Assembly: GCA_947493335.1 (NCBI GenBank)
Contig: CANLQO010000001.1
Span: forward strand, 1,426,001 to 1,490,000
Direction of reading: 5' to 3'
From: an uncultured Paracoccaceae bacterium
Lineage (GTDB): Bacteria; Pseudomonadota; Alphaproteobacteria; Rhodobacterales; Rhodobacteraceae
Length of the DNA: 64,000 nucleotides
Shown here: positions 1-64,000 of the stretch, one piece after another
How positions within the stretch are numbered: position 1 is the stretch's first letter
How the letters are laid out: each line of letters opens with the position of its first letter
Position numbers and translations under genes: made by a program
Notes under the pieces: model-generated
What the model was told of the DNA's origin: nothing
The model's input: the letters and a program-made list of their open reading frames with translations, nothing else
The model's database searches: none

Positions 1-670
1 GAATGCTTATGCGGGCATGACGGCGGATCAGGTCCGCTTTGTTGGCGCCATCGGCGCTGATCCGGGCGTGATCGTGGTGGCTGCTGACAGCCCCTACCAG
101 TCGCTGAATGATCTGGTCGACGCCATTCTGGCCGATCCGGGTTCGGTTGCGTTTGCAGGTGGTTCTGCAGTCGGTGGCTTTGACCACCTCAAGCCGCTGA
201 TGATCCTCAAAGAGGCCGGCTTCACCGACATCACATCCGTGAAATACATCGGTGTGGACGGTGGTGCAGATGCGATCACCCAGACTGTCGGCGGCTTTAC
301 CCAAGCCATGACCGGCGACATGTCCGAGGTCGTGTCTTTCCTGGCCAACGGCGACATCCGCGTGATTGCGGTGCTGACCGAAGAGCGCGTACCGGGCTTT
401 GAAGACATCCCCACCGCGACCGAGCAGGGCTACCCTGTTGTGGCCGTGAACTGGCGTGGTCTTTACGTGCCCAAAGGCATCTCGGACGAGCGCTTTGAGG
501 AATGGGCAGGCAAGCTGCAGATGGTTGCCGACTCAGATGAGTGGGCGCAGGCCATGGCAGACAACGGCCTTGCCCCCTTTACCAAAGTGGGCGGCGATTT
601 CCAGTCCTATGTGGACGGCCTTGTGGCTGACATCGCATCCATGAGCGCCGAGCTGGGGGTAACCCAGTAA
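1..670 (+). CDS. TctC-family substrate-binding protein (3' part)
   Basis: Periplasmic solute-binding subunit of a tripartite tricarboxylate transporter (TTT). The reading frame is open at base 2 and runs about 222 codons to the stop, so the start, signal peptide and first part of the protein lie outside the window. The text matches the C-terminal two thirds of the TctC/Bug family, including a VNWRGLYVPKG segment and a helical end. It overlaps tctB by one base (TAATG), so the three transporter genes are translationally coupled. The ligand cannot be read from sequence; family members bind carboxylates. Confidence 0.9.
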   Translation, partial: NAYAGMTADQVRFVGAIGADPGVIVVAADSPYQSLNDLVDAILADPGSVAFAGGSAVGGFDHLKPLMILKEAGFTDITSVKYIGVDGGADAITQTVGGFTQAMTGDMSEVVSFLANGDIRVIAVLTEERVPGFEDIPTATEQGYPVVAVNWRGLYVPKGISDERFEEWAGKLQMVADSDEWAQAMADNGLAPFTKVGGDFQSYVDGLVADIASMSAELGVTQ

Positions 671-1158
671 TGGCTGCAGACCGGATATTTGGTCTGGTCG
701 CTCTGATCACGGCGGTCGCGTACCTCGCGGCCGCCACTCAGATCCAGACGAACATGTTCTCGGGCGAATTCCTGCCCAAACTGTTTCCCTACATGATCGG
801 AACCGTTGCTGCGATCTGTGCGCTTTTCATGGTGTTCAAGCCCGACCCGGACCCCGAATGGCCTGTCAAAGGCACATGGGTGAACATGGCGCTCGCCGTG
901 CTGGTGCTGGCCGTTTATGCGGTGATGCTGACACCCTTGGGCTTTATCCTGCCCACGATCTTTGCCGCAGGCATTCTGAGCTATCAGATTTCGCCGCGCC
1001 TTGTCCCTGCGGCCCTGTCCGGACTGGGGCTGTCGCTGGGCCTGTTCGTGCTGTTCAAATACGCGCTGGGTCTGGGCAATATTGTCGCCTACCGCGTACC
1101 GACCCCGGCCAAGCTCTGGGACGCAATTTCAATTCTCATTCCGTTTGTGGGGCACTGA
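670..1158 (+). CDS. TctB-family small membrane subunit of TTT transporter
   Basis: A 162-residue membrane protein with about four to five hydrophobic segments (roughly residues 5-25, 40-57, 73-95 and 97-140), the size and layout of TctB subunits. Its ATG overlaps the stop of the binding-protein gene and the next gene starts two bases after its stop. In the family this small subunit pairs with TctA to form a cation-coupled importer fed by the binding protein. TctB proteins are poorly conserved, so position and topology carry the call. Confidence 0.85.
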   Translation: MAADRIFGLVALITAVAYLAAATQIQTNMFSGEFLPKLFPYMIGTVAAICALFMVFKPDPDPEWPVKGTWVNMALAVLVLAVYAVMLTPLGFILPTIFAAGILSYQISPRLVPAALSGLGLSLGLFVLFKYALGLGNIVAYRVPTPAKLWDAISILIPFVGH

Positions 1159-1159
1159 C

Positions 1160-2665
1160 GTGGACATCCTTTCCAACCTCGCACTGGGCTTTGGCGTCGC
1201 CTTGTCGCCCTACACCCTGTTTCTGGCCGTCTGCGGCTGCTTTCTTGGCACGATCATCGGTGCGCTGCCCGGCCTTGGCCCGTCCAACGGCGTGGCGATC
1301 CTGATCCCGATCACCTTCACGCTGGGTCTTGATGCGACCTCGGCCCTCGTCCTGATGACATCAGTCTACTACGGCGCGATGTATGGCGGGCGGATTAGTT
1401 CGATCCTGTTGAACATCCCCGGCGACGAACCGGCGCTGATGACCACGCTGGACGGCTATCCGATGGCGAAACAGGGCCGTGCCGGTGACGCTTTGGTCCT
1501 ATCGGGCGTTGCATCATTCGTCGGCGCATTTCTGGCCACCATCGGGCTGATGCTACTGGCCCCGTCGCTGGCACGCGTGGCGTTTCTGTTTGGCCCGGCC
1601 GAATACTTTGCGCTTTACCTGCTGGCGTTCTGCACGCTGGGCGGCATGGCGTCGAACAATCAGGCCAAAGCAGCGCTGGCGGCCTGCATCGGGCTTGGCA
1701 TCGCCACCATTGGGGTCGACAGCTCCTCTGGGTTGCCGCGCCTGACGGGTGGCAATCTGCACCTGTTTGACGGCATCGACTTTCTGGTCGCGATCGTCGG
1801 CCTCTTCGCGATTGCCGAGATTTTCTTTTTCATCGAAAGCCACGGTGCAGGATCCTCCATCGGCGTGAAGCTTGACAAGGTCCGTGTGCCCTTGCGCGAT
1901 ATCTGGTCCACCAAATGGACCATGCTGCGCGCCTCTGGCGTGGGTTTCATCGCGGGCATCCTGCCCGGCGCTGGCGCATCACTGGGGTCGTTTCTGGCCT
2001 ATATGTCCGAGAAATCCATCGCCGGAGACAAAGGCGGCTTTGGCACCGGCGTACCCAAGGGCGTGGCCGCGCCCGAGGCGGGCAACAACGCCGCTGCCGG
2101 TGGCGCACTTGTGCCGATGCTGACGCTTGGCGTGCCGGGGTCTGGCACCACCGCCGTGTTGCTGGCGCTGCTAATGACGCTGAATATCACACCGGGGCCG
2201 ACGCTCTTTTCGGATCGGCCAGAGGTCGTCTGGGGCCTGATCGCGTCCCTGCTGATCGCCAATGTGGTGCTTTTGCTGATGAACGTGCCGATGGTGAAAA
2301 TCTTTGTGAAGGTGCTGATGGTCCCTGCATGGATCCTGTTGCCGGGTGTCACGATGATTTCCTTCGTGGGCATCTATTCGCTCTCGGGCAGCTATTTTGA
2401 TCTGTTGCTGATGGTGGGCTTTGGCGTGCTGGGGTATTTCCTGCGCAAGCTCGATATACCGACCGTTCCGGTGATCCTTGGCATCCTGCTGGGCGGCAAT
2501 ATGGAGGACGCCCTGCGCCGCGCCATGACGCTGTCGGACGGGGATGCGATGTACCTCTTTTCATCCCCGATTGCGATCGGGCTTTGGATTGCCGCGATTG
2601 CGGGCTTTGTGGCCCCGATGTTCCTGCGGGGGCTTTTGAAGAAGCCGCAGGCGATTACAGACTAA
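1160..2665 (+). CDS. TctA-family large permease subunit of TTT transporter
   Basis: A 501-residue polytopic membrane permease. The start is taken as GTG at 1160, just after the tctB stop, because the family N-terminus (MDILSNLALGFG) begins there; the open frame extends upstream only as a shadow over tctB. The TctA signature GALPGLGPSNG lies at about residues 34-44, and the second conserved glycine-rich segments GILPGAGASLGS and PEAGNNAAAGG are present. It completes a full TTT system with the two genes before it. The AtuA-type enzyme downstream on the same strand suggests that the imported compound feeds that pathway. Confidence 0.95.
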   Translation: MDILSNLALGFGVALSPYTLFLAVCGCFLGTIIGALPGLGPSNGVAILIPITFTLGLDATSALVLMTSVYYGAMYGGRISSILLNIPGDEPALMTTLDGYPMAKQGRAGDALVLSGVASFVGAFLATIGLMLLAPSLARVAFLFGPAEYFALYLLAFCTLGGMASNNQAKAALAACIGLGIATIGVDSSSGLPRLTGGNLHLFDGIDFLVAIVGLFAIAEIFFFIESHGAGSSIGVKLDKVRVPLRDIWSTKWTMLRASGVGFIAGILPGAGASLGSFLAYMSEKSIAGDKGGFGTGVPKGVAAPEAGNNAAAGGALVPMLTLGVPGSGTTAVLLALLMTLNITPGPTLFSDRPEVVWGLIASLLIANVVLLLMNVPMVKIFVKVLMVPAWILLPGVTMISFVGIYSLSGSYFDLLLMVGFGVLGYFLRKLDIPTVPVILGILLGGNMEDALRRAMTLSDGDAMYLFSSPIAIGLWIAAIAGFVAPMFLRGLLKKPQAITD

Positions 2666-2670
2666 GGTCC

Positions 2671-2721
2671 GCCCGGGGGCGTAACCCCGGGCAGCCCCCG
2701 ACCGCCCCCACGGGCGGGGGC
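2671..2721. repeat. GC-rich double hairpin between tctA and atuA-like gene
   Basis: Two adjacent inverted repeats: GCCCGGGG (2671-2678) with CCCCGGGC (2685-2692), and GCCCCC (2704-2709) with GGGGGC (2716-2721). A GCCCCCG at 2694-2700 can compete for the second right arm. No T-run follows, so it is not a classical terminator. It may attenuate or stabilise the mRNA between transporter and enzyme genes, or be a copy of a dispersed intergenic hairpin family. Confidence 0.6.
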
Positions 2722-2764
2722 ATTCCCCCAACCCGGCGGATGGGGTCCGCCCTTGGACGAACAT

Positions 2765-4084
2765 ATGACCCGTATCCTGATCCCCTCTGGTGCGCTTGGA
2801 CTTGGCTATGACCAGACCGCCCTTGACCGTGGCATCGCCGCAAAGCCTGACCTGATTGCCATCGACGGCGGCTCGACCGACAGCGGGCCGTCCTATCTTG
2901 GGCGGGGCGTGTCGAAATATACCCGCGCCAGTACCAAGACCGAATGGGCCGGCCTGATCCGCGCCGCACAATCCGCCGGTTGCCCTCTGGTGATCGGCAC
3001 GGCCGGGACCTGCGGCACCGACAGCACCGTGGATTGGCTGGTCGATATCACCCGCGAAATTCTGGCCGAAGAGGGCATGACCGCCACCATCGCCACCCTG
3101 AAATCCGAGCAGACCACCGTCGGTGACATCACCCCCCTGCCCGGCGCGCCCGACGTCACCGCCGATGAGATCGCCGCCTGCACTCATATCGTGGCGCTCG
3201 CCGGGGCCGAACAGATACAGGCCGCCTTGAACACGGGCGCCGACATCATCATTGCAGGCCGCACCACCGATACCGCGATCATCGCCGCCCTGCCCCTGCA
3301 GAACGGTGACGACGCAGGCGCGGCATGGCATGGGGCCAAGATTGGCGAATGCGGCGCGCTCTGCGCCACCAATCCGCAATCTGGCGTGATCCTTGTGGAT
3401 TTCGACGCCGAGGGTTTTACCGTCACGCCGTTGGCGGATGGGGCCCATGCCACCCCGCACACCGTCAGCGCCCATATGCTTTATGAAAACTCCGACCCCT
3501 TCATCCTGCATGAACCGGGCGGGCATCTGGATGTGACCGCCGCAAGCTATACCGCCCTTGATGAGACCCGTGTCCGGGTCGAAGGGGCCAAATGGGTGCC
3601 CGCGTCCAGCTATGCGGTCAAGCTCGAAGGGGCGCGGGTGATGGGGTATCAGACCATCATCATGGCCACGATCCGCGATGCGCATTATGTCGCCAACGTG
3701 CAAAAGTGGTGCGACGACATTGCCGTCAAACACAGCCTCAAGGTCGCCGACCGTCTGGGCGATGTGGCCCATACGACAGAGCTGCGGATCATCGGCGGCT
3801 CTGCCACCCTTGGGGATTTGGAGAACCGCCAAACCACCCCGCATGAGGTCGGTGTGATGGGCATTGTCACGGCTGAGGATCAGGACACGGCCCGCGCCAT
3901 TGCCATGCTCTTGAACCCCTACCTTTTGCACCACCCGCTGACCAAGACCGAAGAGGTCCCGACCTTTGCCTTCCCCTTCTCACCGGCAGAAACGGACCGG
4001 GGCCCGGCCTACGGCTTTGTCCTGCATCATGTGATGGAATTGGATGATCCGATGCAGGCCTTCCGGCTGGAGGTTTTGTCATGA
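2765..4084 (+). CDS. AtuA-family protein (DUF1446)
   Basis: A 439-residue protein of the acyclic terpene utilization AtuA / DUF1446 family, recognised from the N-terminus MTRILIPSGALGLG, the AIDGGSTDSGPSYLG segment and the ITPLPGAPDVTADEI region. ATG 2765 is preferred over an in-frame TTG at 2753 because the family N-terminus starts there and GGACGA lies just upstream. The biochemical reaction of the family is not settled; AtuA is required for growth on citronellol-type terpenes in Pseudomonas. The next gene overlaps its end by four bases. With the TTT transporter it forms a catabolic cassette, but a terpene substrate is not shown. Confidence 0.85.
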   Translation: MTRILIPSGALGLGYDQTALDRGIAAKPDLIAIDGGSTDSGPSYLGRGVSKYTRASTKTEWAGLIRAAQSAGCPLVIGTAGTCGTDSTVDWLVDITREILAEEGMTATIATLKSEQTTVGDITPLPGAPDVTADEIAACTHIVALAGAEQIQAALNTGADIIIAGRTTDTAIIAALPLQNGDDAGAAWHGAKIGECGALCATNPQSGVILVDFDAEGFTVTPLADGAHATPHTVSAHMLYENSDPFILHEPGGHLDVTAASYTALDETRVRVEGAKWVPASSYAVKLEGARVMGYQTIIMATIRDAHYVANVQKWCDDIAVKHSLKVADRLGDVAHTTELRIIGGSATLGDLENRQTTPHEVGVMGIVTAEDQDTARAIAMLLNPYLLHHPLTKTEEVPTFAFPFSPAETDRGPAYGFVLHHVMELDDPMQAFRLEVLS

Positions 4085-4383
4085 CGAGGGTGGCCGATGT
4101 GGTGGTCAAGGTCCGCTCCAAGAACGCGGGGCCGTTCTGGCTGACCATCGACGTCTTTTGCGGCGATGCAACCGCGTTTGAGCGGATCGTGCAGGGCCTG
4201 TCGACCGACAGGGTTGCCGCAGCTTTTGGCGCCGCCCCGGATGTCGTCAAGCGCTTTGACATCGCGGATTTGCATGTTGTGAAATTCTCAATGCCGCGCC
4301 CGAAAATTCAGGGCGACATTCTGGATCGCGACATGCATGGGGCTGGCTGGGCGCCACTGGTGGCAGAGATGACGCTGAACTAG
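4081..4383 (+). CDS. DUF4387 protein, AtuA partner
   Basis: A 100-residue protein of the DUF4387 family, which accompanies AtuA-type proteins and is sometimes fused to them. The ATG overlaps the upstream stop (ATGA), indicating translational coupling and probably a two-protein complex. Recognisable family text includes VRSKNAGPFWLTID near residues 11-24 and the C-terminal DILDRDMHGAGWAPL stretch. There is no signal peptide or membrane segment, so it is cytoplasmic. Its specific role is unknown. Confidence 0.85.
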   Translation: MTRVADVVVKVRSKNAGPFWLTIDVFCGDATAFERIVQGLSTDRVAAAFGAAPDVVKRFDIADLHVVKFSMPRPKIQGDILDRDMHGAGWAPLVAEMTLN

Positions 4384-4416
4384 GCGCTGCCCAGTCGTTT
4401 CATTGAGTTAACGCTT

Positions 4417-4461
4417 GCGTCTGCATGGGGTGTGCATGCTTTGTGCATGAGGTGCAGACGC
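4417..4461. repeat. Inverted repeat after DUF4387 gene
   Basis: GCGTCTGCA (4417-4425) is repeated as TGCAGACGC (4453-4461), with a 27-base loop holding two copies of TGTGCATG. It lies 35 bases after the stop of the DUF4387 gene and is followed by CTTTGTG. It could be a weak terminator of the tct-atu operon or a protein site; nothing decides between these. Confidence 0.4.
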
Positions 4462-4502
4462 TTTGTGCCTGCCCGATTTGCGACCGTGCGTTGGGTTGGG
4501 GG

Positions 4503-4579
4503 TGGTACCACCTCCTGGTCTCGAACCAGGGACCTCTTGATCCACAATCAAGCGCTCTAACCAACTGAGCTAAGGCGGC
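4503..4579 (-). tRNA. tRNA-His (GTG)
   Basis: On the minus strand the cloverleaf reads GCCGCCT for the acceptor 5' arm, a GTG anticodon in the loop TTGTGGA closed by CTTGA/TCAAG, the T-arm CTGG-TTCGAGA-CCAG, and an AGGTGGT acceptor 3' arm followed by A73 and an encoded CCA. The discriminator is A, not C, and the base before position 1 is T, so the usual G-1:C73 pair is absent. That is the known atypical alphaproteobacterial tRNA-His form. Confidence 0.95.
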
Positions 4580-4660
4580 ACTGGGGCGGATTTAGCCTTC
4601 CCGCCGGACGATTGCAAGTCCCTTGGGACTGGCATAAATGAGGAATATCAGGAGGGTCCC

Positions 4661-4852
4661 ATGGGCATCAACGACGAACGCGATATCGAGGCAAACCTGC
4701 AGATCGGTCCGACCGATCATGGTATGGTGCGGCTTTATGTTGAAGGCACCGGTATTGAGATTCCAATGGACTTTGACCCCGATGAAGCGGACGACATCGC
4801 CGAAGAGATCAAGGCCGCAGCAATCGCTGCCCGCGCCGTCAAAGTGCGCTGA
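4661..4852 (+). CDS. DUF6324-family small protein
   Basis: A 63-residue acidic cytoplasmic protein beginning MGINDERDIEANLQIGPTD, which I recall as the DUF6324 family of Rhodobacterales. A strong ribosome binding site (AGGAGG) lies seven to eight bases before the ATG. It has no membrane segment or cysteine motif. Function is unknown. It converges on mmcB, with two strong inverted repeats in the 50 bases between. Confidence 0.8.
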   Translation: MGINDERDIEANLQIGPTDHGMVRLYVEGTGIEIPMDFDPDEADDIAEEIKAAAIAARAVKVR

Positions 4853-4900
4853 AGATTTTTCTGGAAAAATCTAAACTTGCGAATTTTCTCGAAAATTCGC
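4853..4900. terminator. Tandem inverted repeats between convergent genes
   Basis: Two back-to-back perfect hairpins follow the DUF6324 stop: AGATTTTT (4853-4860) / AAAAATCT (4865-4872), loop CTGG; and GCGAATTTTC (4879-4888) / GAAAATTCGC (4891-4900). Both are AT-rich in a GC-rich genome and begin directly at the stop codon. They probably act as a bidirectional terminator for the convergent DUF6324 and mmcB transcripts. Confidence 0.6.
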
Positions 4901-4903
4901 CCG

Positions 4904-5362
4904 CTACCACGCGATGTGAAGTCCCGGATCGCGCGCGGCCTGGGCGCGGACAGCCGCGTGGCGCGCAAATTTCTGCACCATCACCTTGCGCCTTGCGGCG
5001 GCCAGTTTGGTCTCTGGCCCCATGCGGATGATCTCTGCGTCATAGGCGTCTGCAATGATGAGCCCGGTTCCTTCGGGCAACAATTCTGTCGGGAAATCCT
5101 GATCCACCGCCCAGAAGAACCGGTCGCACCATTCAAGATATCCTTGCCATTTGTGGTCAGACTGGAAATCGGCGCGGCTGGATTTACACTCGATGACCCA
5201 AATTTCGGACTTCGGACCCAGCCCCATCACATCCACCCGCAGCCCGGATGCGGGCACCAGCTCCTCGACACTCACAAAATCATGGCTGCGCAAGTGCCGC
5301 GACACCCCCCGCGCCAAGAGTTGACCGGGCATAAGTTGAGGGGTTTGGGCATCATCTGGCAT
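4904..5362 (-). CDS. mmcB: MmcB-family DNA repair protein
   Basis: A 152-residue protein of the MmcB family (mitomycin C sensitivity in Caulobacter), with a PD-(D/E)XK nuclease-like core: Asp44 in RVDVMGLG and Glu58-Cys-Lys60 in VIECKSS. The frame is open further upstream, but the family start MPDDAQT at 5362 is chosen because the upstream residues look unlike coding sequence. In Caulobacter mmcB belongs to the damage response. Here it stands alone, converging on the DUF6324 gene. No LexA-type box was verified upstream. Confidence 0.8.
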   Translation of the reverse strand: MPDDAQTPQLMPGQLLARGVSRHLRSHDFVSVEELVPASGLRVDVMGLGPKSEIWVIECKSSRADFQSDHKWQGYLEWCDRFFWAVDQDFPTELLPEGTGLIIADAYDAEIIRMGPETKLAAARRKVMVQKFARHAAVRAQAARDPGLHIAW

Positions 5363-5528
5363 AGGTCGAAATATGAACAAAAGGTAAACATCGGTCAAGC
5401 CAGCGGTGAAATGGGGCGCAAATGGGGCCAAATGACCTGGCGTCAGGACGGAAATGGCCCGACCGGTGCCCTTTTTCCGCCCGGTTTCAAGGTCAAAACA
5501 AATTCAACACAAATTTTGGAGCTGCCTG

Positions 5529-5669
5529 ATGTCCCTGTTTTCTGATGTTACCTTTATGGAAATTTGTCTGACCCTCGTGACATTGGCTGTCGCGGAACGC
5601 GCCGTTCTGCCTTACCTGCCCAAAAGCCTTGTTGGCCCCAACGGCCTTTTGCTGAAAACCTCCAGCTAA
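5529..5669 (+). CDS. Possible 46-residue small protein
   Basis: A short open frame starting MSLFSDVTFMEICLTL, with one hydrophobic N-terminal half and a basic, proline-containing end. A weak GGAG lies seven bases before the ATG. Codon choice at third positions looks plausible for this genome. I do not recognise a family. It directly precedes the structured RNA region, so it could also be chance sequence at the edge of that RNA gene. Confidence 0.3.
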   Translation: MSLFSDVTFMEICLTLVTLAVAERAVLPYLPKSLVGPNGLLLKTSS

Positions 5670-5699
5670 ACCCTTGCCCTGCAAGACGTGCCCGCCTAC

Positions 5700-5880
5700 C
5701 TAAGTGTTCGGCGGGCTTCTGCTCTTCTCGTAAATTCCGGGGCTACATTCCAGTGGCCTTAAGCAAATCCGAGGGAGCTGGCTCTGTCTGAGCCCTGGTT
5801 CAGTTATCCGGCGCCCACCTGTATATACAGGTCCTCGGGAATAAGCCCCCAACGGTCGCTGCGGTTCCCGCCACTTTTTT
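5700..5880 (+). ncRNA. Structured non-coding RNA, candidate 6S RNA
   Basis: No convincing gene lies in 5670-5966, but the plus strand can fold into a long rod. GGCGGG (5710-5715) pairs with CCCGCC (5867-5872), GGGGCT (5739-5744) with AGCCCC (5844-5849), ATTC (5747-5750) with GAAT (5839-5842), and CCGAGG (5769-5774) with CCTCGG (5833-5838). Inside are a GGCTC/GAGCC hairpin and a perfect 16-base palindrome at 5817-5832. Six T residues follow the closing stem at 5875-5880, as at an intrinsic terminator. Length of about 170 bases, a closed double-ended rod and a central bubble resemble 6S RNA (ssrS). The identity is inferred, and the 5' end is approximate. Confidence 0.5.
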
Positions 5881-5966
5881 CCCGATCTGCACCGGCTTTG
5901 CCGTGCCGCACGCGGCACGCCGCAAGATCAGCGCCCGCCGCGGCAGCCTGTCAAATGCCGTACGGG

Positions 5967-6800
5967 TCAGATGTCCTGCCCGTTCATGAACCGCGCAGAG
6001 CCAAGCCCCAAGGCACGGCTAATATCTTCGAACATGCCATCAAAGGCAGCAAACATCGCTGCATTCAGGTCCTGACCGGCCTCTGTTTCGGAAAACGCGA
6101 TATAGGCGTCCAAATCTGCGTCCGATAGCGGTTGATATGCCAACATCAGGAATGAATAGACCCATTCGGTGGTGTTCACGCGGATCTCGGGCTCTTGGCT
6201 CCAGACGTCGGTCAGCACCTGTTCTTCGGTCAACTCCTGCGGCATCGCGCCGCCGTCCATCAGACCGGTGTAGAACGCGTAGTTGGAATTCATCGCGCCA
6301 ACCACGTTGGTTTCAACCAGATCATTGACTTCGACAAAGGATTTGACCTGCTGATAGCGATCAGTGTTGTCGAGCATCGCCTCGGTCGCCACCTCTTTGG
6401 CCGCTTCTTCCACCGCATCATCCAACAGGGCCCGGCGTGCGGACAATTCCAGCGAAATAATGGTCTTACCCGGCTCTGCGTTGAAAAAAGCCAGCATCGC
6501 GTCCACATCATCACCGGCCAGATTTTCGGTCAGCTCGGTCAGCACTTCGGTCCGCATCGCATCAACATCATAGATGTTGGACACGATGGTGCTCCATTCC
6601 GCGGAGGTGCGATCACCAAAAAGGTCGCTGCCAATCTCGGCACCATAGACGATCCCCTCTTCGCGCATGATCTGCAGCATGTCAGGCAGGCCAAGCGCCT
6701 CAAACAATGCCGCACTTTTTTCAGCCTCTGTCGTTTGCGCATCGGCAGTTGTGACGGAGAGCGCAAGCGCGATTGGGGCAAGTGAGCGGAGGTGGAACAT
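5967..6800 (-). CDS. DUF2059-type exported protein
   Basis: A 277-residue secreted or periplasmic protein. A signal peptide with an alanine-rich hydrophobic core ends near residue 21 (TTADA before QTT). The rest is mostly helical and acidic. The segment NLAGDDVDAMLAFFNAEPGKTI resembles the DUF2059 repeat (a short helix pair ending in a PxGK-like turn), and a second similar segment appears near the C-terminus (DADLDAYIAFSETEAGQDL). The function of the family is unknown. It is a single gene, with the RNA candidate beyond its 3' end. Confidence 0.75.
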   Translation of the reverse strand: MFHLRSLAPIALALSVTTADAQTTEAEKSAALFEALGLPDMLQIMREEGIVYGAEIGSDLFGDRTSAEWSTIVSNIYDVDAMRTEVLTELTENLAGDDVDAMLAFFNAEPGKTIISLELSARRALLDDAVEEAAKEVATEAMLDNTDRYQQVKSFVEVNDLVETNVVGAMNSNYAFYTGLMDGGAMPQELTEEQVLTDVWSQEPEIRVNTTEWVYSFLMLAYQPLSDADLDAYIAFSETEAGQDLNAAMFAAFDGMFEDISRALGLGSARFMNGQDI

Positions 6801-6947
6801 CTGGGGCGGTCCTTTGCTGTTGCCTTAGTGATATGTGTCCGGGCCCGGTTTTCCAAGGTGGCCCCACGGGAATGTCAGCGAAATGGTCAGATCGGGCTTG
6901 CGATGACCGCGCGGCGGGATTAAACGGCGCAGCGTTGACCCCCGTGC

Positions 6948-7037
6948 GGAGAGGTGCCGGAGTGGTCGAACGGGGCGGTCTCGAAAACCGTTGTGGGTGC
7001 AAGCCTACCCAGGGTTCGAATCCCTGTCTCTCCGCCA
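6948..7037 (+). tRNA. tRNA-Ser (CGA)
   Basis: A 90-base class II tRNA with acceptor GGAGAGG paired to the closing CTCTCC, anticodon loop CTCGAAA (CGA anticodon, reads TCG), a long variable arm, T-loop GGTTCGAATCC, discriminator G and encoded CCA. Confidence 0.96.
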
Positions 7038-7052
7038 GCATCCACCTGGAAG

Positions 7053-7790
7053 TTAAAGCGTTTGACGTCTGCGCCCGCGCAACCCCAGCGCGCCGAGGCC
7101 AAGAACCATCAGCGACAGGCTGGCGGGCAAGGGAACGACGGTAAGGTTGGCGACAGGAACAATCATCCCATAAAGGCCAACGGTGTCGGTTGTCGCCTCT
7201 GCTACCTGAAATTCGGACGCGAGTGTCGCACCGCCATCGCGCGAAAAGCCCAACAGCGTCATGGTGTAGTCGACACCATTGAAGCTGAAGAACTGCGGGG
7301 CGATGCCGCCGACGATCTTGGCAATATCCCCATCGGTGACCGGGTTGCCGGTGTTATTGGGAACGTTTTCGACCTCAATCGAGAAGTCAAAAGTGGCGAT
7401 GGTGTTGAGCGGGGACAGGATCTGAAGCGAAACGCTCAGATCAGCGCCGGTAAAGTCGTGACCGTAGACGCTGCCGTTGCGATAGCTCAGGTCGCCAAAG
7501 TGGAAAAGCGTATTGTCAGCAGCGCTCCAAGCCGGGTCACCGTCAGAGCCGACACCGTCAAAAGCCCAGAAGTTGTTGAAGGTCGTGCAACTGCTGCAAT
7601 TGGCCGTCTGGCCCCAAACGGCATAGGATTGGTCATAGAACGCGTTGCCCTGATCGTAGTTGAAAATCCCATAGCCAAAGCTGGCCTGCGGATTGGTCCA
7701 ATTGCCGACGGCGGTACCGCTGAAGGTCGCCGCCTGCGCCGCAGAACCGGCCAGAAACAGCGAAAGCGCAAGATACAGAATGGCACGCAT
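7053..7790 (-). CDS. VPLPA-CTERM sorting-domain exported protein
   Basis: A 245-residue secreted protein. It has an N-terminal signal peptide (about residues 1-20, ending AAQA) and a C-terminal sorting signal: the motif VPLPA, a hydrophobic LMVLGLGALGL stretch and an arginine cluster RGRRR. This is the VPLPA-CTERM class processed by an XrtD-type exosortase in Rhodobacterales. The start at 7790 is chosen over an upstream ATG because AAGGGG precedes it and the signal peptide begins there. The middle resembles aromatic-rich beta-sandwich surface proteins, but no named domain was recognised. The exosortase gene is not in this window. Confidence 0.8.
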   Translation of the reverse strand: MRAILYLALSLFLAGSAAQAATFSGTAVGNWTNPQASFGYGIFNYDQGNAFYDQSYAVWGQTANCSSCTTFNNFWAFDGVGSDGDPAWSAADNTLFHFGDLSYRNGSVYGHDFTGADLSVSLQILSPLNTIATFDFSIEVENVPNNTGNPVTDGDIAKIVGGIAPQFFSFNGVDYTMTLLGFSRDGGATLASEFQVAEATTDTVGLYGMIVPVANLTVVPLPASLSLMVLGLGALGLRGRRRQTL

Positions 7791-7895
7791 GGGATGCCCC
7801 TTGTCAGAGTTGTTCGGCTGACACATGCCTATGCGGAAGGGCAAATTTATGACGAATTTGGGCTAAACCAAAGATTTTTGCGGGGAAAAACTGCT

Positions 7896-9215
7896 CTACC
7901 GCGCCAAAACAAGCTCCGCCTTGAGGCCGCCCATCGCCTCGCTCTCGCCCAGACGCAAAACGCCGCCGTGGCTGCGGGCGATGTCTGCGACAATCGCAAG
8001 GCCAAGGCCGACGCCTGAACCTGCATCCTGATTGCGCGCCTCATCGAGTCGGGTGAAGGGATGCAATGCCTCGTCGCGGCGGTCTGGCGGGATGCCGGGG
8101 CCATCATCTTCGACCACAAAGCGCACCGCGCGGTCAGTCACATGCACGCCCACCTGGGCGGCATCGCCATAACGCAGCGCGTTGCCGATAAGGTTCACCA
8201 GCGCACGACGGATCGCCAGTTTGCGAAGCGGCATCGCCTCCTGTGGTCCACTGACGGCCGAAAGCGTAACCGGCTGGCCCATGCGGGTCGCGTCATCCAG
8301 AACCTCTTGCACGCAATCGCGCGGCACCGTCGGAACCAGATCATCGCCGGCGTCTGCGCGGGCAAAATCAAGAAATGCGTCCAGCAGATGCTGCATCTCG
8401 TCCACATCGCGGATCAGCGGGGCCGCCTCAGCCTCGTCCAGCAGCGACAGACCCAATCGCAGGCGTGTCAGCGGTGTGCGCAGATCGTGGCTGACGCCCG
8501 ACAGCATCATCGTGCGCGACTGGGTCTGCTTTTCCAGCCGGTTGCGCATATCCAGAAACGCCATGCCAGCGGCCCGCACCTCGACCGCGCCGGATGGGCT
8601 GTAGTTTGTCACCCGCCCCTTGCCATAGGCCGCGGCCGCCGCCGCCATGCGTTTGATCGGGCGCAATTGGTTGCGCAGGAAAAAGTAGGCGATGGTTGTC
8701 ATCAGCGCGCCGAGCACGACCATGATGACAAGCAATTGGTGCGGGTTGGATGCAGAGACGCGACTGCGCGCAAAATCAAGCGCCAACGGCCCATGGGGTG
8801 TTTCAACCCAGACCGACACCCGACGTCGGTCGGCAAGTGAGACCGCGGCGATCTCTGGCACCTGCGCAGTCAGGTAGCGCCGGACAGAGGGCCCGGTGAA
8901 ATCCGACCATGCCCCGGCGGCATCCTGAGTCACAAGTGCGGCGGGCCAGTGCACATCAAAGGCCAGCGGGGTAGCGATGGATTGCACGTCGCGGCGGATC
9001 TTTTCCGTCGGGCCGGGTTGTTGTGCGGTTTCAATGACAAAGCTCAGGTCAATCGCCACGGCGCGCGTCATCTGGCGCGTGACACCTTCAAAATGGCGCT
9101 GGATAAAGACGACCGAGACCAGAAGCTGCAGGGTCACGACCGGCAGGATCAGGATCAGCAAGGCCCGCCCATATAGCCCGCGCGGCATGTATTGTTTGAG
9201 CCAGCCAAAGAACAT
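7896..9215 (-). CDS. EnvZ-like sensor histidine kinase
   Basis: A 439-residue membrane sensor kinase. Transmembrane helices lie near residues 18-38 and 160-180, flanking a periplasmic domain of about 120 residues; a HAMP linker follows. The dimerisation domain carries the phosphoacceptor His243 in SHDLRTPLTRLR. The ATPase domain has Asn345 (NLIGNALRYG), DGPG (371-374) and GSGVGLGLA (399-407). The layout is that of EnvZ/ChvG-type kinases. No response regulator is adjacent, so the partner must be encoded elsewhere. It is divergent from the MBL hydrolase gene with only 42 bases between. Confidence 0.85.
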   Translation of the reverse strand: MFFGWLKQYMPRGLYGRALLILILPVVTLQLLVSVVFIQRHFEGVTRQMTRAVAIDLSFVIETAQQPGPTEKIRRDVQSIATPLAFDVHWPAALVTQDAAGAWSDFTGPSVRRYLTAQVPEIAAVSLADRRRVSVWVETPHGPLALDFARSRVSASNPHQLLVIMVVLGALMTTIAYFFLRNQLRPIKRMAAAAAAYGKGRVTNYSPSGAVEVRAAGMAFLDMRNRLEKQTQSRTMMLSGVSHDLRTPLTRLRLGLSLLDEAEAAPLIRDVDEMQHLLDAFLDFARADAGDDLVPTVPRDCVQEVLDDATRMGQPVTLSAVSGPQEAMPLRKLAIRRALVNLIGNALRYGDAAQVGVHVTDRAVRFVVEDDGPGIPPDRRDEALHPFTRLDEARNQDAGSGVGLGLAIVADIARSHGGVLRLGESEAMGGLKAELVLAR

Positions 9216-9257
9216 AGACCAAACCTAGCGAGGCACGACAGGATCGGAAAGCGCGAT

Positions 9258-10154
9258 ATGACAGATGAGGTGGGCAAGGCGGTTGCGGTCTCTGACGGGG
9301 TCATCCGGGTGCGGGCCAACAACCCCTCGCCCATGACCTATACCGGCACCAATAGCTACATCATCGGCACCGACCACCTGAGCATCATCGACCCCGGCCC
9401 TGATCTGGCAGAGCATCGAGACGCCTTGCTGGCAGCGATCGCCGGGCGGCCTGTGACGCAGGTGATTGTGACCCACAGCCATCTGGATCATTCCCCGCTT
9501 GCCCGACCGCTGGCCGATACGCTGGAGTGCCCGGTTGTGGGTTTTGGCCCCAGCGACGCAGGCCGCAGCGCGGTGATGCAGGATCTGGCGGCCAGCGGTC
9601 TGGCTGGCGGCGGCGAAGGGGTCGACCAAAGCTTTGCCCCCGATCAGATCGTCGCGGATGGAGACACGCTGCCCGGTGGGATAGAGGTGCTGCACACGCC
9701 GGGCCATATGGGCAATCACATCGCGCTTGCCTGGCGAGGCGTGATGTTCAGCGGTGATCTGGTGATGGGTTGGGCAAGCTCTTTGGTTTCGCCGCCTGAC
9801 GGGGACCTGACTGACTTCATGGCGTCATGCAGGCGGCTGCGCGACCGGGCAGAGACGCTTTATCACGCAGGGCACGGTGATCCGATCCATGATCCTGCGG
9901 GGCGATTGGATTGGTTGATTTCGCACCGCGAAGCACGGTCGGATCAGATTGTTAAAGCATTGTCGGGTGGACCGATGACGGCCGATGCATTGACCGCCGC
10001 AATCTACACGGACGTCCCCCGCGCCATACATGGTGCAGCAGCGCGCAATGTCTTTGCCCATCTGGTTGATCTTTTGGGACGTGGTCTGGTCCAGCCGCAA
10101 GGCGCGATCGCGCAGGACTCGACATTTACGCTGATGGTGTCTGCCAAAGGGTGA
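9258..10154 (+). CDS. MBL-fold metallohydrolase (LACTB2-like)
   Basis: A 298-residue cytoplasmic hydrolase of the metallo-beta-lactamase fold. The metal-binding motif HSHLDH is at residues 73-78, with later ligands in TPGHMGNH and FSGDLVMG and a final AGHGDPI. A C-terminal winged-helix-like segment fits the LACTB2-type subgroup. ATG 9258 is chosen because GGAAAG precedes it; the open frame continues upstream into the divergent kinase promoter. The substrate is unknown; relatives act on thioesters, glyoxalase-type substrates or RNA. Confidence 0.85.
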   Translation: MTDEVGKAVAVSDGVIRVRANNPSPMTYTGTNSYIIGTDHLSIIDPGPDLAEHRDALLAAIAGRPVTQVIVTHSHLDHSPLARPLADTLECPVVGFGPSDAGRSAVMQDLAASGLAGGGEGVDQSFAPDQIVADGDTLPGGIEVLHTPGHMGNHIALAWRGVMFSGDLVMGWASSLVSPPDGDLTDFMASCRRLRDRAETLYHAGHGDPIHDPAGRLDWLISHREARSDQIVKALSGGPMTADALTAAIYTDVPRAIHGAAARNVFAHLVDLLGRGLVQPQGAIAQDSTFTLMVSAKG

Positions 10155-10157
10155 TTT

Positions 10158-10232
10158 TGGCTCCGGCGGTAGGGATCGAACCTACGACCAATTGATTAAC
10201 AGTCAACTGCTCTACCGCTGAGCTACGCCGGA
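10158..10232 (-). tRNA. tRNA-Asn (GTT)
   Basis: A 75-base tRNA on the minus strand: acceptor TCCGGCG pairs with CGCCGGA, the anticodon loop is CTGTTAA (GTT anticodon), the T-loop is GGTTCGATCC, discriminator G, with encoded CCA at 10158-10160. Confidence 0.96.
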
Positions 10233-10321
10233 ACACTCGGCGGTCTATAGCAATGCGATTCCGGGCCGTCCAGCCCGATTTTCCGATTTTTTCGGTGCCG
10301 CAGCGGCGGGCGTGATCTGCG

Positions 10322-10876
10322 TCACGTGGCCCATTTGATCGAACAGCCCATCGAGGGCGTTTGTGTGGCCGGTCCCTGCCCTGTCTGCGCGACCTGGCGC
10401 ATCGCATTCAAAAGATCGCGCGGAAGATCGCCGCGCACAGGGCCCGTGCGTCCGGCATCAAGCTGACCGCGATATTGCAGGCCGCCCGATGCGTTGAAGC
10501 CAAAGAAATCCGGCGTACAGACCGCACCATAGGCGCGGGCAACCGATTGGTCGGCATCATGCAGATAGGGAAAGGTGAAACCGTGGCGTTCGGCAAAAAG
10601 CACCATGTTGTCAAAGCTGTCCGCAGGATAGCTGCGCGCATCGTTCGAACAGATCGCGGCGACGCCGACGCCTGCGTCCTGCAAGGCACGCGCATCCAGC
10701 ACCAGACGGTCAATGATGGCGATCACAAAGGGGCAATGGTTGCAGATAAAGGCGATCAGCATGCCGTTTGGTCCCGCGATATCCTTGAGCGCATATGTCG
10801 TGCCATCGGTTGCGGGCAAAGAAAAGGCTGGTGCGGGCCAGTCAAAATCGCAGACAGGGGGTGTGTTCGCGGCCAT
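10322..10876 (-). CDS. Thioredoxin-fold peroxiredoxin-like protein
   Basis: A 184-residue protein of the AhpC/TSA-like thioredoxin family. The redox motif CNHCPF is at residues 45-50, after a beta strand (MLIAFI) typical of peroxiredoxin-like folds, and GAVCTPDFFGF supplies the cis-proline region. ATG 10876 (MAANTPPVCDF) is taken as the start; the same frame stays open upstream across the kinase gene, but that stretch is a shadow. No signal peptide is seen, so it acts in the cytoplasm, probably as a thiol oxidoreductase. The exact partner is unknown. Confidence 0.85.
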   Translation of the reverse strand: MAANTPPVCDFDWPAPAFSLPATDGTTYALKDIAGPNGMLIAFICNHCPFVIAIIDRLVLDARALQDAGVGVAAICSNDARSYPADSFDNMVLFAERHGFTFPYLHDADQSVARAYGAVCTPDFFGFNASGGLQYRGQLDAGRTGPVRGDLPRDLLNAMRQVAQTGQGPATQTPSMGCSIKWAT

Positions 10877-10976
10877 GGTGGAACCTTCTTGAAGTCCTGA
10901 TGACAACCTAGGGCGCTGGTGCGTTGATGGCCAGCGTCCGGAGTGCGCGTCATCTGCTTGAGACAGCGCATATGCG

Positions 10977-11552
10977 TTAATCGACCGAATGCCCAAGATC
11001 AAAGGCCGCACAGATTTGTGCTGCGACATCGTCGGCTGACAGTTCAGAGTTTTCGATGCGCAGGTAATGCGCGACATCAATCTCGTTCTGGGTCGAATTG
11101 AACCGATGCGCCTCTTCCACCTCGTGCATATGCTTTTCGGACCATGCAAGATCACGCTTGGTGGGTTTGCTGGCCAATCTGTTTGCACCGCGGTTGCGGC
11201 GCAGGCGTTCATCGAAGGGTGCTTCCAGTTCGACCCAATAGATATCATGCCCCGCCGCCTGAAACTGGTCCGAGATGCCTTGGAGATATTCCCGCTCACC
11301 GGGTTCATCAAAGGCCCAGACGAAGGTGAGGATATAGCCCCCGTCCTGATCCGCGGCAAAAGCCTGAAAGAACGCGCGCCGGATCTGGTGCACAAGATCG
11401 CGCCCCTCGCGCGTGCCGTAGTTGAAGAAGGGCGCGACCACCTCGATCGCGACGTGGTTGTGGAAAAGCTTGAAGCCTGTGCGCTTTTCAAGCGCCTGAC
11501 CAACGGTCATCTTTCCGACCGCCGGGGGGCCAATGATGAAGATCAAGGACAT
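10977..11552 (-). CDS. P-loop kinase-like ATPase
   Basis: A 191-residue cytoplasmic nucleotide-binding protein starting MSLIFIIGPPAVGKMT, with the Walker A loop at residues 8-15. The size and single P-loop at the extreme N-terminus match small AAA/shikimate-kinase-like proteins that phosphorylate small molecules. A longer start at 11588 is possible, but neither start has a good ribosome binding site; the family-like N-terminus decides. It is a single gene between two tRNA genes. The substrate cannot be inferred. Confidence 0.75.
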   Translation of the reverse strand: MSLIFIIGPPAVGKMTVGQALEKRTGFKLFHNHVAIEVVAPFFNYGTREGRDLVHQIRRAFFQAFAADQDGGYILTFVWAFDEPGEREYLQGISDQFQAAGHDIYWVELEAPFDERLRRNRGANRLASKPTKRDLAWSEKHMHEVEEAHRFNSTQNEIDVAHYLRIENSELSADDVAAQICAAFDLGHSVD

Positions 11553-11730
11553 CTTGCTGCTGCCTGCCTGCTGCGTAGGTGCGACCAAAGGTGTGACACT
11601 GGGTCAGCATAACACCTTGCGCCTGCTGGTCAGCACCCAAACCGCATGCGTTTTGCGATGCCGATCAGGCTGCGTTACCAGTCGCGGCTGAAAATCCCGA
11701 GCGGCGGCGATCAGAACAGTTTGGGGATGG

Positions 11731-11820
11731 TGGCGGACAGACAGGGATTCGAACCCTGGAGACGGTCTCCCGCCTACACACTTTCCAGGCGTGCGCCTTC
11801 GACCACTCGGCCACCTGTCC
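11731..11820 (-). tRNA. tRNA-Ser (GGA)
   Basis: A 90-base class II tRNA on the minus strand: acceptor GGACAGG, anticodon loop CTGGAAA (GGA anticodon, reads TCC and TCT), a long variable arm, T-loop GGTTCGAATCC, discriminator G and encoded CCA. Confidence 0.96.
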
Positions 11821-11948
11821 GTGAGGGGGGATTTAACAAGGCCCTTCCGCCCTTGCAAGACCCAACGACCATGTGACTGCAATCGCGTTGAAACCCCGGC
11901 GGGATCGGCTCATACTCCTGATGTTGAACGATTGACCTGGTGCCCTGC

Positions 11949-13088
11949 ATGAAGCACGACCCGCCCTCGACCCCACCCAAAGACGCGCGGTTTGAACTGG
12001 CGCGGGTGCAGACCGGCGCGCTGATCATCATTGCCTTTGCGGTGGTCCTGTTCCTGCTGGTGCAGGCGCGTTTCATGCTGATCAGTCTGGCAACGGCGAT
12101 CATCCTTTTTTCGCTGACCAGTGACGTGATCAACTACATTGCCCGCATCCGTGTCGGCCCCGTTGGCATCCCGAACTGGATCGCAAGCCTTGCGGCAGTC
12201 TTTCTGATTGCTGGCGCGCTGCTGTCGCTGACCTCAATCCTGCTTGCGCAGGTCAACACGGTACTGAGCGTCACCCTATCCTATGCCGAGCGCGTGCCAG
12301 AGGCGGTCGCCTCACTTTTCGCCTGGATGGGGCCGGATACCGAGGCGGCAGTGCTGAATTCGATGCAATCGGTCGATTTCTCAAGCTATTTGCGACAGGC
12401 GGCGGGGTCCGCAGGCAACCTGACGCAGGGCACCGTGTTGGTCATCCTGTTCGTGGGCTTTCTGTTTGCAGAGCGGATCTGGTTTTCCACCAAGCTGCAC
12501 AATTTCGTGGGCGATCCCGTGCAGGCGCAAAGGGTCGGCAAGATCATCGCTTCGATCATTCACCGGGTGAACTATTACCTGCTGGTCAAGACCTTCATCA
12601 GCGCGATCACCGGCTTTCTTGTCTTTGGCATCGCAAGTGTTTTCGGGCTTGAGGTTGCGGTCGCCATCGGGGTGATCACCTTTGTGCTGAACTTCATTCC
12701 CAACATCGGCTCCATCGTTGCGACCGGGTTGGTCGCATTGGCGATGCACGTGCAATTCGGTGATGCGGCGCTGACAACGGCGGTCTTTATTCTGGCAGGC
12801 ATGGTACAGTTTGTGGCCGGGTCGATCATTGATCCGATGCTGATGGGCCGCGCGCTGCGGCTGTCGTCCTTTGGCATCATCATCAGCCTCGCTTTCTGGG
12901 GTGCGGTCTGGGGTATTCCCGGCATGTTCCTGTCGGTGCCGATCATGGTGATGCTGCTGGTCGTCTGCTCACACGTGCCGGCACTACGTCCATTGGCGAT
13001 CCTGTTGTCGCGCGAAGGGCTACCGGAAAGCGAACAGACGTTGCATGAAACGGCAGAGCGGGATCTGTTCGATCAGCGCCGCGATTAA
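11949..13088 (+). CDS. AI-2E/PerM-family permease
   Basis: A 379-residue polytopic membrane protein of the AI-2E exporter-like (PerM, TqsA) family. Hydrophobic segments occur near residues 25-60, 75-100, 155-175 and 205-350. The conserved family text FVLNFIPNIGSIVA lies about two thirds along, followed by a GSIIDPMLMG turn. ATG 11949 is chosen; an in-frame GTG nine bases upstream is the alternative. It is a single gene whose end overlaps the convergent small membrane protein gene by four bases. The transported compound is unknown, and the AI-2 name is historical. Confidence 0.85.
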   Translation: MKHDPPSTPPKDARFELARVQTGALIIIAFAVVLFLLVQARFMLISLATAIILFSLTSDVINYIARIRVGPVGIPNWIASLAAVFLIAGALLSLTSILLAQVNTVLSVTLSYAERVPEAVASLFAWMGPDTEAAVLNSMQSVDFSSYLRQAAGSAGNLTQGTVLVILFVGFLFAERIWFSTKLHNFVGDPVQAQRVGKIIASIIHRVNYYLLVKTFISAITGFLVFGIASVFGLEVAVAIGVITFVLNFIPNIGSIVATGLVALAMHVQFGDAALTTAVFILAGMVQFVAGSIIDPMLMGRALRLSSFGIIISLAFWGAVWGIPGMFLSVPIMVMLLVVCSHVPALRPLAILLSREGLPESEQTLHETAERDLFDQRRD

Positions 13089-13447
13089 GGCCGCGCCGCC
13101 CGCAGGAACAGACCGGCCAGTACCAGTTCCCCCAAGGCCGCGATCAGGATGACCCCGTTGGCAAAGCCACGCGCGTATTCATAGCAACCCGTCGCTGCGA
13201 TGCCCGCGAAGATGGCAAACACCCCATAGCACACCGCCCGCCGCAACGGGCTGTCGGGTGCATCACGGCCCATCCACAAGAGCACGGCAAGCCCTAGAAA
13301 CAAGCCAGAGGCGCGACGCGTCACGAACTCTGCCGAAGCATTTGTCGGGACGCCGTAAGTGCCCGAATAGCTGCCGGGCACCAGCAGGAAGATCACAAAG
13401 AGGACCGCGCAGACAAGCGCTGTGACGCTGCAGGCAAAGCGGAACAT
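13085..13447 (-). CDS. Small four-helix membrane protein
   Basis: A 120-residue inner-membrane protein with about four hydrophobic helices (roughly residues 5-25, 45-62, 70-90 and 95-116). The second helix begins with RRASGLFLGLAVLL, which resembles the DUF4345 pattern (compare the gene at 38470), but the match is not strong enough to name. It overlaps alaX by one base (TGATG) and is the last gene of the trgA-to-here operon. Function unknown. Confidence 0.7.
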   Translation of the reverse strand: MFRFACSVTALVCAVLFVIFLLVPGSYSGTYGVPTNASAEFVTRRASGLFLGLAVLLWMGRDAPDSPLRRAVCYGVFAIFAGIAATGCYEYARGFANGVILIAALGELVLAGLFLRAARP

Positions 13448-14169
13448 CAGGCGTCTTCCAGATGCAGATAGACCCGGCGGTTCTGACGCCCCTTCTTTTC
13501 GATCTTGCCGATGCGAACGCGGCCAATCTCATCCGTGTTGGCAACATGGGTGCCGCCACAGGGTTGCAGATCGGCCGTATTCTCGCCCGCGCCGATGCGC
13601 ACAAGCCGGATGCGGCCTGCGCCGCGCGGCGGCTGCACCGACAGAGTTTTCACAAGGCCGGGATTGGCGTCCAACTCGCTTTCCGTGATCCATTCGTCGG
13701 TCACACCAAAGTGGCAGGCAATCAGATCGTTCAGTGTCGCGTTCAGTGCGTCCTTGTCTTGCGGGGCATGTTCCATATCGAAATCGAGCCGGGATTTGTC
13801 AGTGCCAATTGACCCTCCGGTGACTGGCAGCGGAATCACAACCGATAACAGGTGCAGGGCGGTATGCATCCGCATCAACCGGTGCCGCCGGTCCCACGCA
13901 ATCGACTGTTGCACCGGCGTGCCCGGTTCCGGCAGGGCCGCGGGTTCAGCGGGGACAAGCACGATATCATCGCTCTGCCCCTTGACGGTGGTGGCGATGT
14001 CGATGCCGCCCCCGTCCCACGTCAGCCGTCCGGCATCACCGGGCTGACCACCGGATGTGGGATAAAAGATCGTCTGGTCCAGAACGATCCCGCCTTCCTC
14101 GGTGATCGCCACAACCGCGCCGCTTGCATCACGCAGATAGGCGTCATCTCGGAACAGGGGTGTTGTCAT
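13447..14169 (-). CDS. Alanyl-tRNA editing protein (AlaX)
   Basis: A 240-residue stand-alone editing protein related to the AlaRS/ThrRS editing domain. It hydrolyses mischarged tRNA (Ser- or Gly-tRNA-Ala). The zinc-binding site is visible as HTALH at residues 102-106 and CGGTH at 204-208. An N-terminal YPTSGGQPGD (36-45) matches the AlaRS-like barrel found in AlaX-M. ATG 14169 overlaps the mscS-type gene stop by four bases, so the two are translationally coupled, although their products are functionally unrelated. Confidence 0.9.
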   Translation of the reverse strand: MTTPLFRDDAYLRDASGAVVAITEEGGIVLDQTIFYPTSGGQPGDAGRLTWDGGGIDIATTVKGQSDDIVLVPAEPAALPEPGTPVQQSIAWDRRHRLMRMHTALHLLSVVIPLPVTGGSIGTDKSRLDFDMEHAPQDKDALNATLNDLIACHFGVTDEWITESELDANPGLVKTLSVQPPRGAGRIRLVRIGAGENTADLQPCGGTHVANTDEIGRVRIGKIEKKGRQNRRVYLHLEDA

Positions 14170-16514
14170 GAAGGCTCCTGCTGTGAAAGGGTTTGTGGGT
14201 TGCGCAACCAAAGGTCCTGCTGCGGGAACGGGATTTCGATGCCCGCTGCTGCAAAGCGGCTGTTGATTTCAAAATTCATCTCGGACAACGTGACGATCTT
14301 CCAGTTCACGTCGCGCAAATGCACACGGATTTCAAAGTCGAGCGAGGACGCACCGAACCCCATAAAGAAGACCTGCGGCGGCGGGTCCATCAACGACATC
14401 GGGTGGCTGTCCGCAATGTCCTTGAGGATGCCGCGCACCTCTTCCACGTCGGACCCATAGGCCACGCCCACAGGCACGATCAGACGGCCCACCGGGTTGC
14501 CTTGCGTCCAGTTGATCACCTGCCCGCTGACCAGATCGGCGTTGGGAATAATGACGTCGGTACGATCAAACGTCTCGATCCGGGTGGAGCGGACAGAAAT
14601 ATCGCGGACAAAACCCATCTGGCCGTTCACCTCGATCATGTCACCTTCGGCAATCGGGCGTTCGATCAAAAGAATGATGCCCGAAACGAAATTCTGCACG
14701 ATGTTCTGCAGACCAAATCCGATGCCAAGCGACAGGGCACCGGCGACAAAGGCAAGACTGGTCAGGTCAATGCCCGCACTGGTGATGGCAATCAGCCCGG
14801 CCAGAAAGATACCCACGTATCCCACGCCCGAAATCACGGCATTCTGTCCGCCCAGATCAAGCTTGGTCCGGGGTAGGACAGAGTTGCGCAACGTGGCCTG
14901 CACAAAGCGGGTCAGCACATAGCCAATGGCAAAGACCAGCAGGAAGGCCATGAAGTCAGAGGGTGAAATCCGCGTCTCACCCAGTGCGAATCCGGCCGAG
15001 ATACGCGCCCAGATTTCCCACAGGTCCGTCACACGGGCACCCCAGGCCAGGGCCAGGAACGGCAGGGCCGCCACGCCAATCGCCAGCCCGATCAGCACCG
15101 GCATCAGCGGGCCTGCGGCGTCGCCCTCTGCCTCTTCGCCTGAATCGTAGATGTCCGTGGCCAGCCGTTGCAACACAACGACGATGCCAAGAATGGCCAG
15201 CGTCAGCACAGCAGGCCGGAACAGCCCGACAGCCGCGTTGACATAGCCCAAGGCCGCGAAGATGGGTGCCGCAATCGCCACAGCCATGGTCAAACGCCCG
15301 ATCACCGCCCGGACGCGACCGCCGCTGCCGGAATACCCGGGGTCATCCACCGGAGGGCGGCGCAGCGCCTCGCCCAGACGGTAGAGCATGTAACCCAGAA
15401 ATAGCTGCAACGGGAACAACACCACGGCGATCGAGATGGCCGAGGCGTCAACAAGGTTCATTGCCGCCGCCACCAGCACAATCGCCGCCAGCCCATAGCC
15501 CAGCGTCACACCGATCCGGCGGATCCGGTCGTTGGTGTCAGGGCCATAGCTGAGCGGCCCAAAGGCGGGACCGGGCGGAAAGAGTTTATCGTTCAGCCAG
15601 CGCGCGATGATGATGACCGACACCGCCGAAAAAAGCGCGCCAAACATCGCATCCGCGCGGCGGGTCAGGACATCAAGGCTTTGCAATGACACAATCAGCA
15701 GCATCAGCCCCATCAGCGGAAGAATGATCTGCCCCAGCGACAGCGCAAAGAGCCAAAGCGCGCGGATCCGGGGCGATTGAACGGTCAGGCCCGATTGCAG
15801 GCCGACCACCCAGCCGCGTGCCCGGAACAGCAGAACAAGACCCGCCGCAATCCCCGCGAGCGCAAGCGGCGCAACGCGCCAGATCGCACCGTTGGCCACC
15901 TTCGTGCCGATCCCTGCCGTGATATCCGCCCACATCACCTGAACCGCCGTGGCAAGGGCCGCAAATGCGGTGCCCCAATGGGTGGGGTTCAGAGGAGAGG
16001 TGTCGCGATCCAACAACCGGCTGGCGAATTGCGCCCGGCTACGCGCGTCAATCTCGGCCAGTAATCCGTTCGCCCGCGCGTGCGCCTCTGCTACAAGGGC
16101 ATCGGGCGTCGCGAGGGCTTGACGTAGCTGGTTGAGGTCTTCGCGTCGCGTGGCAACTTCTGGCGCCTCATCCCGCCCTTCGGGGGCGGTGCCCAACGCC
16201 GCGATTTGGGCATCGATGGTACCGATCCGGGACTGGTTCTGCGCCAGACGTGCGGCAAAGGTTTCCCGCCAGTCAAAAAGTTCGTCGCGCAGCCTTTCGC
16301 GCGCAAAACTGGTCGACACACCGCTGCCAAGGCTTTCCTCGGCGCGGGCGGCCACATCTTCCCAGACCTCGATATCGCTGAACATGGTGCCCAGCGTGGT
16401 GGTCGCATCAGCCGCGTCGGTCAGCTCTGGCTCTGTGGTCTGGGCAAGGGCCGCGCCGCTGATCAGAACCAGCAAGAGTAGACAGCAAAGACGCAAGGCC
16501 CCGCGCAAGATCAC
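14166..16514 (-). CDS. MscS/MscK-type mechanosensitive channel, DUF3772
   Basis: A 782-residue inner-membrane channel of the MscS family. It has a signal peptide (about 1-24), a periplasmic helical region of the DUF3772 type (about 30-180, with heptad-like TRREDLNQLRQAL), around ten membrane helices, and a C-terminal MscS module. The pore-lining helix ALSLGIGFGLQNIVQNFVSG is followed by the beta domain IERPIAEGDMIEVNG. Such large MscS proteins open under hypo-osmotic membrane tension. Its ATG overlaps the cysK stop by four bases. Confidence 0.9.
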   Translation of the reverse strand: MILRGALRLCCLLLLVLISGAALAQTTEPELTDAADATTTLGTMFSDIEVWEDVAARAEESLGSGVSTSFARERLRDELFDWRETFAARLAQNQSRIGTIDAQIAALGTAPEGRDEAPEVATRREDLNQLRQALATPDALVAEAHARANGLLAEIDARSRAQFASRLLDRDTSPLNPTHWGTAFAALATAVQVMWADITAGIGTKVANGAIWRVAPLALAGIAAGLVLLFRARGWVVGLQSGLTVQSPRIRALWLFALSLGQIILPLMGLMLLIVSLQSLDVLTRRADAMFGALFSAVSVIIIARWLNDKLFPPGPAFGPLSYGPDTNDRIRRIGVTLGYGLAAIVLVAAAMNLVDASAISIAVVLFPLQLFLGYMLYRLGEALRRPPVDDPGYSGSGGRVRAVIGRLTMAVAIAAPIFAALGYVNAAVGLFRPAVLTLAILGIVVVLQRLATDIYDSGEEAEGDAAGPLMPVLIGLAIGVAALPFLALAWGARVTDLWEIWARISAGFALGETRISPSDFMAFLLVFAIGYVLTRFVQATLRNSVLPRTKLDLGGQNAVISGVGYVGIFLAGLIAITSAGIDLTSLAFVAGALSLGIGFGLQNIVQNFVSGIILLIERPIAEGDMIEVNGQMGFVRDISVRSTRIETFDRTDVIIPNADLVSGQVINWTQGNPVGRLIVPVGVAYGSDVEEVRGILKDIADSHPMSLMDPPPQVFFMGFGASSLDFEIRVHLRDVNWKIVTLSEMNFEINSRFAAAGIEIPFPQQDLWLRNPQTLSQQEPS

Positions 16515-17542
16515 ACGTCCACGGCAACCGACGGGATGTCAGCAGGAGCACGGTCAAGCCATGCGGGGACCGGCAGGTCCTTGGACCGCAGGAAGTCCGG
16601 GTTCCAGACCTTGGACTGATAGCGCGTGCCATAGTCGCAAAGCACCGTCGCGATCGTGTGGCCCGGCCCCAATTCGCGCGCCAGCCGGATGGCGCCCGCG
16701 ATGTTGATCGCGGTGGACCCGCCCATGCAAAGCCCCTCATCCGCCAGAAGATCAAAGATCAGCGGCAGCGCCTCTTTGTCGGAAATCTTGAAGCTCATAT
16801 CCGGTGTGAAGCCTTCAAGGTTGGCGGTGATCCGCCCTTGCCCGATGCCTTCGGAGATGCTGTCGCCCACATCGGGGCTGTCGCCGTTGAAAAGCTTGTA
16901 AAGGCCAGAGCCGCCGGGATCAGACAGTGCCACCTTGACGCCCTTGGGCTGAAGCACCTCGGCCACACCGGCCAGCGTCCCGCCCGAACCACAGGCGCAG
17001 GTGAAACCGTCCAGCTTGCCACCCGTCTGGTCCCACAACTCCGGCCCGGTCGTCTCAATATGCGCCTGCCGGTTGGCGACGTTATCAAACTGGTTGGCCC
17101 AGATCGCGCCATTGGGTTCGGTCTTGGCCAGCGCCTCGGCCAGACGTTGAGAGTACTTCACGTAATTGTTGGGATTTGCGTAGGGCACGGCGGGCACCTG
17201 CACCAGCTCCGCCCCCGTCAGGCGGATCATTTCCTTTTTCTCTTCCGACTGGCTTTGCGGGATCACGATCACCGTCTTGAAACCCATCGAGGCCCCAACG
17301 AGCGACAGACCGATGCCCGTGTTGCCTGCGGTGCCTTCAACAATCGTGCCGCCCGGTTTCAGATCACCGCGCGCCACGGCGTCACGGATCATGAAGAGTG
17401 CGGCGCGGTCTTTGACCGACTGGCCGGGGTTGAGGAATTCAGCCTTGCCCAGAATGGTGCAGCCGGTCGCCTCTGACGCGGCGCGCAGCTTGATCAGGGG
17501 CGTGTTCCCAACGGCATCGGCGAGGTCGGATTTGATGTGCAT
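16511..17542 (-). CDS. cysK: Cysteine synthase A
   Basis: A 343-residue PLP-dependent O-acetylserine sulfhydrylase that makes cysteine from O-acetylserine and sulfide. The PLP lysine is Lys44 in NPGQSVKDRAA, and the phosphate-binding loop GTAGNTGIG and the substrate loop ACGSGGTLAG are present. ATG 17542 (MHIKSDL) is preferred over an ATG 24 bases upstream because AAAAGG sits at the right distance before it. It lies after trgB. In Rhodobacter sphaeroides cysK sits by trgAB and contributes to high-level tellurite resistance, which matches the order here. Confidence 0.93.
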   Translation of the reverse strand: MHIKSDLADAVGNTPLIKLRAASEATGCTILGKAEFLNPGQSVKDRAALFMIRDAVARGDLKPGGTIVEGTAGNTGIGLSLVGASMGFKTVIVIPQSQSEEKKEMIRLTGAELVQVPAVPYANPNNYVKYSQRLAEALAKTEPNGAIWANQFDNVANRQAHIETTGPELWDQTGGKLDGFTCACGSGGTLAGVAEVLQPKGVKVALSDPGGSGLYKLFNGDSPDVGDSISEGIGQGRITANLEGFTPDMSFKISDKEALPLIFDLLADEGLCMGGSTAINIAGAIRLARELGPGHTIATVLCDYGTRYQSKVWNPDFLRSKDLPVPAWLDRAPADIPSVAVDV

Positions 17543-17593
17543 GTGCAAGGCCTTTTGTTGTTGCATCCTGTCTAGGGGCCGTGCGGGGCGACT

Positions 17594-18709
17594 TCAAGCA
17601 CGCAAGCGGTCGCGGTTGAGCGCAAGCCAATAAAGCATCGTTAAAAGCGGGCCTGCGGTAATCTCGCCGCTGGTGGCAAGGTCCATGGCGCGGGCGAAGG
17701 GGATGGGATGCAGGCGCAAGTCTTCGTTTTCCGTGGCCAGCCCACCGGTGTAGCTGTGGCCATCCGCAAGCGTCGTCAGGCCCAGATAGCAGGAAAAGTA
17801 ATCGGTGGATGAACCGGGGCTGGGGTAGAAACTGGCAATATGCTCGAGCGTCATCCCGGTCAGCCCTGCCTCTTCCTCGGCCTCGCGCAGGGCCGCCTCT
17901 TGCGGCGTTTCGCCTGCATCAACCATGCCGGCCACAGGCTCAAGCGACCAAGGGTTCGGATCCCCCAGAAGTGCGGGCCCCATCCGGATTTGCTCCACCA
18001 GAAGTACACGATCCGAAACCGGGTCATAAGGCAGCACAAGGGCCGCATCGATACCGCGAAACACCTCGCGCGGCAGGCTGGCCGAGGTGGTGCCGTCAAA
18101 CTGGCGGTGTTTGATCTTTATGGGCTGCAGGCCGAAAAAACTGCCCTGCATCTGTCCCTTGTGCTCAATCTCGACATCGGCGGGCGCGTTGTCATATCGC
18201 AACGTCGCAGGCGCGGTCCGCCCGGTTTCCGCACGATAGGTGGCCCATGCGCGTTTCAGCGCCATGGGGTAAAACGCGCGCAGCTCTGCCGCCGTGGGCT
18301 GCGGATCGCGCCCGAAAAGCTCTTGCGCTGCTATGACTGCGGGTCGCCCGTGGTCACGGCTCCACCGTTCAAGGGACCATGCCCCCGCCCCGGCGGTCTG
18401 CCCCGCGGGCGGCAAGTAGACCTCGGCGGGGTGATCCGCGCCGTCAGAGGTCACAGTGACCGATGCGCGCGTGTAGTCCCACGCGGTTTCGTAGGTGTCA
18501 AAGCGGCGCAGCGCGTCGGGGGCCACGTCAAACAGGATCAATCCGGTCGCATTGCCACCGTCAACTGCGGCAATCGTCGGCACGATGTCGTCCTTGACCG
18601 GTGAGACAGCATAGCCCGGCAGCGTCGCTGTGGCGTGGGTGAAGGTACCACCGCCAACAGCCGCCAGCAGGTCAAAATCCCGCAGCGTTCCGTAGATAAA
18701 CAGGTTCAA
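17594..18709 (-). CDS. trgB: TrgB: GGCT-like domain fused to NUDIX hydrolase
   Basis: A 371-residue two-domain protein. The N-terminus (NLFIYGTLRD, residues 2-11) is a gamma-glutamylcyclotransferase/AIG2-like domain. The C-terminal half is an ADP-ribose-pyrophosphatase-type NUDIX domain with a complete Nudix box at residues 261-283 (G261, E267, REAEEEAG). The start is assigned to TTG 18709, which overlaps the trgA stop as TTGA; no ATG lies near and the domain begins at once. TrgB of Rhodobacter tellurite loci has this position next to trgA and cysK. Its physiological substrate is not established. Confidence 0.82.
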   Translation of the reverse strand: MNLFIYGTLRDFDLLAAVGGGTFTHATATLPGYAVSPVKDDIVPTIAAVDGGNATGLILFDVAPDALRRFDTYETAWDYTRASVTVTSDGADHPAEVYLPPAGQTAGAGAWSLERWSRDHGRPAVIAAQELFGRDPQPTAAELRAFYPMALKRAWATYRAETGRTAPATLRYDNAPADVEIEHKGQMQGSFFGLQPIKIKHRQFDGTTSASLPREVFRGIDAALVLPYDPVSDRVLLVEQIRMGPALLGDPNPWSLEPVAGMVDAGETPQEAALREAEEEAGLTGMTLEHIASFYPSPGSSTDYFSCYLGLTTLADGHSYTGGLATENEDLRLHPIPFARAMDLATSGEITAGPLLTMLYWLALNRDRLRA

Positions 18710-19146
18710 GGGAAGCGCTTGGCGTAGAATTCTGAAAAGAAAGCGGCGGCAATGGCGCCAACCACAAGGGCCACGCCCACGTCCTGCGTCCCAAGGTCCT
18801 GAATGTATTCCCACATCAACTGAAAGACGTCGATGACCGCCTCGATCGGGCCGTCATAGCTGCGGCGCATCGACTTTTGCAGCATATCCGCACTTGCGGT
18901 CAGAAACAGGATCCAGAAGGCCTGTGCCGCGACCCCGGTAAAGCCGTTGCCAACTGCGGCTGAATACCCTCGCCCCGCCCGCTTGCCCATGACGACCCAT
19001 CCCGCCCAGACGCCGGCAAGGATGCACAAAGGCCACCAGAAGCCCGGTAATCCGCCCTCGTCAAAAAGCGGTGCGGTCAGATAGGCGAGATAGGCCCCCA
19101 AAATCGCGAGCGCAAAGGCGGCGGTCAAACGTCCGGCTGTCGGCAT
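18706..19146 (-). CDS. trgA: TrgA-family membrane protein
   Basis: A 146-residue inner-membrane protein with four hydrophobic helices (about residues 5-27, 33-53, 66-88 and 120-140). It matches the TrgA family, named for the Rhodobacter sphaeroides tellurite resistance genes trgAB. It is the first gene of a minus-strand run trgA-trgB-cysK-mscS-alaX-membrane protein. The family assignment comes from memory of the sequence and from the trgB-cysK neighbours. Its mechanism is unknown. Confidence 0.82.
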   Translation of the reverse strand: MPTAGRLTAAFALAILGAYLAYLTAPLFDEGGLPGFWWPLCILAGVWAGWVVMGKRAGRGYSAAVGNGFTGVAAQAFWILFLTASADMLQKSMRRSYDGPIEAVIDVFQLMWEYIQDLGTQDVGVALVVGAIAAAFFSEFYAKRFP

Positions 19147-19184
19147 AGGTCTGCTCCCTCATGCAAACCGCCCGAAGGCCGCGT

Positions 19185-20393
19185 TTAGTGGGCCTTTGTG
19201 ACGGTGATCTGCGTTACGTCGCAGTTTCCGCTTTTAAAGGTGCTCGCGCAAGAGGTCAGGTAAAAGTTCCACATTTTGCGAAACCGGTCGTCAAACCCCA
19301 TGGCTGCGACCTGATCCCACTTGGCGTTGAAGACCTCGTGCCAGCGTCGCAGGGTCACGTCATAGGACTGGCCAAACTCGATCGACTTGGCGACCTTCAG
19401 CCCTGCGGTCTCAACCGCTTCGCGCAACTTGGTCGGACTGGGCAGCATCCCACCGGGAAAGATGTATTTCTGGATGAAATCGGGACCGCGTTTGTAGACG
19501 TCCCAGCGGTGATCGGCCACTGTGATGATCTGCAAGGTGGCGTTCTTGCCGGGCTTCAGGCGGTCACGCACGGTGTCAAAATAGACCGGCCAGTATTGCT
19601 CTCCTACGGCTTCGAACATTTCGATACTGGCGATGCCGTCATAGGTGCCCTTTTCGTCGCGGTAGTCCTGCAACTTGAAAGTCACCTGATCGGAAAGTCC
19701 TGCTTTTTCAATGCGGTCCACGGCGTACTTGAACTGTTCTTTGCTGATCGTCAGGCAGGTGACTTTCAGTCCGCGCTCTTTCGCGGCATATTCGGCAAAG
19801 CCGCCCCAGCCACACCCGATTTCCAGCACGTGATCGCCGGGTTGCGCGCCCATCTGATCCACCATCGAGGCGTATTTCTGTGTCTGCGCTTTTTCGAGGC
19901 TTTCTTGTCCGGTCTCAAACTTGGCCGATGAATAGGTCATCGAATCGTCGAGCCAAAGTCCGTAAAAGTCATTGCCCAGATCGTAGTGGTAACTGATGTT
20001 CTTTTTGGCTTGGCGTTTGGAGTTCGACTGCCACCAGAACCGCATGCGTTCCCAGAACCGCACAAGCCCCTGACCCGGAAAACCGTCGTACATATCCTCG
20101 GCCTCGTCGTGGACAAGGTCCATGAAGGCCTGCAGGTCGGGCGTGGTCCACCAGCCATCCAGATAGGCATCCGAGAACCCCAGATCGCCTTCGCGGATTG
20201 TGCGAGTGAAAAGATCGGGGTTGTGCACCTCAATCTCTGCCACATGTCCCGGTGCCGGGCCTTCGATGCGAAAGACGCGGCCATCGGCCAGTTTGATATC
20301 AAGGCGTCCGCGTTTCAGCCCGCCCAAACGGTTGAACACAGCCGAAAAGTAACGCGGGAGGTCCTTTTGCCCCTCGGTCGTCGTTAAGATCAT
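19185..20393 (-). CDS. cfa: Cyclopropane-fatty-acyl-phospholipid synthase
   Basis: A 402-residue SAM-dependent methyltransferase that adds a methylene group across double bonds of membrane phospholipid acyl chains. The family motif YHYDLGNDFY lies at residues 135-144, the SAM-binding loop EIGCGWGGFA at 191-200, and the bicarbonate-site region MFEAVGEQYW follows. AGGGAAAA precedes the ATG. It lies 39 bases upstream of trgA on the same strand, so it may share a promoter with the trg operon. Confidence 0.9.
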   Translation of the reverse strand: MILTTTEGQKDLPRYFSAVFNRLGGLKRGRLDIKLADGRVFRIEGPAPGHVAEIEVHNPDLFTRTIREGDLGFSDAYLDGWWTTPDLQAFMDLVHDEAEDMYDGFPGQGLVRFWERMRFWWQSNSKRQAKKNISYHYDLGNDFYGLWLDDSMTYSSAKFETGQESLEKAQTQKYASMVDQMGAQPGDHVLEIGCGWGGFAEYAAKERGLKVTCLTISKEQFKYAVDRIEKAGLSDQVTFKLQDYRDEKGTYDGIASIEMFEAVGEQYWPVYFDTVRDRLKPGKNATLQIITVADHRWDVYKRGPDFIQKYIFPGGMLPSPTKLREAVETAGLKVAKSIEFGQSYDVTLRRWHEVFNAKWDQVAAMGFDDRFRKMWNFYLTSCASTFKSGNCDVTQITVTKAH

Positions 20394-20595
20394 TGTTTTC
20401 CCTGTCGTCTTAAGTGGTCAGACGCGGGGATTATTCCCCCTGCCCCATATCATTAACCTTTGTTACGCCAAAGTCACGGTCGCAGATGTGTTTGCGTCCG
20501 CAAATGTGCCGGAGCACTGGATTTTTGCAACCGCGCGTGATGTAGACAACGCGGAGATGCCCCGCTGCCGGGGCAGAAAGACTGGGGAAGACACC

Positions 20596-21024
20596 ATGGG
20601 TTTGATGCGGATTTTTGGCGCATGTGCTGCGGCATTGGCACTTGCGGGCTGTGACGGGATTGCGATTGCAAATGCACCCGCCGATCAGATCGTGATCGAC
20701 ACGCCCACTGTACAGGCGCCCATGGCGATCACCGGGGTCACACCCCAGATGCTGCCGCAGGCCATCGTGACGGGCCCGGCGCTCGATCTCAACTGGACCG
20801 ACCGGTATCAGGCCAATGTGGCTTATGTGAACACCGGCGCGTTGCCGATCCCGGTCTATAGCGGCCCTGATGGTCAGGACGTGGTGGCGCGGCTGTCGCC
20901 CGGCAATGGCGGCGGCATTGATGCCTGCGCGGTCGAAGTTGACATGTGCTCTGTCGCCTTTGGTGCGCCCCTGCGCCGTGGCTGGGTGTTCATGGAGACC
21001 ATGGCACCGGCACCCGCAAGCTAA
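20596..21024 (+). CDS. SH3-like lipoprotein
   Basis: A 142-residue exported lipoprotein. The signal peptide ends in the lipobox LALAGC, so Cys19 would be lipidated. The mature part ends in a small beta-rich domain (residues about 85-135) that resembles bacterial SH3-like domains: VNTGALPIPVYSGPDG, then VVARLSPGNGG and GWVFMET. ATG 20596 with GGGGAAG upstream is chosen over earlier in-frame starts. The end overlaps the convergent photolyase gene by four bases. The role is probably in the cell envelope; no partner is visible. Confidence 0.75.
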   Translation: MGLMRIFGACAAALALAGCDGIAIANAPADQIVIDTPTVQAPMAITGVTPQMLPQAIVTGPALDLNWTDRYQANVAYVNTGALPIPVYSGPDGQDVVARLSPGNGGGIDACAVEVDMCSVAFGAPLRRGWVFMETMAPAPAS

Positions 21025-22442
21025 GCCTTTTCGCGATTGCTGTAAGCGTCAAGCGCCCGGGCGCGGCCTGCTTCGGGCGTGACAATCGGCTTTGGATAGC
21101 GGTCTTGTGCTGACAGGCCCCAGCGGCGCGGGATGGCGTCGAAATAACGAAGCGCAGTGGCCGACGGGTTGGCATAACCTTCGGCGATCCAGCGGCTGGC
21201 GTAGCTGTGATTTTTGTCGAACTTGTCAAGCTGCGTGACCGGGTTGAAGACCCGGAAGTAAGGCGTGGCATCCGGGCCGGACCCTGCTGACCATTGCCAA
21301 CCCATGGCATTGGAACAAGGGTCCCAGTCGATCAGGCAGTCGGCAAACCAATCCAGCCCGATTTGCCAATGCGTCATCAGGTGTTTGGTCAGATAAGAGG
21401 CCACGATCATCCGCCCGCGATTGTGCATCGTTCCGGTCACATACATCTCGCGCATGGCCGCATCGACAAAGGGAATGCCGGTGCGCCCCTGTTGCCAGGC
21501 CGCGACGTCAGGCGTCACGTCCCGGTTCCAGGGAAAGACGTCCCAATCGGGCTTCCAATTGGCGGTTGTGATATGCGGTGTGTGATGGGCGAGGTGATAG
21601 GCAAACTCGCGCCAGACCAGTTCCTTCAGAAATACCTCGGCATCGGCCTGCCCGGCGTGCAGCGCGGCCCAGCCCGCGTGCCAGCAGGTCAGCGGGCTGA
21701 TTTCGCCGTAGGTCAGGTTTTCCGAAAGCCGGGACGTGCCATCAACCGCTGGCAGGTCGCGGTTGGTCTGGTATTGGCTGACCTTGGTGGCGATGAAATC
21801 TGCCAGACGGGCGGCGGCGGCGGCCTCACCCACGGTGCAATGGGGCCGCAGAACATCGGCGCCACGCTGCATGGCAGCCGCCATGCGCCATTGGTCAAGT
21901 GTATCGCTGGGCGGCCATGTCGTGGGCGCGGGGATCGTGGCGGGGCTGGGCAAGGTGGCGGGCAAATCCGCGCCGCGCACGGATTTCCACATCGGGGTGA
22001 AGACCTTGTAAAATCCGCCCGTCTTGGTGGCGACCGTCCAGGGTTCAAAAAGGATGTGTCCGGGAAAGCTTTGCGCGGTGAGGCCAGCCGCCTTCAACGC
22101 AGCTTTCACGGCGGTGTCCCGTTCCTTGGACGCGGGATCATAAAGCCGCGACCAATAAACGGCCCCTGCCCCGGTTTCGGCGATCAGCGCCTGCAACGTG
22201 GACAATGCAGGCCCCTGCCGCAGGATCAACCGGCTGCGCGCTGCGCGCAGATCAGCGCCCAGACTTTCAACCGAGAGGCCAAGGCGGAAACGCGGGGCCG
22301 CACCATGCGCTTGGGACAGGTCATCGTCGATGAAGACCGGAATCACCGGGCGGCCTGTTGCGCAGGCAGCACTGAGGGCCGCGTGATCAGAGAGCCGCAG
22401 ATCGCGGCGGAACCACATCAGGATCGGAGATTGGTCGGTCAT
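21021..22442 (-). CDS. phrB: Deoxyribodipyrimidine photolyase
   Basis: A 473-residue cryptochrome/photolyase-family protein that repairs UV cyclobutane dimers using light. The N-terminal antenna domain starts ILMWFRRDLRLSDHAAL. The C-terminal FAD domain includes RGRMIVASYLTKHLMTHW and CSNAMGWQWSAGSG, typical of class I CPD photolyases. GAAAGG lies before ATG 22442, favouring it over an upstream in-frame ATG. Alternative members such as cryptochromes are less likely given the full catalytic-domain text. Confidence 0.9.
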   Translation of the reverse strand: MTDQSPILMWFRRDLRLSDHAALSAACATGRPVIPVFIDDDLSQAHGAAPRFRLGLSVESLGADLRAARSRLILRQGPALSTLQALIAETGAGAVYWSRLYDPASKERDTAVKAALKAAGLTAQSFPGHILFEPWTVATKTGGFYKVFTPMWKSVRGADLPATLPSPATIPAPTTWPPSDTLDQWRMAAAMQRGADVLRPHCTVGEAAAAARLADFIATKVSQYQTNRDLPAVDGTSRLSENLTYGEISPLTCWHAGWAALHAGQADAEVFLKELVWREFAYHLAHHTPHITTANWKPDWDVFPWNRDVTPDVAAWQQGRTGIPFVDAAMREMYVTGTMHNRGRMIVASYLTKHLMTHWQIGLDWFADCLIDWDPCSNAMGWQWSAGSGPDATPYFRVFNPVTQLDKFDKNHSYASRWIAEGYANPSATALRYFDAIPRRWGLSAQDRYPKPIVTPEAGRARALDAYSNREKA

Positions 22443-22527
22443 GTCGGGCCTTTCAACTTGGCACACCACATAGGGCGGGTAGCGGCGCGACAAGGGGCGA
22501 ATGTCAGGGAAATTTGCGGCCCCGGGA

Positions 22528-22577
22528 CTGAGGGGCCAGCCCCTCAGACACCCCGAAGTATTTTTGACCAGAAGAAG
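22528..22577. repeat. Rhodobacterales-type intergenic repeat
   Basis: A perfect hairpin CTGAGGGGC (22528-22536) / GCCCCTCAG (22539-22547) is followed by CCCCGAAGTATTTTTGACCA and then GAAGAAG. I recall near-identical hairpin plus AGTATTTTTG-CCAGAAGAAG elements scattered between genes in many Rhodobacterales genomes. It sits between the aminotransferase stop and the photolyase start, where the hairpin and T-run can also end transcription. Confidence 0.6.
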
Positions 22578-22583
22578 GGTGGA

Positions 22584-23798
22584 TCAGAGGATCTGATCGA
22601 GTGCTGCGATGGCCTGATCGACCTCGGCCTGTGTGGTGTAGTGGGTGAAGGACAGGCGCAAGACGCCCTGGTCTGGGTCAACGCCCATGGCGGTAAGCGG
22701 CCGCACAGCATAGAAATCACCACCGCCTGCCATCACGCCATGCGGGGCGAGCAATGCGGCGGTGGTTTCCGCGTGGGTTTGCAGCGCCAGCGCCACGGTG
22801 GGCGCGCGGCGTTGCGCATCGGTCGGACCGATCACACGGACAGAGTTCTTTGCGGCAACGTAGTCCAGAAGCGGTTGCAGCAGGTCCACCTCTGCGCTGC
22901 GCATCAGATTGTGGGCGTGCCGGGCGGCGGCAGCGCCAGCGGGACCGCCATGATGGGTTGATAGCGCCTCCATATAGTCGGCCATGCCCGCAGAGGCTGC
23001 GACCTGCGCGTGATCGGGCCCCGCGGGGGTGAAGCGTTTGTAGAGGCTGTCGGCGTTGAAGAAATGGCCCTGATTGGGCAGCGTCATACCAAAGTCGCGC
23101 CGGATGACCATGAGACCCTGATGCGGGCCATAGGTCTTGTAGGCCGAAAAAAGGTAAACGTCACAGCCAAGCGCGCCGACATCAGCAAAGCCATGCGGGG
23201 CGTAGGAGACGCCGTCAACACAGGTCCGCACGCCATGGTCCCGGGCGATTGCTGTGATGGCGGCCACATCGTTGATCGCGCCGACCACATTCGAGCAATG
23301 CGGAAAGCACAAGAGCTTTGCCCCATCCAGCAAGGCGGGCAAATTGGAGAGGTCCAATTCGCCGGTGTCAGGATCAATCTGCCATTCCCGCACCGTGATC
23401 CCCGCATCAGCCAGCCGCCGCCATGGGCCAGTGTTCGCCTCATGATCCTGATTGGTCACGACAATGGCATCACCGGGGGACAGCCAGTCGCGCACCGCCT
23501 GCGCCAGCACATAGGTGTTCTGCGTGGTCGATGGCCCAAAGCTGAGCTCGTCGGTGGCCACGCCCAGCATCGCGGCAAGGCGTGTGCGGGCCTCGTCCAT
23601 TTCGGCCCCGCCAAGTTCTGACGCGGCATAGGGCGCATAGGGCTGCACCTTGCGCTGGGTGTAAAAGCGGGTCAGCCGGTCGATGACCTGCTGGCAGGTG
23701 TAAGAGCCGCCAGCGTTTTCAAAGAACGACTGCCCAGCAAGGCTTGGCTCGGCAAAAGCGGGAAATTGGGCGCGCACCCATGCGGTATCAAGTGTCAT
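22584..23798 (-). CDS. Cysteine desulfurase-like aminotransferase
   Basis: A 404-residue class V PLP-dependent enzyme of the cysteine-desulfurase-like subfamily (VC1184 type). PLP lysine is Lys221 in SAYKTYGPHQG, the ring-stacking Asp195 is in CVDGVSYAPHG, and the N-terminus SFFENAGGSYTC matches the subfamily. It lacks IscS features such as a long active-site loop, so a role in Fe-S assembly should not be assumed; the substrate may be another amino acid. It is followed by the intergenic repeat and then photolyase on the same strand. Confidence 0.85.
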   Translation of the reverse strand: MTLDTAWVRAQFPAFAEPSLAGQSFFENAGGSYTCQQVIDRLTRFYTQRKVQPYAPYAASELGGAEMDEARTRLAAMLGVATDELSFGPSTTQNTYVLAQAVRDWLSPGDAIVVTNQDHEANTGPWRRLADAGITVREWQIDPDTGELDLSNLPALLDGAKLLCFPHCSNVVGAINDVAAITAIARDHGVRTCVDGVSYAPHGFADVGALGCDVYLFSAYKTYGPHQGLMVIRRDFGMTLPNQGHFFNADSLYKRFTPAGPDHAQVAASAGMADYMEALSTHHGGPAGAAAARHAHNLMRSAEVDLLQPLLDYVAAKNSVRVIGPTDAQRRAPTVALALQTHAETTAALLAPHGVMAGGGDFYAVRPLTAMGVDPDQGVLRLSFTHYTTQAEVDQAIAALDQIL

Positions 23799-23813
23799 GG
23801 CGCGACATTACGA

Positions 23814-23847
23814 CAAAGGCCCCGATGCGCAAGCACCGGGGCCTTTG
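23814..23847 (-). terminator. Hairpin terminator after first BCCT gene
   Basis: CAAAGGCCCCG (23814-23824) pairs perfectly with CGGGGCCTTTG (23837-23847), loop of 12 bases. It lies between the stop of the minus-strand BCCT gene and the start of the aminotransferase gene. The following T-run is short, so termination may be partial. Confidence 0.65.
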
Positions 23848-23866
23848 ATTTGGCATGAGCCGTTTT

Positions 23867-25543
23867 TTACTCGGCTGGTGTGCCGACCGGATCAACCGTG
23901 ACCGAGGCCACACCGGCGGCATTGCGGCGGCCATCGTTCCAGATCGCCTTGATCAATGCCAGACACATCAGCGCCATCACGATCGAGAATGGCAGCGCGC
24001 CAATCACCATCGCCGTCTGAATGGCACCCGTCCCGCCCGAGATCAGCAAGCCGCCGACCACGAGTGCCAAGGCTGCACCCCAGAAAAGGATATGCGGACG
24101 CGCCTTGGGGCCTTCGTCACCGGCCGCGTTGATCGTGTTCACGATCAGCACAGCGGAGTCAGCCGAGGTCACAAGGAAGGTCATCAGAAGGACAACGATC
24201 ATCACCGCCATCCCCCAGGCCAGCACATCGCTGATGGGCGACAGCATGAACTCTGTCATGGCAAAGATCTTGTCGCCGTTGGCGGCATCCAGGATCAGCC
24301 CATTGGCGTCGCCGTTGAGTTCAAGATCAATCGCAGTGCCACCGGCCCAAGCGAACCAGACAAAGCACATCAACGACGGAACGATCATCGCGCCCAAGAC
24401 AAATTCCCGGATGCTGCGCCCGCGCGAGATGCGGGCCAGGAACAGGCCGACGAAGGGTGCGAATGCGATCCACCACGCCCAATAGAACACCGGCCACCAG
24501 CCCTGCCATTGCGTCAGCAGGAAGGCCTCGGAGCCTTCGACACCATCAGAGCTGTAGACGTTGAAGCTCAGCCCCGGCAGCGCGATCAGGTAATCCCAGA
24601 TGCCGATGAAGAAGGCCGATGCGCCAAAGAACGTCGCACCGAAGATGATGAAAAAGCCCAAAAGGACAATCGACAGCACCATGTTGATGTTCGACAGCCA
24701 TTTGATGCCCTTGCCAACACCTGACAGCGCCGAGAGCGTCGAGGCTCCCATGATCACCAGCAGGGCGACCACAATGCCAAGCGTTGTGGCAGAGCCATCT
24801 TCCATCGCCAGACCGCCAATCCCGATCCGGGTCAGGCCAGCGACAAACTGCTCAACACCGAAGCCAAGCGTCTGGGCCACACCCAGGATAGTCGCAACCA
24901 CCGCCACGATGTCGATGATGTGACCGGGCATGCCCGACAGCGACTTGCCAAAAAGCGGCGTCAGCGACGACCGGATCGTCAGTGGCAGACCGCGGCGATA
25001 GCTGAAGAACGCCAGCGCCAGACCGGCAATCGCATAACAGGCCCAGGCACCAAGCCCCCAGTGCAGATAGGACCAGACATAGGCGGTACGCACATTGTCG
25101 GCGTCAAGGGCCGTGGTAATGCCCTGAATGACCGAAGGGTTGTTCTTGAAGTGGGCCACCGGTTCGGCCACGGCCCAGGTCAACATGCCGACACCGATAC
25201 CGGCACCAAACATCATCGAGAACCATGAAAAGTTGGAAAATTCCGGCTTTTCACCATCCGCCCCAAGGTTCAGGCGACCCGCAGCGGGCCAAAGCGCCAA
25301 ACCAATGCACACGATGACAAATGCGGCCACGACCCAGATATACCAGGCCGCAAAACTGGCCAGAATGGCAGTGTTCCAGGCGCCCAGTACATTCCCGGCC
25401 TGCGTCGGCCAAACGATACACCAGACCACCAGCACACTGATGATGATCTTACTCACAACGGTCACATTGACGCTGAAACCACGGTAGAAACCGGCCTCTG
25501 CAGTCTTGATCGGAAGATCCGATAATGGAGGTTGAATCGACAT
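23867..25543 (-). CDS. BCCT-family betaine/DMSP-type transporter 1
   Basis: A 558-residue sodium- or proton-coupled carrier of the betaine/carnitine/choline family, with twelve predicted membrane helices. The glycine-rich segment FGAGIGVGMLTWA (about residues 105-117) and the family signature region WWPVFYWAWWIAFAPF are present, as is the conserved RISRGRSIREFVLG loop. The C-terminal tail is short, so BetP-like osmosensing is unlikely. ATG 25543 has AGGGAA upstream. It is divergent from a second BCCT gene. Substrates in this family include glycine betaine, choline, carnitine and DMSP. Confidence 0.92.
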   Translation of the reverse strand: MSIQPPLSDLPIKTAEAGFYRGFSVNVTVVSKIIISVLVVWCIVWPTQAGNVLGAWNTAILASFAAWYIWVVAAFVIVCIGLALWPAAGRLNLGADGEKPEFSNFSWFSMMFGAGIGVGMLTWAVAEPVAHFKNNPSVIQGITTALDADNVRTAYVWSYLHWGLGAWACYAIAGLALAFFSYRRGLPLTIRSSLTPLFGKSLSGMPGHIIDIVAVVATILGVAQTLGFGVEQFVAGLTRIGIGGLAMEDGSATTLGIVVALLVIMGASTLSALSGVGKGIKWLSNINMVLSIVLLGFFIIFGATFFGASAFFIGIWDYLIALPGLSFNVYSSDGVEGSEAFLLTQWQGWWPVFYWAWWIAFAPFVGLFLARISRGRSIREFVLGAMIVPSLMCFVWFAWAGGTAIDLELNGDANGLILDAANGDKIFAMTEFMLSPISDVLAWGMAVMIVVLLMTFLVTSADSAVLIVNTINAAGDEGPKARPHILFWGAALALVVGGLLISGGTGAIQTAMVIGALPFSIVMALMCLALIKAIWNDGRRNAAGVASVTVDPVGTPAE

Positions 25544-25814
25544 GAAACGTTCCCTGTTGGCTATTGTTATTGCGCTCAAGCCTAAGAGGCTGACGCATTA
25601 AGACAAGTTAAAACTCGGATTCGGGCTGTGGGTGTCGCTGACGTGGGTGGCAGCGCGCCAAAGTGTCTCAAAAAATGACGCATCCGGAACATAAGACGGT
25701 TCAAAACGTCCGTTTAGCACAGGATTTGACACTACCCTGCCGCCACCGGCCACTGGACTGGCCGCAAGGGGCACATGCGATGCGCGCCCCTCCAAAATGA
25801 AAGGAACAGGGAAT

Positions 25815-27659
25815 ATGGCCATCAAGGAACCATTTACCGATCTGGAAATCGCAAAGGCCCCGCAGGGGTTCTATGAGGGGTATAGCCTGCCCATTGCGTT
25901 GATTTCCAAAGGCATCATGATTGCGCTTGTGCTTTGGGCGCTGATCTGGCCGCTGAGTGCCAACGGACAGCTCGACGCCTGGAACTGGGCGTTGCTCCAA
26001 GGCTGGAACACCTTCTACATCATTTCGGTCGGGGTTTTTGCCTTTTTCCTCGTCGCGATCGCGATCATGCCGACGGGACGGCGCAAGCTTGGCGGTCCCG
26101 ACACCCGCCCCGAATTTTCAAACTTCTCTTGGTTTTCGATGATGTTCGGCGCGGGTCTGGGCGTTGGCCTGATGGTTTTTGCTACGGCCGAACCGCTTGG
26201 TCTTTGGGGGTCAAACCCAGAGGTCGTATCCGGTGCTGTGGCAGGCAACAGCGAAGAGGCGCTGACGTCAGCCTTCCGCTACACATTCCTGCACTACGGA
26301 TTTCACGCTTGGGCCATCTATGTGGTGACCGGGCTTAGCCTTGCGTATTATGCCTATACCCGTGACATGCCACTCACGATCCGCTCGGCGCTGACGCCAT
26401 TGCTGGGTCGGTTGGCCAACGGCTTTGTCGGACATATCGTCGATGTGCTTGGCGTTGTCGCCACGATCCTTGGCGTCTCTGTCACCATCGGCTTTGGCGT
26501 CAGCCAGTTCGTTGATGGCGTTTATGCAGTCACCGGGATGGAATGGCTGATGTCTGTCACCGACGGCGACACACCACCCGCACCATCGACAGTGGGCCTG
26601 CTTTCGGCGCTTGGGGTGATCATGTTGCTCTCGATCATCTCGGCGGTGTCGGGCGTGGGTCGGGGGATCAAGTATCTGTCGAACCTCAATCTGGTGCTGT
26701 CAGTGATCCTGCTGATGACTTTTGTATTCTTTGGATCATTCGTCTTTGCAATGACTACCTATGCCACCGCATTCGTCGACTACATCATCCAGTTTTTCGC
26801 CCTGAGCTTTGAGGCCCACGCACCACTGAGTGCGGACGCCTTTGCGGCGAACCTGCCGGAAGAGGCCGCGCCATTGGCCGGTGATCTGATGGCCGGGGCC
26901 ACCAATGCCTGGGGCTCGCTGGAGGGCTTTAGCTCGGGTCTGGAAGGCGACGCTGCTGCCCTGTCACCTGAAGTGCAGGCCGCCGCATATGAGGCGGGGA
27001 CTCAAGGCCGTCTCTTTGGCTGGCAATCCGGCTGGACCACGTTCTACTGGGCATGGTGGATCGCGTTCTCACCTTTTGTGGGCCTATTCCTCGCACGTAT
27101 CTCCAAGGGCCGCACGGTCCGCGAATTCGTGCTGGGCTGCATGATTGCACCGGCTTTGGTGTGTTTTGCATGGATGACAATTCTGGGCGGCACTGCGATT
27201 GATCTGGAATTGTCGGGGGTTGCCGAAGGCACCATCATCGGGGCCAGCAACACCAACAAGCTGTTCGTGACATTGGGCCACATGATTTCCGGCGGGTTCC
27301 TGTCCGCCATCACGGTGATGTGCGTGGTGCTGATTATGACTTTCCTTGTGACGTCAGCGGACTCGGGCATCCTGGTGATGAACACGATCATGTCCGGTGG
27401 TGAGCAGGAAACCGGCGTCAAGCACCGGATCATCTGGGGTCTCATCATGACGGGCGTGATTGGTGCGCTCATCATTGCGGGCAATTCAGGGGCTGCGGCA
27501 AACCCGCTTGATAGCCTGCAGGATGCGATGATTATCGGGGCCCTGCCCTTTACCATTGTGATGGTCTTGATGGTGATCTCGCTGATCAAGGCGATGTATA
27601 ACGACGGGCGTCGCGACAAGGCCGGGATGACCACCGGCTCGGCGCAGCCAGCGGCGTAA
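25815..27659 (+). CDS. BCCT-family betaine/DMSP-type transporter 2
   Basis: A 614-residue BCCT carrier with the exact signature GWTTFYWAWW and the loop RISKGRTVREFVLG. The glycine motif reads FGAGLGVGLMVFATAEPLG. Compared with the first carrier it has an extra loop of about 60 residues (around 335-400) rich in alanine and acidic residues before the signature. ATG 25815 follows GGAACAGGG. It is divergent from BCCT 1 and converges on acuI-dmdA, separated by a strong terminator. The DMSP-degradation genes next door make DMSP a reasonable but unproven substrate. Confidence 0.92.
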   Translation: MAIKEPFTDLEIAKAPQGFYEGYSLPIALISKGIMIALVLWALIWPLSANGQLDAWNWALLQGWNTFYIISVGVFAFFLVAIAIMPTGRRKLGGPDTRPEFSNFSWFSMMFGAGLGVGLMVFATAEPLGLWGSNPEVVSGAVAGNSEEALTSAFRYTFLHYGFHAWAIYVVTGLSLAYYAYTRDMPLTIRSALTPLLGRLANGFVGHIVDVLGVVATILGVSVTIGFGVSQFVDGVYAVTGMEWLMSVTDGDTPPAPSTVGLLSALGVIMLLSIISAVSGVGRGIKYLSNLNLVLSVILLMTFVFFGSFVFAMTTYATAFVDYIIQFFALSFEAHAPLSADAFAANLPEEAAPLAGDLMAGATNAWGSLEGFSSGLEGDAAALSPEVQAAAYEAGTQGRLFGWQSGWTTFYWAWWIAFSPFVGLFLARISKGRTVREFVLGCMIAPALVCFAWMTILGGTAIDLELSGVAEGTIIGASNTNKLFVTLGHMISGGFLSAITVMCVVLIMTFLVTSADSGILVMNTIMSGGEQETGVKHRIIWGLIMTGVIGALIIAGNSGAAANPLDSLQDAMIIGALPFTIVMVLMVISLIKAMYNDGRRDKAGMTTGSAQPAA

Positions 27660-27677
27660 TCCGTCACGTCAGAACGC

Positions 27678-27707
27678 AAAAGGCGCCCCAAGCGGGGCGC
27701 CTTTTTT
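27678..27707. terminator. Bidirectional intrinsic terminator
   Basis: AAAAGGCGCCCC (27678-27689) and GGGGCGCCTTTT (27694-27705) form a perfect 12-bp stem with loop AAGC and six T residues. The A-run on the other side gives a T-run on the minus strand, so it can stop both the BCCT 2 and the acuI transcripts. Confidence 0.92.
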
Positions 27708-27724
27708 GTTGGCCTGAAACAGTC

Positions 27725-28708
27725 TTAGGCGTTGACGTCCACGACGACCCGGCCCTTGACCTGACCTTTGAGGATATCGCGCCCCAGCCCCGGCAGGTCG
27801 GCCAAAGTGGCGGGTTGCACCATTGCTTCCAGCTTGTCCATTGGCAGATCCTTGGCGATGCGGTCCCAGGCGCGCAAGCGGTTGTCATAGGGCTGCATCA
27901 CGCTGTCGATGCCCAGCAGGTTCACACCGCGCAGCAGAAACGGAATGACCGTCGCGGGAAGACCCGCACCACCGGCCAGACCCACGGCAGAAACACTGGC
28001 ACCGTATTTCATCTGGCCCAGCAGCCGCGCAAGCATCTCGCCTCCCACCGCATCGACACAGCCGCCCCATGTCTCAGCTTCAAGCGGGCGCTTGGTTGTC
28101 TCGTTAAGCTCTTCGCGCGGGACGATCCGGGTCGCACCGAGCCCGGTCAGGTAATCAGCAGTTTCAGGCCGCCCGGTGACGGCAGCGACCTCATGCCCCA
28201 GATTGGCGATGATCGCGGTGGCGACCGACCCCACGCCACCGGCGGCACCGGTGACCAGCACCGGGCCGTCCTTGATCCCATGATCCTCAAGCGCCATGAC
28301 AGCCAGCATCGCGGTAAAACCTGCCGTGCCCACGGCCATGGCCTGCCGCGTGGTGATGCCGTCGGGCAAGGGCACCAGCCAATCGGCCTTGACCCGCGCC
28401 TTTTGCGCATAGCCGCCCCAGTGCGCCTCGCCCACGCGCCAGCCAGTCAGAACGACCTTGTCGCCGGGTTTGTAGCGGGCATCATCCGACGCCTCGACCG
28501 TACCGGCAAAATCGATGCCCGGCACATGCGGATAGTTGCGGACCAGACCGCCACCGGGGCCGATGCACAGCCCGTCCTTGTAGTTCACGGTGGAATAATC
28601 GACAGCAACGGTCACGTCACCTTCTGGCAGTTGATCGGTGTCGATTTCCTGCACCGCTGCCGCGGTCTTGCCCTCTTCATCCTTGGTCACAACCAATGCG
28701 TTAAACAT
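27725..28708 (-). CDS. acuI: Acrylyl-CoA reductase (NADPH)
   Basis: A 327-residue medium-chain reductase of the AcuI family, which reduces acrylyl-CoA to propionyl-CoA in DMSP and acrylate metabolism. The NADPH-binding loop GAAGGVG is at residues 154-160, and DYSTVNYKDGL and PGIDFAGTV mark the quinone-oxidoreductase-like N-terminal domain. ATG 28708 follows AAGGGAAAAG. It is 81 bases downstream of dmdA on the same strand, the arrangement known from Ruegeria pomeroyi, where both are induced by DMSP-derived compounds. It detoxifies acrylate-derived acrylyl-CoA. Confidence 0.88.
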   Translation of the reverse strand: MFNALVVTKDEEGKTAAAVQEIDTDQLPEGDVTVAVDYSTVNYKDGLCIGPGGGLVRNYPHVPGIDFAGTVEASDDARYKPGDKVVLTGWRVGEAHWGGYAQKARVKADWLVPLPDGITTRQAMAVGTAGFTAMLAVMALEDHGIKDGPVLVTGAAGGVGSVATAIIANLGHEVAAVTGRPETADYLTGLGATRIVPREELNETTKRPLEAETWGGCVDAVGGEMLARLLGQMKYGASVSAVGLAGGAGLPATVIPFLLRGVNLLGIDSVMQPYDNRLRAWDRIAKDLPMDKLEAMVQPATLADLPGLGRDILKGQVKGRVVVDVNA

Positions 28709-28789
28709 CTCTTTTCCCTTCATCCGGGGCCTTTGCCCCTGCTTTGTCCGGCCGGTCCGCGCATCCAAAATGGGCGGGGCGGCCAGACG

Positions 28790-29890
28790 TTAAATCCAAA
28801 ACGTCTCGTTCACGATCGCCGGGAAAACCCCGGCCTGTGTCACCACATCCACATCTGTGGCCGGGTCCCAATGGGTCATGCGGATCATCCCAATGGCGAC
28901 GTTGGTTTCAAAATCGGGGCTATAGGCGGCAGAGGTGATCTGCCCCACCTGATCCTGCCCGTCCATCACCGGCCAAACCCGATCACAAGGCGGCAGATCG
29001 CCTTCGATCCGTACACCCCGGATTTCCTTGACCGGCCCGTCTTTTGACACCCTGAGCAATGCATCGCGGCCGACACAGCCAATTGCCGTCTGGGTCGAAC
29101 AGAAGCGCCCAAGCCCGCATTCATGTGGCGTATTCTCGCGGGTCATGTCATTGCCGTAGCTCAGCAGTCCGCCCTCGATCCGCTCAATCAGGTTGGGACA
29201 TCCGGCGTGGACATCCAGATCCTTGCCCGCTTCAAACAGCGCGTTCCAAAGCGGCATGCCGTGTTCGCTGCCCTCGCAATAAATTTCGAACCCGCCTTGT
29301 TTGGAATAGCCCGACCGCGCGATGGCGAATTGCGTGCCCTGAAAGTCGAACATGCCAAAGCGAAAGAACCTCAGCGCGCGCACGCCCGCGCCAAAGACCC
29401 GCTCCATCAGGTCATCGGCCAGTGGCCCCTGTACGGCAAGGGGCGAAACATCAGGCTCATCCACCAAAACGTCCAAGCGATACCCATAGGCCAACCCTTT
29501 GACCCAAAACAGCAAATCACTGTCAGCAATCGAAATCCACCAGCGGTCATCTGCCAGTTTCAGCCCCACCGGGTCATTCAGCATGCCGCCGGTTTCATCG
29601 ACGATCGGCAGATAAAAGCACTGCCCCGGTAGCATCCCACGCAGATCACGCGGGGTCAGCATCTGCATCAGACGGGCGCTATCAGGGCCGCGCAGCTCCA
29701 CCTGTCGTTCGACCGCAACGTCCCAAACCTGCACAGCAGATTTCAGATGGTGATAATCCTCGACCACTGACCGGAACACGGTGGGCAGCAGCATGTGGTT
29801 ATAGACCGTGTAGGCCTTGACCCCGGCGGCTTCGACACCGTCGGAAAAAGGCGTGCGCCGGGTCCGGCGCGATGGGGCGATCAGGGCCAT
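28790..29890 (-). CDS. dmdA: Dimethylsulfoniopropionate demethylase (DmdA)
   Basis: A 366-residue GcvT-fold enzyme that transfers a methyl group from DMSP to tetrahydrofolate, giving methylmercaptopropionate. Family text includes AYTVYNHMLLPTVF, ERQVELRGPDSARLMQM, FYLPIVDETGGMLNDPV and RSGYSKQGGFEIY, with the folate-binding Glu in the last segment. These fit DmdA better than glycine-cleavage T protein. It starts one base after the dinB-type gene and precedes acuI. A neighbouring GcvT-like paralogue with another methyl donor cannot be fully excluded, but the acuI linkage supports DMSP. Confidence 0.85.
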   Translation of the reverse strand: MALIAPSRRTRRTPFSDGVEAAGVKAYTVYNHMLLPTVFRSVVEDYHHLKSAVQVWDVAVERQVELRGPDSARLMQMLTPRDLRGMLPGQCFYLPIVDETGGMLNDPVGLKLADDRWWISIADSDLLFWVKGLAYGYRLDVLVDEPDVSPLAVQGPLADDLMERVFGAGVRALRFFRFGMFDFQGTQFAIARSGYSKQGGFEIYCEGSEHGMPLWNALFEAGKDLDVHAGCPNLIERIEGGLLSYGNDMTRENTPHECGLGRFCSTQTAIGCVGRDALLRVSKDGPVKEIRGVRIEGDLPPCDRVWPVMDGQDQVGQITSAAYSPDFETNVAIGMIRMTHWDPATDVDVVTQAGVFPAIVNETFWI

Positions 29891-29891
29891 C

Positions 29892-30395
29892 TTAGTCCTC
29901 TGGCATGATAAAGAGATCGGTATCGTCAGGCTTTTGGCCTGCCGCGGTCAGCATCGCGTGGATTTGCCCGCGATGATGGGTTTGGTGGTTGAAAAAATGC
30001 GCGACACAGCGGCCCACCGGTCGGATCATGTCCCGTCCCATCGCGCCAGAGAACCACGACATTTCACCCACCAGATCAAGCGCCGATAGCTCGGCAGCCC
30101 AGCTTTTGATCCGGCCATCAGTACGAAACCGCGCGGCCCACCAATCGCTGATGGTGGCTGTGTGGTTCACGCTGTCCTTGATGCTGGTGGTCGGTCCTTC
30201 GCCGCCGTCAAAGCGGCTCATCCAAAGCTGATCCGCCCACAACACATGGTTCAGTGTGGCCCGGATTGACCCAAAGAACGCGCCACGGTCCTGATCAAGG
30301 TCCGCCGCAGCCATTGCATCAACAACTTGCCATATCGCATTGTTTTGCCACGCATTATAGCGCGCCATCACGCGACAATACTCGGGTGTGATCAT
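29892..30395 (-). CDS. DinB-family protein
   Basis: A 167-residue four-helix DinB/YfiT-type protein. The metal-binding histidines are visible: His50 in LNHVLWAD, and His137 and His141 in FNHQTHHRGQ. ATG 30395 overlaps the DUF1326 stop by four bases, and dmdA starts one base after its own stop, so it is tightly embedded in the operon. DinB-fold enzymes include thiol-dependent S-transferases, which would fit a sulfur-compound operon, but no reaction is known for this one. Confidence 0.85.
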   Translation of the reverse strand: MITPEYCRVMARYNAWQNNAIWQVVDAMAAADLDQDRGAFFGSIRATLNHVLWADQLWMSRFDGGEGPTTSIKDSVNHTATISDWWAARFRTDGRIKSWAAELSALDLVGEMSWFSGAMGRDMIRPVGRCVAHFFNHQTHHRGQIHAMLTAAGQKPDDTDLFIMPED

Positions 30396-31102
30396 ATCCG
30401 TCCGGGCCCGCCCCAATGCACGGGGATGATGTCCCCGGATTTCCCTTCAAAGTCCCAGACGCGACCATAGTCGCGCACCTTGGATTTCAAACCAATGGCG
30501 GGGTAAATCGTTGGCCCCATCCAGTATTGCGTGTTTTGCATCGACACAGGCGTGTCGGGGTCTTTGCCTTGGATCATCTCGATCTCACCCTGAATTTTGC
30601 GCCCCACGATGATCCGGCGGCGGCGCCCATCCTTTTCGATGATGACCTTTTCACGCTCAGCGCCCAAAATTTCGGACACCAGAAAGTTGAAGACGCCGGT
30701 GTTGCCGCCGGCCTGCCCGGACAGGATCTGCAACAAACCGTTATAGGCCTTACCAGTGGCCTTTTCATCGACATAAGCCGCGACTTTCCAGTTCCCTTCG
30801 GCCATCCGCCCGGGGATGTCGATCAGCAGTGCGACGTTCAGACCGCCAAGGTTCTCGCCCTCAAAATGGCCCTCGTCGATCTGCATCGCAAACCATGTCT
30901 GGCAATAGCCATAGGTGGGCGGATGCTGGCCCAAAGAGATCCCGCAAGGGCACACAACCTCACACGAGCAATTCATGAAAAGCTCGCCCTTCAACTCCCA
31001 CTCGGTCGGGCGCATCTTGCGGCGCTTGGGATTGTCCATCCGCTGGTCGATCCGCTGCGAAATCGGCAGGCGGTCACTCGGTGCGCGTTTCTTATCAGCC
31101 AT
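30392..31102 (-). CDS. DUF1326 protein
   Basis: A 236-residue cytoplasmic protein of the DUF1326 family. The diagnostic cysteine cluster is Cys45, Cys47, Cys51 and Cys53 in FMNCSCEVVCPCG, suggesting metal binding. The remainder, with GNWKVAAYVDEKATG and QYWMGPTIYPAIG, also follows the family. The N-terminal 30 residues are basic and variable. AAAGG precedes the ATG. It is 13 bases after the DUF2182 gene, a common partner as I recall, and overlaps the dinB-type gene. Function unknown. Confidence 0.85.
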   Translation of the reverse strand: MADKKRAPSDRLPISQRIDQRMDNPKRRKMRPTEWELKGELFMNCSCEVVCPCGISLGQHPPTYGYCQTWFAMQIDEGHFEGENLGGLNVALLIDIPGRMAEGNWKVAAYVDEKATGKAYNGLLQILSGQAGGNTGVFNFLVSEILGAEREKVIIEKDGRRRRIIVGRKIQGEIEMIQGKDPDTPVSMQNTQYWMGPTIYPAIGLKSKVRDYGRVWDFEGKSGDIIPVHWGGPGRI

Positions 31103-31115
31103 TTAAGAGCCTTTC

Positions 31116-31892
31116 CTAAAGTGAGGTGACGGCCAGCGCCACACCAGATGCAATCAGTAGATATCCCATGGGCCGCGTCACGCGGTGGCCAATCTGGGGC
31201 AGTTTTTCAAGAACCATGAACAATGTCGCCAGCCCCATCCACGCAAGGTTCATCACCCCACCGACAAAGCCAAGCGCCATGAACCCCCAGCAGCAGGCAA
31301 AACAGAACAGCCCAAGCCCCAGCCCCATGCGCGCGCCGCCCAGAAAGCCCGTGCGCCAATGACCAAGGAAATACGAAATCGGCGCGTGGCAGACGCCGTG
31401 GCAGACCTCTTTTGTCCGCGTGAACTGGAACGCGCCGACCACGACCAACAACCCGGCTTGCAACCAGACGGACGTCGCACGGCCCAACATGTCGATCACG
31501 CCGCCAAACAGCAGCAGAATTTGCGCGCCCGCCAATAGGGCCGCGGCACCGATCCAGACAAGGAAATAGCCCAGCAAGACGCCCAGCCACCCAGCCCGGC
31601 TGCCGTTCGCGCTGCCCATCAGCCCTTCGTAGGTTGTCAGCGTTGGCACCATCGTCGGCAACATCATCGCCGCCATCATGATCGCCCACATCGTGAAAAC
31701 CGGCCCAAACCGCGCCATCGGCATGTCCATCGGCATCCGTGGGTCCATGGCGGCCATCGCCTGCCCCATGGCGCCGGGACGGCCCAGCAGATCAAGGTCC
31801 ATGTCCAGCGCCATGACATACATCATCCACCACGCCACAAGGATCACGCCGAAAAAGGCGAGCCAGAGCGTGGATCGGACCATGTGATGCAT
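31116..31892 (-). CDS. DUF2182 membrane protein
   Basis: A 258-residue integral membrane protein of the DUF2182 family (predicted metal-binding membrane proteins), with about seven hydrophobic segments. A methionine-rich stretch (residues 42-59, including MDPRMPMDMPM) and a CHGVCH motif could bind copper-type metals; this is inference. ATG 31892 (MHHMVRS) has a strong GGGAGGA site upstream and is preferred to an earlier in-frame start. It heads the run DUF2182-DUF1326-dinB-dmdA-acuI and is divergent from the GntR regulator. Confidence 0.82.
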   Translation of the reverse strand: MHHMVRSTLWLAFFGVILVAWWMMYVMALDMDLDLLGRPGAMGQAMAAMDPRMPMDMPMARFGPVFTMWAIMMAAMMLPTMVPTLTTYEGLMGSANGSRAGWLGVLLGYFLVWIGAAALLAGAQILLLFGGVIDMLGRATSVWLQAGLLVVVGAFQFTRTKEVCHGVCHAPISYFLGHWRTGFLGGARMGLGLGLFCFACCWGFMALGFVGGVMNLAWMGLATLFMVLEKLPQIGHRVTRPMGYLLIASGVALAVTSL

Positions 31893-31934
31893 CGCGCGCT
31901 CCTCCCAAAGCGACTCAGACCTTGCCAAATCAAA

Positions 31935-31958
31935 TGTCAGACTTTTAAATGTCTGACA
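31935..31958. promoter_or_regulatory. Two-site GntR-type operator
   Basis: TGTCAGAC (31935-31942) and GTCTGACA (31951-31958) form a perfect inverted repeat around TTTTAAAT. Each arm is also part of a small palindrome of the form TGTC-N-GACA, typical of FadR-group GntR operators (GT-N3-AC). It lies between the divergent DUF2182 and gntR starts and ends one base before the gntR ATG, so bound repressor could block both promoters. Confidence 0.7.
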
Positions 31959-31959
31959 A

Positions 31960-32688
31960 ATGAAAATTGACCCCGATAGCCCTGCGGATCTGTCCGCTCA
32001 GATCGCAAAGTCCATTCGCGACGCGATTGTGTCTGGAACCCTGCGCGTCGATGACCGCCTGCCGTCAGAGGCGGAACTGGCCGAGCAATTCGAAGTGAGC
32101 CGTTCGACCGTGCGCGAAGCGCTCAAGCGGCTGGGCGCGCAAAGCCTGATCCGCACCCAACGCGGCGCGACCGGCGGGGCCTTTGTCAACAAGCTGACCT
32201 ACCCTGAAGCTTACGGCCAGCAGATCACCACCGCCACGCTGTTGCTCAGCATGAATGCCGTCAGCTTCACCACCGCCTGCGAGGCACGATATGCGCTGGA
32301 ACGCGCCTGTGCGCCGCTTTCAGCGCAGCGCCGGACGGCGGATCATCTGGCCACCATGCGGGCCGAAGCGCACCGGCAGGCGCAACCGGGCCTGACGGAC
32401 GAGGCGTTTTGCGCCAGCGACGTGGCCTTTCACCGCGCCCTTGTTGATGCGGCAGGCAACCCGGTGCTGTCCTATCAGCTTGCCGGGGCGGTTGAGGCGA
32501 TGCAGCCGTTGATGAACATGATCACATTTACCGCGCGGTCGCGGGAAACCATCGTGGCCCTGCACGGCGCCATCGCAGACGCGCTTGATGCGCAGAACGC
32601 CGAAGAAACCGACGCAAAGCTTGCAGAATTGGCGAGTTATACCAACGCACTGGCGCAAAGCGTCTTTGCCGCGCGGCAAAAGGCCTGA
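31960..32688 (+). CDS. FadR-group GntR transcriptional regulator
   Basis: A 242-residue regulator with an N-terminal winged helix (about residues 10-75; LPSEAELAEQFEVSRSTVREAL is the recognition region, cut here at its key residues PSEAELA and SRSTVREALK) and a C-terminal all-helical FCD ligand-binding domain with the metal-site-like DVAFHRALVDAAGNP. No ribosome binding site precedes the ATG and the operator abuts it, so the mRNA may be leaderless. It is divergent from the DUF2182-to-acuI run and co-directional with the binding protein. In Ruegeria pomeroyi a GntR regulator next to dmdA-acuI controls them, which supports the same job here. Confidence 0.88.
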   Translation: MKIDPDSPADLSAQIAKSIRDAIVSGTLRVDDRLPSEAELAEQFEVSRSTVREALKRLGAQSLIRTQRGATGGAFVNKLTYPEAYGQQITTATLLLSMNAVSFTTACEARYALERACAPLSAQRRTADHLATMRAEAHRQAQPGLTDEAFCASDVAFHRALVDAAGNPVLSYQLAGAVEAMQPLMNMITFTARSRETIVALHGAIADALDAQNAEETDAKLAELASYTNALAQSVFAARQKA

Positions 32689-32761
32689 GCCGCGAAATTC
32701 GCTTGCCCGTCCCGTGAACGGGCCCTAGCATCTGATCGAATTGTCAAACGGGAGATATGAC

Positions 32762-33805
32762 ATGAACCTCAAGACCCTGCTGGGCGCAGGCAGCCTGATC
32801 GCGCTGTCCTCTGCCGTGTCTGCTCAGGATGCTGAGCTGCTTGTTTTCGACTATCCGGGCTTTGAAGACCCCGCCTATCACGCCGGTTACGTCGAGACAC
32901 ATGGCGACAGCCCGACGTTTTCGTTCTTTGGTGACGAAGACGAGGCGTTCCAGAAGATCCGTTCCGGCTTTCAGGCGGACGTGGCGCATATCTGCGCGGG
33001 CTCTGTGACGAAATGGGCCGAAAGCGGCATTCTGGACGCTTGGGACATCAGCAAGATCCCGGCCTACGCCGACGTGGACAGCAACCTCAAGGGCACCGAT
33101 GTGGGCTCTGACGGTCCGGTTTACTGGATCCCCACCGACTTTGGCTCGACCGCCATCGCCTATAACCCAGAAGAGGTCCCGGCAGAGGATGTCGCCAGCC
33201 TCGACGTCTTCAAGAACCCCGCATACGCCGGTCGCCTGACGATGCCCGACAACGTCGATGACGCCTATGCGCTGGCCTATCTGGCCACCGGTGTCGACGA
33301 TTGGACCAATGCCACGGATGAGCAGTTTGAGGCGGCATCCCAGTGGCTCCGCGACGTGCATCCGAACCTGCGCACCTATTGGGTAGACCCTGCCGAACTG
33401 GCGCAGCTTTTGTCGTCAGGTGAAGTTCTGGTCAGCTGGGCCTGGAACGAAACCTACCCCACCATGCTGGACGAAGGCCGCCCGATTGCCTTCCAACGTG
33501 CCGCCTCCGAGGGGTCATCGCTTTGGCTCTGTGGTTACGTGAATCTGGCCGAAGGTCAGGGCGTGGAAGACAAGGCCTATGACTATATCAACGCGATGCT
33601 GGCACCTTCTTCGGTGATGCCTTTGCTGGACGCGGGCTATGGCTCTGCCAATGCGGTGGCGCTGAACGCACAGGTCGGGGCCGAGGATCTGGCGATTGCC
33701 GGGTTGGAGCCGCTGGACGTGCCGCTGCTGGCGCAGATGCCGATGAGCAATGCCGCGCGCGAGCGTCAGGCAGAGACGTTTGAACTGATCAAATCGGGTT
33801 TCTGA
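32762..33805 (+). CDS. PotD-like periplasmic binding protein, no permease nearby
   Basis: A 347-residue periplasmic solute-binding protein of the spermidine/putrescine (PotD/PotF) type. The signal peptide ends near residue 21 (AVSA before QDA). The mature part shows the FSFFGDEDEAFQKIRSGF and YWIPTDFGSTAIAYNPEEV segments of this family and a C-terminal MSNAARERQAETFELIKSG. GGGAG precedes ATG 32762. It lies 73 bases after gntR, but no ABC permease or ATPase genes follow; a terminator comes 19 bases after the stop. It must work with components elsewhere. The ligand is unknown. Confidence 0.85.
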   Translation: MNLKTLLGAGSLIALSSAVSAQDAELLVFDYPGFEDPAYHAGYVETHGDSPTFSFFGDEDEAFQKIRSGFQADVAHICAGSVTKWAESGILDAWDISKIPAYADVDSNLKGTDVGSDGPVYWIPTDFGSTAIAYNPEEVPAEDVASLDVFKNPAYAGRLTMPDNVDDAYALAYLATGVDDWTNATDEQFEAASQWLRDVHPNLRTYWVDPAELAQLLSSGEVLVSWAWNETYPTMLDEGRPIAFQRAASEGSSLWLCGYVNLAEGQGVEDKAYDYINAMLAPSSVMPLLDAGYGSANAVALNAQVGAEDLAIAGLEPLDVPLLAQMPMSNAARERQAETFELIKSGF

Positions 33806-33824
33806 TCCACCTCATATGACGACC

Positions 33825-33853
33825 AAAGGGCGGGGTCATCACCCCGCCCTTTT
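33825..33853 (+). terminator. Intrinsic terminator after binding-protein gene
   Basis: AAAGGGCGGGGT (33825-33836) pairs with ACCCCGCCCTTT (33841-33852), a perfect 12-bp stem with loop CATC and a short T-run, ending the gntR/binding-protein transcript. Confidence 0.9.
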
Positions 33854-34330
33854 GCGTTACCGGCCATGCACAAACCATACACGGATGATGCACAACCCCG
33901 ACACAAACCATAAGCACGAAAGTCTTAATCGCCGTCAACACCGTGCGGCGGCTGTTTCCGCGACAATGCATTGAAAGCATTGAGTGAATTTCGGAATCAA
34001 CGCGCAGGACCATCCGCCATTGTCCGGAACGCAGCATTCGGGGCTTATTAACCAACACCCCCGACTATTCCAGCATGTCGAGATCAACCCGTATCCAGAA
34101 CAGTCAGTCCAGCATGTGCGATGCCCTGCCTGTCGATATTTACCACCCACTCCACTCATCAAGCCTGATTTTGACGATTTCGATGAGCGAGCGCAGTCGG
34201 GCAAGACGAACCCTCACAGCGGCCACACTGAACCCCAAACCGGCCGTTCAATACTTTCATACCCATGTCTGACAAGCGGACGAAGCGGACATCTGATAGA
34301 AAAAACTGGACGTCGGCTATAGGGAATTGG
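33854..34330. other. Gene-free segment, 477 bases
   Basis: I find no convincing gene on either strand: open frames here lack ribosome binding sites and look like random translation. It holds a direct repeat CACAAACCATA (33869-33879 and 33902-33912) and a region near 34260-34300 rich in GCGGAC/GACGTCGG words. It may be decayed sequence at the edge of the accessory stretch that follows. Confidence 0.5.
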
Positions 34331-34948
34331 CTACTTACACCCGGCCAATTGAAACCCACCGTTGCCGTCCCACTGATCGGATTCCACCGCGTCAAAAAGA
34401 AACGCGGCGACATCTTCCTTGGCCATCGGTCGTGCAAATGTCCCATCGCCTTGGAATACGCGGTATTTTCCGTTCCCGGGCTTTTCCTTTAGGGCGGCGG
34501 GGCGGATCAGCACATAAGGAACGTTAGCTTCCCGCGCGATCCTTGCATCCGCGCGCTCATAATCATCAAAGCCCGCGCGACCATTGATAAATCGAAGGAG
34601 TTGCAAGACGACCCAAGACGAGCCACCGCAGCCGATGCTGCTGACAAATAGACATTTCGGCGGGTTTGATTGCGCTGCGGCGGCTTGCAAGATGGCTTCT
34701 GCCGCTTTTTCCATGATCATCACGCCTTTGACATTGCCCAGGCAACTGACCACGACATCGGCCTGATCAATGACACCACGGACATCTGATGCATCTGTGA
34801 CGTCCCCTTTCACGGCCATAAGACTGGGCTGTGCGCCTAGTTTTTCAGGGGAGCGGACAAGGGCAGTTACCTCATGACCTGCGGCCAGAGCTTTGTTCAG
34901 GAAATAGCCACCGACTGCGCCGGTTGCGCCAAAGAGTGCGATCTGCAT
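34331..34948 (-). CDS. NAD(P)H-binding atypical SDR protein
   Basis: A 205-residue Rossmann-fold protein with the dinucleotide-binding loop GATGAVGG at residues 7-14, of the NAD(P)H-binding (BVR-B/YwnB-like) group that reduces or senses nucleotides. It has no membrane part. ATG 34948 follows GGAGAG. It is divergent from a TetR regulator, with ATGTC-containing repeats in the gap, which suggests that this regulator controls it. The substrate is unknown. Confidence 0.82.
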   Translation of the reverse strand: MQIALFGATGAVGGYFLNKALAAGHEVTALVRSPEKLGAQPSLMAVKGDVTDASDVRGVIDQADVVVSCLGNVKGVMIMEKAAEAILQAAAAQSNPPKCLFVSSIGCGGSSWVVLQLLRFINGRAGFDDYERADARIAREANVPYVLIRPAALKEKPGNGKYRVFQGDGTFARPMAKEDVAAFLFDAVESDQWDGNGGFQLAGCK

Positions 34949-34970
34949 TTCGAAGTCTCTCCACTTACAG

Positions 34971-35018
34971 GACATCATGTCTCGCAAATGTCATAGGTGG
35001 AGATATGAGTCAACATGT
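34971..35018. promoter_or_regulatory. Probable TetR operator region
   Basis: The divergent promoter gap holds the small palindrome GACATCATGTC (34971-34981) and further ATGTC words at 34988-34992 and 35014-35018. Repeated half-sites between a TetR gene and its divergent target suggest an operator, but spacing is irregular. Confidence 0.4.
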
Positions 35019-35054
35019 CTTATAACGGCAAAGTAGAGTGACAAGCTGAGGGAA

Positions 35055-35618
35055 ATGGCCCAAATCACGAACATGGAAAAGCAGGACGCCCGCATCACGA
35101 AGACACGGCAAAAGGTGCTAGATGCAGGTGCCGTCGTGTTGTTCACAGACGGCTGGTCGGAGGTCACGCATATGCGCCTTGCCAAGGAAACAGGTGTGGC
35201 CCGTGGGACGATCTATCGCCATTGGCCGACCATAGACGACCTGATCGTTGAGATCTTTGAAAGCTGCGATCCTGCGCCTTATGCGGCTGAGCGGACCGGA
35301 GAGCTGCGGGCCGATATGATCGCAGAACTCGCGCTTCTGTCGGAAAATCTGGCATCCAGTAAACTGGGCGATGCGATCCTGAATGCGGCGCGGTTGACCG
35401 CTAAGAACGCGATGATGGCGCGCGTTCACTCAGCGATGCATGACATTATCCGGCAGCCCTTCCTCGCCATCCTGTCCGAGCATGGGCGAAAGCCCGATAG
35501 AAAAGCTGTGGGCCGCAATCTGGTCGCACCAATCCTCTATCACCACTTGTTTGAAGCAGGCCAAAAGCAGATCAACGTCGAGCCAATCGTCGATCGCTTT
35601 CTCTTCGGGCCGGATTAG
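35055..35618 (+). CDS. TetR-family regulator 1
   Basis: A 187-residue TetR/AcrR-type regulator. The N-terminal helix-turn-helix covers about residues 15-60, with MRLAKETGVARGTIYRHW as the recognition region. The C-terminal ligand domain is variable. GAGGGA lies only a few bases before ATG 35055; an internal ATG at 35073 has no site. It is divergent from the NAD(P)H-binding gene and probably represses it and itself. The effector is unknown. Confidence 0.85.
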   Translation: MAQITNMEKQDARITKTRQKVLDAGAVVLFTDGWSEVTHMRLAKETGVARGTIYRHWPTIDDLIVEIFESCDPAPYAAERTGELRADMIAELALLSENLASSKLGDAILNAARLTAKNAMMARVHSAMHDIIRQPFLAILSEHGRKPDRKAVGRNLVAPILYHHLFEAGQKQINVEPIVDRFLFGPD

Positions 35619-35708
35619 CATGGCAGACATTCGCTGCGGCGCAGAATGGCAGAAGTCTGGGCTCGGAGCTGACATCTGACGGTTTTGGTCGGTTGACGGT
35701 TGCAGCCC

Positions 35709-35791
35709 GAAGCAGCCATTGGATTTGAGGGCTAGTCAGTCGGTCAGCGGACAAACCGGGCTTTCGCTGCAGTTGCTCCAATGGCTGCTTC
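35709..35791. repeat. 15-bp perfect inverted repeat in gene-free gap
   Basis: GAAGCAGCCATTGGA (35709-35723) returns as TCCAATGGCTGCTTC (35777-35791) with a 53-base loop. It fills the gap between the TetR 1 stop and the convergent NmrA-like gene. The GAAGCAGCC word also occurs in related form near 38235 (AAAGCAGCCGTTCGT), pointing to a dispersed degenerate repeat. There is no T-run. Confidence 0.65.
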
Positions 35792-35819
35792 CTGCCTTGG
35801 AGAAGCCCGCTATCGCTGT

Positions 35820-36674
35820 CTACATCCCACCAATGTGATGGCGTTCAAGGAACCCGCGGAATCTGACAGCGTCTGGCTTGGCCGCCAGTAACTCGTCCGC
35901 CCCGAAAGCAAAGTTTACCTTGTTGTGCCACCCAAGTTGCTCTGCGAATTCCGGCACCAACTTGCGAAACATCGCCGCAGGAATACGCCAGCGCTTTGGC
36001 CGTTTGCCCGTAATCTCGCGATAGGTTTGTTTCATCTCCGGCACGGTCATCACGTCGCCCGCCAGGTTGATCTTGCGTTCTCCCCAGTTGCCGGGATCGG
36101 TCAGGGCCTTGGCGGCGATCCAGCCCAGGTCCTCGACGGCGAGCATCTGGAATTTGGCGTCTGAGCGCAGCGACCCGGCCAGCACCGGAAACATCAGGTG
36201 CGGCTTCATCGCGGGGTTCAAGAGGTTGTCCATGAACCAGACAGTGCCAAGCAGTGTCCAGTTGAGTCCGCTGCGCCTGATGTCGCGCTCCAGAAGCGCT
36301 TTCGAGATGAAATGCTCTGGCCCGCCGGGCAAGTTTCCGTCGCCCATACTCGATTGCACGATGTGGCTTACGCCCGCTGCCTTTGCTGCGGCTATGACGG
36401 CGCGGCCTTGCGTCAGTTCTCCAACCAGCCCGACACCGGGCGCGTAGAAGTCCTGCACCGAGAAGACGCCCTCAATACCTTCGAAGGCCGGGGCAAGGGT
36501 TTCGGGCCGGCCCAGGTCACCTTCGACGACCTCAGCGCCCTGTTCGGCCAGCGCTCTCGCCTTGGAAGAAGCGGCACTCCGCGTAAGTACGCGGATCGTC
36601 TGGCCGCGCATCAGCAATTCGCGCGCCACGGCACCGCCTTGGAGACCCGTCGCGCCGAGGATGAGGTAAGTCAT
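35820..36674 (-). CDS. NmrA-like NAD(P)-binding protein
   Basis: A 284-residue atypical short-chain dehydrogenase of the NmrA/HSCARG group. The dinucleotide loop GATGLQGG is at residues 7-14, followed by an IRVLTRS basic segment that fits NADP(H). It lacks the YxxxK catalytic pair of classical SDRs, so it may sense redox state or act as a reductase on quinone-type compounds. Its ATG overlaps the stop of the upstream alpha/beta hydrolase gene by four bases, so the two are translated together. Confidence 0.85.
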   Translation of the reverse strand: MTYLILGATGLQGGAVARELLMRGQTIRVLTRSAASSKARALAEQGAEVVEGDLGRPETLAPAFEGIEGVFSVQDFYAPGVGLVGELTQGRAVIAAAKAAGVSHIVQSSMGDGNLPGGPEHFISKALLERDIRRSGLNWTLLGTVWFMDNLLNPAMKPHLMFPVLAGSLRSDAKFQMLAVEDLGWIAAKALTDPGNWGERKINLAGDVMTVPEMKQTYREITGKRPKRWRIPAAMFRKLVPEFAEQLGWHNKVNFAFGADELLAAKPDAVRFRGFLERHHIGGM

Positions 36675-37516
36675 TGGGCCACCTCTTGCACGATGAAGTC
36701 CCGGAGAATGGCGGACACTTCGTCAGGCCGTTCGACCACCGAAACATGCTTTCCGCCAACCGCTTCGAAACGACCCTTCGGCGCGAGGAGTGCTGCTTCG
36801 GCCTGGACCGAGATGGGATACATGTCGTCCTCTTTGCCTGCGATCACGAGGGTCGGCACAGTCAATTCTGTCATGCGGTCCGTCAGGGGCGAACCGCGCA
36901 GGATCACCGAACGGATGGCAGTCGCCAGCCGTGACCGGTCTGCTGTTTTCAGCATCGCGTCGAAGGCCTCGGAATAGACCGGGTTTGCCGCAAGTACCTC
37001 AGGTGAGAAGAAGCTCTTTGCCACGCCATTCCGGAAAGCTCCCGAACCCAGCATCCAACGTGCACCGCCTGCGATGAAGCGCGCCTTCAGGCCGGGATGT
37101 GCGGCGTCGATCTGCATCGGTGTGTTCATCAGCACCAGCGCCTTTGCACGCTCCGGTGCCGCCAGCGCCAGATGCGCCGCAGTGATCCCGCCCCAGGAGG
37201 TGCCGCCGATAATCGCTCCTTCCAGACCGAAGTGATCCATCACCTGCACCATCGCGTCGGCACAGCTCTCCATGGTGAACTCCGTCTCGCCACCTTCACT
37301 TTGCCCATGGGCCGGGCCGTCGATCAGGAGAAAGCGGTAGTCCACGCCCAGCCGTGCGACGATGCCGTCGTAGATACGCTGGTCAGTAAAGATGGACGGC
37401 CAGAACACGATTGTCTCCAGCCCGGTTCCTGTCTCCACCACATGCAAGCGCCCCAGATCTGTCATCACGGAGTGGGAGATTGCGGCTGCTTTTTCGAATT
37501 GTGTCATTGCGTTCAT
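36671..37516 (-). CDS. Alpha/beta hydrolase
   Basis: A 281-residue alpha/beta-hydrolase-fold enzyme. The nucleophile elbow is GTSWG with Ser107, the acid lies in GKEDDMY (Asp230 or Asp231) and the catalytic histidine is His257 in GGKHVSV. DGPAHGQS matches the oxyanion region. It heads a two-gene operon with the NmrA-like gene, divergent from TetR 2, with a perfect TetR-type palindrome 12 bases upstream of its start. The ester or lactone substrate is unknown. Confidence 0.87.
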   Translation of the reverse strand: MNAMTQFEKAAAISHSVMTDLGRLHVVETGTGLETIVFWPSIFTDQRIYDGIVARLGVDYRFLLIDGPAHGQSEGGETEFTMESCADAMVQVMDHFGLEGAIIGGTSWGGITAAHLALAAPERAKALVLMNTPMQIDAAHPGLKARFIAGGARWMLGSGAFRNGVAKSFFSPEVLAANPVYSEAFDAMLKTADRSRLATAIRSVILRGSPLTDRMTELTVPTLVIAGKEDDMYPISVQAEAALLAPKGRFEAVGGKHVSVVERPDEVSAILRDFIVQEVAQ

Positions 37517-37528
37517 CTTGAGCCTCCA

Positions 37529-37583
37529 AAAGTAATCATTGATTACTTAAACTGACTTGCGTGCGATGTAAACACTGATTACA
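37529..37583. promoter_or_regulatory. Paired TetR palindromic operators
   Basis: A perfect 19-base palindrome AAGTAATCA-T-TGATTACTT lies at 37529-37547, and a second, slightly imperfect copy TGTAAACA-C-TGATTACA at 37567-37583. Their centres are 37 bases apart. Both sit between the divergent hydrolase and TetR 2 genes, with the second ending nine bases before the TetR ATG. Shared core: GTAAnCAnTGATTAC. Confidence 0.8.
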
Positions 37584-37591
37584 AAACTGGC

Positions 37592-38197
37592 ATGGTACAG
37601 ACCAAACCGACCGACGCGCATCACCATGGGAACCTAAAAGAAGCGCTTGTTTCTTATGCGCTTTCAGCAGCTGACTCGGGCGTCCTGTCAGAACTGTCCG
37701 TACGAAAGGCAGCGCGCGATCTCGGCGTCTCTCCAGGGGCGGCCTATCGTCACTACCCGGACAAGGATGCCCTGATGCGCACCGTGACGGCACGGGGTTT
37801 CGACGCGCTTGCGGATGCATTCGAAAGAGCCGTGCCGTTTGGCAGCAGAGCTCGGAGTTCAGAAGACGCCCGCGCGCGGTTCGTGAGTTTGGCACTAGTA
37901 TATACGGAGTTTGCGCGCGCCCGGACCGAGCTGTGGCGACTGATGTTCGGACCCTTGGGCCTTGCGCCCACCCCGACATCGGATAGACCGTCGACCTACG
38001 ACTGGCTTGCGAAATCCTTGTCCGAGTTGGCCGAGTTTGGGATCATCGCCGAACCGCTGCCCGAACATCAGTTCTTCGCCTGGTCGGCCATCCATGGCCT
38101 GTCAGACCTTCAAACCTCTCCCGCCATAGGTGATCAGCCGAAAAGGACCTCGGTGGAACGACAGTGCACACTGATCATCTGTGCATTGGCGAGATAG
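37592..38197 (+). CDS. TetR-family regulator 2
   Basis: A 201-residue TetR-type regulator with helix-turn-helix at about residues 15-60 (SVRKAARDLGVSPGAAYRHY is the core) and a C-terminal domain of the WHG type with LALVYTEFARARTELWRLMF. The ATG has no ribosome binding site and begins nine bases after the second palindrome, so the transcript may be leaderless and autorepressed. It probably controls the divergent hydrolase/NmrA operon. Confidence 0.86.
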   Translation: MVQTKPTDAHHHGNLKEALVSYALSAADSGVLSELSVRKAARDLGVSPGAAYRHYPDKDALMRTVTARGFDALADAFERAVPFGSRARSSEDARARFVSLALVYTEFARARTELWRLMFGPLGLAPTPTSDRPSTYDWLAKSLSELAEFGIIAEPLPEHQFFAWSAIHGLSDLQTSPAIGDQPKRTSVERQCTLIICALAR

Positions 38198-38469
38198 TTA
38201 AACCGGCTAGAGGTCCCTTGAGCCCGGCGCAAAGCAGCCGTTCGTACATTCCGCAGCATCGGTCGAGACGGGCTCTTAGCAGGCGTTCGCCGCGATCTGG
38301 GTCAAAGCCCGTTTTGCGACATAGGGTCCATGATGTGAGGTGAACGAAAAACGGGCCCGCCATTTCACTCGGCACCTTTGTTGGATGTGTCGCGGCAATG
38401 ACGCATTGCGCTGTCAGGCTGGTCTTTGCCGTCCTGTCGCCCTAAATCCGCTAGAACGGCGAAGGAAAC
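38198..38469. other. Gene-free gap with GCAGCC-type repeat remnant
   Basis: No supported gene lies in these 272 bases. The segment near 38226-38300 (GCGCAAAGCAGCCGTTCGT, then CAGCATCGGTCGAGACGGG) looks like a degenerate intergenic repeat that I associate with Roseobacter genomes and that resembles the arms at 35709 and 35777. The last 30 bases hold the leader of the next gene (AAGGAA before ATG). Confidence 0.45.
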
Positions 38470-38820
38470 ATGACCTTGGACATCCTCAATTACCTTTTCG
38501 CATTGCTTAGCATCGGGCTGGGCGCGTTCGGCTGGCTGGCCCCGGCCTATACGATGGGTGCGCTGGACCTGACCCCGGGCAAGACCAGCATGGGCGCATC
38601 AGAGGTGCGCGCCAGTGTTGGTGCGCTATTCGTCGGGCTGGGTGTCGGGGCGCTGATTCTGTGCACGCCCACCGCCTATGCCATGATCGGCTTTGCCTGG
38701 GGCGGTGCTGCTGTCGGGCGGCTGACCTCGCTGATCCTTGACGGCCGGAGCCGAAAGAAATGGGTCTATTTCGCGGTCGAGGCGGCGGTGGCGATTGGCG
38801 CGTTGTGGGTCAACCTCTGA
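38470..38820 (+). CDS. DUF4345-like small membrane protein
   Basis: A 116-residue inner-membrane protein with four hydrophobic helices (about residues 5-27, 46-65, 68-88 and 95-114). The text GASEVRASVGALFVGLGVG and RLTSLILDG follows the DUF4345 pattern. GAAGGAAAC precedes the ATG. It lies 41 bases upstream of the penicillin acylase gene on the same strand and may be co-transcribed. Function unknown. Confidence 0.75.
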   Translation: MTLDILNYLFALLSIGLGAFGWLAPAYTMGALDLTPGKTSMGASEVRASVGALFVGLGVGALILCTPTAYAMIGFAWGGAAVGRLTSLILDGRSRKKWVYFAVEAAVAIGALWVNL

Positions 38821-38861
38821 GCCGCTAAAAGACCCCCCAAGGTTTGGTGTGAGGGGCCGCA

Positions 38862-41324
38862 ATGGCGTTCATTTTTCGGTGGTTGTTGCGGATCACGTCC
38901 GGTCTGATCCTGCTGGGCGTCGGTGTCGTGATGCTGGCGTGGTATTTCGCCAGCCGGTCCCTGCCCGACTATGATGCCACCTATCAGGTGGCGGGCATCA
39001 CCGCACCGGTCGAGATCGTGCGCGACAACGCCAATGTGCCGCATATCTTTGGCGACAACGACACCGATGTTTTCTATGCGCTTGGCCATGCCCATGCGCA
39101 GGACCGGTTGTGGCAGATGACCATGCTGCGCCGCACCGCGCAGGGGCGGTTGTCGGAGCTTTTTGGGCAGCGGACCTTTCGCATCGACAGTGTGATCCGG
39201 CGCTTTGATCTTTATGGCACGGCGGTCAAATCGGTGCCTGCGCAAGACGCACAGACCACCGCCGCGCTTGAGGCCTATGCCGCCGGTGTCAACGGCTGGC
39301 TGGCCGAGGTGAACAAGGGCGCATTGGGCCGGGGCGCGCCAGAGATGTGGCTGTTCAACCATCCCGTCGCGCCATGGCAACCGGCCGACAGTATCGCGAT
39401 CCTCAAGCTGATGGCGCTGCAACTGTCCAGCCATCTGGAACAAGAGGTGCTGCGCGCGCGCGCCTCTTTGATGTTGCCGCCCGAGCGATTGGCCGACCTG
39501 ATGCCGGATGATCCCGGCACGGGCATTGCTGCCCTGCCCGAATACGCCAGCCTGATCGAAGGTCTGCCGCGTTATGCCGCCAACATGCGCCAGCCGTTTG
39601 ACCCGCTGTCGCCGATCAAGCCAAGGGAGTTGGCAGGCGCATCAAACGCCTGGACAGCGGGGGTCACACGCTCTGCCGCCGGTGCGACGCTGTTGGCCAA
39701 TGACCCGCATCTGGGGCTGACGGCGCCGACGGTCTGGTATCTGGCCCGGTTGGAGCTTGAGGACGGCGGCGTGATTGGCGGCACCATCCCCGGCGTGCCG
39801 GTGGTGATGACCGGGCGCAGCGCTGATTTGGGCTGGGGGATCACCAGCAGCTATCTGGATGATCAGGACGTTTTCATCGAAGAGCTGAACCCCGACAACC
39901 CAGAGGAATATCGCACCCCCACCGGATGGAAACCGTTTGAGAGCCGCGACAGCATCATTGTGGTCAAGGATGGGGCGGCTGTGACCCTGCGCCTGCGCTG
40001 GACCGACAACGGCCCTGTCCTGCCGGGGGATCAGTATGATCTGGGCACCGTCACGCCACCGGGACATGTCGCAAGTGTCGGTTGGACAGCACTTTCGCCG
40101 CGCGACACGACCATGACCGCCGCGCTTGGCGTCATGCGGGCCCGCACCGTTGAAGATGCGCGCGCCGCAGCAGAGGCCTATGTCGCCCCAAGCCAGAACA
40201 TGATCATGGCCGACCGCAACTCTATCGCCATGGTCACCATTGGGGCGATCCCGAAGCGGGACGTCAATCACCAAAGTCAGGGCCGCCTGCCCGCCTATGG
40301 TTATCTGCGCGAAAACCGCTGGCAAGGGACGCTGCCCTTTGACGACAATCCCAGTTTCATCGACCCCGAGGGTGGCATTCTGGGCAATACCAACAACAAG
40401 ACCATCGACCGCCCTTTCCCCAACCATGTCTCGTACAAGTGGGGCGACACGCAGCGGATCAATCGCTGGCGGCGGTTGATGCAGGCGCGCGAGGTGCATA
40501 CACGCGAAAGCTTTATCGAGGCGCAGTTGGACACGGTCAGCTTTACCGCCCGCGCGCTGTTGCCACTGATCGGCGCTGATCTGTGGTTCACAGGAGAGGC
40601 AGCGCCGGATGGCACACCCGAACGTCGCCGCCAGATCGCGCTGGAACTGTTGGCGGCCTGGAATGGTGAGATGAACGAGCACCTGCCCGAGCCGCTGATA
40701 TATGCCGCCTGGGTGCGGCAATTGCAGGCGCGGCTGATCCGGGATGAAATGGGGCCGCTGGCCGCCGAATTCACCCACATCGACCCGATCTTCCTTGAGC
40801 GCGTGTTTCGTGACGTGGACGGTGCGGGTGTGTGGTGCGACGTGCTGCAATCGGCGCCGCAGGAAACCTGCACCGACATCGCACGGCTGGCGCTGGATGA
40901 CGCGCTGGTCTGGATTGATGAAACCTATGGCGGCACGGTGGAATCGCTGCGCTGGGGACAAGCGCATCAGGCCATTCAGGACCACCCGACGCTGGGCGAA
41001 GTGCCGGTGCTGAACTGGTTTGTGAACATCCGCCAATCCACCAGCGGTGGCGACAATACGTTGCAACGGGGCCGCACATCCGGCACCGGCCCAGAGCCGT
41101 TCCAGAACGTACACGCCGCAGGCTATCGCGGGGTTTACGACTTTGCCGACCCCGACAGCAGCGTCTTTGTCACCGCGACCGGGCAATCAGGGCATTTCCT
41201 GTCGCGCTATTACGACAATCTGGGAGAGTTGTGGCGGCGCGGCGAATACATCCCGATGTCGCTGGACCCGGAGCTTGCGCGGGCCGCAGCACTGGGTGTG
41301 ACGGTGCTGATGCCAGAGAATTGA
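38862..41324 (+). CDS. Penicillin acylase family Ntn-hydrolase
   Basis: An 820-residue precursor of an N-terminal-nucleophile amidohydrolase. A membrane anchor or signal helix spans about residues 9-30. The alpha part contains DNANVPHIFGDNDTDVFYALG, and the autocleavage site is before Ser261 in GASNAWTAG, which becomes the beta-chain nucleophile. LANDPHLGL and the late NNKTIDRPFPNH also fit. Such enzymes act in the periplasm on N-acyl groups, in several cases acyl-homoserine lactones. The substrate here is not known. Confidence 0.92.
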   Translation: MAFIFRWLLRITSGLILLGVGVVMLAWYFASRSLPDYDATYQVAGITAPVEIVRDNANVPHIFGDNDTDVFYALGHAHAQDRLWQMTMLRRTAQGRLSELFGQRTFRIDSVIRRFDLYGTAVKSVPAQDAQTTAALEAYAAGVNGWLAEVNKGALGRGAPEMWLFNHPVAPWQPADSIAILKLMALQLSSHLEQEVLRARASLMLPPERLADLMPDDPGTGIAALPEYASLIEGLPRYAANMRQPFDPLSPIKPRELAGASNAWTAGVTRSAAGATLLANDPHLGLTAPTVWYLARLELEDGGVIGGTIPGVPVVMTGRSADLGWGITSSYLDDQDVFIEELNPDNPEEYRTPTGWKPFESRDSIIVVKDGAAVTLRLRWTDNGPVLPGDQYDLGTVTPPGHVASVGWTALSPRDTTMTAALGVMRARTVEDARAAAEAYVAPSQNMIMADRNSIAMVTIGAIPKRDVNHQSQGRLPAYGYLRENRWQGTLPFDDNPSFIDPEGGILGNTNNKTIDRPFPNHVSYKWGDTQRINRWRRLMQAREVHTRESFIEAQLDTVSFTARALLPLIGADLWFTGEAAPDGTPERRRQIALELLAAWNGEMNEHLPEPLIYAAWVRQLQARLIRDEMGPLAAEFTHIDPIFLERVFRDVDGAGVWCDVLQSAPQETCTDIARLALDDALVWIDETYGGTVESLRWGQAHQAIQDHPTLGEVPVLNWFVNIRQSTSGGDNTLQRGRTSGTGPEPFQNVHAAGYRGVYDFADPDSSVFVTATGQSGHFLSRYYDNLGELWRRGEYIPMSLDPELARAAALGVTVLMPEN

Positions 41325-41342
41325 CGCACCGGCGCGGGCCGG

Positions 41343-42617
41343 TCAGAGCTGCTGGAATCGGGCCTTTTGCAAAGCGGTCCAAAAGACGGTGACAGCGTAA
41401 CCGTCATCGCCTTGCGCATCATCTGTCACCACACCCTGTTCAAACAACCAGGCGCGCGCGCGGCCCTGATCGAAGCCCAAGGTCAGGACCTCGGTTGTGC
41501 GCGGGTCTTTGGTGGCATCGGCGATCCCCTGCACAAGTGCCGCCTGCCCTTCGCCCGTGATGGCAGAGATCGCAAACAGGTTTTCGGTCCGCGATGCGGT
41601 CTCAACAGCCGCGGCACGATCATCGTCCGAAAGCTGATCGATCTTGTTCCAGACCTCGAACACCGGCGCGCCTTCGGCGACACCAAGCGAGGTCAGGATC
41701 GCCTGCACATCTTGTGCCTGCTCATCGGTTTGCGGATGGCTGATGTCGCGCACATGTACGATCAAATCAGCGTCGAGCACTTCTTCCAGTGTGGCGCGGA
41801 AGGCGGCGACCAGTTCCGTGGGCAAATCCGAGATAAAGCCCACCGTGTCGGACATGATGACCTCATCCCCGGTTTCAAGTTCGATCTTGCGCATGGTGGG
41901 ATCAAGCGTGGCAAAAAGCATGTCCTTGGCAAAAACCTCTGCCCCGGTCAGCCGGTTGAACAGCGTTGATTTGCCCGCGTTGGTGTAGCCGACGAGGGCC
42001 ACAATCGGGAACGGCACCTTGGCACGGGCAGCGCGGTGCAGGGTCCGGGTTTTAACCACCTTTTCAAGCTGCTTCTTGAGCGCATTGAGCTGCATGTCGA
42101 TGGCGCGGCGGTCGGCCTCAATCTGCGTCTCACCGGGGCCGCCGACGAACCCCAAGCCACCACGCTGGCGTTCAAGGTGGGTCCAGGCGCGTACGAGGCG
42201 GGTGCGCTGATAAGAAAGCGCTGCCATTTCCACCTGCAAGACACCTTCGGCCGTGCGGGCGCGGTCGCTGAAAATTTCCAGAATCAAGGAGGTCCGGTCA
42301 AGGATCTTGAGGTTCCATTCCTTTTCCAGATTGCGCTGCTGTACCGGGCTAACGGGGCCGTCGATCAGAACCAGTTCAACCTCTGCCGCTTTGAAATGCG
42401 CCCCCAGCTCTTCGATCTTGCCCTTGCCAAAAAGCTTGCCGGGATGGATGCGCGGCAGACGCACCACGTCCTGCCCTAAAACGTCAAGATCGGGCAAGGC
42501 AGCCGCCAGCGACACGCCTTCAGCAAGCGCCGCGTCCGGGTCGCGGGCGGATTGGTCAGATTTCACAGTCGGGTGCAGCACCCAAGCCCGCGTGACGGGC
42601 TTGTCGTGTTCAAGCAA
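41343..42617 (-). CDS. hflX: Ribosome-associated GTPase HflX
   Basis: A 424-residue HflX GTPase, which splits or rescues stalled ribosomes under stress. The N-terminal domain ends in RQRGGLGFVGGPGETQIE, the G1 loop GYTNAGKS is at residues 210-217, DTVGF is G3 and NKID is G4. The start is assigned to TTG 42617, three bases from the hfq stop; no ATG occurs before the conserved N-terminal region. hfq-hflX is a widely conserved pair and both lie at the end of the dusB-ntr-trk cluster. Confidence 0.92.
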   Translation of the reverse strand: MLEHDKPVTRAWVLHPTVKSDQSARDPDAALAEGVSLAAALPDLDVLGQDVVRLPRIHPGKLFGKGKIEELGAHFKAAEVELVLIDGPVSPVQQRNLEKEWNLKILDRTSLILEIFSDRARTAEGVLQVEMAALSYQRTRLVRAWTHLERQRGGLGFVGGPGETQIEADRRAIDMQLNALKKQLEKVVKTRTLHRAARAKVPFPIVALVGYTNAGKSTLFNRLTGAEVFAKDMLFATLDPTMRKIELETGDEVIMSDTVGFISDLPTELVAAFRATLEEVLDADLIVHVRDISHPQTDEQAQDVQAILTSLGVAEGAPVFEVWNKIDQLSDDDRAAAVETASRTENLFAISAITGEGQAALVQGIADATKDPRTTEVLTLGFDQGRARAWLFEQGVVTDDAQGDDGYAVTVFWTALQKARFQQL

Positions 42618-42619
42618 TG

Positions 42620-42853
42620 CTATTCTTCGCCTTCATAAAGGCTGATCGGCTGGCTTGGCATGATGGTCGAGATCGCAGACTTATAGACCAGCTGGGACTG
42701 GCCATCGCGGCGCAAAAGCACGCAAAAGCTGTCGAACCACGTAATCACACCCTGCAGCTTCACGCCGTTGACCAGAAAAATTGTCACCGGAACCTTGGTT
42801 TTACGAACATGGTTAAGGAATGCGTCCTGCAGGTTGGCTTTGTCGGATGCCAT
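42620..42853 (-). CDS. hfq: RNA chaperone Hfq
   Basis: A 77-residue Sm-like protein that forms a hexameric ring and pairs small RNAs with mRNAs. Sm1 text NVFL-like [18 protein letters not shown] and the Sm2 motif YKSAISTI (residues 57-64) are present, with the short C-terminal tail typical of alphaproteobacteria. In Rhodobacterales Hfq links to nitrogen regulation (its old name NrfA), and here it lies downstream of the ntr genes. hflX follows two bases later. Confidence 0.97.
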
Positions 42854-42991
42854 CTGAAAAGTCCTTTTCTTCTTCTTGCGCCCCTTCGGAGCGGCTTTTT
42901 ATTCTTGCGGCTGACAATCAGCCGACCCCCTCGGTCTGAGCCCGCAGTATGTCTTGCCCATTCATGAGTTAAAAGCCCAAATATGTGGCGC

Positions 42992-44515
42992 TTATTTGCG
43001 CCAGATTTCGGGGTTGAAAAGTGCAATAATGGCAAGCGCTTCGAGCCGTCCAAGCACCATGGCAACGGCCAGAACACCCTTAGCCAGTTCGGGGATGCCG
43101 GAATAAGCAATGGGGTTTTCCGCCGCGATTGAGGCCAGCGGCCCGGTGGTCGACAGCGCCGCCACTGCCAAGACCATCGCGGTTTCGAACTGCACCCCGG
43201 TCAGCGACAAAAGCAGCATCACCCCCGCGACCGAGATCGCAAAGAGCATGAAGAAAATCCAAGAGATATAGGCCCCCTGCCGCCGGATGCGCCGCGCTTC
43301 ACCCCCGCCGCCGCCCACCGATGACGGATGCAAAAGCCGTTCCAGCTCGCGCTCGCTATGGCGGTAAAGCGCGTAGACCCGCAAGAGTTTCACCCCGCCC
43401 GCCGTTGTGGCCACGCCGCCGCCGATCAGCGCCAGCCCCACAAGGAAAAGCCCCGGCGTTTCCAGCCCCGACCAATCGGCCGCACTGACCCAATAGCGGG
43501 ATTCAAACCCGGTTGTGGTCAGAAAGGATGTGACGGTGAAGACCGTGCCCCAAAGCGCCTCGAGCCAGCCGGCAAGGCCGATGGCCCCATCTTCGTCAAT
43601 CGACCCGATGAAATGGCGACCATAGAGCAAGAGCGTGGAGCCGAGGACTAAGGCGATGGCCACCTGCACCTCTGGGTCGCGCAACAGGCTGCCGTCGCGG
43701 TCGAGCCCGTTGGCGGGCGTAAAAGTCAGCCGCGAGATCGCAAAGACGAAAAACGCAAATATCAGCACCTCGCCCCAGACACCCGAGGCCGCAAAGTAAA
43801 AGCCGCCGATGGGCGAGATGCCCGAGGACGACAGCACCGCCATGGCGTGGCAAAGTGCGATATATGGCACTTCGCCCAGCATCACCAACCCGATCCAAAG
43901 TGCAAAGGTCAGGCCGATGTAGATCGGGGTGAGTTGCAGGGCAAAGCGGGTCAACCGCTCTGACGGGTCAATGGCGCTGCCGATCTGGTTAAAAAGAGCG
44001 CCCGCGCCCCGCCCTACGCCGCCCTTGGCGCGCACCTCAAATCCGCCCAGATTCATCGGCGCAAAGATCGCGATGGCCGTGACCCAGACCAAGAGTCCGC
44101 CCATCCAGCCAACCGTCGCGCGCCAGAGGTGCAGCGATGGCGTCAGGCGGCCCGCGCCGTCATAGACCGTCGCACCGGTGGTGGTGAAGCTTGAAACCAT
44201 TTCGAACCAGGCGTCGAGAAAACTGGTGTTGCCAATCGCCTCATAAAACGGGATCGCGAAAAGCACCGGCAGCCCGGCAAAGGACGCGATAAGCGTGATC
44301 AACTGGCTGCGCGCCACAGACCGCGGCGCATATCCGGCCGTGGCCAGCCCCAGCACCAGCGTCAGAAAGCCAAAAAGGATCGTGCCGTAGAAAAAGACCC
44401 GCATGGTGACGAAATCTTCCATCAGCAGCCCATGCACGGCCGGGACCAGCATCGACAATGCACCCAGCCCCATCAGAAGCACAAAGAACGGCAGGGCTGT
44501 GAGGCGCGCCATCAT
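42992..44515 (-). CDS. trkH: TrkH potassium uptake subunit
   Basis: A 507-residue membrane subunit of the Trk K+ importer, built from four pore-loop repeats. Filter-like segments are visible: TTTGATVYD, SSSGISPIGG, TTTGFESRYW and STTGPLAS. It overlaps trkA by one base, so transport and regulatory subunits are coupled. A 138-base gap separates it from hfq, which may have its own promoter there. Confidence 0.95.
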   Translation of the reverse strand: MMARLTALPFFVLLMGLGALSMLVPAVHGLLMEDFVTMRVFFYGTILFGFLTLVLGLATAGYAPRSVARSQLITLIASFAGLPVLFAIPFYEAIGNTSFLDAWFEMVSSFTTTGATVYDGAGRLTPSLHLWRATVGWMGGLLVWVTAIAIFAPMNLGGFEVRAKGGVGRGAGALFNQIGSAIDPSERLTRFALQLTPIYIGLTFALWIGLVMLGEVPYIALCHAMAVLSSSGISPIGGFYFAASGVWGEVLIFAFFVFAISRLTFTPANGLDRDGSLLRDPEVQVAIALVLGSTLLLYGRHFIGSIDEDGAIGLAGWLEALWGTVFTVTSFLTTTGFESRYWVSAADWSGLETPGLFLVGLALIGGGVATTAGGVKLLRVYALYRHSERELERLLHPSSVGGGGGEARRIRRQGAYISWIFFMLFAISVAGVMLLLSLTGVQFETAMVLAVAALSTTGPLASIAAENPIAYSGIPELAKGVLAVAMVLGRLEALAIIALFNPEIWRK

Positions 44516-45891
44516 CAGAAAAAGTCGATGGTGACCTGCAAGAGCCGCTCAACCTCTGGCACGTCATCGGCCATGGCGAAGATGGCGATCACATCGCCTT
44601 CGTTGATGCGGGTGTCGCCGGTGGGTTTCACAAGGCCATTCGGCTTCATGATGCCACCAATCAGCGTGCCTTCGGGAAAGTTGATGTCGCGGATTTTCTG
44701 GCCCGAGATCGGTGAGGTGCCAAGCACCTGCGCCTCGATCACTTCGGCCTCGGCATCACCGATGGAATAGACGCCGCGCACCCGGCCATGCCGCACATGC
44801 CGCAGGATGGACGACACGGTGGTGGCACGCGGGTTGATATAGGCGTCAATGTCCAGCGGCCCCATCAATGGCACCAGCGTCGGGTCATTGATAAGCGTGA
44901 TCGCCATCGGGCAGCCCATGCCCTTGGCCCGGACCGACGCCAGAAGGTTGGTTTTGTCATCATTGGTCAGCGCCAGGACGGCATCGGCGTTGGCCACGCC
45001 CGCCTCTTCCAGCAGCGCGCTATCAAGGCCATCGCCGTTCAGGACAATCGTGCGGTCCAGCGCATCTGCGGCGTCTTCGGCGCATTGGCGACCCTTTTCG
45101 ATCACCCGGACGCGGAGCCGGTCGGTGCGCGCCTCAAGCGCTTGGGCAACGCCAAGGCCCACATTACCGCCGCCGATGATGACGATGCGTTCCTGCTTGC
45201 GCTGGGTCTTGCCAAAGATCTCCAGCGAGCGGTTCATGTCCTCTGTCTCGGTGAAGAGATAGATTTCGTCACCTGCAAAAATCTGGTCATTGGCCGCAGG
45301 CACGAAAAGCGCACCGGCCCGACGGATGCCCACGACAATGGCGCGCAGAGTCGAAAAGAGGTCCGTCAGCTGCCGCAGGGGCGTGTTGATCACCGGGCAA
45401 TCGTCTTCGATGGTGATGCCCAAAAGCTGTGCCTTGCCTTCCAGAAAGCTTTCTGTGTCAAAGGCGGCAGGAGCGGCGAGCCGTTGCAGCGCGGCCTCTG
45501 CCACCTCTTTTTCGGGGCTGATCACCACGTCAATGGGCAGGTGATCGCGGCGGTAAAGGTCGGAATAGATCGCGTCTAGATAGCTTTGCGCCCGCAGACG
45601 CGCGATCTTGCGCCGCACGGCAAAGATCGAATGAGCCACCTGACAGGTGACCATATTGACCTCATCCGAGTGGGTCGCGGCGATAATCATATCCGCATCC
45701 CGCGCGCCTGCGCGTTCAAGGATGTCGGGGTAGCTCGCGTGGCCTGCGATCCCCTGCACATCAAGGCTATCGGTGGCGCGGCGCACCAATTCGGCGTTGT
45801 TGTCCACGACGGTGACGTCGTTGCGTTCACCCGACAGATGCCGCGCAATTTGCCAGCCGACCTGCCCCGCGCCGCAAATAATGACCTTCAT
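44515..45891 (-). CDS. trkA: TrkA potassium transport regulator
   Basis: A 458-residue cytoplasmic protein with two RCK units, each an NAD-binding Rossmann fold plus TrkA-C domain. Nucleotide loops are GAGQVGWQIARHL (about residues 6-18) and GGGNVGLGVAQ (about 240-250). It gates TrkH in response to nucleotide binding. In Rhodobacterales and rhizobia the ntrYX-trkAH order is conserved. It starts 51 bases after ntrX. Confidence 0.95.
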   Translation of the reverse strand: MKVIICGAGQVGWQIARHLSGERNDVTVVDNNAELVRRATDSLDVQGIAGHASYPDILERAGARDADMIIAATHSDEVNMVTCQVAHSIFAVRRKIARLRAQSYLDAIYSDLYRRDHLPIDVVISPEKEVAEAALQRLAAPAAFDTESFLEGKAQLLGITIEDDCPVINTPLRQLTDLFSTLRAIVVGIRRAGALFVPAANDQIFAGDEIYLFTETEDMNRSLEIFGKTQRKQERIVIIGGGNVGLGVAQALEARTDRLRVRVIEKGRQCAEDAADALDRTIVLNGDGLDSALLEEAGVANADAVLALTNDDKTNLLASVRAKGMGCPMAITLINDPTLVPLMGPLDIDAYINPRATTVSSILRHVRHGRVRGVYSIGDAEAEVIEAQVLGTSPISGQKIRDINFPEGTLIGGIMKPNGLVKPTGDTRINEGDVIAIFAMADDVPEVERLLQVTIDFF

Positions 45892-45942
45892 CGCAAAACT
45901 CCCGTTGCGCCTGAGATGTCAAACCCCTGTCACGCGCCGGTG

Positions 45943-47337
45943 TCAATCACCTTCCACATAGGCCACGCGCGCGCCTGCCTTGTTGGTGGTGGCCACCCCC
46001 AGCGATTTCAGCTTGCGATGAAGCGCGCTGCGTTCCATGCCAACGAAAGAGGCGGTGCGGCTGATATTGCCGCCGAAACGGTTGATCTGGGTCAGCAAAT
46101 ATTCACGTTCAAAAAGCTCGCGCGCTTCACGCAGCGGCAGCGTCGCCAGCCCGCCAGACAGGACAATGCGGCCTTCTTCGGCGCTCGCCTCATCACTGGC
46201 TGGCAGCTCTTTGGCCGAGATATCGCCGCTGTTTTCCCCAAGGATCAGAACGCGTTCCACGACGTTCTTCAACTGCCGCACGTTGCCGGGCCAGAGCATC
46301 GTTTGCAGCAAAGCGCGGGCATCTTCGGCCAGTGCGCGCAGCGGCAGGCCCTGCGCCTTGTTGAACATGCCAATGAAGTGTTCGGCCAAAAGCGGGATAT
46401 CTTCGCGCCGCTCTTCCAGACTTGGCACATGGATCGGCACGACGTTGAGGCGGTGATAAAGTTCTTCGCGGAAGGTTCCATTTGCGATTTCACCCGGCAA
46501 ATCCCGGTTGGTCGAAGAGATCACGCGCAGATCGACCTGCACCTTGTCGGTGCCGCCCACGCGGTTGAAGGTCTGATCGACCAGCACGCGCAGGATTTTT
46601 GACTGCGTGCCAAGCGGCATATCCGCGATCTCATCAAAGTAGATGACGCCGCCGTTGGCTTGCTCCAGCAGCCCCTTTTCGATGCCGCCAGCGGACTGAC
46701 GGCCAAACAGCACCTCTTCCATGCGGTCCGGTTCGATGCTGGCCGAAGAGACGGTGACAAAGGGCGCACCAGAGCGGTTGGATTGGGCGTGGATGTAACG
46801 CGCGGCGATTTCCTTGCCCGAACCCGCTGGGCCGGTCAGCATGACCCGGCCATTGGATTTCGTGACCTTGTCCAATTGCCCCTTGAGCGCGCGGAAGGCC
46901 GCGCTGTCGCCCAGCATCTCGGCCGTCGCCGTCTCACCGCGCTTGAGTTCGACGTTCTCGCGCCGGAGCCGCGAGGTTTCCATCGCGCGGCGGATCACGA
47001 CCATTAACTGATCAATATTAAAGGGCTTTTCGATGAAGTCGTAAGCGCCCTGTTTGATCGCGGCGACGGCGATTTCAATGTTGCCGTGGCCAGAGATGAT
47101 GACAATCGGAATGTCAGGGTGGTCGCGTTTGACGGTCTTGAGGATGTCGATCCCATCCATGCCGCTATCTTTCAGCCAGATATCAAGGATCATTAGCGCC
47201 GGCGGCTCGGCGGCGATTTCCTTCATACATTGGTCGGAATTCGCGGCCAATCGGGTGGTATAGCCTTCGTCCTTCAGGATGTCCGAAATCAGCTCCCGGA
47301 TATCGCGTTCATCGTCGGTGATCAGAATATCGCCCAT
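45943..47337 (-). CDS. ntrX: NtrX response regulator without GAFTGA
   Basis: A 464-residue NtrC-like regulator paired with NtrY. The receiver domain has Asp52 as phosphoacceptor, and the AAA+ domain has Walker A GPAGSGKE at 169-176 and Walker B YFDEIADM. A Fis-type helix-turn-helix ends the protein. Where sigma-54 activators carry GAFTGA, this protein reads FGRQSAGGIEKG (211-222), so direct sigma-54 contact is unlikely. ATG 47337 (MGDILITDDE) has GAGG upstream; an ATG 12 bases earlier overlaps the ntrY stop. Confidence 0.93.
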   Translation of the reverse strand: MGDILITDDERDIRELISDILKDEGYTTRLAANSDQCMKEIAAEPPALMILDIWLKDSGMDGIDILKTVKRDHPDIPIVIISGHGNIEIAVAAIKQGAYDFIEKPFNIDQLMVVIRRAMETSRLRRENVELKRGETATAEMLGDSAAFRALKGQLDKVTKSNGRVMLTGPAGSGKEIAARYIHAQSNRSGAPFVTVSSASIEPDRMEEVLFGRQSAGGIEKGLLEQANGGVIYFDEIADMPLGTQSKILRVLVDQTFNRVGGTDKVQVDLRVISSTNRDLPGEIANGTFREELYHRLNVVPIHVPSLEERREDIPLLAEHFIGMFNKAQGLPLRALAEDARALLQTMLWPGNVRQLKNVVERVLILGENSGDISAKELPASDEASAEEGRIVLSGGLATLPLREARELFEREYLLTQINRFGGNISRTASFVGMERSALHRKLKSLGVATTNKAGARVAYVEGD

Positions 47338-47345
47338 GTCGGTCC

Positions 47346-49601
47346 TCATGCTGGAATTTTATTGGCCGAGGCCCCGGCGGGGCTGATCGGCAGGTCAATC
47401 ACGGCGCGGGCCCCCACACGGGCCCCGTCACCAAAGGGTTCTGCATCGGTCAGCGTCAGGGTGCCGCCGTGCTCTTCGATAATTTTCTTCACGATGGGAA
47501 GGCCAAGGCCAGTCCCCTTGTCGCGTGTCGTCACGTAAGGCTCAAAAAGCCGCGTGCGGTCCTCTGGCAGGCCGATGCCGTTGTCCTGAATGGTGATCTG
47601 GGCCGCTTCATCTGCGATGGTCAGGGCCACCCGCACCTCTGGTTCTACAACCACATCGGGCTGTTTTTCCTGCAAGGTTTCAATGGCTTCGCCTGCGTTC
47701 TTAATCAGGTTTGTCAGCGCCTGAGAGATCATTGTGCTGTCAAGTTCAGCCATGGCGACCCCATCGGGCAGGTCCGAGACGATGCGCACATCAGGCTGGC
47801 CCGCCTCTTGCAGCGTGACCGCATCGCGCACGAGCGTCACCAGATCGGCAGGTTTGAGTTCGGGTTCCGGCATCCGCGCGAACTTGGAAAACTCATCAAC
47901 AATGCGCCGCAAGTCATTGGTTTGGCGAACGATAACGTCCGTCATCTGTTCAAGGGCGGCGTCATCCGCGACCTCTTTGCTGAACTTGCGCTTGATCCGC
48001 TCGGCAGAAAGTTGGATCGGCGTCAGCGGGTTCTTGATTTCATGCGCGATGCGGCGGGCCACGTCACCCCAGGCGGCCATCCGCTGGGCGCTGACAAGAT
48101 CGGTGACGTCATCAAAGGCCACAACGTAGCCTTCCAGCGCACCTTCGGTATTCAGACGCGGGGCCATGCGCACCAGCAGGCTTTCCTGCTGGCCCTTGCG
48201 GATCAGGTTGACCTGTTCCTGTACGCCCTGTTTCACATCGCGACGCAGGCGCACGAAGATCGGTTCAAATTCCGGGATCGCCACGGCAAGCGCCAGATCC
48301 GCCTGCCCCTCATCCACCGACAAAAGCCTTTTGGCAGAAGGGTTTACGAAGGTGATCCGGCCTTCGGGGTCCAGCCCCACCACGCCGGAGGTGACCGACG
48401 ACAACACGCTGTCAAAAAGCCGCCCGCGCCGTTCAGAACGTTCGTTGGCATCCAGCAGTTCCTGCCGCTGGCCCTTGAGCTGGGTGGTCATCTGGTTGAA
48501 GTAATTGCCAAGCTGGCTGATCTCATCATCACCATCGTCTTCGATGACCTGCACGTCCAAATCGCCCTTACCGACGCGCTGTGAGGCGCTGACAAGGCGG
48601 CCCACCGGGGCCGACAGACGTTCGGCAAAAGACAGGCCCATCCAGGTGGCAGCAAGGATCATGATCACCGCGAAGCCAAGATAGAGGAACCCGAACCCGA
48701 ACAAGAGCCGGCCACGATCACGTTCAAGCTGCTCGTAAAGCGCAAAGGTTTCTTCGGTTTCGTCCAGTAGCGCGAGGATGTCCCCATCCACCGCGCGGGT
48801 CACATAGATGTAGCGATCCAGAAACGTCGACAGCGGGATCAGCGCGCGGAATTCGTTGTTGTTGGGGTCTTCGATGATCGTCGCGCCCTCGAGATCGGCA
48901 AGGGCGAACTGGTCGGGCGTGGGTTGTTCATAGTTGAAGTCATAGGACCGCGCCCCGCGCGTGCGGATCGTGCCGGATCCGTCAAGAAAGAACACTTCTG
49001 TCAGGCCACGGTCGATCTGGTTCTGGACCCGCGCGATGGCCTGCCGCACATCGCCATCATCCATGAAGAAGTTCGTTTGCCGTTCGGTATTCAGGAATGC
49101 AGCCAGCGCGTTTCCGTCGCGCAAAAGCTCATTTCGTTCTTCGTTTTCATAGGCTTGCGCGGTCGAGAGTGACGTGCCCAGCACCGTCTGGACCCGTTCG
49201 GAAAACCAGCCTTCAAAGCCCAGATTGATCGATAAAAGGGCAAAGACCGCCACAAGGATCGTCGGGATCAGCGCCAAAAGGGCAAAGACACCGGTCAAGC
49301 GCAGGTGCAGGCGCGACCCTGCCGATTTGTTGCGCCGCGCGACGACCATGCGCATCACGCGCAGCATCACAAGGGCCGCCACAACGATGATGTAGATCAG
49401 GTCGGCCAGCAGAATCAGGCGCAGCGACAGGTCATTGGCGCTGGGATCAAGCGGTTGGCCCAGCACCACAAAGGTCAGCGCCGTGAGCACGGGGCCCAGC
49501 ACAATGATGCTGAGCGTCAGCGCATTCTGCACCTCGCGCCGCCTGCGCCAGCGGGAAAACCGCCTGATATCAATGCCCAAAAGGGAACGCTGCACGCGCA
49601 T
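47346..49601 (-). CDS. ntrY: NtrY sensor histidine kinase
   Basis: A 751-residue membrane kinase that senses nitrogen or redox conditions and phosphorylates NtrX. Four N-terminal hydrophobic segments (about residues 25-110 and 290-320) flank a periplasmic region. HAMP and PAS-like domains follow, then the phosphoacceptor His520 in [13 protein letters not shown] and the ATPase motifs NLIKNAGEA, DNGIGLP and GTGLGLPI. AGGTG precedes the ATG. Its own promoter candidate lies about 40 bases upstream. Confidence 0.94.
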   Translation of the reverse strand: MRVQRSLLGIDIRRFSRWRRRREVQNALTLSIIVLGPVLTALTFVVLGQPLDPSANDLSLRLILLADLIYIIVVAALVMLRVMRMVVARRNKSAGSRLHLRLTGVFALLALIPTILVAVFALLSINLGFEGWFSERVQTVLGTSLSTAQAYENEERNELLRDGNALAAFLNTERQTNFFMDDGDVRQAIARVQNQIDRGLTEVFFLDGSGTIRTRGARSYDFNYEQPTPDQFALADLEGATIIEDPNNNEFRALIPLSTFLDRYIYVTRAVDGDILALLDETEETFALYEQLERDRGRLLFGFGFLYLGFAVIMILAATWMGLSFAERLSAPVGRLVSASQRVGKGDLDVQVIEDDGDDEISQLGNYFNQMTTQLKGQRQELLDANERSERRGRLFDSVLSSVTSGVVGLDPEGRITFVNPSAKRLLSVDEGQADLALAVAIPEFEPIFVRLRRDVKQGVQEQVNLIRKGQQESLLVRMAPRLNTEGALEGYVVAFDDVTDLVSAQRMAAWGDVARRIAHEIKNPLTPIQLSAERIKRKFSKEVADDAALEQMTDVIVRQTNDLRRIVDEFSKFARMPEPELKPADLVTLVRDAVTLQEAGQPDVRIVSDLPDGVAMAELDSTMISQALTNLIKNAGEAIETLQEKQPDVVVEPEVRVALTIADEAAQITIQDNGIGLPEDRTRLFEPYVTTRDKGTGLGLPIVKKIIEEHGGTLTLTDAEPFGDGARVGARAVIDLPISPAGASANKIPA

Positions 49602-49629
49602 TCACCTGTTTCCACACGGGGGGGTGCCC

Positions 49630-49680
49630 CCGCCATACCGCTATTATATGTGGTCCTGCCGCAGGGATGTCCCTTCGGGG
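49630..49680 (-). promoter_or_regulatory. Candidate ntrYX promoter
   Basis: In the 98-base gap before ntrY the minus strand holds a perfect TATAAT (plus-strand 49643-49648). Upstream, GGGACA gives a partial -35 match with a 19-base spacer. A GC-rich hairpin (GGGGG/CCCCC near 49628-49640) lies between it and the gene. This would let ntrYX be expressed apart from ntrBC. Confidence 0.45.
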
Positions 49681-49699
49681 CCACGGTTATGTTGCGGTT

Positions 49700-51064
49700 T
49701 TACATCAGCTTGCGGCGGCGTGTCACGCGAATATCGAGGTCAGTGATCTTTTTACGCAAGGTATTGCGGTTGATCCCGAGCAGATCGGCACATTTGGCCT
49801 GATTTCCGCCCGTGGCATCCAGCGCGATTTCGATCAGCGGGGCCTCAACCTCTTTCAAAATGCGGTTGTAAAGGCCCGGCGGCGGCAAGACACCGCCATG
49901 CAGGTCAAAATAGCGCTGCAGGTGTTTCGCAACCGAGGCAGAGAGCTTTTCACCCTCGCCACCTGACCGCAGCGGTTCCATCGCGGGCTGGTTGCCTAGC
50001 ACCATTTCAACCTCGGCGCGGCTGATGTCCTCTTCGGCGGCGGTAAAGACAAGGCGGCGCACAGCGTTTTCCAATTGCCGCACGTTGCCCGGCCAGCTAT
50101 AGGCGCGCACCAGTTCCAGCGCGGCACCGCCCAGACGGCGCATCGGCGCGCCATCGCGCTCTGCGCGGGCCAGAAAGTGATCGGCCAGAAGCGGTATGTC
50201 ATCGACCCGTTCGCGCAGCGACGGCACGGTGACGGTCACACCGCCCAGCCGGTAAAACAGGTCCTCGCGAAAGGCCCCCTGCTCCATCAGGCCGTTCAGG
50301 TTGGCCTGTGAGGTCGCCATGATCCGCGGCGCATTTTCGTCCAGACTGTCAAGCATGCGCACGATGCGGGCCTGCGCCTGATCGTCCAGATCGCCCACCT
50401 CATCAAACAGGATTGAGCCGCCCTTGGCCCGGGACAACACTGCATTGGGGCCGTCGATGCTTTCCAGATCGGCGCCGGTCACGGTCACAAACGGCAGGCT
50501 ACGCCGGTCGGAAAAGTCGTGGATCGCGCGCCCGATCAAGGATTTTCCCGTCCCGCTTTCACCCACGATCAGCACTGGAAGTGCTGTGTTCATCACCCGC
50601 GCCACAAGCCGATAGAGCGCCTGCATCGCTGCCGTGCGGCCCACCAGAGGCAGATCGCCCGCGTCATCTGTTGTCGTCTCGCGCCGCTGCGGCACGCGGC
50701 GCTTGACCTCAAGCGCGCGGGCGGCGCGTTTCATCAAGTCGGGCAGATCAAAGGGCTTGGGCAGATAATCGTAGGCGTCGGCCTCAGCCGCCTGAATAGC
50801 GGTCATGATCGTATTCTGGGCCGAGATCACGATGACCGGCAGGCCGGGCCGCGCATCGGCAATCTTGGGCAATTGTTCCAGCCCATTGCCGTCGGGCATG
50901 ACCACGTCAGAGATCACCAGATCACCTTTACCCTCTTCCACCCAGCGCATCAGCGTGACCAGCGAAGAGGTCGCATGGACCTTGCAGCCCGCACGGGTGA
51001 GTGCCTGCGTCAGCACGGTCCGGATTGTGCGGTCATCGTCGGCAACTAGGATGGTTCCGTCCAT
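49700..51064 (-). CDS. ntrC: NtrC nitrogen regulator, GAFTGA deleted
   Basis: A 454-residue response regulator of the nitrogen-limitation system. Receiver Asp53 (ISDVVMPDG), Walker A GESGTGKS at 168-175, Walker B ILFDEVGD and a C-terminal Fis-like helix-turn-helix ([12 protein letters not shown]) are present. Between residues 196 and 216 the GAFTGA loop is missing and the segment is shortened, as in Rhodobacter capsulatus NtrC, which activates sigma-70 promoters. It overlaps ntrB by one base. Confidence 0.95.
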
Positions 51065-52140
51065 TAATCTTCTCCGTCGTCGTCAGAATTGGGGGCCAGC
51101 GGCAGGCTGACGCGAAACACGGTTTTTCCCGGAACGCTATCGACGCTGATCCAGCCGCCGCCGTCGTGGATCAGCTTGCTGACCAGCGCGAGCCCCAGCC
51201 CGGTGCCGTTTTCACGGCCCGAGACAAAGGGTTCAAAAACATCCGCTGCGATGTCGGGCGGCAAGCCGGGGCCATCGTCGATAATCTCGACCTGAAGCGG
51301 CAGGCGGGCCTGCGTGCCATCGTGCTGCCGCACCCGCAAAGACGTGTCATAGAAGGTGTGCAGGCGGATGGTCCCGCCCTCTTTGCCCGCTTCGGAGGCA
51401 TTCTTGAGCAGGTTCAGGAAGACCTGCTGCAACTGGTCACCATCGGCCAAAGCGCGCGGCAGCGACGGATCGTAATCCACGATGAAATACATATGCGCGC
51501 CAAAACCGACGGCCGCCGATTGTCGCGCGCGGTCCAGCACATCGTGGATATTGACCGACTTGCGCACTGGTGGGCGCAGATTGCCGAACTGTTCGACCTG
51601 CTCCAACAACTTCACGATGCGCCGCGATTCACCGACGATCAGGTCGGTCATTTCCTGATCTTCCGCCGATAGCCCCATCGACAAAAGCTGTGCCGCACCG
51701 GTGATGCCCGCTAGCGGGTTCTTGATCTCATGGGCCAGCATCTCGGCCATGCCGATTGCGGATCGCGCGGCCTTGTGGGTCTGACCGTTCTGAACGATCC
51801 GGCTGGCCATCTCGCGCGGGCTGATCATCAGGATCATCGTGTCCTCGACATTGCCCAAAGGCGAGAAAAGCACGTTGCAATGGCTGGGCGCGCGCATGCC
51901 AGAGCCGACAAAGACATCGTTGAGGAAGATCGAGCGGCGCTCGGAATGGGCCGAGGCAAAGGGGCCTTCGATTTCGGCGTCGATCATGACCTTTTCCCAC
52001 AGGACCGCGCCTTCAAGCGCGCGAGCCGAGAGGTTCAGAAAGCTTTCCGCCGCCGGGTTGGATTGCAGGATCGTGTCATCAGGGCCGACAAGCAGCGCAG
52101 GCACGGGCAGAGAGGACCAGAGCACATCGCCTTCGATCAT
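51064..52140 (-). CDS. ntrB: NtrB nitrogen sensor kinase
   Basis: A 358-residue cytoplasmic histidine kinase that phosphorylates NtrC under nitrogen limitation and is controlled by PII proteins. A PAS domain fills residues about 5-110. The phosphoacceptor is His137 in [18 protein letters not shown], and the ATPase domain has [17 protein letters not shown] and [12 protein letters not shown] 52140 overlaps the dusB stop by four bases. dusB(nifR3)-ntrB-ntrC is the classical Rhodobacter operon. Confidence 0.95.
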
Positions 52141-53123
52141 GCGGCCACCTCCATCGCGGTAAGGGCGTCGGGGATCAGGGCAGCCACAGACGCAGGGTCT
52201 GCGGCGGTCAGCACCTCTTTGCGCAACTGCGTCGGTGTGCCTGCGTCGTCCATGTACCACCCCAGATGTTTGCGGGCGACGCGGCGACCAAGGTCAGCGC
52301 CATAGAACGACAGCATCGCTTCGTAGTGCCCGGCCACCAGGGCAATCAGGTCATGACCTTCCGGCACCTTGGGCGCGGGCGTGCCATGCAGCACATGGGC
52401 CACCTGCGCCAGAAGCCAGGGCCGCCCCTGCGCGCCGCGTCCGATCATCACGCCATCGGCGCCGGATTTGGCAAGCGCCGTCTGTGCCGTGCTTGCATCC
52501 ACAATGTCGCCATTCGCGATCACCGGGATCGTGACCGCATCCTTGATCGCGCCGATCGCGGTCCAATCTGCAGCGCCTTTGTAAAATTGGCAGCGGGTGC
52601 GGCCATGGATCGTCACCAACCGCACCCCTGCCTGTTCTGCCCGGGCGCAAACCCCGGCAGCATTCAATGTCTGATCGTCCCAGCCCAGCCGTGTCTTGAG
52701 CGTCACGGGAACGTCTACCGCGTTCACCACAGCCTCGATCAGCGACAGCGCGTGATCGGGCGTGCGCAACAAGGCAGAACCGGAATAACCGCCCACGACC
52801 TTTTTGGCGGGACAGCCCATGTTGATGTCGATGATCGCTGCACCATTGCCGGCGGCGACCTTGGCGGCCTCTGCCATCCAGTACGCCTCTCGCCCGGCAA
52901 TCTGCACGGCGGTGCCCTGCTGGTCGTAGCCCAGTTCGGCCCGCGCCCGCGCGTCCGGTTTGGCGTTGACCATATCCTTGGAGGCGACCATCTCGCTCAC
53001 CACCCAGCCCGCGCCGAAAGAGGCGACCAGCTGCCGGAACGGCAGGTCGGTGATGCCCGCAAGCGGGGCCAGCGCCACCGGAGGGGCCAGCGTTGCGGTG
53101 CCAAGGTCAATCAGGTCTGCCAC
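52137..53123 (-). CDS. dusB: tRNA-dihydrouridine synthase DusB
   Basis: A 328-residue FMN enzyme that reduces specific uridines in the tRNA D-loop (formerly NifR3). LAPLAGITDLPFRQL opens the TIM barrel, the catalytic acid is Cys104 in NMGCPAKKV, and TIHGRTRCQFYKG and ANGDI contact FMN and tRNA. It is the first gene of the long minus-strand cluster ending at hflX and is divergent from ispDF with a 194-base promoter gap. Confidence 0.96.
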   Translation of the reverse strand: MADLIDLGTATLAPPVALAPLAGITDLPFRQLVASFGAGWVVSEMVASKDMVNAKPDARARAELGYDQQGTAVQIAGREAYWMAEAAKVAAGNGAAIIDINMGCPAKKVVGGYSGSALLRTPDHALSLIEAVVNAVDVPVTLKTRLGWDDQTLNAAGVCARAEQAGVRLVTIHGRTRCQFYKGAADWTAIGAIKDAVTIPVIANGDIVDASTAQTALAKSGADGVMIGRGAQGRPWLLAQVAHVLHGTPAPKVPEGHDLIALVAGHYEAMLSFYGADLGRRVARKHLGWYMDDAGTPTQLRKEVLTAADPASVAALIPDALTAMEVAA

Positions 53124-53317
53124 GTATTTGGACTTTTGCCTATTTACTGTGCGTTCACGCTTTAACTAGCGCGGCACCGACACAAGAACAACGCAACTTG
53201 CCATGGAATTAGGCAGTGTTCACATAATGCCCAATTATTGTGCATCTATCGCGCGATCCCTTGCCGATTGCATGACAAAGCGTCACCAATGAAAACAAGC
53301 AAAGGACCACGACACAG

Positions 53318-54448
53318 ATGCACATCGCCGCCCTCATCGTTGCCGCCGGGCGCGGCACCCGCGCTGGCGGAGATATTCCCAAACAATGGCAGGACCTGCG
53401 CGGCGCACCGGTTCTGGCCCATGCGCTGGCCGCGTTTGACGGTCATGTCCAGACGACAGTGGTGGTTCTGCATCCGGACGATCACGCGCTGTGGGAGGCG
53501 ACAGGCCTGAGCGCTGATCTGGTTGTGACAGGAGGTGCAACGCGCGATGCCTCTGTCCGCGCGGGTTTGGAGGCGATGCAGGATCGCGGGATCGATCACG
53601 TGTTGATACATGACGCCGCACGACCTTTGGTGCCTGCCACAGTCATCAGCGATGTGATTGCGGCCCTTGCCGATCACCCCGGCGCGGCCCCTGCCCTTGC
53701 CGTGACAGACGCGCTTTGGACCGGGACCGAGGGCACTGTGACCGGCAGCCGCGACCGCGACGGGCTGTTTCGGGCGCAGACGCCGCAGGGCTTTCACTTT
53801 GATGCGATCCTTGCAGCACACCGCGGTGGCAGCGGGCCCTTTGCCGATGATGTAGCAGCGGCTCGCGCTGCGGGGGTGGAGGTTGCGATGGTGCAAGGGT
53901 TTGAAAGAAATCTCAAAATCACCGGGCCGGATGATCTGGCGCGGGCGGCACAACTGATGGGACAGAGGATGGATATCAGGCTGGGCAATGGATACGACGT
54001 GCACCGCTTTGGCCCCGGCGATCATGTCTGGCTGTGCGGGGTGAAGGTTCCCCACGACCGCAGCCTGCAAGGGCATTCCGACGCAGATGTGGGCATGCAT
54101 GCGGTCACAGATGCGATTTATGGCGCACTGGGGATGGGCGATATCGGCCAGCACTTTCCGCCCAGCGATCCGCAGTGGAAAGGTGCCGCGAGCCACATCT
54201 TTCTGGAACATGCCGTCGCGCTGGCGGCTAAGCATGGGTTTGGCATCAGCAATGTCGACTGCACGCTTATTTGCGAATTTCCCAAGATCGGCCCGCATCA
54301 GCACGCGATGAAGGCCGCGATGGCGCAGATCATGGGGCTGACGCAAGACCGGATCAGCGTCAAGGCCACCACGTCGGAACGGCTGGGCTTTACCGGGCGC
54401 GGCGAAGGCATCGCGTCCATCGCCACGGCCACGCTGGTGAAAACATGA
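53318..54448 (+). CDS. ispDF: Bifunctional IspD/IspF
   Basis: A 376-residue fusion of two non-mevalonate isoprenoid enzymes. Residues 1-215 are the IspD cytidylyltransferase, with the CTP loop [16 protein letters not shown] at 9-24 and VLIHDAARP. Residues 220-376 are the IspF cyclase, with GYDVHRFG (His229 and Asp227 as zinc ligands) and the later GHSDADVG motif. The fusion is typical of alphaproteobacteria, where IspE is separate. The stop overlaps pgpA by four bases. Confidence 0.97.
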
Positions 54449-54933
54449 CCCGCCTGATCGCCACCTTTTTCTATGTCGGTCACTTGCGCCCCGCTCCGGG
54501 GACCTGGGGGTCACTGGCCGCCCTGCCCGTCGCATATGTCATCATCAAGATCGGCGGCTGGCCGCTGTTGTTGCTGGGTGCTGCGGTTGCCTATTTCGCT
54601 GGGCTTTGGGCCACGCGGGTCGAGACCGCAGGCAAGGGCAATCACGACCCGTCCGAGATCGTGATTGACGAAGTCGCGGGCCAGTGGATTGCGCTGCTGC
54701 CGGTGGCTTTCGGTGCGGCGATGATGGGCGTTCCGGTGGTCGCACTTTGGCCCGGCTGGATCGCCGCCTTCGTTCTGTTCCGGCTGTTTGACATCACCAA
54801 ACCCTGGCTTGTTGGTTGGGCCGACCGACGGGACGACGCGGTGGGGGTGATGCTGGACGATGTGATCGCGGGCCTCTTTGCGGCGATTGGCGTCGTGGTG
54901 CTGGCCGCGCTTTATCATCTGGTGCTGATGTAA
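54445..54933 (+). CDS. pgpA: Phosphatidylglycerophosphatase A
   Basis: A 162-residue integral membrane phosphatase that converts phosphatidylglycerophosphate to phosphatidylglycerol. The family motifs [12 protein letters not shown] near the N-terminus, [13 protein letters not shown] (acidic metal-binding core) and [11 protein letters not shown] are clear. It has about four membrane helices. ATG 54445 overlaps the ispDF stop, and its own stop overlaps the cinA-type start (TAATG). Confidence 0.93.
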
Positions 54934-55415
54934 TGCAGGCCACCTCTCTTCTGATCCGCGCCAAGGCGCGCGGCGTGATGATCGCGACCGCCGAAAGTTG
55001 CACTGGCGGGCTGATCGCGGGGGCGATTACCGAAGTGCCGGGCAGTTCTGCGATTTTTGACCGGGGGTTCGTGACCTATTCCAACGCCGCCAAAATGCAG
55101 ATGCTGGGCGTGAAAGAGGCATCACTGGACCGCTGGGGGGCGGTTTCAGAAGAGGTCGCCGCAGAGATGGCCGCAGGCGCGCTTGCCGCCTCTGACGCGC
55201 AGATCGCCGTGTCGGTCACTGGCATTGCGGGGCCCGGCGGGTCCGCACACAAACCAGAAGGTCTGGTCTGCTTTGGTCTGGCGACGACAGAGCGGGTGCG
55301 CACCCAAAGCCACGAATTCGGCGCGATCGGACGTCCGCATGTGCGCGCGGGCACGGTCATGCATGCGCTTGACCTGTTGCTTGACGCACTGGATCAGTTT
55401 CCGGTCAAAAATTAG
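54933..55415 (+). CDS. CinA-family nicotinamide-nucleotide amidase
   Basis: A 160-residue protein equal to the C-terminal domain of CinA (PncC type), which deamidates nicotinamide mononucleotide to recycle NAD. ATAESCTGGLIAGAIT holds the nucleophile serine region, and SVTGIAGPGGS and KPEGLVCFGLA complete the family pattern. The stand-alone domain length is usual. It is the last gene of ispDF-pgpA-cinA. Confidence 0.93.
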   Translation: MQATSLLIRAKARGVMIATAESCTGGLIAGAITEVPGSSAIFDRGFVTYSNAAKMQMLGVKEASLDRWGAVSEEVAAEMAAGALAASDAQIAVSVTGIAGPGGSAHKPEGLVCFGLATTERVRTQSHEFGAIGRPHVRAGTVMHALDLLLDALDQFPVKN

Positions 55416-55436
55416 GCAAATTGCAAAATTTTTGCC
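55415..55436 (+). terminator. Weak hairpin after cinA-type gene
   Basis: GGCAAA (55415-55420) pairs with TTTGCC (55431-55436) around an AT-rich loop, starting at the last base of the stop codon. It is a plausible but weak end signal for the ispDF operon. Confidence 0.35.
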
Positions 55437-55561
55437 CAAGACACGGGCAGTTTGAGAATTGCACAATCAAAGGGCTTACTGCATGCCTCTTGCCGCTTTT
55501 CGCGCCACCCCGAATCCGGTCTGAGCCCCATTCAAGGGATAAGACCAAGGGGGAATTCCAG

Positions 55562-56740
55562 ATGAACGGAGCAGATACCGCGTGGATCATGGTGGCCACG
55601 GCGCTGGTACTCTTCATGACATTGCCGGGGCTGGCGATGTTTTATGGTGGACTTGTGCGTGCACGAAACGTGCTGAGCGTGTTCATGCACTGCTATGCCA
55701 TTGCCTGTTTGATGAGCGTGCTGTGGTACGTCGCGGGCTATTCCATCGCCTTTGGTGGCGGCACCTCGGGTTTCTGGGGCGGGTTGGACAAGATGTTCCT
55801 GGCCGGTGTCACCTCTGACAGCCTGTCGGGCACCCTGCCCGAAATCCTGTTTTTCGCGTTTCAGATGACCTTTGCCATCATCACGCCCGCGCTGATCGTG
55901 GGCGCCTATGTGGAGCGTATCGGCTTTGGCTTTGTGCTGCTGCTCTCGTCGCTGTGGATGCTGCTGTGCTACGCGCCGGTCGTGCATTGGGTCTGGGGCG
56001 GCGGCATGCTGGCCAATGGCATGTTCTTTGAGGACGCCGTTCTTGATTTCGCGGGCGGTATCGTGGTGCACGAAACCGCAGGCATCGCGGCGCTGCTGCT
56101 GGCGATCTTTCTGGGGTCCCGCAAGGACCCGGCCAAGCCGCCGCATAACCCCGGCATGGTGATGATTGGTGCGGCGATGCTGTGGGTCGGTTGGTTCGGC
56201 TTTAACGGTGGGTCGCAACTGGCCGCCGATGGCGGCGCGGCCATGGCCATCGCGGTCACGCATCTTTCTGCCGCTGCTGCCTCACTGACTTGGGCGCTTT
56301 GGGAAAAGATCAAGTTCGGTAAGGCATCGCTGGTGGGTCTGGTGACCGGCACGATTGCGGGCCTCGCCTCTGTCACGCCAGCGTCCGGCTTTATCGAGCC
56401 ATGGCACGCGATCATCATTGGTGCGGTGGCCGGTGTACTTTGTCAGGAGGCGGTCGTGCTGATCCGCAACGTCTTCAAGATCGACGATACGCTCGACGTC
56501 TTTGCGGTTCATGGTGTCGGCGGCATCTTCGGCACCATCATGATTGCAGCCTTTGGGCTGGGGTCATGGGCCGCGCAACTTGGCAGCCTTGTGATCGTTG
56601 GTGTGTTCACAATAGTCGTCACCGTCGCGCTGATCTTTGTCTGTAAGGCGATCACCTCTCTGCGCGTTGATGCCGAGACAGAGACCAACGGCCTGGACCT
56701 CGCCGTGCATGGTGAGCGGGCCTACGACATCACCAGCTAA
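55562..56740 (+). CDS. amtB: Ammonium transporter AmtB
   Basis: A 392-residue ammonium channel with eleven membrane helices and an N-terminus outside. MFYGGLVRARNVLSV and VHETAGIAALLLAIFLG contain the twin-His and Phe-gate family positions. The last helix is followed by a short cytoplasmic tail that would bind GlnK. AAGGGGGAA precedes ATG 55562; upstream in-frame codons look non-coding. No glnK gene is adjacent, unlike the usual glnK-amtB pair. Nitrogen control is likely, but no clear NtrC site was found. Confidence 0.93.
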   Translation: MNGADTAWIMVATALVLFMTLPGLAMFYGGLVRARNVLSVFMHCYAIACLMSVLWYVAGYSIAFGGGTSGFWGGLDKMFLAGVTSDSLSGTLPEILFFAFQMTFAIITPALIVGAYVERIGFGFVLLLSSLWMLLCYAPVVHWVWGGGMLANGMFFEDAVLDFAGGIVVHETAGIAALLLAIFLGSRKDPAKPPHNPGMVMIGAAMLWVGWFGFNGGSQLAADGGAAMAIAVTHLSAAAASLTWALWEKIKFGKASLVGLVTGTIAGLASVTPASGFIEPWHAIIIGAVAGVLCQEAVVLIRNVFKIDDTLDVFAVHGVGGIFGTIMIAAFGLGSWAAQLGSLVIVGVFTIVVTVALIFVCKAITSLRVDAETETNGLDLAVHGERAYDITS

Positions 56741-56761
56741 AACAATTCTCCCTGAGAGACT

Positions 56762-56787
56762 GGGGCGCTTTCGGGCGCCCCTTTTTT
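56762..56787 (+). terminator. Intrinsic terminator after amtB
   Basis: GGGGCGC (56762-56768) pairs with GCGCCCC (56775-56781), loop TTTCGG, then six T residues. The T-run touches the stop codon of the convergent MmgE/PrpD gene. Confidence 0.9.
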
Positions 56788-58033
56788 ATCCGCGCAGGAT
56801 CTCGGTCAAGGCGGCAAGGTCCCGGCCCTGACAAGCCGCCCAAAGCGGTTCTGCCGCGCCACCCAAAAGCGCTACGGCCTTGTCCTGCAGGCGTTGCTGC
56901 CGGGTTGCCATATCCAAAGGGGCCGCAAGATCATGCGTTAGTGTCGCGGTCCTGCCATCCTGATAGCTGACCTCAACCCGTGCCTGCGTTTCGGTCAGAT
57001 TGTCATCGGCCAGAACTGTCACCCTATCCCGCAAAGCGATCAGATCACGGTTCCGCGCCGTAGCGTCCGAAAAATTGGCAATCACAGCCGTATCGACGTC
57101 GCTGACGGCCATGGCGGCGGTCATGGCATAGGAAAACTTGACCTCCAGCCCAGTGGCGGGTGCGGGCTTGTTGCAGACGCTCATCCAGCGCGGATGGGTG
57201 TGAATGGTCAACGCCGCGACCGGTCCGTCGAGATCGCGCAAGGCCTCAAGCATGGCGTGCAGCCCATGGCAGCAGGCGTGGAACTTGTGGCTGATCCGGG
57301 CGATTTTCCAAGGCTCACCTGACCATGCTGTCTCGTCCGCGACGCCATGATGGGTCGCGCCGAATTGGGCAACGCCGTGGGGATCTCCGGTTAGGCCTGC
57401 CTGTGCCCAAAGCGCTGATTCCACGCCGCAACGCGCCGCCAGTCCGGCATTCAGCGGCTTGCCCATGGTGCCGAATTGCCCTTTGAGGCCCGAAGCACCG
57501 GTCGCGGCCAATCCAATCGCATGTTTCGCCTGTTGCCGTGACAAGCGCAGAAATCTGGCTCCGGCGACCGCGGCGCCAATGGCCCCGGCCGTCGCCGTCT
57601 GATGAAATCCCACCTGATAATGATCGCGCCCAAGCCAGATACCAAGACGCACCGCCGCCTCCGACCCGATCAACGCCGCCTCGACCACGGGTCCCAGGCC
57701 GCTGCTCATCTGATCCTCGGCCAAGGCCAGCACAGCAGGCATGATCACCGCAGAGGTATGCCCGATATGATCAAAATGGGTATCGTCATAATCCAGCGCA
57801 TGGCCCGTGGCCCCGTTGATCAGCACGGCATCAGGCGCAGACGTTTTTCCCCCGCCAATGACCGAGGCATCGCCCTCGACCCCGGCCTGCATTGCCAGGA
57901 TTTGCGCCACCGGCTCGTCTTGACCTGCAAGGGCGACCACGGCCCAGTCAAACAGGCATAACAGGATCAAATCTGTCGGGCCATGACCGACATGCCCCTG
58001 CGCCAGCCTGACAAGCTGATCCTCGACACTCAT
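56786..58033 (-). CDS. MmgE/PrpD family protein
   Basis: A 415-residue protein of the MmgE/PrpD family, which includes 2-methylcitrate dehydratase and cis-aconitate decarboxylase. GHALDYDDTHFDHIGHTSA (about residues 80-98) is the conserved aspartate/histidine region, and GLAATGASGLKGQFG and the lysine-rich HKFHACCHGLHAM follow. ATG 58033 overlaps the upstream START-type gene by four bases. No methylcitrate synthase is nearby, so a propionate role is not supported; the substrate is open. Confidence 0.88.
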   Translation of the reverse strand: MSVEDQLVRLAQGHVGHGPTDLILLCLFDWAVVALAGQDEPVAQILAMQAGVEGDASVIGGGKTSAPDAVLINGATGHALDYDDTHFDHIGHTSAVIMPAVLALAEDQMSSGLGPVVEAALIGSEAAVRLGIWLGRDHYQVGFHQTATAGAIGAAVAGARFLRLSRQQAKHAIGLAATGASGLKGQFGTMGKPLNAGLAARCGVESALWAQAGLTGDPHGVAQFGATHHGVADETAWSGEPWKIARISHKFHACCHGLHAMLEALRDLDGPVAALTIHTHPRWMSVCNKPAPATGLEVKFSYAMTAAMAVSDVDTAVIANFSDATARNRDLIALRDRVTVLADDNLTETQARVEVSYQDGRTATLTHDLAAPLDMATRQQRLQDKAVALLGGAAEPLWAACQGRDLAALTEILRG

Positions 58034-58473
58034 CCGTACAGGTCTTTGGCGCGGGTTTCGAATGCGCGCACGATGGTTTGCATCGCCTGATTGAAAAACA
58101 TCCCCGCCGCCCCCTGTAACAACTTGTTCTTGAACTCGAAATCGACCTCGAACGCGACCTCGCAGCCGCCATCGACATCGGCAAAGCGCCACACGGAATC
58201 CAGATGCTTGAACGGCCCGTCGATATAGCTGGTGTCGATCTGACGCTTCGCGGGCCAAAGCGTGACCTTACTGCCAAAGGTTTCGCGGAAGACTTTGAAG
58301 CTGACCACCAGATCGGCCAGCATCACCTGATGATCGCCCTGTTCCGTTGTCGACCTGATCCGTGCCGCCGCCGTCCACGGCAGAAACTTGGGGTAATTGG
58401 CCACATCAGCCACAAGCGCATACATCTGATCGGCGGTATAGGGCAGCACCCGGGTCTCGGAATGGGCAGGCAT
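58030..58473 (-). CDS. COQ10/RatA-like START-domain protein
   Basis: A 147-residue polyketide-cyclase/START-fold protein. The N-terminus TRVLPYTADQMYALVADVANYPKFLPW is the hallmark of the COQ10/RatA family. In alphaproteobacteria this gene usually acts as a ubiquinone-binding COQ10-type protein rather than a toxin. lipA is some distance away, beyond hpt and the cytochromes. It is translated together with the MmgE/PrpD gene. Its exact function is not proven in this group. Confidence 0.88.
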   Translation of the reverse strand: MPAHSETRVLPYTADQMYALVADVANYPKFLPWTAAARIRSTTEQGDHQVMLADLVVSFKVFRETFGSKVTLWPAKRQIDTSYIDGPFKHLDSVWRFADVDGGCEVAFEVDFEFKNKLLQGAAGMFFNQAMQTIVRAFETRAKDLYG

Positions 58474-58546
58474 AGGGGTCTTTCACGGGTGACTTCACCT
58501 CTCCATGTCGTAAAGTGCCCCTGAAAATCAACCCCTCGGAGCCGAC

Positions 58547-59086
58547 ATGTCGCAACCCGCCTATGTCATTGATCGCATGATCAGTGCCAAATCCATCGCC
58601 GCCCGGATCGAAGAACTTTCTCATGAAATCGAAGCAGAGTTCGACCACACCGACAAACTGGTCGTCGTAGGCCTGTTGCGCGGGTCGTTCGTGTTCATCG
58701 CCGATCTGGTGCGCGAGTTGGACCTGCCGGTCGAGGTCGACTTTCTGGAGGCGTCATCCTACGGCGACGGCATGGAAAGCAGCCGTGAGGTGCGGATCCT
58801 GAAAGACCTGCGTTCGGGCATTGAGGGCCGCGATGTGCTGGTGGTCGAGGATATCGTCGACACAGGGCATACGATGAAACACGTGCTGGGGCTTTTGGGC
58901 GCGCGCAAGCCGCACAAGCTGCGCTCGATTGCGTTGCTGGACAAACCCACCCGGCGCGAAGTGGACGTGCGCGCCAATTGGACCGGCTTTGAAATCCCTG
59001 ACGAATTCGTCGTGGGCTATGGCATCGACTACGCCCAACGCAATCGCAACCTGCCATACATCGGCAAGGTCCGGTTTACCGAATGA
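58547..59086 (+). CDS. hpt: Hypoxanthine phosphoribosyltransferase
   Basis: A 179-residue purine-salvage enzyme that makes IMP (and GMP) from the base and PRPP. The PRPP loop [13 protein letters not shown] lies at residues 97-109, GLLRGSFVF is the pyrophosphate loop, and [13 protein letters not shown] near the C-terminus is diagnostic. It has no membrane part. Its stop overlaps the next small gene by four bases. Confidence 0.95.
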
Positions 59087-59268
59087 ACCTGCACTGGTTG
59101 TTTCGCGCCAAGCGGCTGGCGCAGAACCCGCCTTCTGCGCGCCGGGTCAAACTGTTTCTGGTGGTGTTGGCGCTTTGCCTGATCCTGTTTGGTATTGAAC
59201 AGGTCTTTGGCTGGCCCGAGGCGCTGACCCCCAATGGCACCCGCCGCCCACGCATCGGATTGGGATGA
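59083..59268 (+). CDS. Small single-helix membrane protein
   Basis: A 61-residue protein with a basic N-terminal quarter ([16 protein letters not shown]), one hydrophobic helix (about residues 24-40) and a C-terminal [11 protein letters not shown]. The ATGA overlap with hpt supports real translation. I recall similar small proteins after hpt in Rhodobacterales, but no function. Confidence 0.75.
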
Positions 59269-59371
59269 GAATTCGTGCGCCGTTGCACAGAATTCGTTCA
59301 GATTTGCACTGACACCCGGGCCGCATATCATGCAAGACTGGTCCTACATTCACTGAAAAAGGAACAACCTG

Positions 59372-59848
59372 ATGCCGTCCTTTCTGAATTCTCGCACCAT
59401 TGCCCTTGTTTGTGTGACCCTCGCCGGGTCCGCCTTTGCTGCCAGCCACCTGAGCCCGGAAGTGTCCGGCGCGATCAACGCGCGCAAAGCCCATATGGGG
59501 CTTTATGGCCATAATCTGGGTCCATTGGGCGCCATGGCGCAGGACAAGATGCCCTATGATGCGGCTGTGGCCAGCGCGGCGGCAGCAAACCTCGCCGCTT
59601 TGGCAAATATGGATCAAAGCACCTATTGGGTCGAAGGCTCTGACATTGCCGCAGCTGGCGGTCGCGCCAAGGCCGAAATCTGGTCGGATCGCGCCGGATT
59701 TGATGCCGAGATTGAAAAACTTGCCGCGGCCGCCACAAATCTGGCCGCCGTTGCAGGCGACGGACTGGACGCGATGAAAGCAGGGTTTGGCCCGGTTGGC
59801 GCAAGTTGCGGGTCCTGTCACAAGGCCTATCGCGGACCCCGTCCATAA
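59372..59848 (+). CDS. Class II cytochrome c (c'/c556 type)
   Basis: A 158-residue periplasmic cytochrome. The signal peptide ends around residue 23 (AFA before ASH). The haem site CGSCHK is near the C-terminus (Cys146, Cys149, His150), as in class II cytochromes c, with a four-helix bundle before it. Met42 could be a sixth ligand, which would make it c556-like. It is followed three bases later by a dihaem cytochrome, so the two form an electron-transfer pair. Confidence 0.9.
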   Translation: MPSFLNSRTIALVCVTLAGSAFAASHLSPEVSGAINARKAHMGLYGHNLGPLGAMAQDKMPYDAAVASAAAANLAALANMDQSTYWVEGSDIAAAGGRAKAEIWSDRAGFDAEIEKLAAAATNLAAVAGDGLDAMKAGFGPVGASCGSCHKAYRGPRP

Positions 59849-59851
59849 CCG

Positions 59852-60730
59852 ATGCGCTGGCGTCGCTGGATCCTTTATGCCCTGCTGCTGATTGTGGCAG
59901 GGCTTTGGTGGACGCGCCCCGTTGCCCTGCCGGATGACGCGCTGGCCGGTCTGACCGGCGACGCAGAAGCAGGTGCCGTGATCTACGCCGCCTCTGGCTG
60001 CGGATCGTGCCACCGCGCACCGGAGGCCACAGACGGGCCATTGGCAGGCGGGCGGGCATTTCCCAGTCCCTTTGGCACCTTCTACGCGCCCAATATCTCA
60101 CCCCATCCCACCGCCGGGGTCGGCGGCTGGACAGATGTCGAGATTGCCAGCGCCGTGATGCGCGGCGTCTCACCCGGTGGCGCGCATTATTACCCGGCCT
60201 TTCCATACGACAGCTATCAACAGGCCGAGGCCGGCGATATCGCGCACCTGATCGCTTATCTACGTACGCTGCCGGAAAGCGATGCCGCCAATCGGCCCCA
60301 TGATGTGGGCTTTCCATTCAATATCCGGGCGAGCCTTGGCGGTTGGAAACTGCTTTTTGCACGCCCCGGCTGGGTCCTGACCGAGGCCCCAACGCCAGAG
60401 ATCGAGCGCGGGCGCTATCTGGTCGAGGCTTTGGGCCATTGTGGGGCTTGCCACACATCGCGCAACGCGCTTGGCGGACCGCAGACCGCGCAATGGCTTG
60501 GTGGGGCACCGGACCCATCGGGCGAAGGCCGGGTGCCAAACATCACACCGGGTGGGCTGGATTGGTCGGCGGGCGAAATTGCCGAATACCTCAAAAGCGG
60601 ATTCACGCCGGAATTCGACACCGCCGGCGGTGAGATGGTTGATGTGGTCGAAAACACCGCGCAGCTGACCGACGCAGACCGCGCCGCGATTGCCGCCTAC
60701 CTGAAGGCGGTGCCAGCGGTGGCCCCCTAA
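59852..60730 (+). CDS. Dihaem c-type cytochrome
   Basis: A 292-residue membrane-anchored cytochrome with an uncleaved N-terminal helix (about residues 6-22) and two class I haem sites: Cys50-Gly-Ser-Cys53-His54 and Cys197-Gly-Ala-Cys200-His201. The spacing and [12 protein letters not shown] and [10 protein letters not shown] match the cytochrome subunits of membrane dehydrogenases. No dehydrogenase is adjacent; the partner is probably the cytochrome c' type protein just upstream. The stop overlaps the convergent lipA end by four bases. Confidence 0.9.
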
Positions 60731-61686
60731 ACCTGACCGAGTTTCTTGAGCCGGGCCGCGCGCAGACGCGCAAAATCGTCGCCCGCGTGATAGGACGACC
60801 GGGTGAGCGGCGTGGCCGAGACCATCAGGAACCCCTTGCCAAAGGCCGCCTTTTCATAGGCTGCAAACTCCTCGGGCGTCACGAACCGGTCAACCGCATG
60901 GTGCTTTGGCGTCGGCTGCAGGTATTGCCCGATGGTCAGAAAATCGATGTCTGCGGCGCGCATGTCTTCCATCACCTGGATGACCGCCTGCCGGTCCTCG
61001 CCCAGTCCAACCATGATGCCCGATTTCGTGAACATCGTCGGATCAAGTTCCTTGACCCGCTGCAACAGCCGCAGGCTGTGGAAATAGCGCGCACCGGGGC
61101 GCACCTCTGGATAAAGACCCGGCACGGTTTCAAGGTTGTGGTTGAAGACATCCGGCTTCGCCTCGACCACGATACGCAGCACATCAGGGTCGCAGCGGAT
61201 GAAATCAGGGGTCAGGATTTCGATTGTGGTGCCGGGGGATTGCTTGCGGATCGCGCGGATCGTCTGGGCAAAATGCGCCGCGCCACCGTCCTCCACGTCG
61301 TCGCGGTCGACCGAGGTGATGACCACGTGGTTCAGCCCCAGCTTTTTGACCGCATCCGCAACGCGGCCCGGCTCAAAGACATCCAGAGCCTCGGGCGGTT
61401 TGCCGGTTGCGATGTTGCAGAAGGTGCAGGCGCGAGTGCAGACCTCACCCATGATCATCATGGTGGCGTGGCCCTGGCTCCAGCATTCGCCGACATTGGG
61501 GCAGCCCGCCTCTTCGCAGACGGTCACCAGTTTATGTTCCCGCATGATATTGCGGGTCTGTTTGTAGCCCTCGGACGTTGGTGCCTTGACCCGGATCCAG
61601 TCCGGCTTTTTCGGCTGCGTGCTGTCGGGACGCTTCTGCTTTTCAGGATGCCGCTGAGCAGGAATTTTCAGATCGCGCGTGGCCAT
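60727..61686 (-). CDS. lipA: Lipoyl synthase
   Basis: A 319-residue radical-SAM enzyme that inserts two sulfurs into protein-bound octanoate. The auxiliary cluster cysteines are Cys57, Cys62 and Cys68 ([12 protein letters not shown]), and the radical-SAM cluster is Cys83, Cys87 and Cys90 (CTRACTFC). The family C-terminus includes the RSSYHAGD serine that ligates the auxiliary cluster. It supplies lipoate for pyruvate and 2-oxoglutarate dehydrogenases and the glycine cleavage system. Confidence 0.97.
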
Positions 61687-61815
61687 GATGCCTCCGATTG
61701 ACGTTTGGGCATACTTAGCCCGTCGTCACCGGTCTGTCCAATGGCGCGGCGCGATGGCATGGCGGGGTTGTCTGCCGTGCATGGGCGATGGCCGCACAAC
61801 CCCTACGTGTGGCGA

Positions 61816-62916
61816 CTATCCGATCATCGGGCGGAACTTGCCTTGGCTTTCGTAGTGGCGCACCAGACGTTGCAGCGCGATCCGCAGGACGATCTTGCCA
61901 GAGCGGGCGGACCAGCCCATGCTCTTCTCGGTCACTTCGAGACCTTCCAGAAAACAGCAGCAGCGCAGCGCAATATCTGCAAGGCCGGGGCCCAATTCGG
62001 TCAGCGCATCAAAGACCCGCGCGCGGGCGTCTATCGTCGCTTGCGCCGTGTTGGGCTTGGCTTTGGCCTGCAAAGCGTCCTGCCAGTTTTCGGCCAGGCG
62101 TGGGCCGACGTAACACAATTCATAATCCTCGCGCAGACGCTCGCCCGCCTGCACAAGTTCGGGTGACAGAAAGTGTTTACCGTCCTTGCCGCGCCGCCGC
62201 GCCAAGCCGACCAATGGGCTTTCAGTGACCATATAGCGGGTGTTGGTGCCGTCAGCTTCTGGCAGGTCCCAAACATTGCTGCCGTCGCGACGTCTTGGGC
62301 TCGCCTCGCGGAACCCTTGTGCGCGATTTTCGGTCTCGGCCGTCAACCCGCGCAGCGCGGCCCGACCGGCAGAGGTGACAAAATAGCGGACGATGCGTAG
62401 CGATGGGTCAGCGGTATTGATCCATGATTTCAATGCCATGGCCTGCGCGATCCGGCGGTCAGCCACGGCGGTACGAAAAGATTCGCCGCTGCCGTCTTCG
62501 CGCACGATCACGGCTGTTTCCATATCACGCGCCACGGCCAATAGCGCGCCCGGTTCGCACAGACGCCGCAGGATCGGCAGCGCCTCTTCTTCGATTTGTT
62601 CCAGTGTCAGCGCATCGTCCGCATCGGCTTTTTCGGATCTGTTTTCATTGTGCATCTCAAGGGCGTCCCTATTTTGCCGTGCCGGGCCGACGTCATTCGC
62701 CACCAGCGCCTGCAGTGCGTCATCAACCAAGGGATCATCGCGTCGTGTCTCGAATCTGCGGACCTGCCGCAGCACTGTTGAAGGATGCAAATCACTGTCC
62801 CGTGCCAACGCCCGGATGGACAAGCCCGCGACAGTATGCGCCAAATACAGATGCACCGGCCCGGGCACCCAGTCTGGCAATTGCAGCTTCACCGCTGACT
62901 TTAACTTTTCGGACAT
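61816..62916 (-). CDS. DUF6456 helix-turn-helix protein
   Basis: A 366-residue cytoplasmic protein. An N-terminal helix-turn-helix-like segment (about residues 28-60; VAGLSIRALARDSDLHPSTVLRQVRRFE is its text, key residues RALARDS and STVLRQV) is followed by a linker and a C-terminal DUF6456 domain ending in SGKIVLRIALQRLVRHY. ATG 62916 (MSEKLKSAVK) is chosen over an upstream in-frame ATG. It is divergent from the DUF6477 gene, and the gap holds a CtrA box. It is probably a DNA-binding regulator in the CtrA network, inferred from domain and promoter. Confidence 0.82.
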   Translation of the reverse strand: MSEKLKSAVKLQLPDWVPGPVHLYLAHTVAGLSIRALARDSDLHPSTVLRQVRRFETRRDDPLVDDALQALVANDVGPARQNRDALEMHNENRSEKADADDALTLEQIEEEALPILRRLCEPGALLAVARDMETAVIVREDGSGESFRTAVADRRIAQAMALKSWINTADPSLRIVRYFVTSAGRAALRGLTAETENRAQGFREASPRRRDGSNVWDLPEADGTNTRYMVTESPLVGLARRRGKDGKHFLSPELVQAGERLREDYELCYVGPRLAENWQDALQAKAKPNTAQATIDARARVFDALTELGPGLADIALRCCCFLEGLEVTEKSMGWSARSGKIVLRIALQRLVRHYESQGKFRPMIG

Positions 62917-62994
62917 TAAAACCGTTCCGATCCCAAATTGACCACGAAAACCGTTTCCAAATTTGTACTTGTCACACAACTTAGAGGTGTATTG

Positions 62995-63010
62995 TTAACT
63001 GTTGGTTAAC
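62995..63010. promoter_or_regulatory. CtrA binding site TTAA-N7-TTAAC
   Basis: TTAA (62995-62998), seven bases, then TTAAC (63006-63010) is an exact match to the alphaproteobacterial CtrA consensus. It lies in the 245-base divergent gap between the DUF6456 and DUF6477 genes. A single TTAAC half-site follows at 63048-63052. Confidence 0.75.
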
Positions 63011-63161
63011 GATAAATGGTCAACGCCACCGGTATGCCAAAAAACAGTTAACCGTTATTGGGGGGGTCCGAACGCAAGAAGATCACAAAGCGCAACACAC
63101 GCATTGGATGTGTATCTTTGGTCCCACTCACGTTTGCTGGAATACCAAAGGGGACTATTTC

Positions 63162-63464
63162 ATGCTTGATCTTAACAGCATGGTACGGACGCTTAAGCGT
63201 CCCAGTTTGCTAGTACGGGCCGCACGGTTTGGCCTTGATGACTATCGGCGCGATCGGGCGTTGCGCCGGATCCTGAAGACGGAAGAGCTGCCCTCGACCG
63301 GGGCTGCGCTTTTGCAACTCATGGACATCGAGAACGCGCTGAACGATCGGCGCAAGTTGCAGTCGGCAGAATACAATGCCGCCATGCATATCACTGTCCT
63401 GACAGCCATCATGGGAGAGGCACGCCTGCTGCAAGCGGCGTACCGGCCCCATCTGGTTACATAA
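63162..63464 (+). CDS. DUF6477 protein
   Basis: A 100-residue basic protein of the DUF6477 family, starting MLDLNSMVRTLKRPSLLV with an AAGGGG site before ATG 63162. The middle is helical (LLQLMDIENALNDRRKLQ). It has no signal peptide or membrane helix. The gene is divergent from DUF6456 and shares the CtrA box. Its end overlaps the convergent MttB-type gene by eight bases. Function unknown. Confidence 0.8.
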   Translation: MLDLNSMVRTLKRPSLLVRAARFGLDDYRRDRALRRILKTEELPSTGAALLQLMDIENALNDRRKLQSAEYNAAMHITVLTAIMGEARLLQAAYRPHLVT

Positions 63465-64000
63465 AGCTATCCGGCATTGATGCCTTCTTTTCGGCCACAT
63501 AGGCCAGCAGCCTCGCCTCGATGTCAGGGTCGAGCGGCGGGCGCTGATAGGTATCAATGAGCTTTTGGACGCGTGCGGATGCCAATGTCTGGGTATCCCG
63601 CGCGCCTTCCTCGTCCCATGTCTCGAACGGCTTGTAGTCGAACAGATCAGAGCGCCAGAACGCAGTCTTAAAGTTCGCCTGCGTATGCTCGCACCCCAGA
63701 TAGTGACCACCCGGCCCCACCTCGGCGATTGCGCCCATCGCCTGACCGTTTTCGGACAGGTCAACACCCTTGGCAAAATGGTGCAGCGTCCCAAGCTGGT
63801 CCGCGTCCATCACAAATTTCTCGAACGACGCGACAAGCCCGCCTTCCAGCCAGCCGCAGGAATGCAGCATGAAGTTCACGCCCGACAACAGCCCCATCTG
63901 CAGCGAATTCGCCGTCTCGTAGGCCGCCTGCGCGTCGGGCAGCTTTGAACCGCAGAATGACCCGGCAGAGCGGTAGGGCACGCCCAACCGCCGCGCCAAT
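63457..64000 (-). CDS. MttB-family methyltransferase (3' part)
   Basis: The last 180 residues or so of a trimethylamine-methyltransferase (MttB) superfamily protein; the frame is still open at the window end, so the start lies outside. The text GGHYLGCEHTQANFKTAFWRSDLFD and the alternating hydrophobic barrel strands match the family, most non-archaeal members of which lack pyrrolysine and act on betaine-type methyl donors. No in-frame stop or pyrrolysine codon is visible in this part. Confidence 0.9.
   Translation of the reverse strand, partial: LARRLGVPYRSAGSFCGSKLPDAQAAYETANSLQMGLLSGVNFMLHSCGWLEGGLVASFEKFVMDADQLGTLHHFAKGVDLSENGQAMGAIAEVGPGGHYLGCEHTQANFKTAFWRSDLFDYKPFETWDEEGARDTQTLASARVQKLIDTYQRPPLDPDIEARLLAYVAEKKASMPDSFM

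Follow-up and report, generated by a model that had tools for sequence, protein, structure and literature searches.

DMSP is a major sulfur compound of the ocean, and the fork between its demethylation and its cleavage has been much studied, largely in Ruegeria pomeroyi. A GntR gene presumably adjoins the dmdA-acuI genes of R. pomeroyi DSS-3. The accessible portions of the literature report that these two genes are induced by acrylate and DMSP but not by MMPA (PMC3338564), that a 222-bp region upstream of dmdA is responsive to acrylate as well as DMSP (PMC7181598), and that dmdA lies in a conserved operon (Gonzalez et al. 2019, as cited by PMC7487153); GntR as a word was not found in PMC3338564. 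A second point of reference is PpoB2 of Marinomonas mediterranea, whose known job, according to the accessible text of PMC2855505, is to supply one enzyme rather than to serve general copper homeostasis. The Pfam family PF09948 (DUF2182) owes its current label, 'PpoB2, copper chaperone', to this protein, which moves copper to tyrosinase.

Organization of the operon and its regulatory region

The window (the whole 64,000-nucleotide stretch of DNA that was analysed) contains five minus-strand genes separated by 13, -4, 1 and 81 bases, an arrangement that the original prediction described and that we confirmed with the gene starts used here. The first encodes a DUF2182 helical membrane protein (31116..31892, minus strand, ATG start), which matches PF09948 at 190.5 bits (cut-off 28.7) over positions 1-187 of the 188-position profile. 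It is followed by genes for a DUF1326 protein (30392..31102, minus strand; PF07040, 167.9 bits against a cut-off of 25), with which it forms what we call the pair, and for a DinB-fold protein (29892..30395, minus strand; PF05163, 91.2 bits). The fourth gene, dmdA (28790..29890, minus strand), encodes a true DMSP demethylase by its score of 660 bits against NF009133 (cut-off 410), and the second-best dmdA match within the source genome is 41% identical. The terminal gene, acuI (27725..28708, minus strand), lies directly 3' of dmdA and belongs to the YhdH/AcuI family of acrylyl-CoA reductases (TIGR02823, 444.5 bits, cut-off 297.25), while scoring slightly below the cut-off of the narrower AcuI equivalog NF051456 (421.6 bits against 440). 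No copper enzyme was found within the operon itself by profile searches. A BCCT transporter gene (25797..27659, plus strand; PF02028) is convergent with acuI and is a common, not constant, neighbour of the operon in relatives. At the other end, a gene for a PotD-like solute-binding protein (32762..33805, plus strand; PF13343, with NF007048 below its cut-off) adjoins gntR, as it does in a minority of relatives, and is regarded as outside the core.

As had also been predicted, a divergent gene for a FadR-group regulator, with GntR helix-turn-helix and FCD domains (31960..32688, plus strand; PF00392 and PF07729), faces the operon over an operator-like repeat. This candidate GntR operator, located between the GntR gene and DUF2182 (31935..31958), is a single perfect 8-8-8 inverted repeat, TGTCAGAC-TTTTAAAT-GTCTGACA. 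The inverted repeat had no matches over 100 shuffles of the window, and no second copy of TGTCAGAC-N8-GTCTGACA with up to 3 mismatches and the 8-base spacer was found in the 4.05 Mb genome. Across related loci, the repeat is present upstream of gntR in 158 of 171 with at most three substitutions (exact in 98), and no exact copies away from gntR were found among the loci scanned. Loci that lack the pair have the same repeat between gntR and dmdA, exact in L140 and L178. Within the operon, a consensus scan for promoter-like sites on the minus strand gave none inside dinB, which ends 1 base before dmdA; its sole hit on that strand, a count at chance level, lies inside dmdA, ~180 bases before acuI. 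There are six minus-strand terminator-like sites in the stretch, one of which is the operator repeat itself. We consider it very probable that these genes form one co-regulated unit.

Conservation across Rhodobacteraceae

Gene linkage was surveyed across 295 Rhodobacteraceae genomes, one per genus. At a cut-off of E 1e-100, which admits some lower-scoring relatives that are possibly not true DmdA, dmdA was present in 125 genomes, and a DUF1326 gene was encoded on the same strand no more than 2.5 kb upstream in 99 of these (96 of 114 for higher-scoring DmdA only), contig-end loci being retained in the counts. DUF2182 adjoined DUF1326 in 97 of the 99 dmdA-linked loci, while DinB was present in 53 and is an optional member. 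The three genes are therefore not rare or random neighbours of dmdA, a possibility on which the original prediction could have foundered, and the five-gene linkage is conserved far beyond chance. Among the 80 loci in named records nearest to the DUF1326 of the window, which are close relatives by selection and come partly from the same genomes as the survey set, 70 contain dmdA and 63 have the full order GntR-DUF2182-DUF1326-(DinB)-dmdA-acuI. When scored by presence in 287 genomes (8 of the 295 were excluded for DUF1326 of unknown type), type-1 DUF1326, defined as at least 200 bits against a profile built in this analysis and thus dependent on that cut-off, occurred with dmdA in 106 genomes; 29 had only the pair, 19 only dmdA and 133 neither. 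This corresponds to an odds ratio of 26, whose significance is indicative only because genera are not independent.

Passive linkage, in which the genes are neighbours only through inheritance of the locus as a chromosomal block, would also generate recurrent neighbourhoods, and flanking clusters do recur: those that we take from sequence likeness to be photolyase, CFA synthase and SspB occur in 63, 59 and 39 of 103 loci, respectively. None of these flanks recurs as regularly as the adjacency of DUF2182 and DUF1326 (97/99), although this comparison is rough, reflecting fetched length and loose clustering, and a larger cluster (81/103) has the look of an antisense frame. The unit also survives rearrangement, with acuI and gntR diverging from each other in L233 and L243, copies on plasmids, and a unit in genome G133 that lies 54 kb from dmdA and still has acuI with the pair. 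Given this, and the conservation of the operator-like repeat across loci, we regard passive linkage as highly improbable.

The distribution of the pair also corrects the original view that it is specific to DMSP demethylation. Of 135 genomes, 115 have the pair close to acuI, versus 99 close to dmdA, and it remains beside acuI in 25 of the 29 pair-bearing genomes without dmdA; on the DUF1326 tree, dmdA undergoes 24 changes versus 16 for acuI. Nineteen of the 125 dmdA genomes have no type-1 pair and a further seven have it away from dmdA, with only G133 and G006 among these seven having it beside acuI. The pair is thus needed for neither dmdA nor acuI. Neither acuI nor dmdA adjoins the nearest relatives found outside the family, which are 49-53% identical and come from four genomes.

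Predicted functions of the accessory proteins

The DUF2182 proteins feature invariant Cys (164, 168, 197, 200 and 201) and Met residues (68, 72, 76, 77 and 205) in 205/205 distinct sequences above 200 bits, a count that excludes short or low-scoring copies such as those of L233 and L243. We infer from these conserved soft-metal ligands that DUF2182, which is modelled with confidence by AlphaFold2 (pLDDT 93.5), is a predicted copper-binding protein, PpoB2 itself being outside the alignment. DUF1326 has five invariant cysteines (C45, C47, C51, C53 and C67; 211 distinct type-1 sequences) and is tentatively predicted to adopt an acetoacetate-decarboxylase-like barrel, a fold search having returned 12 matches with E values of 0.001 or lower. 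Such a fold would raise the prospect that DUF1326 is an enzyme in which the Cys cluster replaces the catalytic lysine, acting on a reactive by-product of DMSP or acrylate, with DUF2182 as its membrane partner or exporter. Acetoacetate decarboxylase works through a Schiff-base lysine, but no lysine was found among the columns of DUF1326 that are at least 95% conserved (47 type-1 sequences), so this chemistry would be unavailable. In addition, the TM-scores of the fold matches are low (0.25-0.46), and the cysteines are also retained in type-2 DUF1326 proteins outside the operon, a pattern that looks like metal binding. An enzymatic role is therefore rather unlikely.

DinB features both the family profile and a histidine triad, with H50 in 131/131 and H137 and H141 each in 130/131 distinct sequences above 90 bits. 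This triad is a mark of DinB/YfiT metal-dependent thiol transferases, and thiol transfer is its putative activity.

On balance, these features favour a role for the DUF2182-DUF1326 pair in handling a metal. Of the earlier suggestion that the accessory proteins may handle a metal, thiol or methylated-sulfur by-product, the metal part has gained weight from membership of the PpoB2 family and the invariant Cys and Met residues. Some distant DUF1326 genes are found near copC and a metal-sensitive regulator (Mycobacterium gallinarum), a four-helix copper-binding protein (Chroococcidiopsis) or, ~2.3 kb away, a tyrosinase gene (Caballeronia); elsewhere, the examined surroundings of the pair show no obvious relation to copper.

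Possible recipients of copper

If the pair handles copper, it could deliver it to one periplasmic or membrane copper enzyme of DMSP or acrylate growth. Copper transfer by PpoB2, which is described in the accessible text of PMC2855505 as reaching PpoB1 specifically, to the exclusion of other copper oxidases, provides a precedent. However, no recurrent copper-enzyme neighbour was recognised in either the 103 dmdA loci or the 36 type-1 loci that lie apart from dmdA, where the first residues of the 30 largest neighbour clusters per set were inspected visually, and delivery to a single enzyme other than methanethiol oxidase appears unlikely.

Methanethiol oxidase itself (MtoX, SBP56), the remover of DMSP-derived methanethiol, is another candidate recipient, as it requires copper (PMC5739008, in its accessible part). 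Its co-occurrence with the pair is mixed. Across the 287 genomes, SBP56 is encoded in 75 of 135 with the type-1 pair and 23 of 152 without it (odds ratio 7), and among genomes lacking dmdA it is found in 9 of 29 with the pair and 13 of 133 without (p 0.006). SBP56 also ends the pMaD9 cluster of Marinovum algicola (GntR-DUF2182-DUF1326-ligase-dmdA-acuI-SBP56) and lies ~3 kb from dmdA in G048. In dmdA genomes, however, where methanethiol is expected, SBP56 is similarly frequent with the pair (66/106) and without it (10/19; p 0.45), and the overall association may stem from both accompanying dmdA. SBP56 is absent from 40 pair-bearing dmdA genomes and from 20 of the 29 pair-bearing genomes without dmdA, and in G071 it directly follows dmdA with no pair present. 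Furthermore, MtoX loci often have SCO1/SenC and MauG genes of their own, as far as the accessible text of PMC5739008 describes them. Supply of MtoX by the pair is thus very unlikely. We tentatively suggest that the pair serves copper homeostasis rather than one named enzyme.

Discussion

The protein sequences and gene order are compatible with an acrylate/DMSP-responsive operon that carries a pair for handling a soft metal, probably Cu(I), although this combined reading is offered with caution. GntR would repress the operon and release it when acrylate or acryloyl-CoA appears; AcuI would then remove acryloyl-CoA, while DmdA would divert DMSP into demethylation. Because acrylate, acryloyl-CoA and methanethiol may disturb the thiol pool, which is the cellular Cu(I) buffer, cells that produce them would also make a pair that sequesters or relocates copper, with Cu(I) bound and moved by DUF2182, as a PpoB2-type membrane protein, and its five-Cys partner DUF1326. 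This link between thiols and copper is reasoning, and is the most likely reason for the partnership. DinB, where present, may act as a thiol-dependent enzyme on the electrophile, since the wider DinB family includes such enzymes. More broadly, and speculatively, copper or soft-metal handling could be a built-in, acrylate-regulated part of Rhodobacteraceae DMSP catabolism, acting as a relay or sink to shield thiol chemistry during the processing of acrylate and methanethiol; that this relay or sink consists of a PpoB2-type membrane protein together with a barrel protein of a new, five-Cys type is a similarly conjectural proposal. DMSP breakdown may therefore bring its own metal-handling equipment in most of the surveyed dmdA-bearing genera and, if this is true, copper could affect DMSP processing by ocean bacteria.

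Like the R. pomeroyi DSS-3 operon, the operon of the window has dmdA and then acuI on one strand. It is unlike that operon, as described in the accessible text of PMC3338564, where DUF2182, DUF1326 and DinB are not named, in having these three genes before dmdA and behind an operator-like repeat. Judging from its 222-bp promoter, dmdA of R. pomeroyi seems to be directly behind the promoter, with no pair in front. If most dmdA genera carry the pair behind the same operator, this model strain would be the exception, the pair genes should be considered when mutants and expression are studied in other genera, and a testable biological setting would exist for two protein families whose function is barely known or unknown.

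The window shares with the ppoB1-ppoB2 tyrosinase operon of Marinomonas mediterranea a member of the PpoB2/COG5486 membrane copper-transfer family (PMC2855505, accessible text), but has no tyrosinase, a DUF1326 partner and the setting of a DMSP/acrylate operon. The order GntR-DUF2182-DUF1326-dmdA-acuI is also found on pMaD9 of Marinovum algicola DG 898 (CP010864.1), which differs in having an acyl-CoA ligase gene between DUF1326 and dmdA and SBP56 after acuI. The products in this record are named 'Transmembrane protein involved in DMSP breakdown' and 'protein involved in DMSP breakdown', the basis not being given, so the DMSP link has not gone wholly unnoticed. For the module, originally put forward as the best candidate for an undescribed one, no description was found in the DMSP literature searched (DUF1326/DUF2182/PpoB2, dmdA-acuI, and DMSP with copper or DinB), as far as its accessible text goes and with DUF words possibly invisible to search; the label in CP010864.1 qualifies this status, as may the conserved dmdA operon of Gonzalez et al. 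2019, in which these genes could already be described. Outside Rhodobacterales, acuI and dmdA are not annotated beside the pair, similarity is lower and DUF1326 comes first in 9 of 10 units (one is divergent). These two-gene DUF1326-DUF2182 units of actinobacteria, rhizobia, Burkholderiales and haloarchaea, annotated as adjacent in 10 of 15 regions, nevertheless place the same families side by side.

The operon and its neighbourhood

The minus strand of the window encodes, in order of transcription, DUF2182 (PF09948; 31116-31892), DUF1326 (PF07040; 30392-31102), a DinB-fold protein (PF05163; 29892-30395), the DMSP demethylase gene dmdA (NF009133, 660 bits; 28790-29890) and the acrylyl-CoA reductase gene acuI (TIGR02823; 27725-28708), with intervening gaps of 13, -4, 1 and 81 bases. 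Coordinates and profile searches bore out the predicted arrangement, in which these five genes face a divergent plus-strand GntR/FCD gene (PF00392 and PF07729; 31960-32688). AcuI scores just under the stricter equivalog model (421.6 vs 440 bits), while PF09948 is currently named 'PpoB2, copper chaperone' in Pfam. Two neighbouring BCCT transporter genes (23867-25546 and 25797-27659) adjoin acuI. BCCT genes, which could serve in DMSP or betaine uptake, are also repeatedly found beside this operon in relatives.

Conservation of the DUF2182-DUF1326 pair

A survey of 295 Rhodobacteraceae genomes, one per genus, identified dmdA in 125 (E-value of 1e-100 or better). Neighbourhoods of up to 15 kb were searched with profiles made from hits to the window proteins, and gene order was then read. 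In 99 of these 125 genomes (96/114 when restricted to higher DmdA scores), DUF1326 lay no more than 2.5 kb 5' of dmdA and in the same orientation. Among these 99 loci, part of which stop at contig edges, DUF2182 adjoined DUF1326 in 97, acuI followed dmdA in 88, gntR was divergent in 79 and DinB was present in 53. The rare and random linkage that would have refuted the original prediction was not seen, and DinB is an optional member. One DinB homologue (locus L226, 6617-7105) lacks two of the three triad histidines, the NHQTHHRGQ region reading NQQADLRAQ in alignment A3, and is perhaps a degenerate copy.

Of the 26 dmdA genomes without upstream DUF1326, seven carry a type-1 pair (DUF1326 scoring at least 200 bits with our profile) elsewhere and 19 carry none. 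Across 287 genomes, eight of unknown DUF1326 type having been left out, 106 have both pair and dmdA, 29 the pair only, 19 dmdA only and 133 neither. A second set took, from at least 589 loci in named records (Ruegeria, Roseovarius, Yoonia, Sulfitobacter, Shimia, Tateyamaria and others), the 80 whose DUF1326 is closest to that of the window. In these close relatives by selection, which share some genomes with the first set, the full GntR-2182-1326-(DinB)-dmdA-acuI arrangement occurs in 63/80 and dmdA in 70/80.

The pair is not specific to DMSP demethylation: in the 29 genomes with a type-1 pair and no dmdA, DUF2182 is always adjacent (29/29) and acuI is no more than 3 kb away in 25; two of the other four pairs are at contig ends. 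Counting one locus per genome (n = 135), acuI is near the pair in 115 and dmdA in 99, and an unrooted FastTree phylogeny of DUF1326 shows 16 presence changes for acuI, 24 for dmdA and 31 for DinB. Thus, acuI is a steadier partner of the pair than dmdA. In genome G133, dmdA has no other operon gene nearby, and a cluster made up of the pair, DinB, acuI and a BCCT gene is found 54 kb from it; G009 and G199 show gntR followed by the pair, with acuI divergent from gntR. Neither gene is an absolute partner, since acuI is absent downstream in 11 of the 99 dmdA operons (e.g. loci L110, L136 and L150) and five of the seven displaced pairs lie beside neither gene (one near a contig end, four in genomes with a low-scoring dmdA only). 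The dmdA-less 2182-1326-acuI-BCCT cluster of G216 has a cupin DMSP lyase gene (contig C13, 78006-78476) at a distance of approximately 7 kb.

The closest DUF1326 relatives found beyond the family (49-53% identity; four genomes, among 23 in the class that carry DUF1326) have neither acuI nor dmdA alongside. Recruitment of the pair into the acuI/dmdA unit therefore probably took place inside Rhodobacteraceae; the unrooted tree does not separate gain from loss. DUF2182 lies just 5' of DUF1326 in two of these relatives, G462 and G335 (same genus), with a partial match in G315 and none just upstream in G325. Some genomes (loci L250, L251, L253 and L255) have a single stretch that combines two type-2 DUF1326 genes with either one or two copies of DUF2182; there DUF1326 leads, the opposite of the operon order.

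Regulation

A perfect inverted repeat, TGTCAGAC-TTTTAAAT-GTCTGACA, lies directly 5' of gntR (31935-31958). It had no matches in shuffled versions of the window and, when its 8-base spacer was included in the pattern, no second site genome-wide at up to three mismatches. Of 171 partly non-independent loci (genomes being common to the named and unnamed sets), 158 carry the repeat upstream of gntR at three substitutions or fewer; equally loose matches occur in 816 of 13652 ordinary stretches of 280 bases. The copy is exact in 98 of the 171, and every exact copy in the scanned loci adjoins gntR. Loci without the DUF genes, such as L140 and L178, have an exact copy between gntR and dmdA. A further exact copy ahead of dmdA or acuI was not observed. 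We infer GntR binding to this candidate operator, and a signal for its release. PMC3338564 gives DMSP and acrylate, and not MMPA, as inducers of dmdA and acuI in R. pomeroyi. Consensus scanning found promoter-like sites at chance level, including a minus-strand site within dmdA ahead of acuI, and eight terminator-like sites against 4.0 expected. Transcription may therefore also start internally or terminate in part.

Possible function of the pair

A soft-metal role is favoured by the strict Cys/Met pattern, by kinship with PpoB2 and by the copper-related genes that adjoin some distant relatives. Co-occurrence was used to examine two client hypotheses. Methanethiol oxidase (MtoX, also SBP56; PF05694), present in 101/295 genomes, accompanies the pair in 75/135 genomes versus 23/152 without it, and among dmdA-less genomes in 9/29 versus 13/133 (p = 0.006). 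This link is absent among genomes with dmdA, in which methanethiol should arise (66/106 with the pair, 10/19 without). Cupin DMSP lyases (PF16867) occur in 67/135 versus 55/152 genomes overall, and in 52/106 versus 10/19 dmdA genomes. By reasoning, we prefer a reading in which the pair would provide metal and thiol protection while acrylate and DMSP are broken down, because acrylate chemistry (acuI and the acrylate-induced R. pomeroyi promoter) is the most constant theme.

In the window's own genome, an SBP56 gene and a dmdA-like paralogue (41% identity to DmdA) are approximately 4 kb apart (contig C1, 1396784-1402870, approximately 23-29 kb ahead of the window start), and contig 3 carries a second SBP56 copy. 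In locus L161 (genome G071), an SBP56 match begins approximately 70 bases past dmdA on the same strand, and neither the DUF pair nor acuI was found nearby.

Comparison with Marinovum algicola pMaD9

Literature searches found no paper describing a link between the DUF pair and DMSP; Gonzalez et al. 2019, outside their coverage, is cited in PMC7487153 for a conserved dmdA operon. A depositor did notice the link, since a Marinovum record names the two products 'Transmembrane protein involved in DMSP breakdown' and 'protein involved in DMSP breakdown'. On pMaD9 (locus L264), SBP56 is immediately behind acuI, a GcvT-type gene lies 3' of gntR, and between DUF1326 and dmdA stands an acyl-CoA ligase gene, a candidate DmdB (4853-7288 and 9620-11221).
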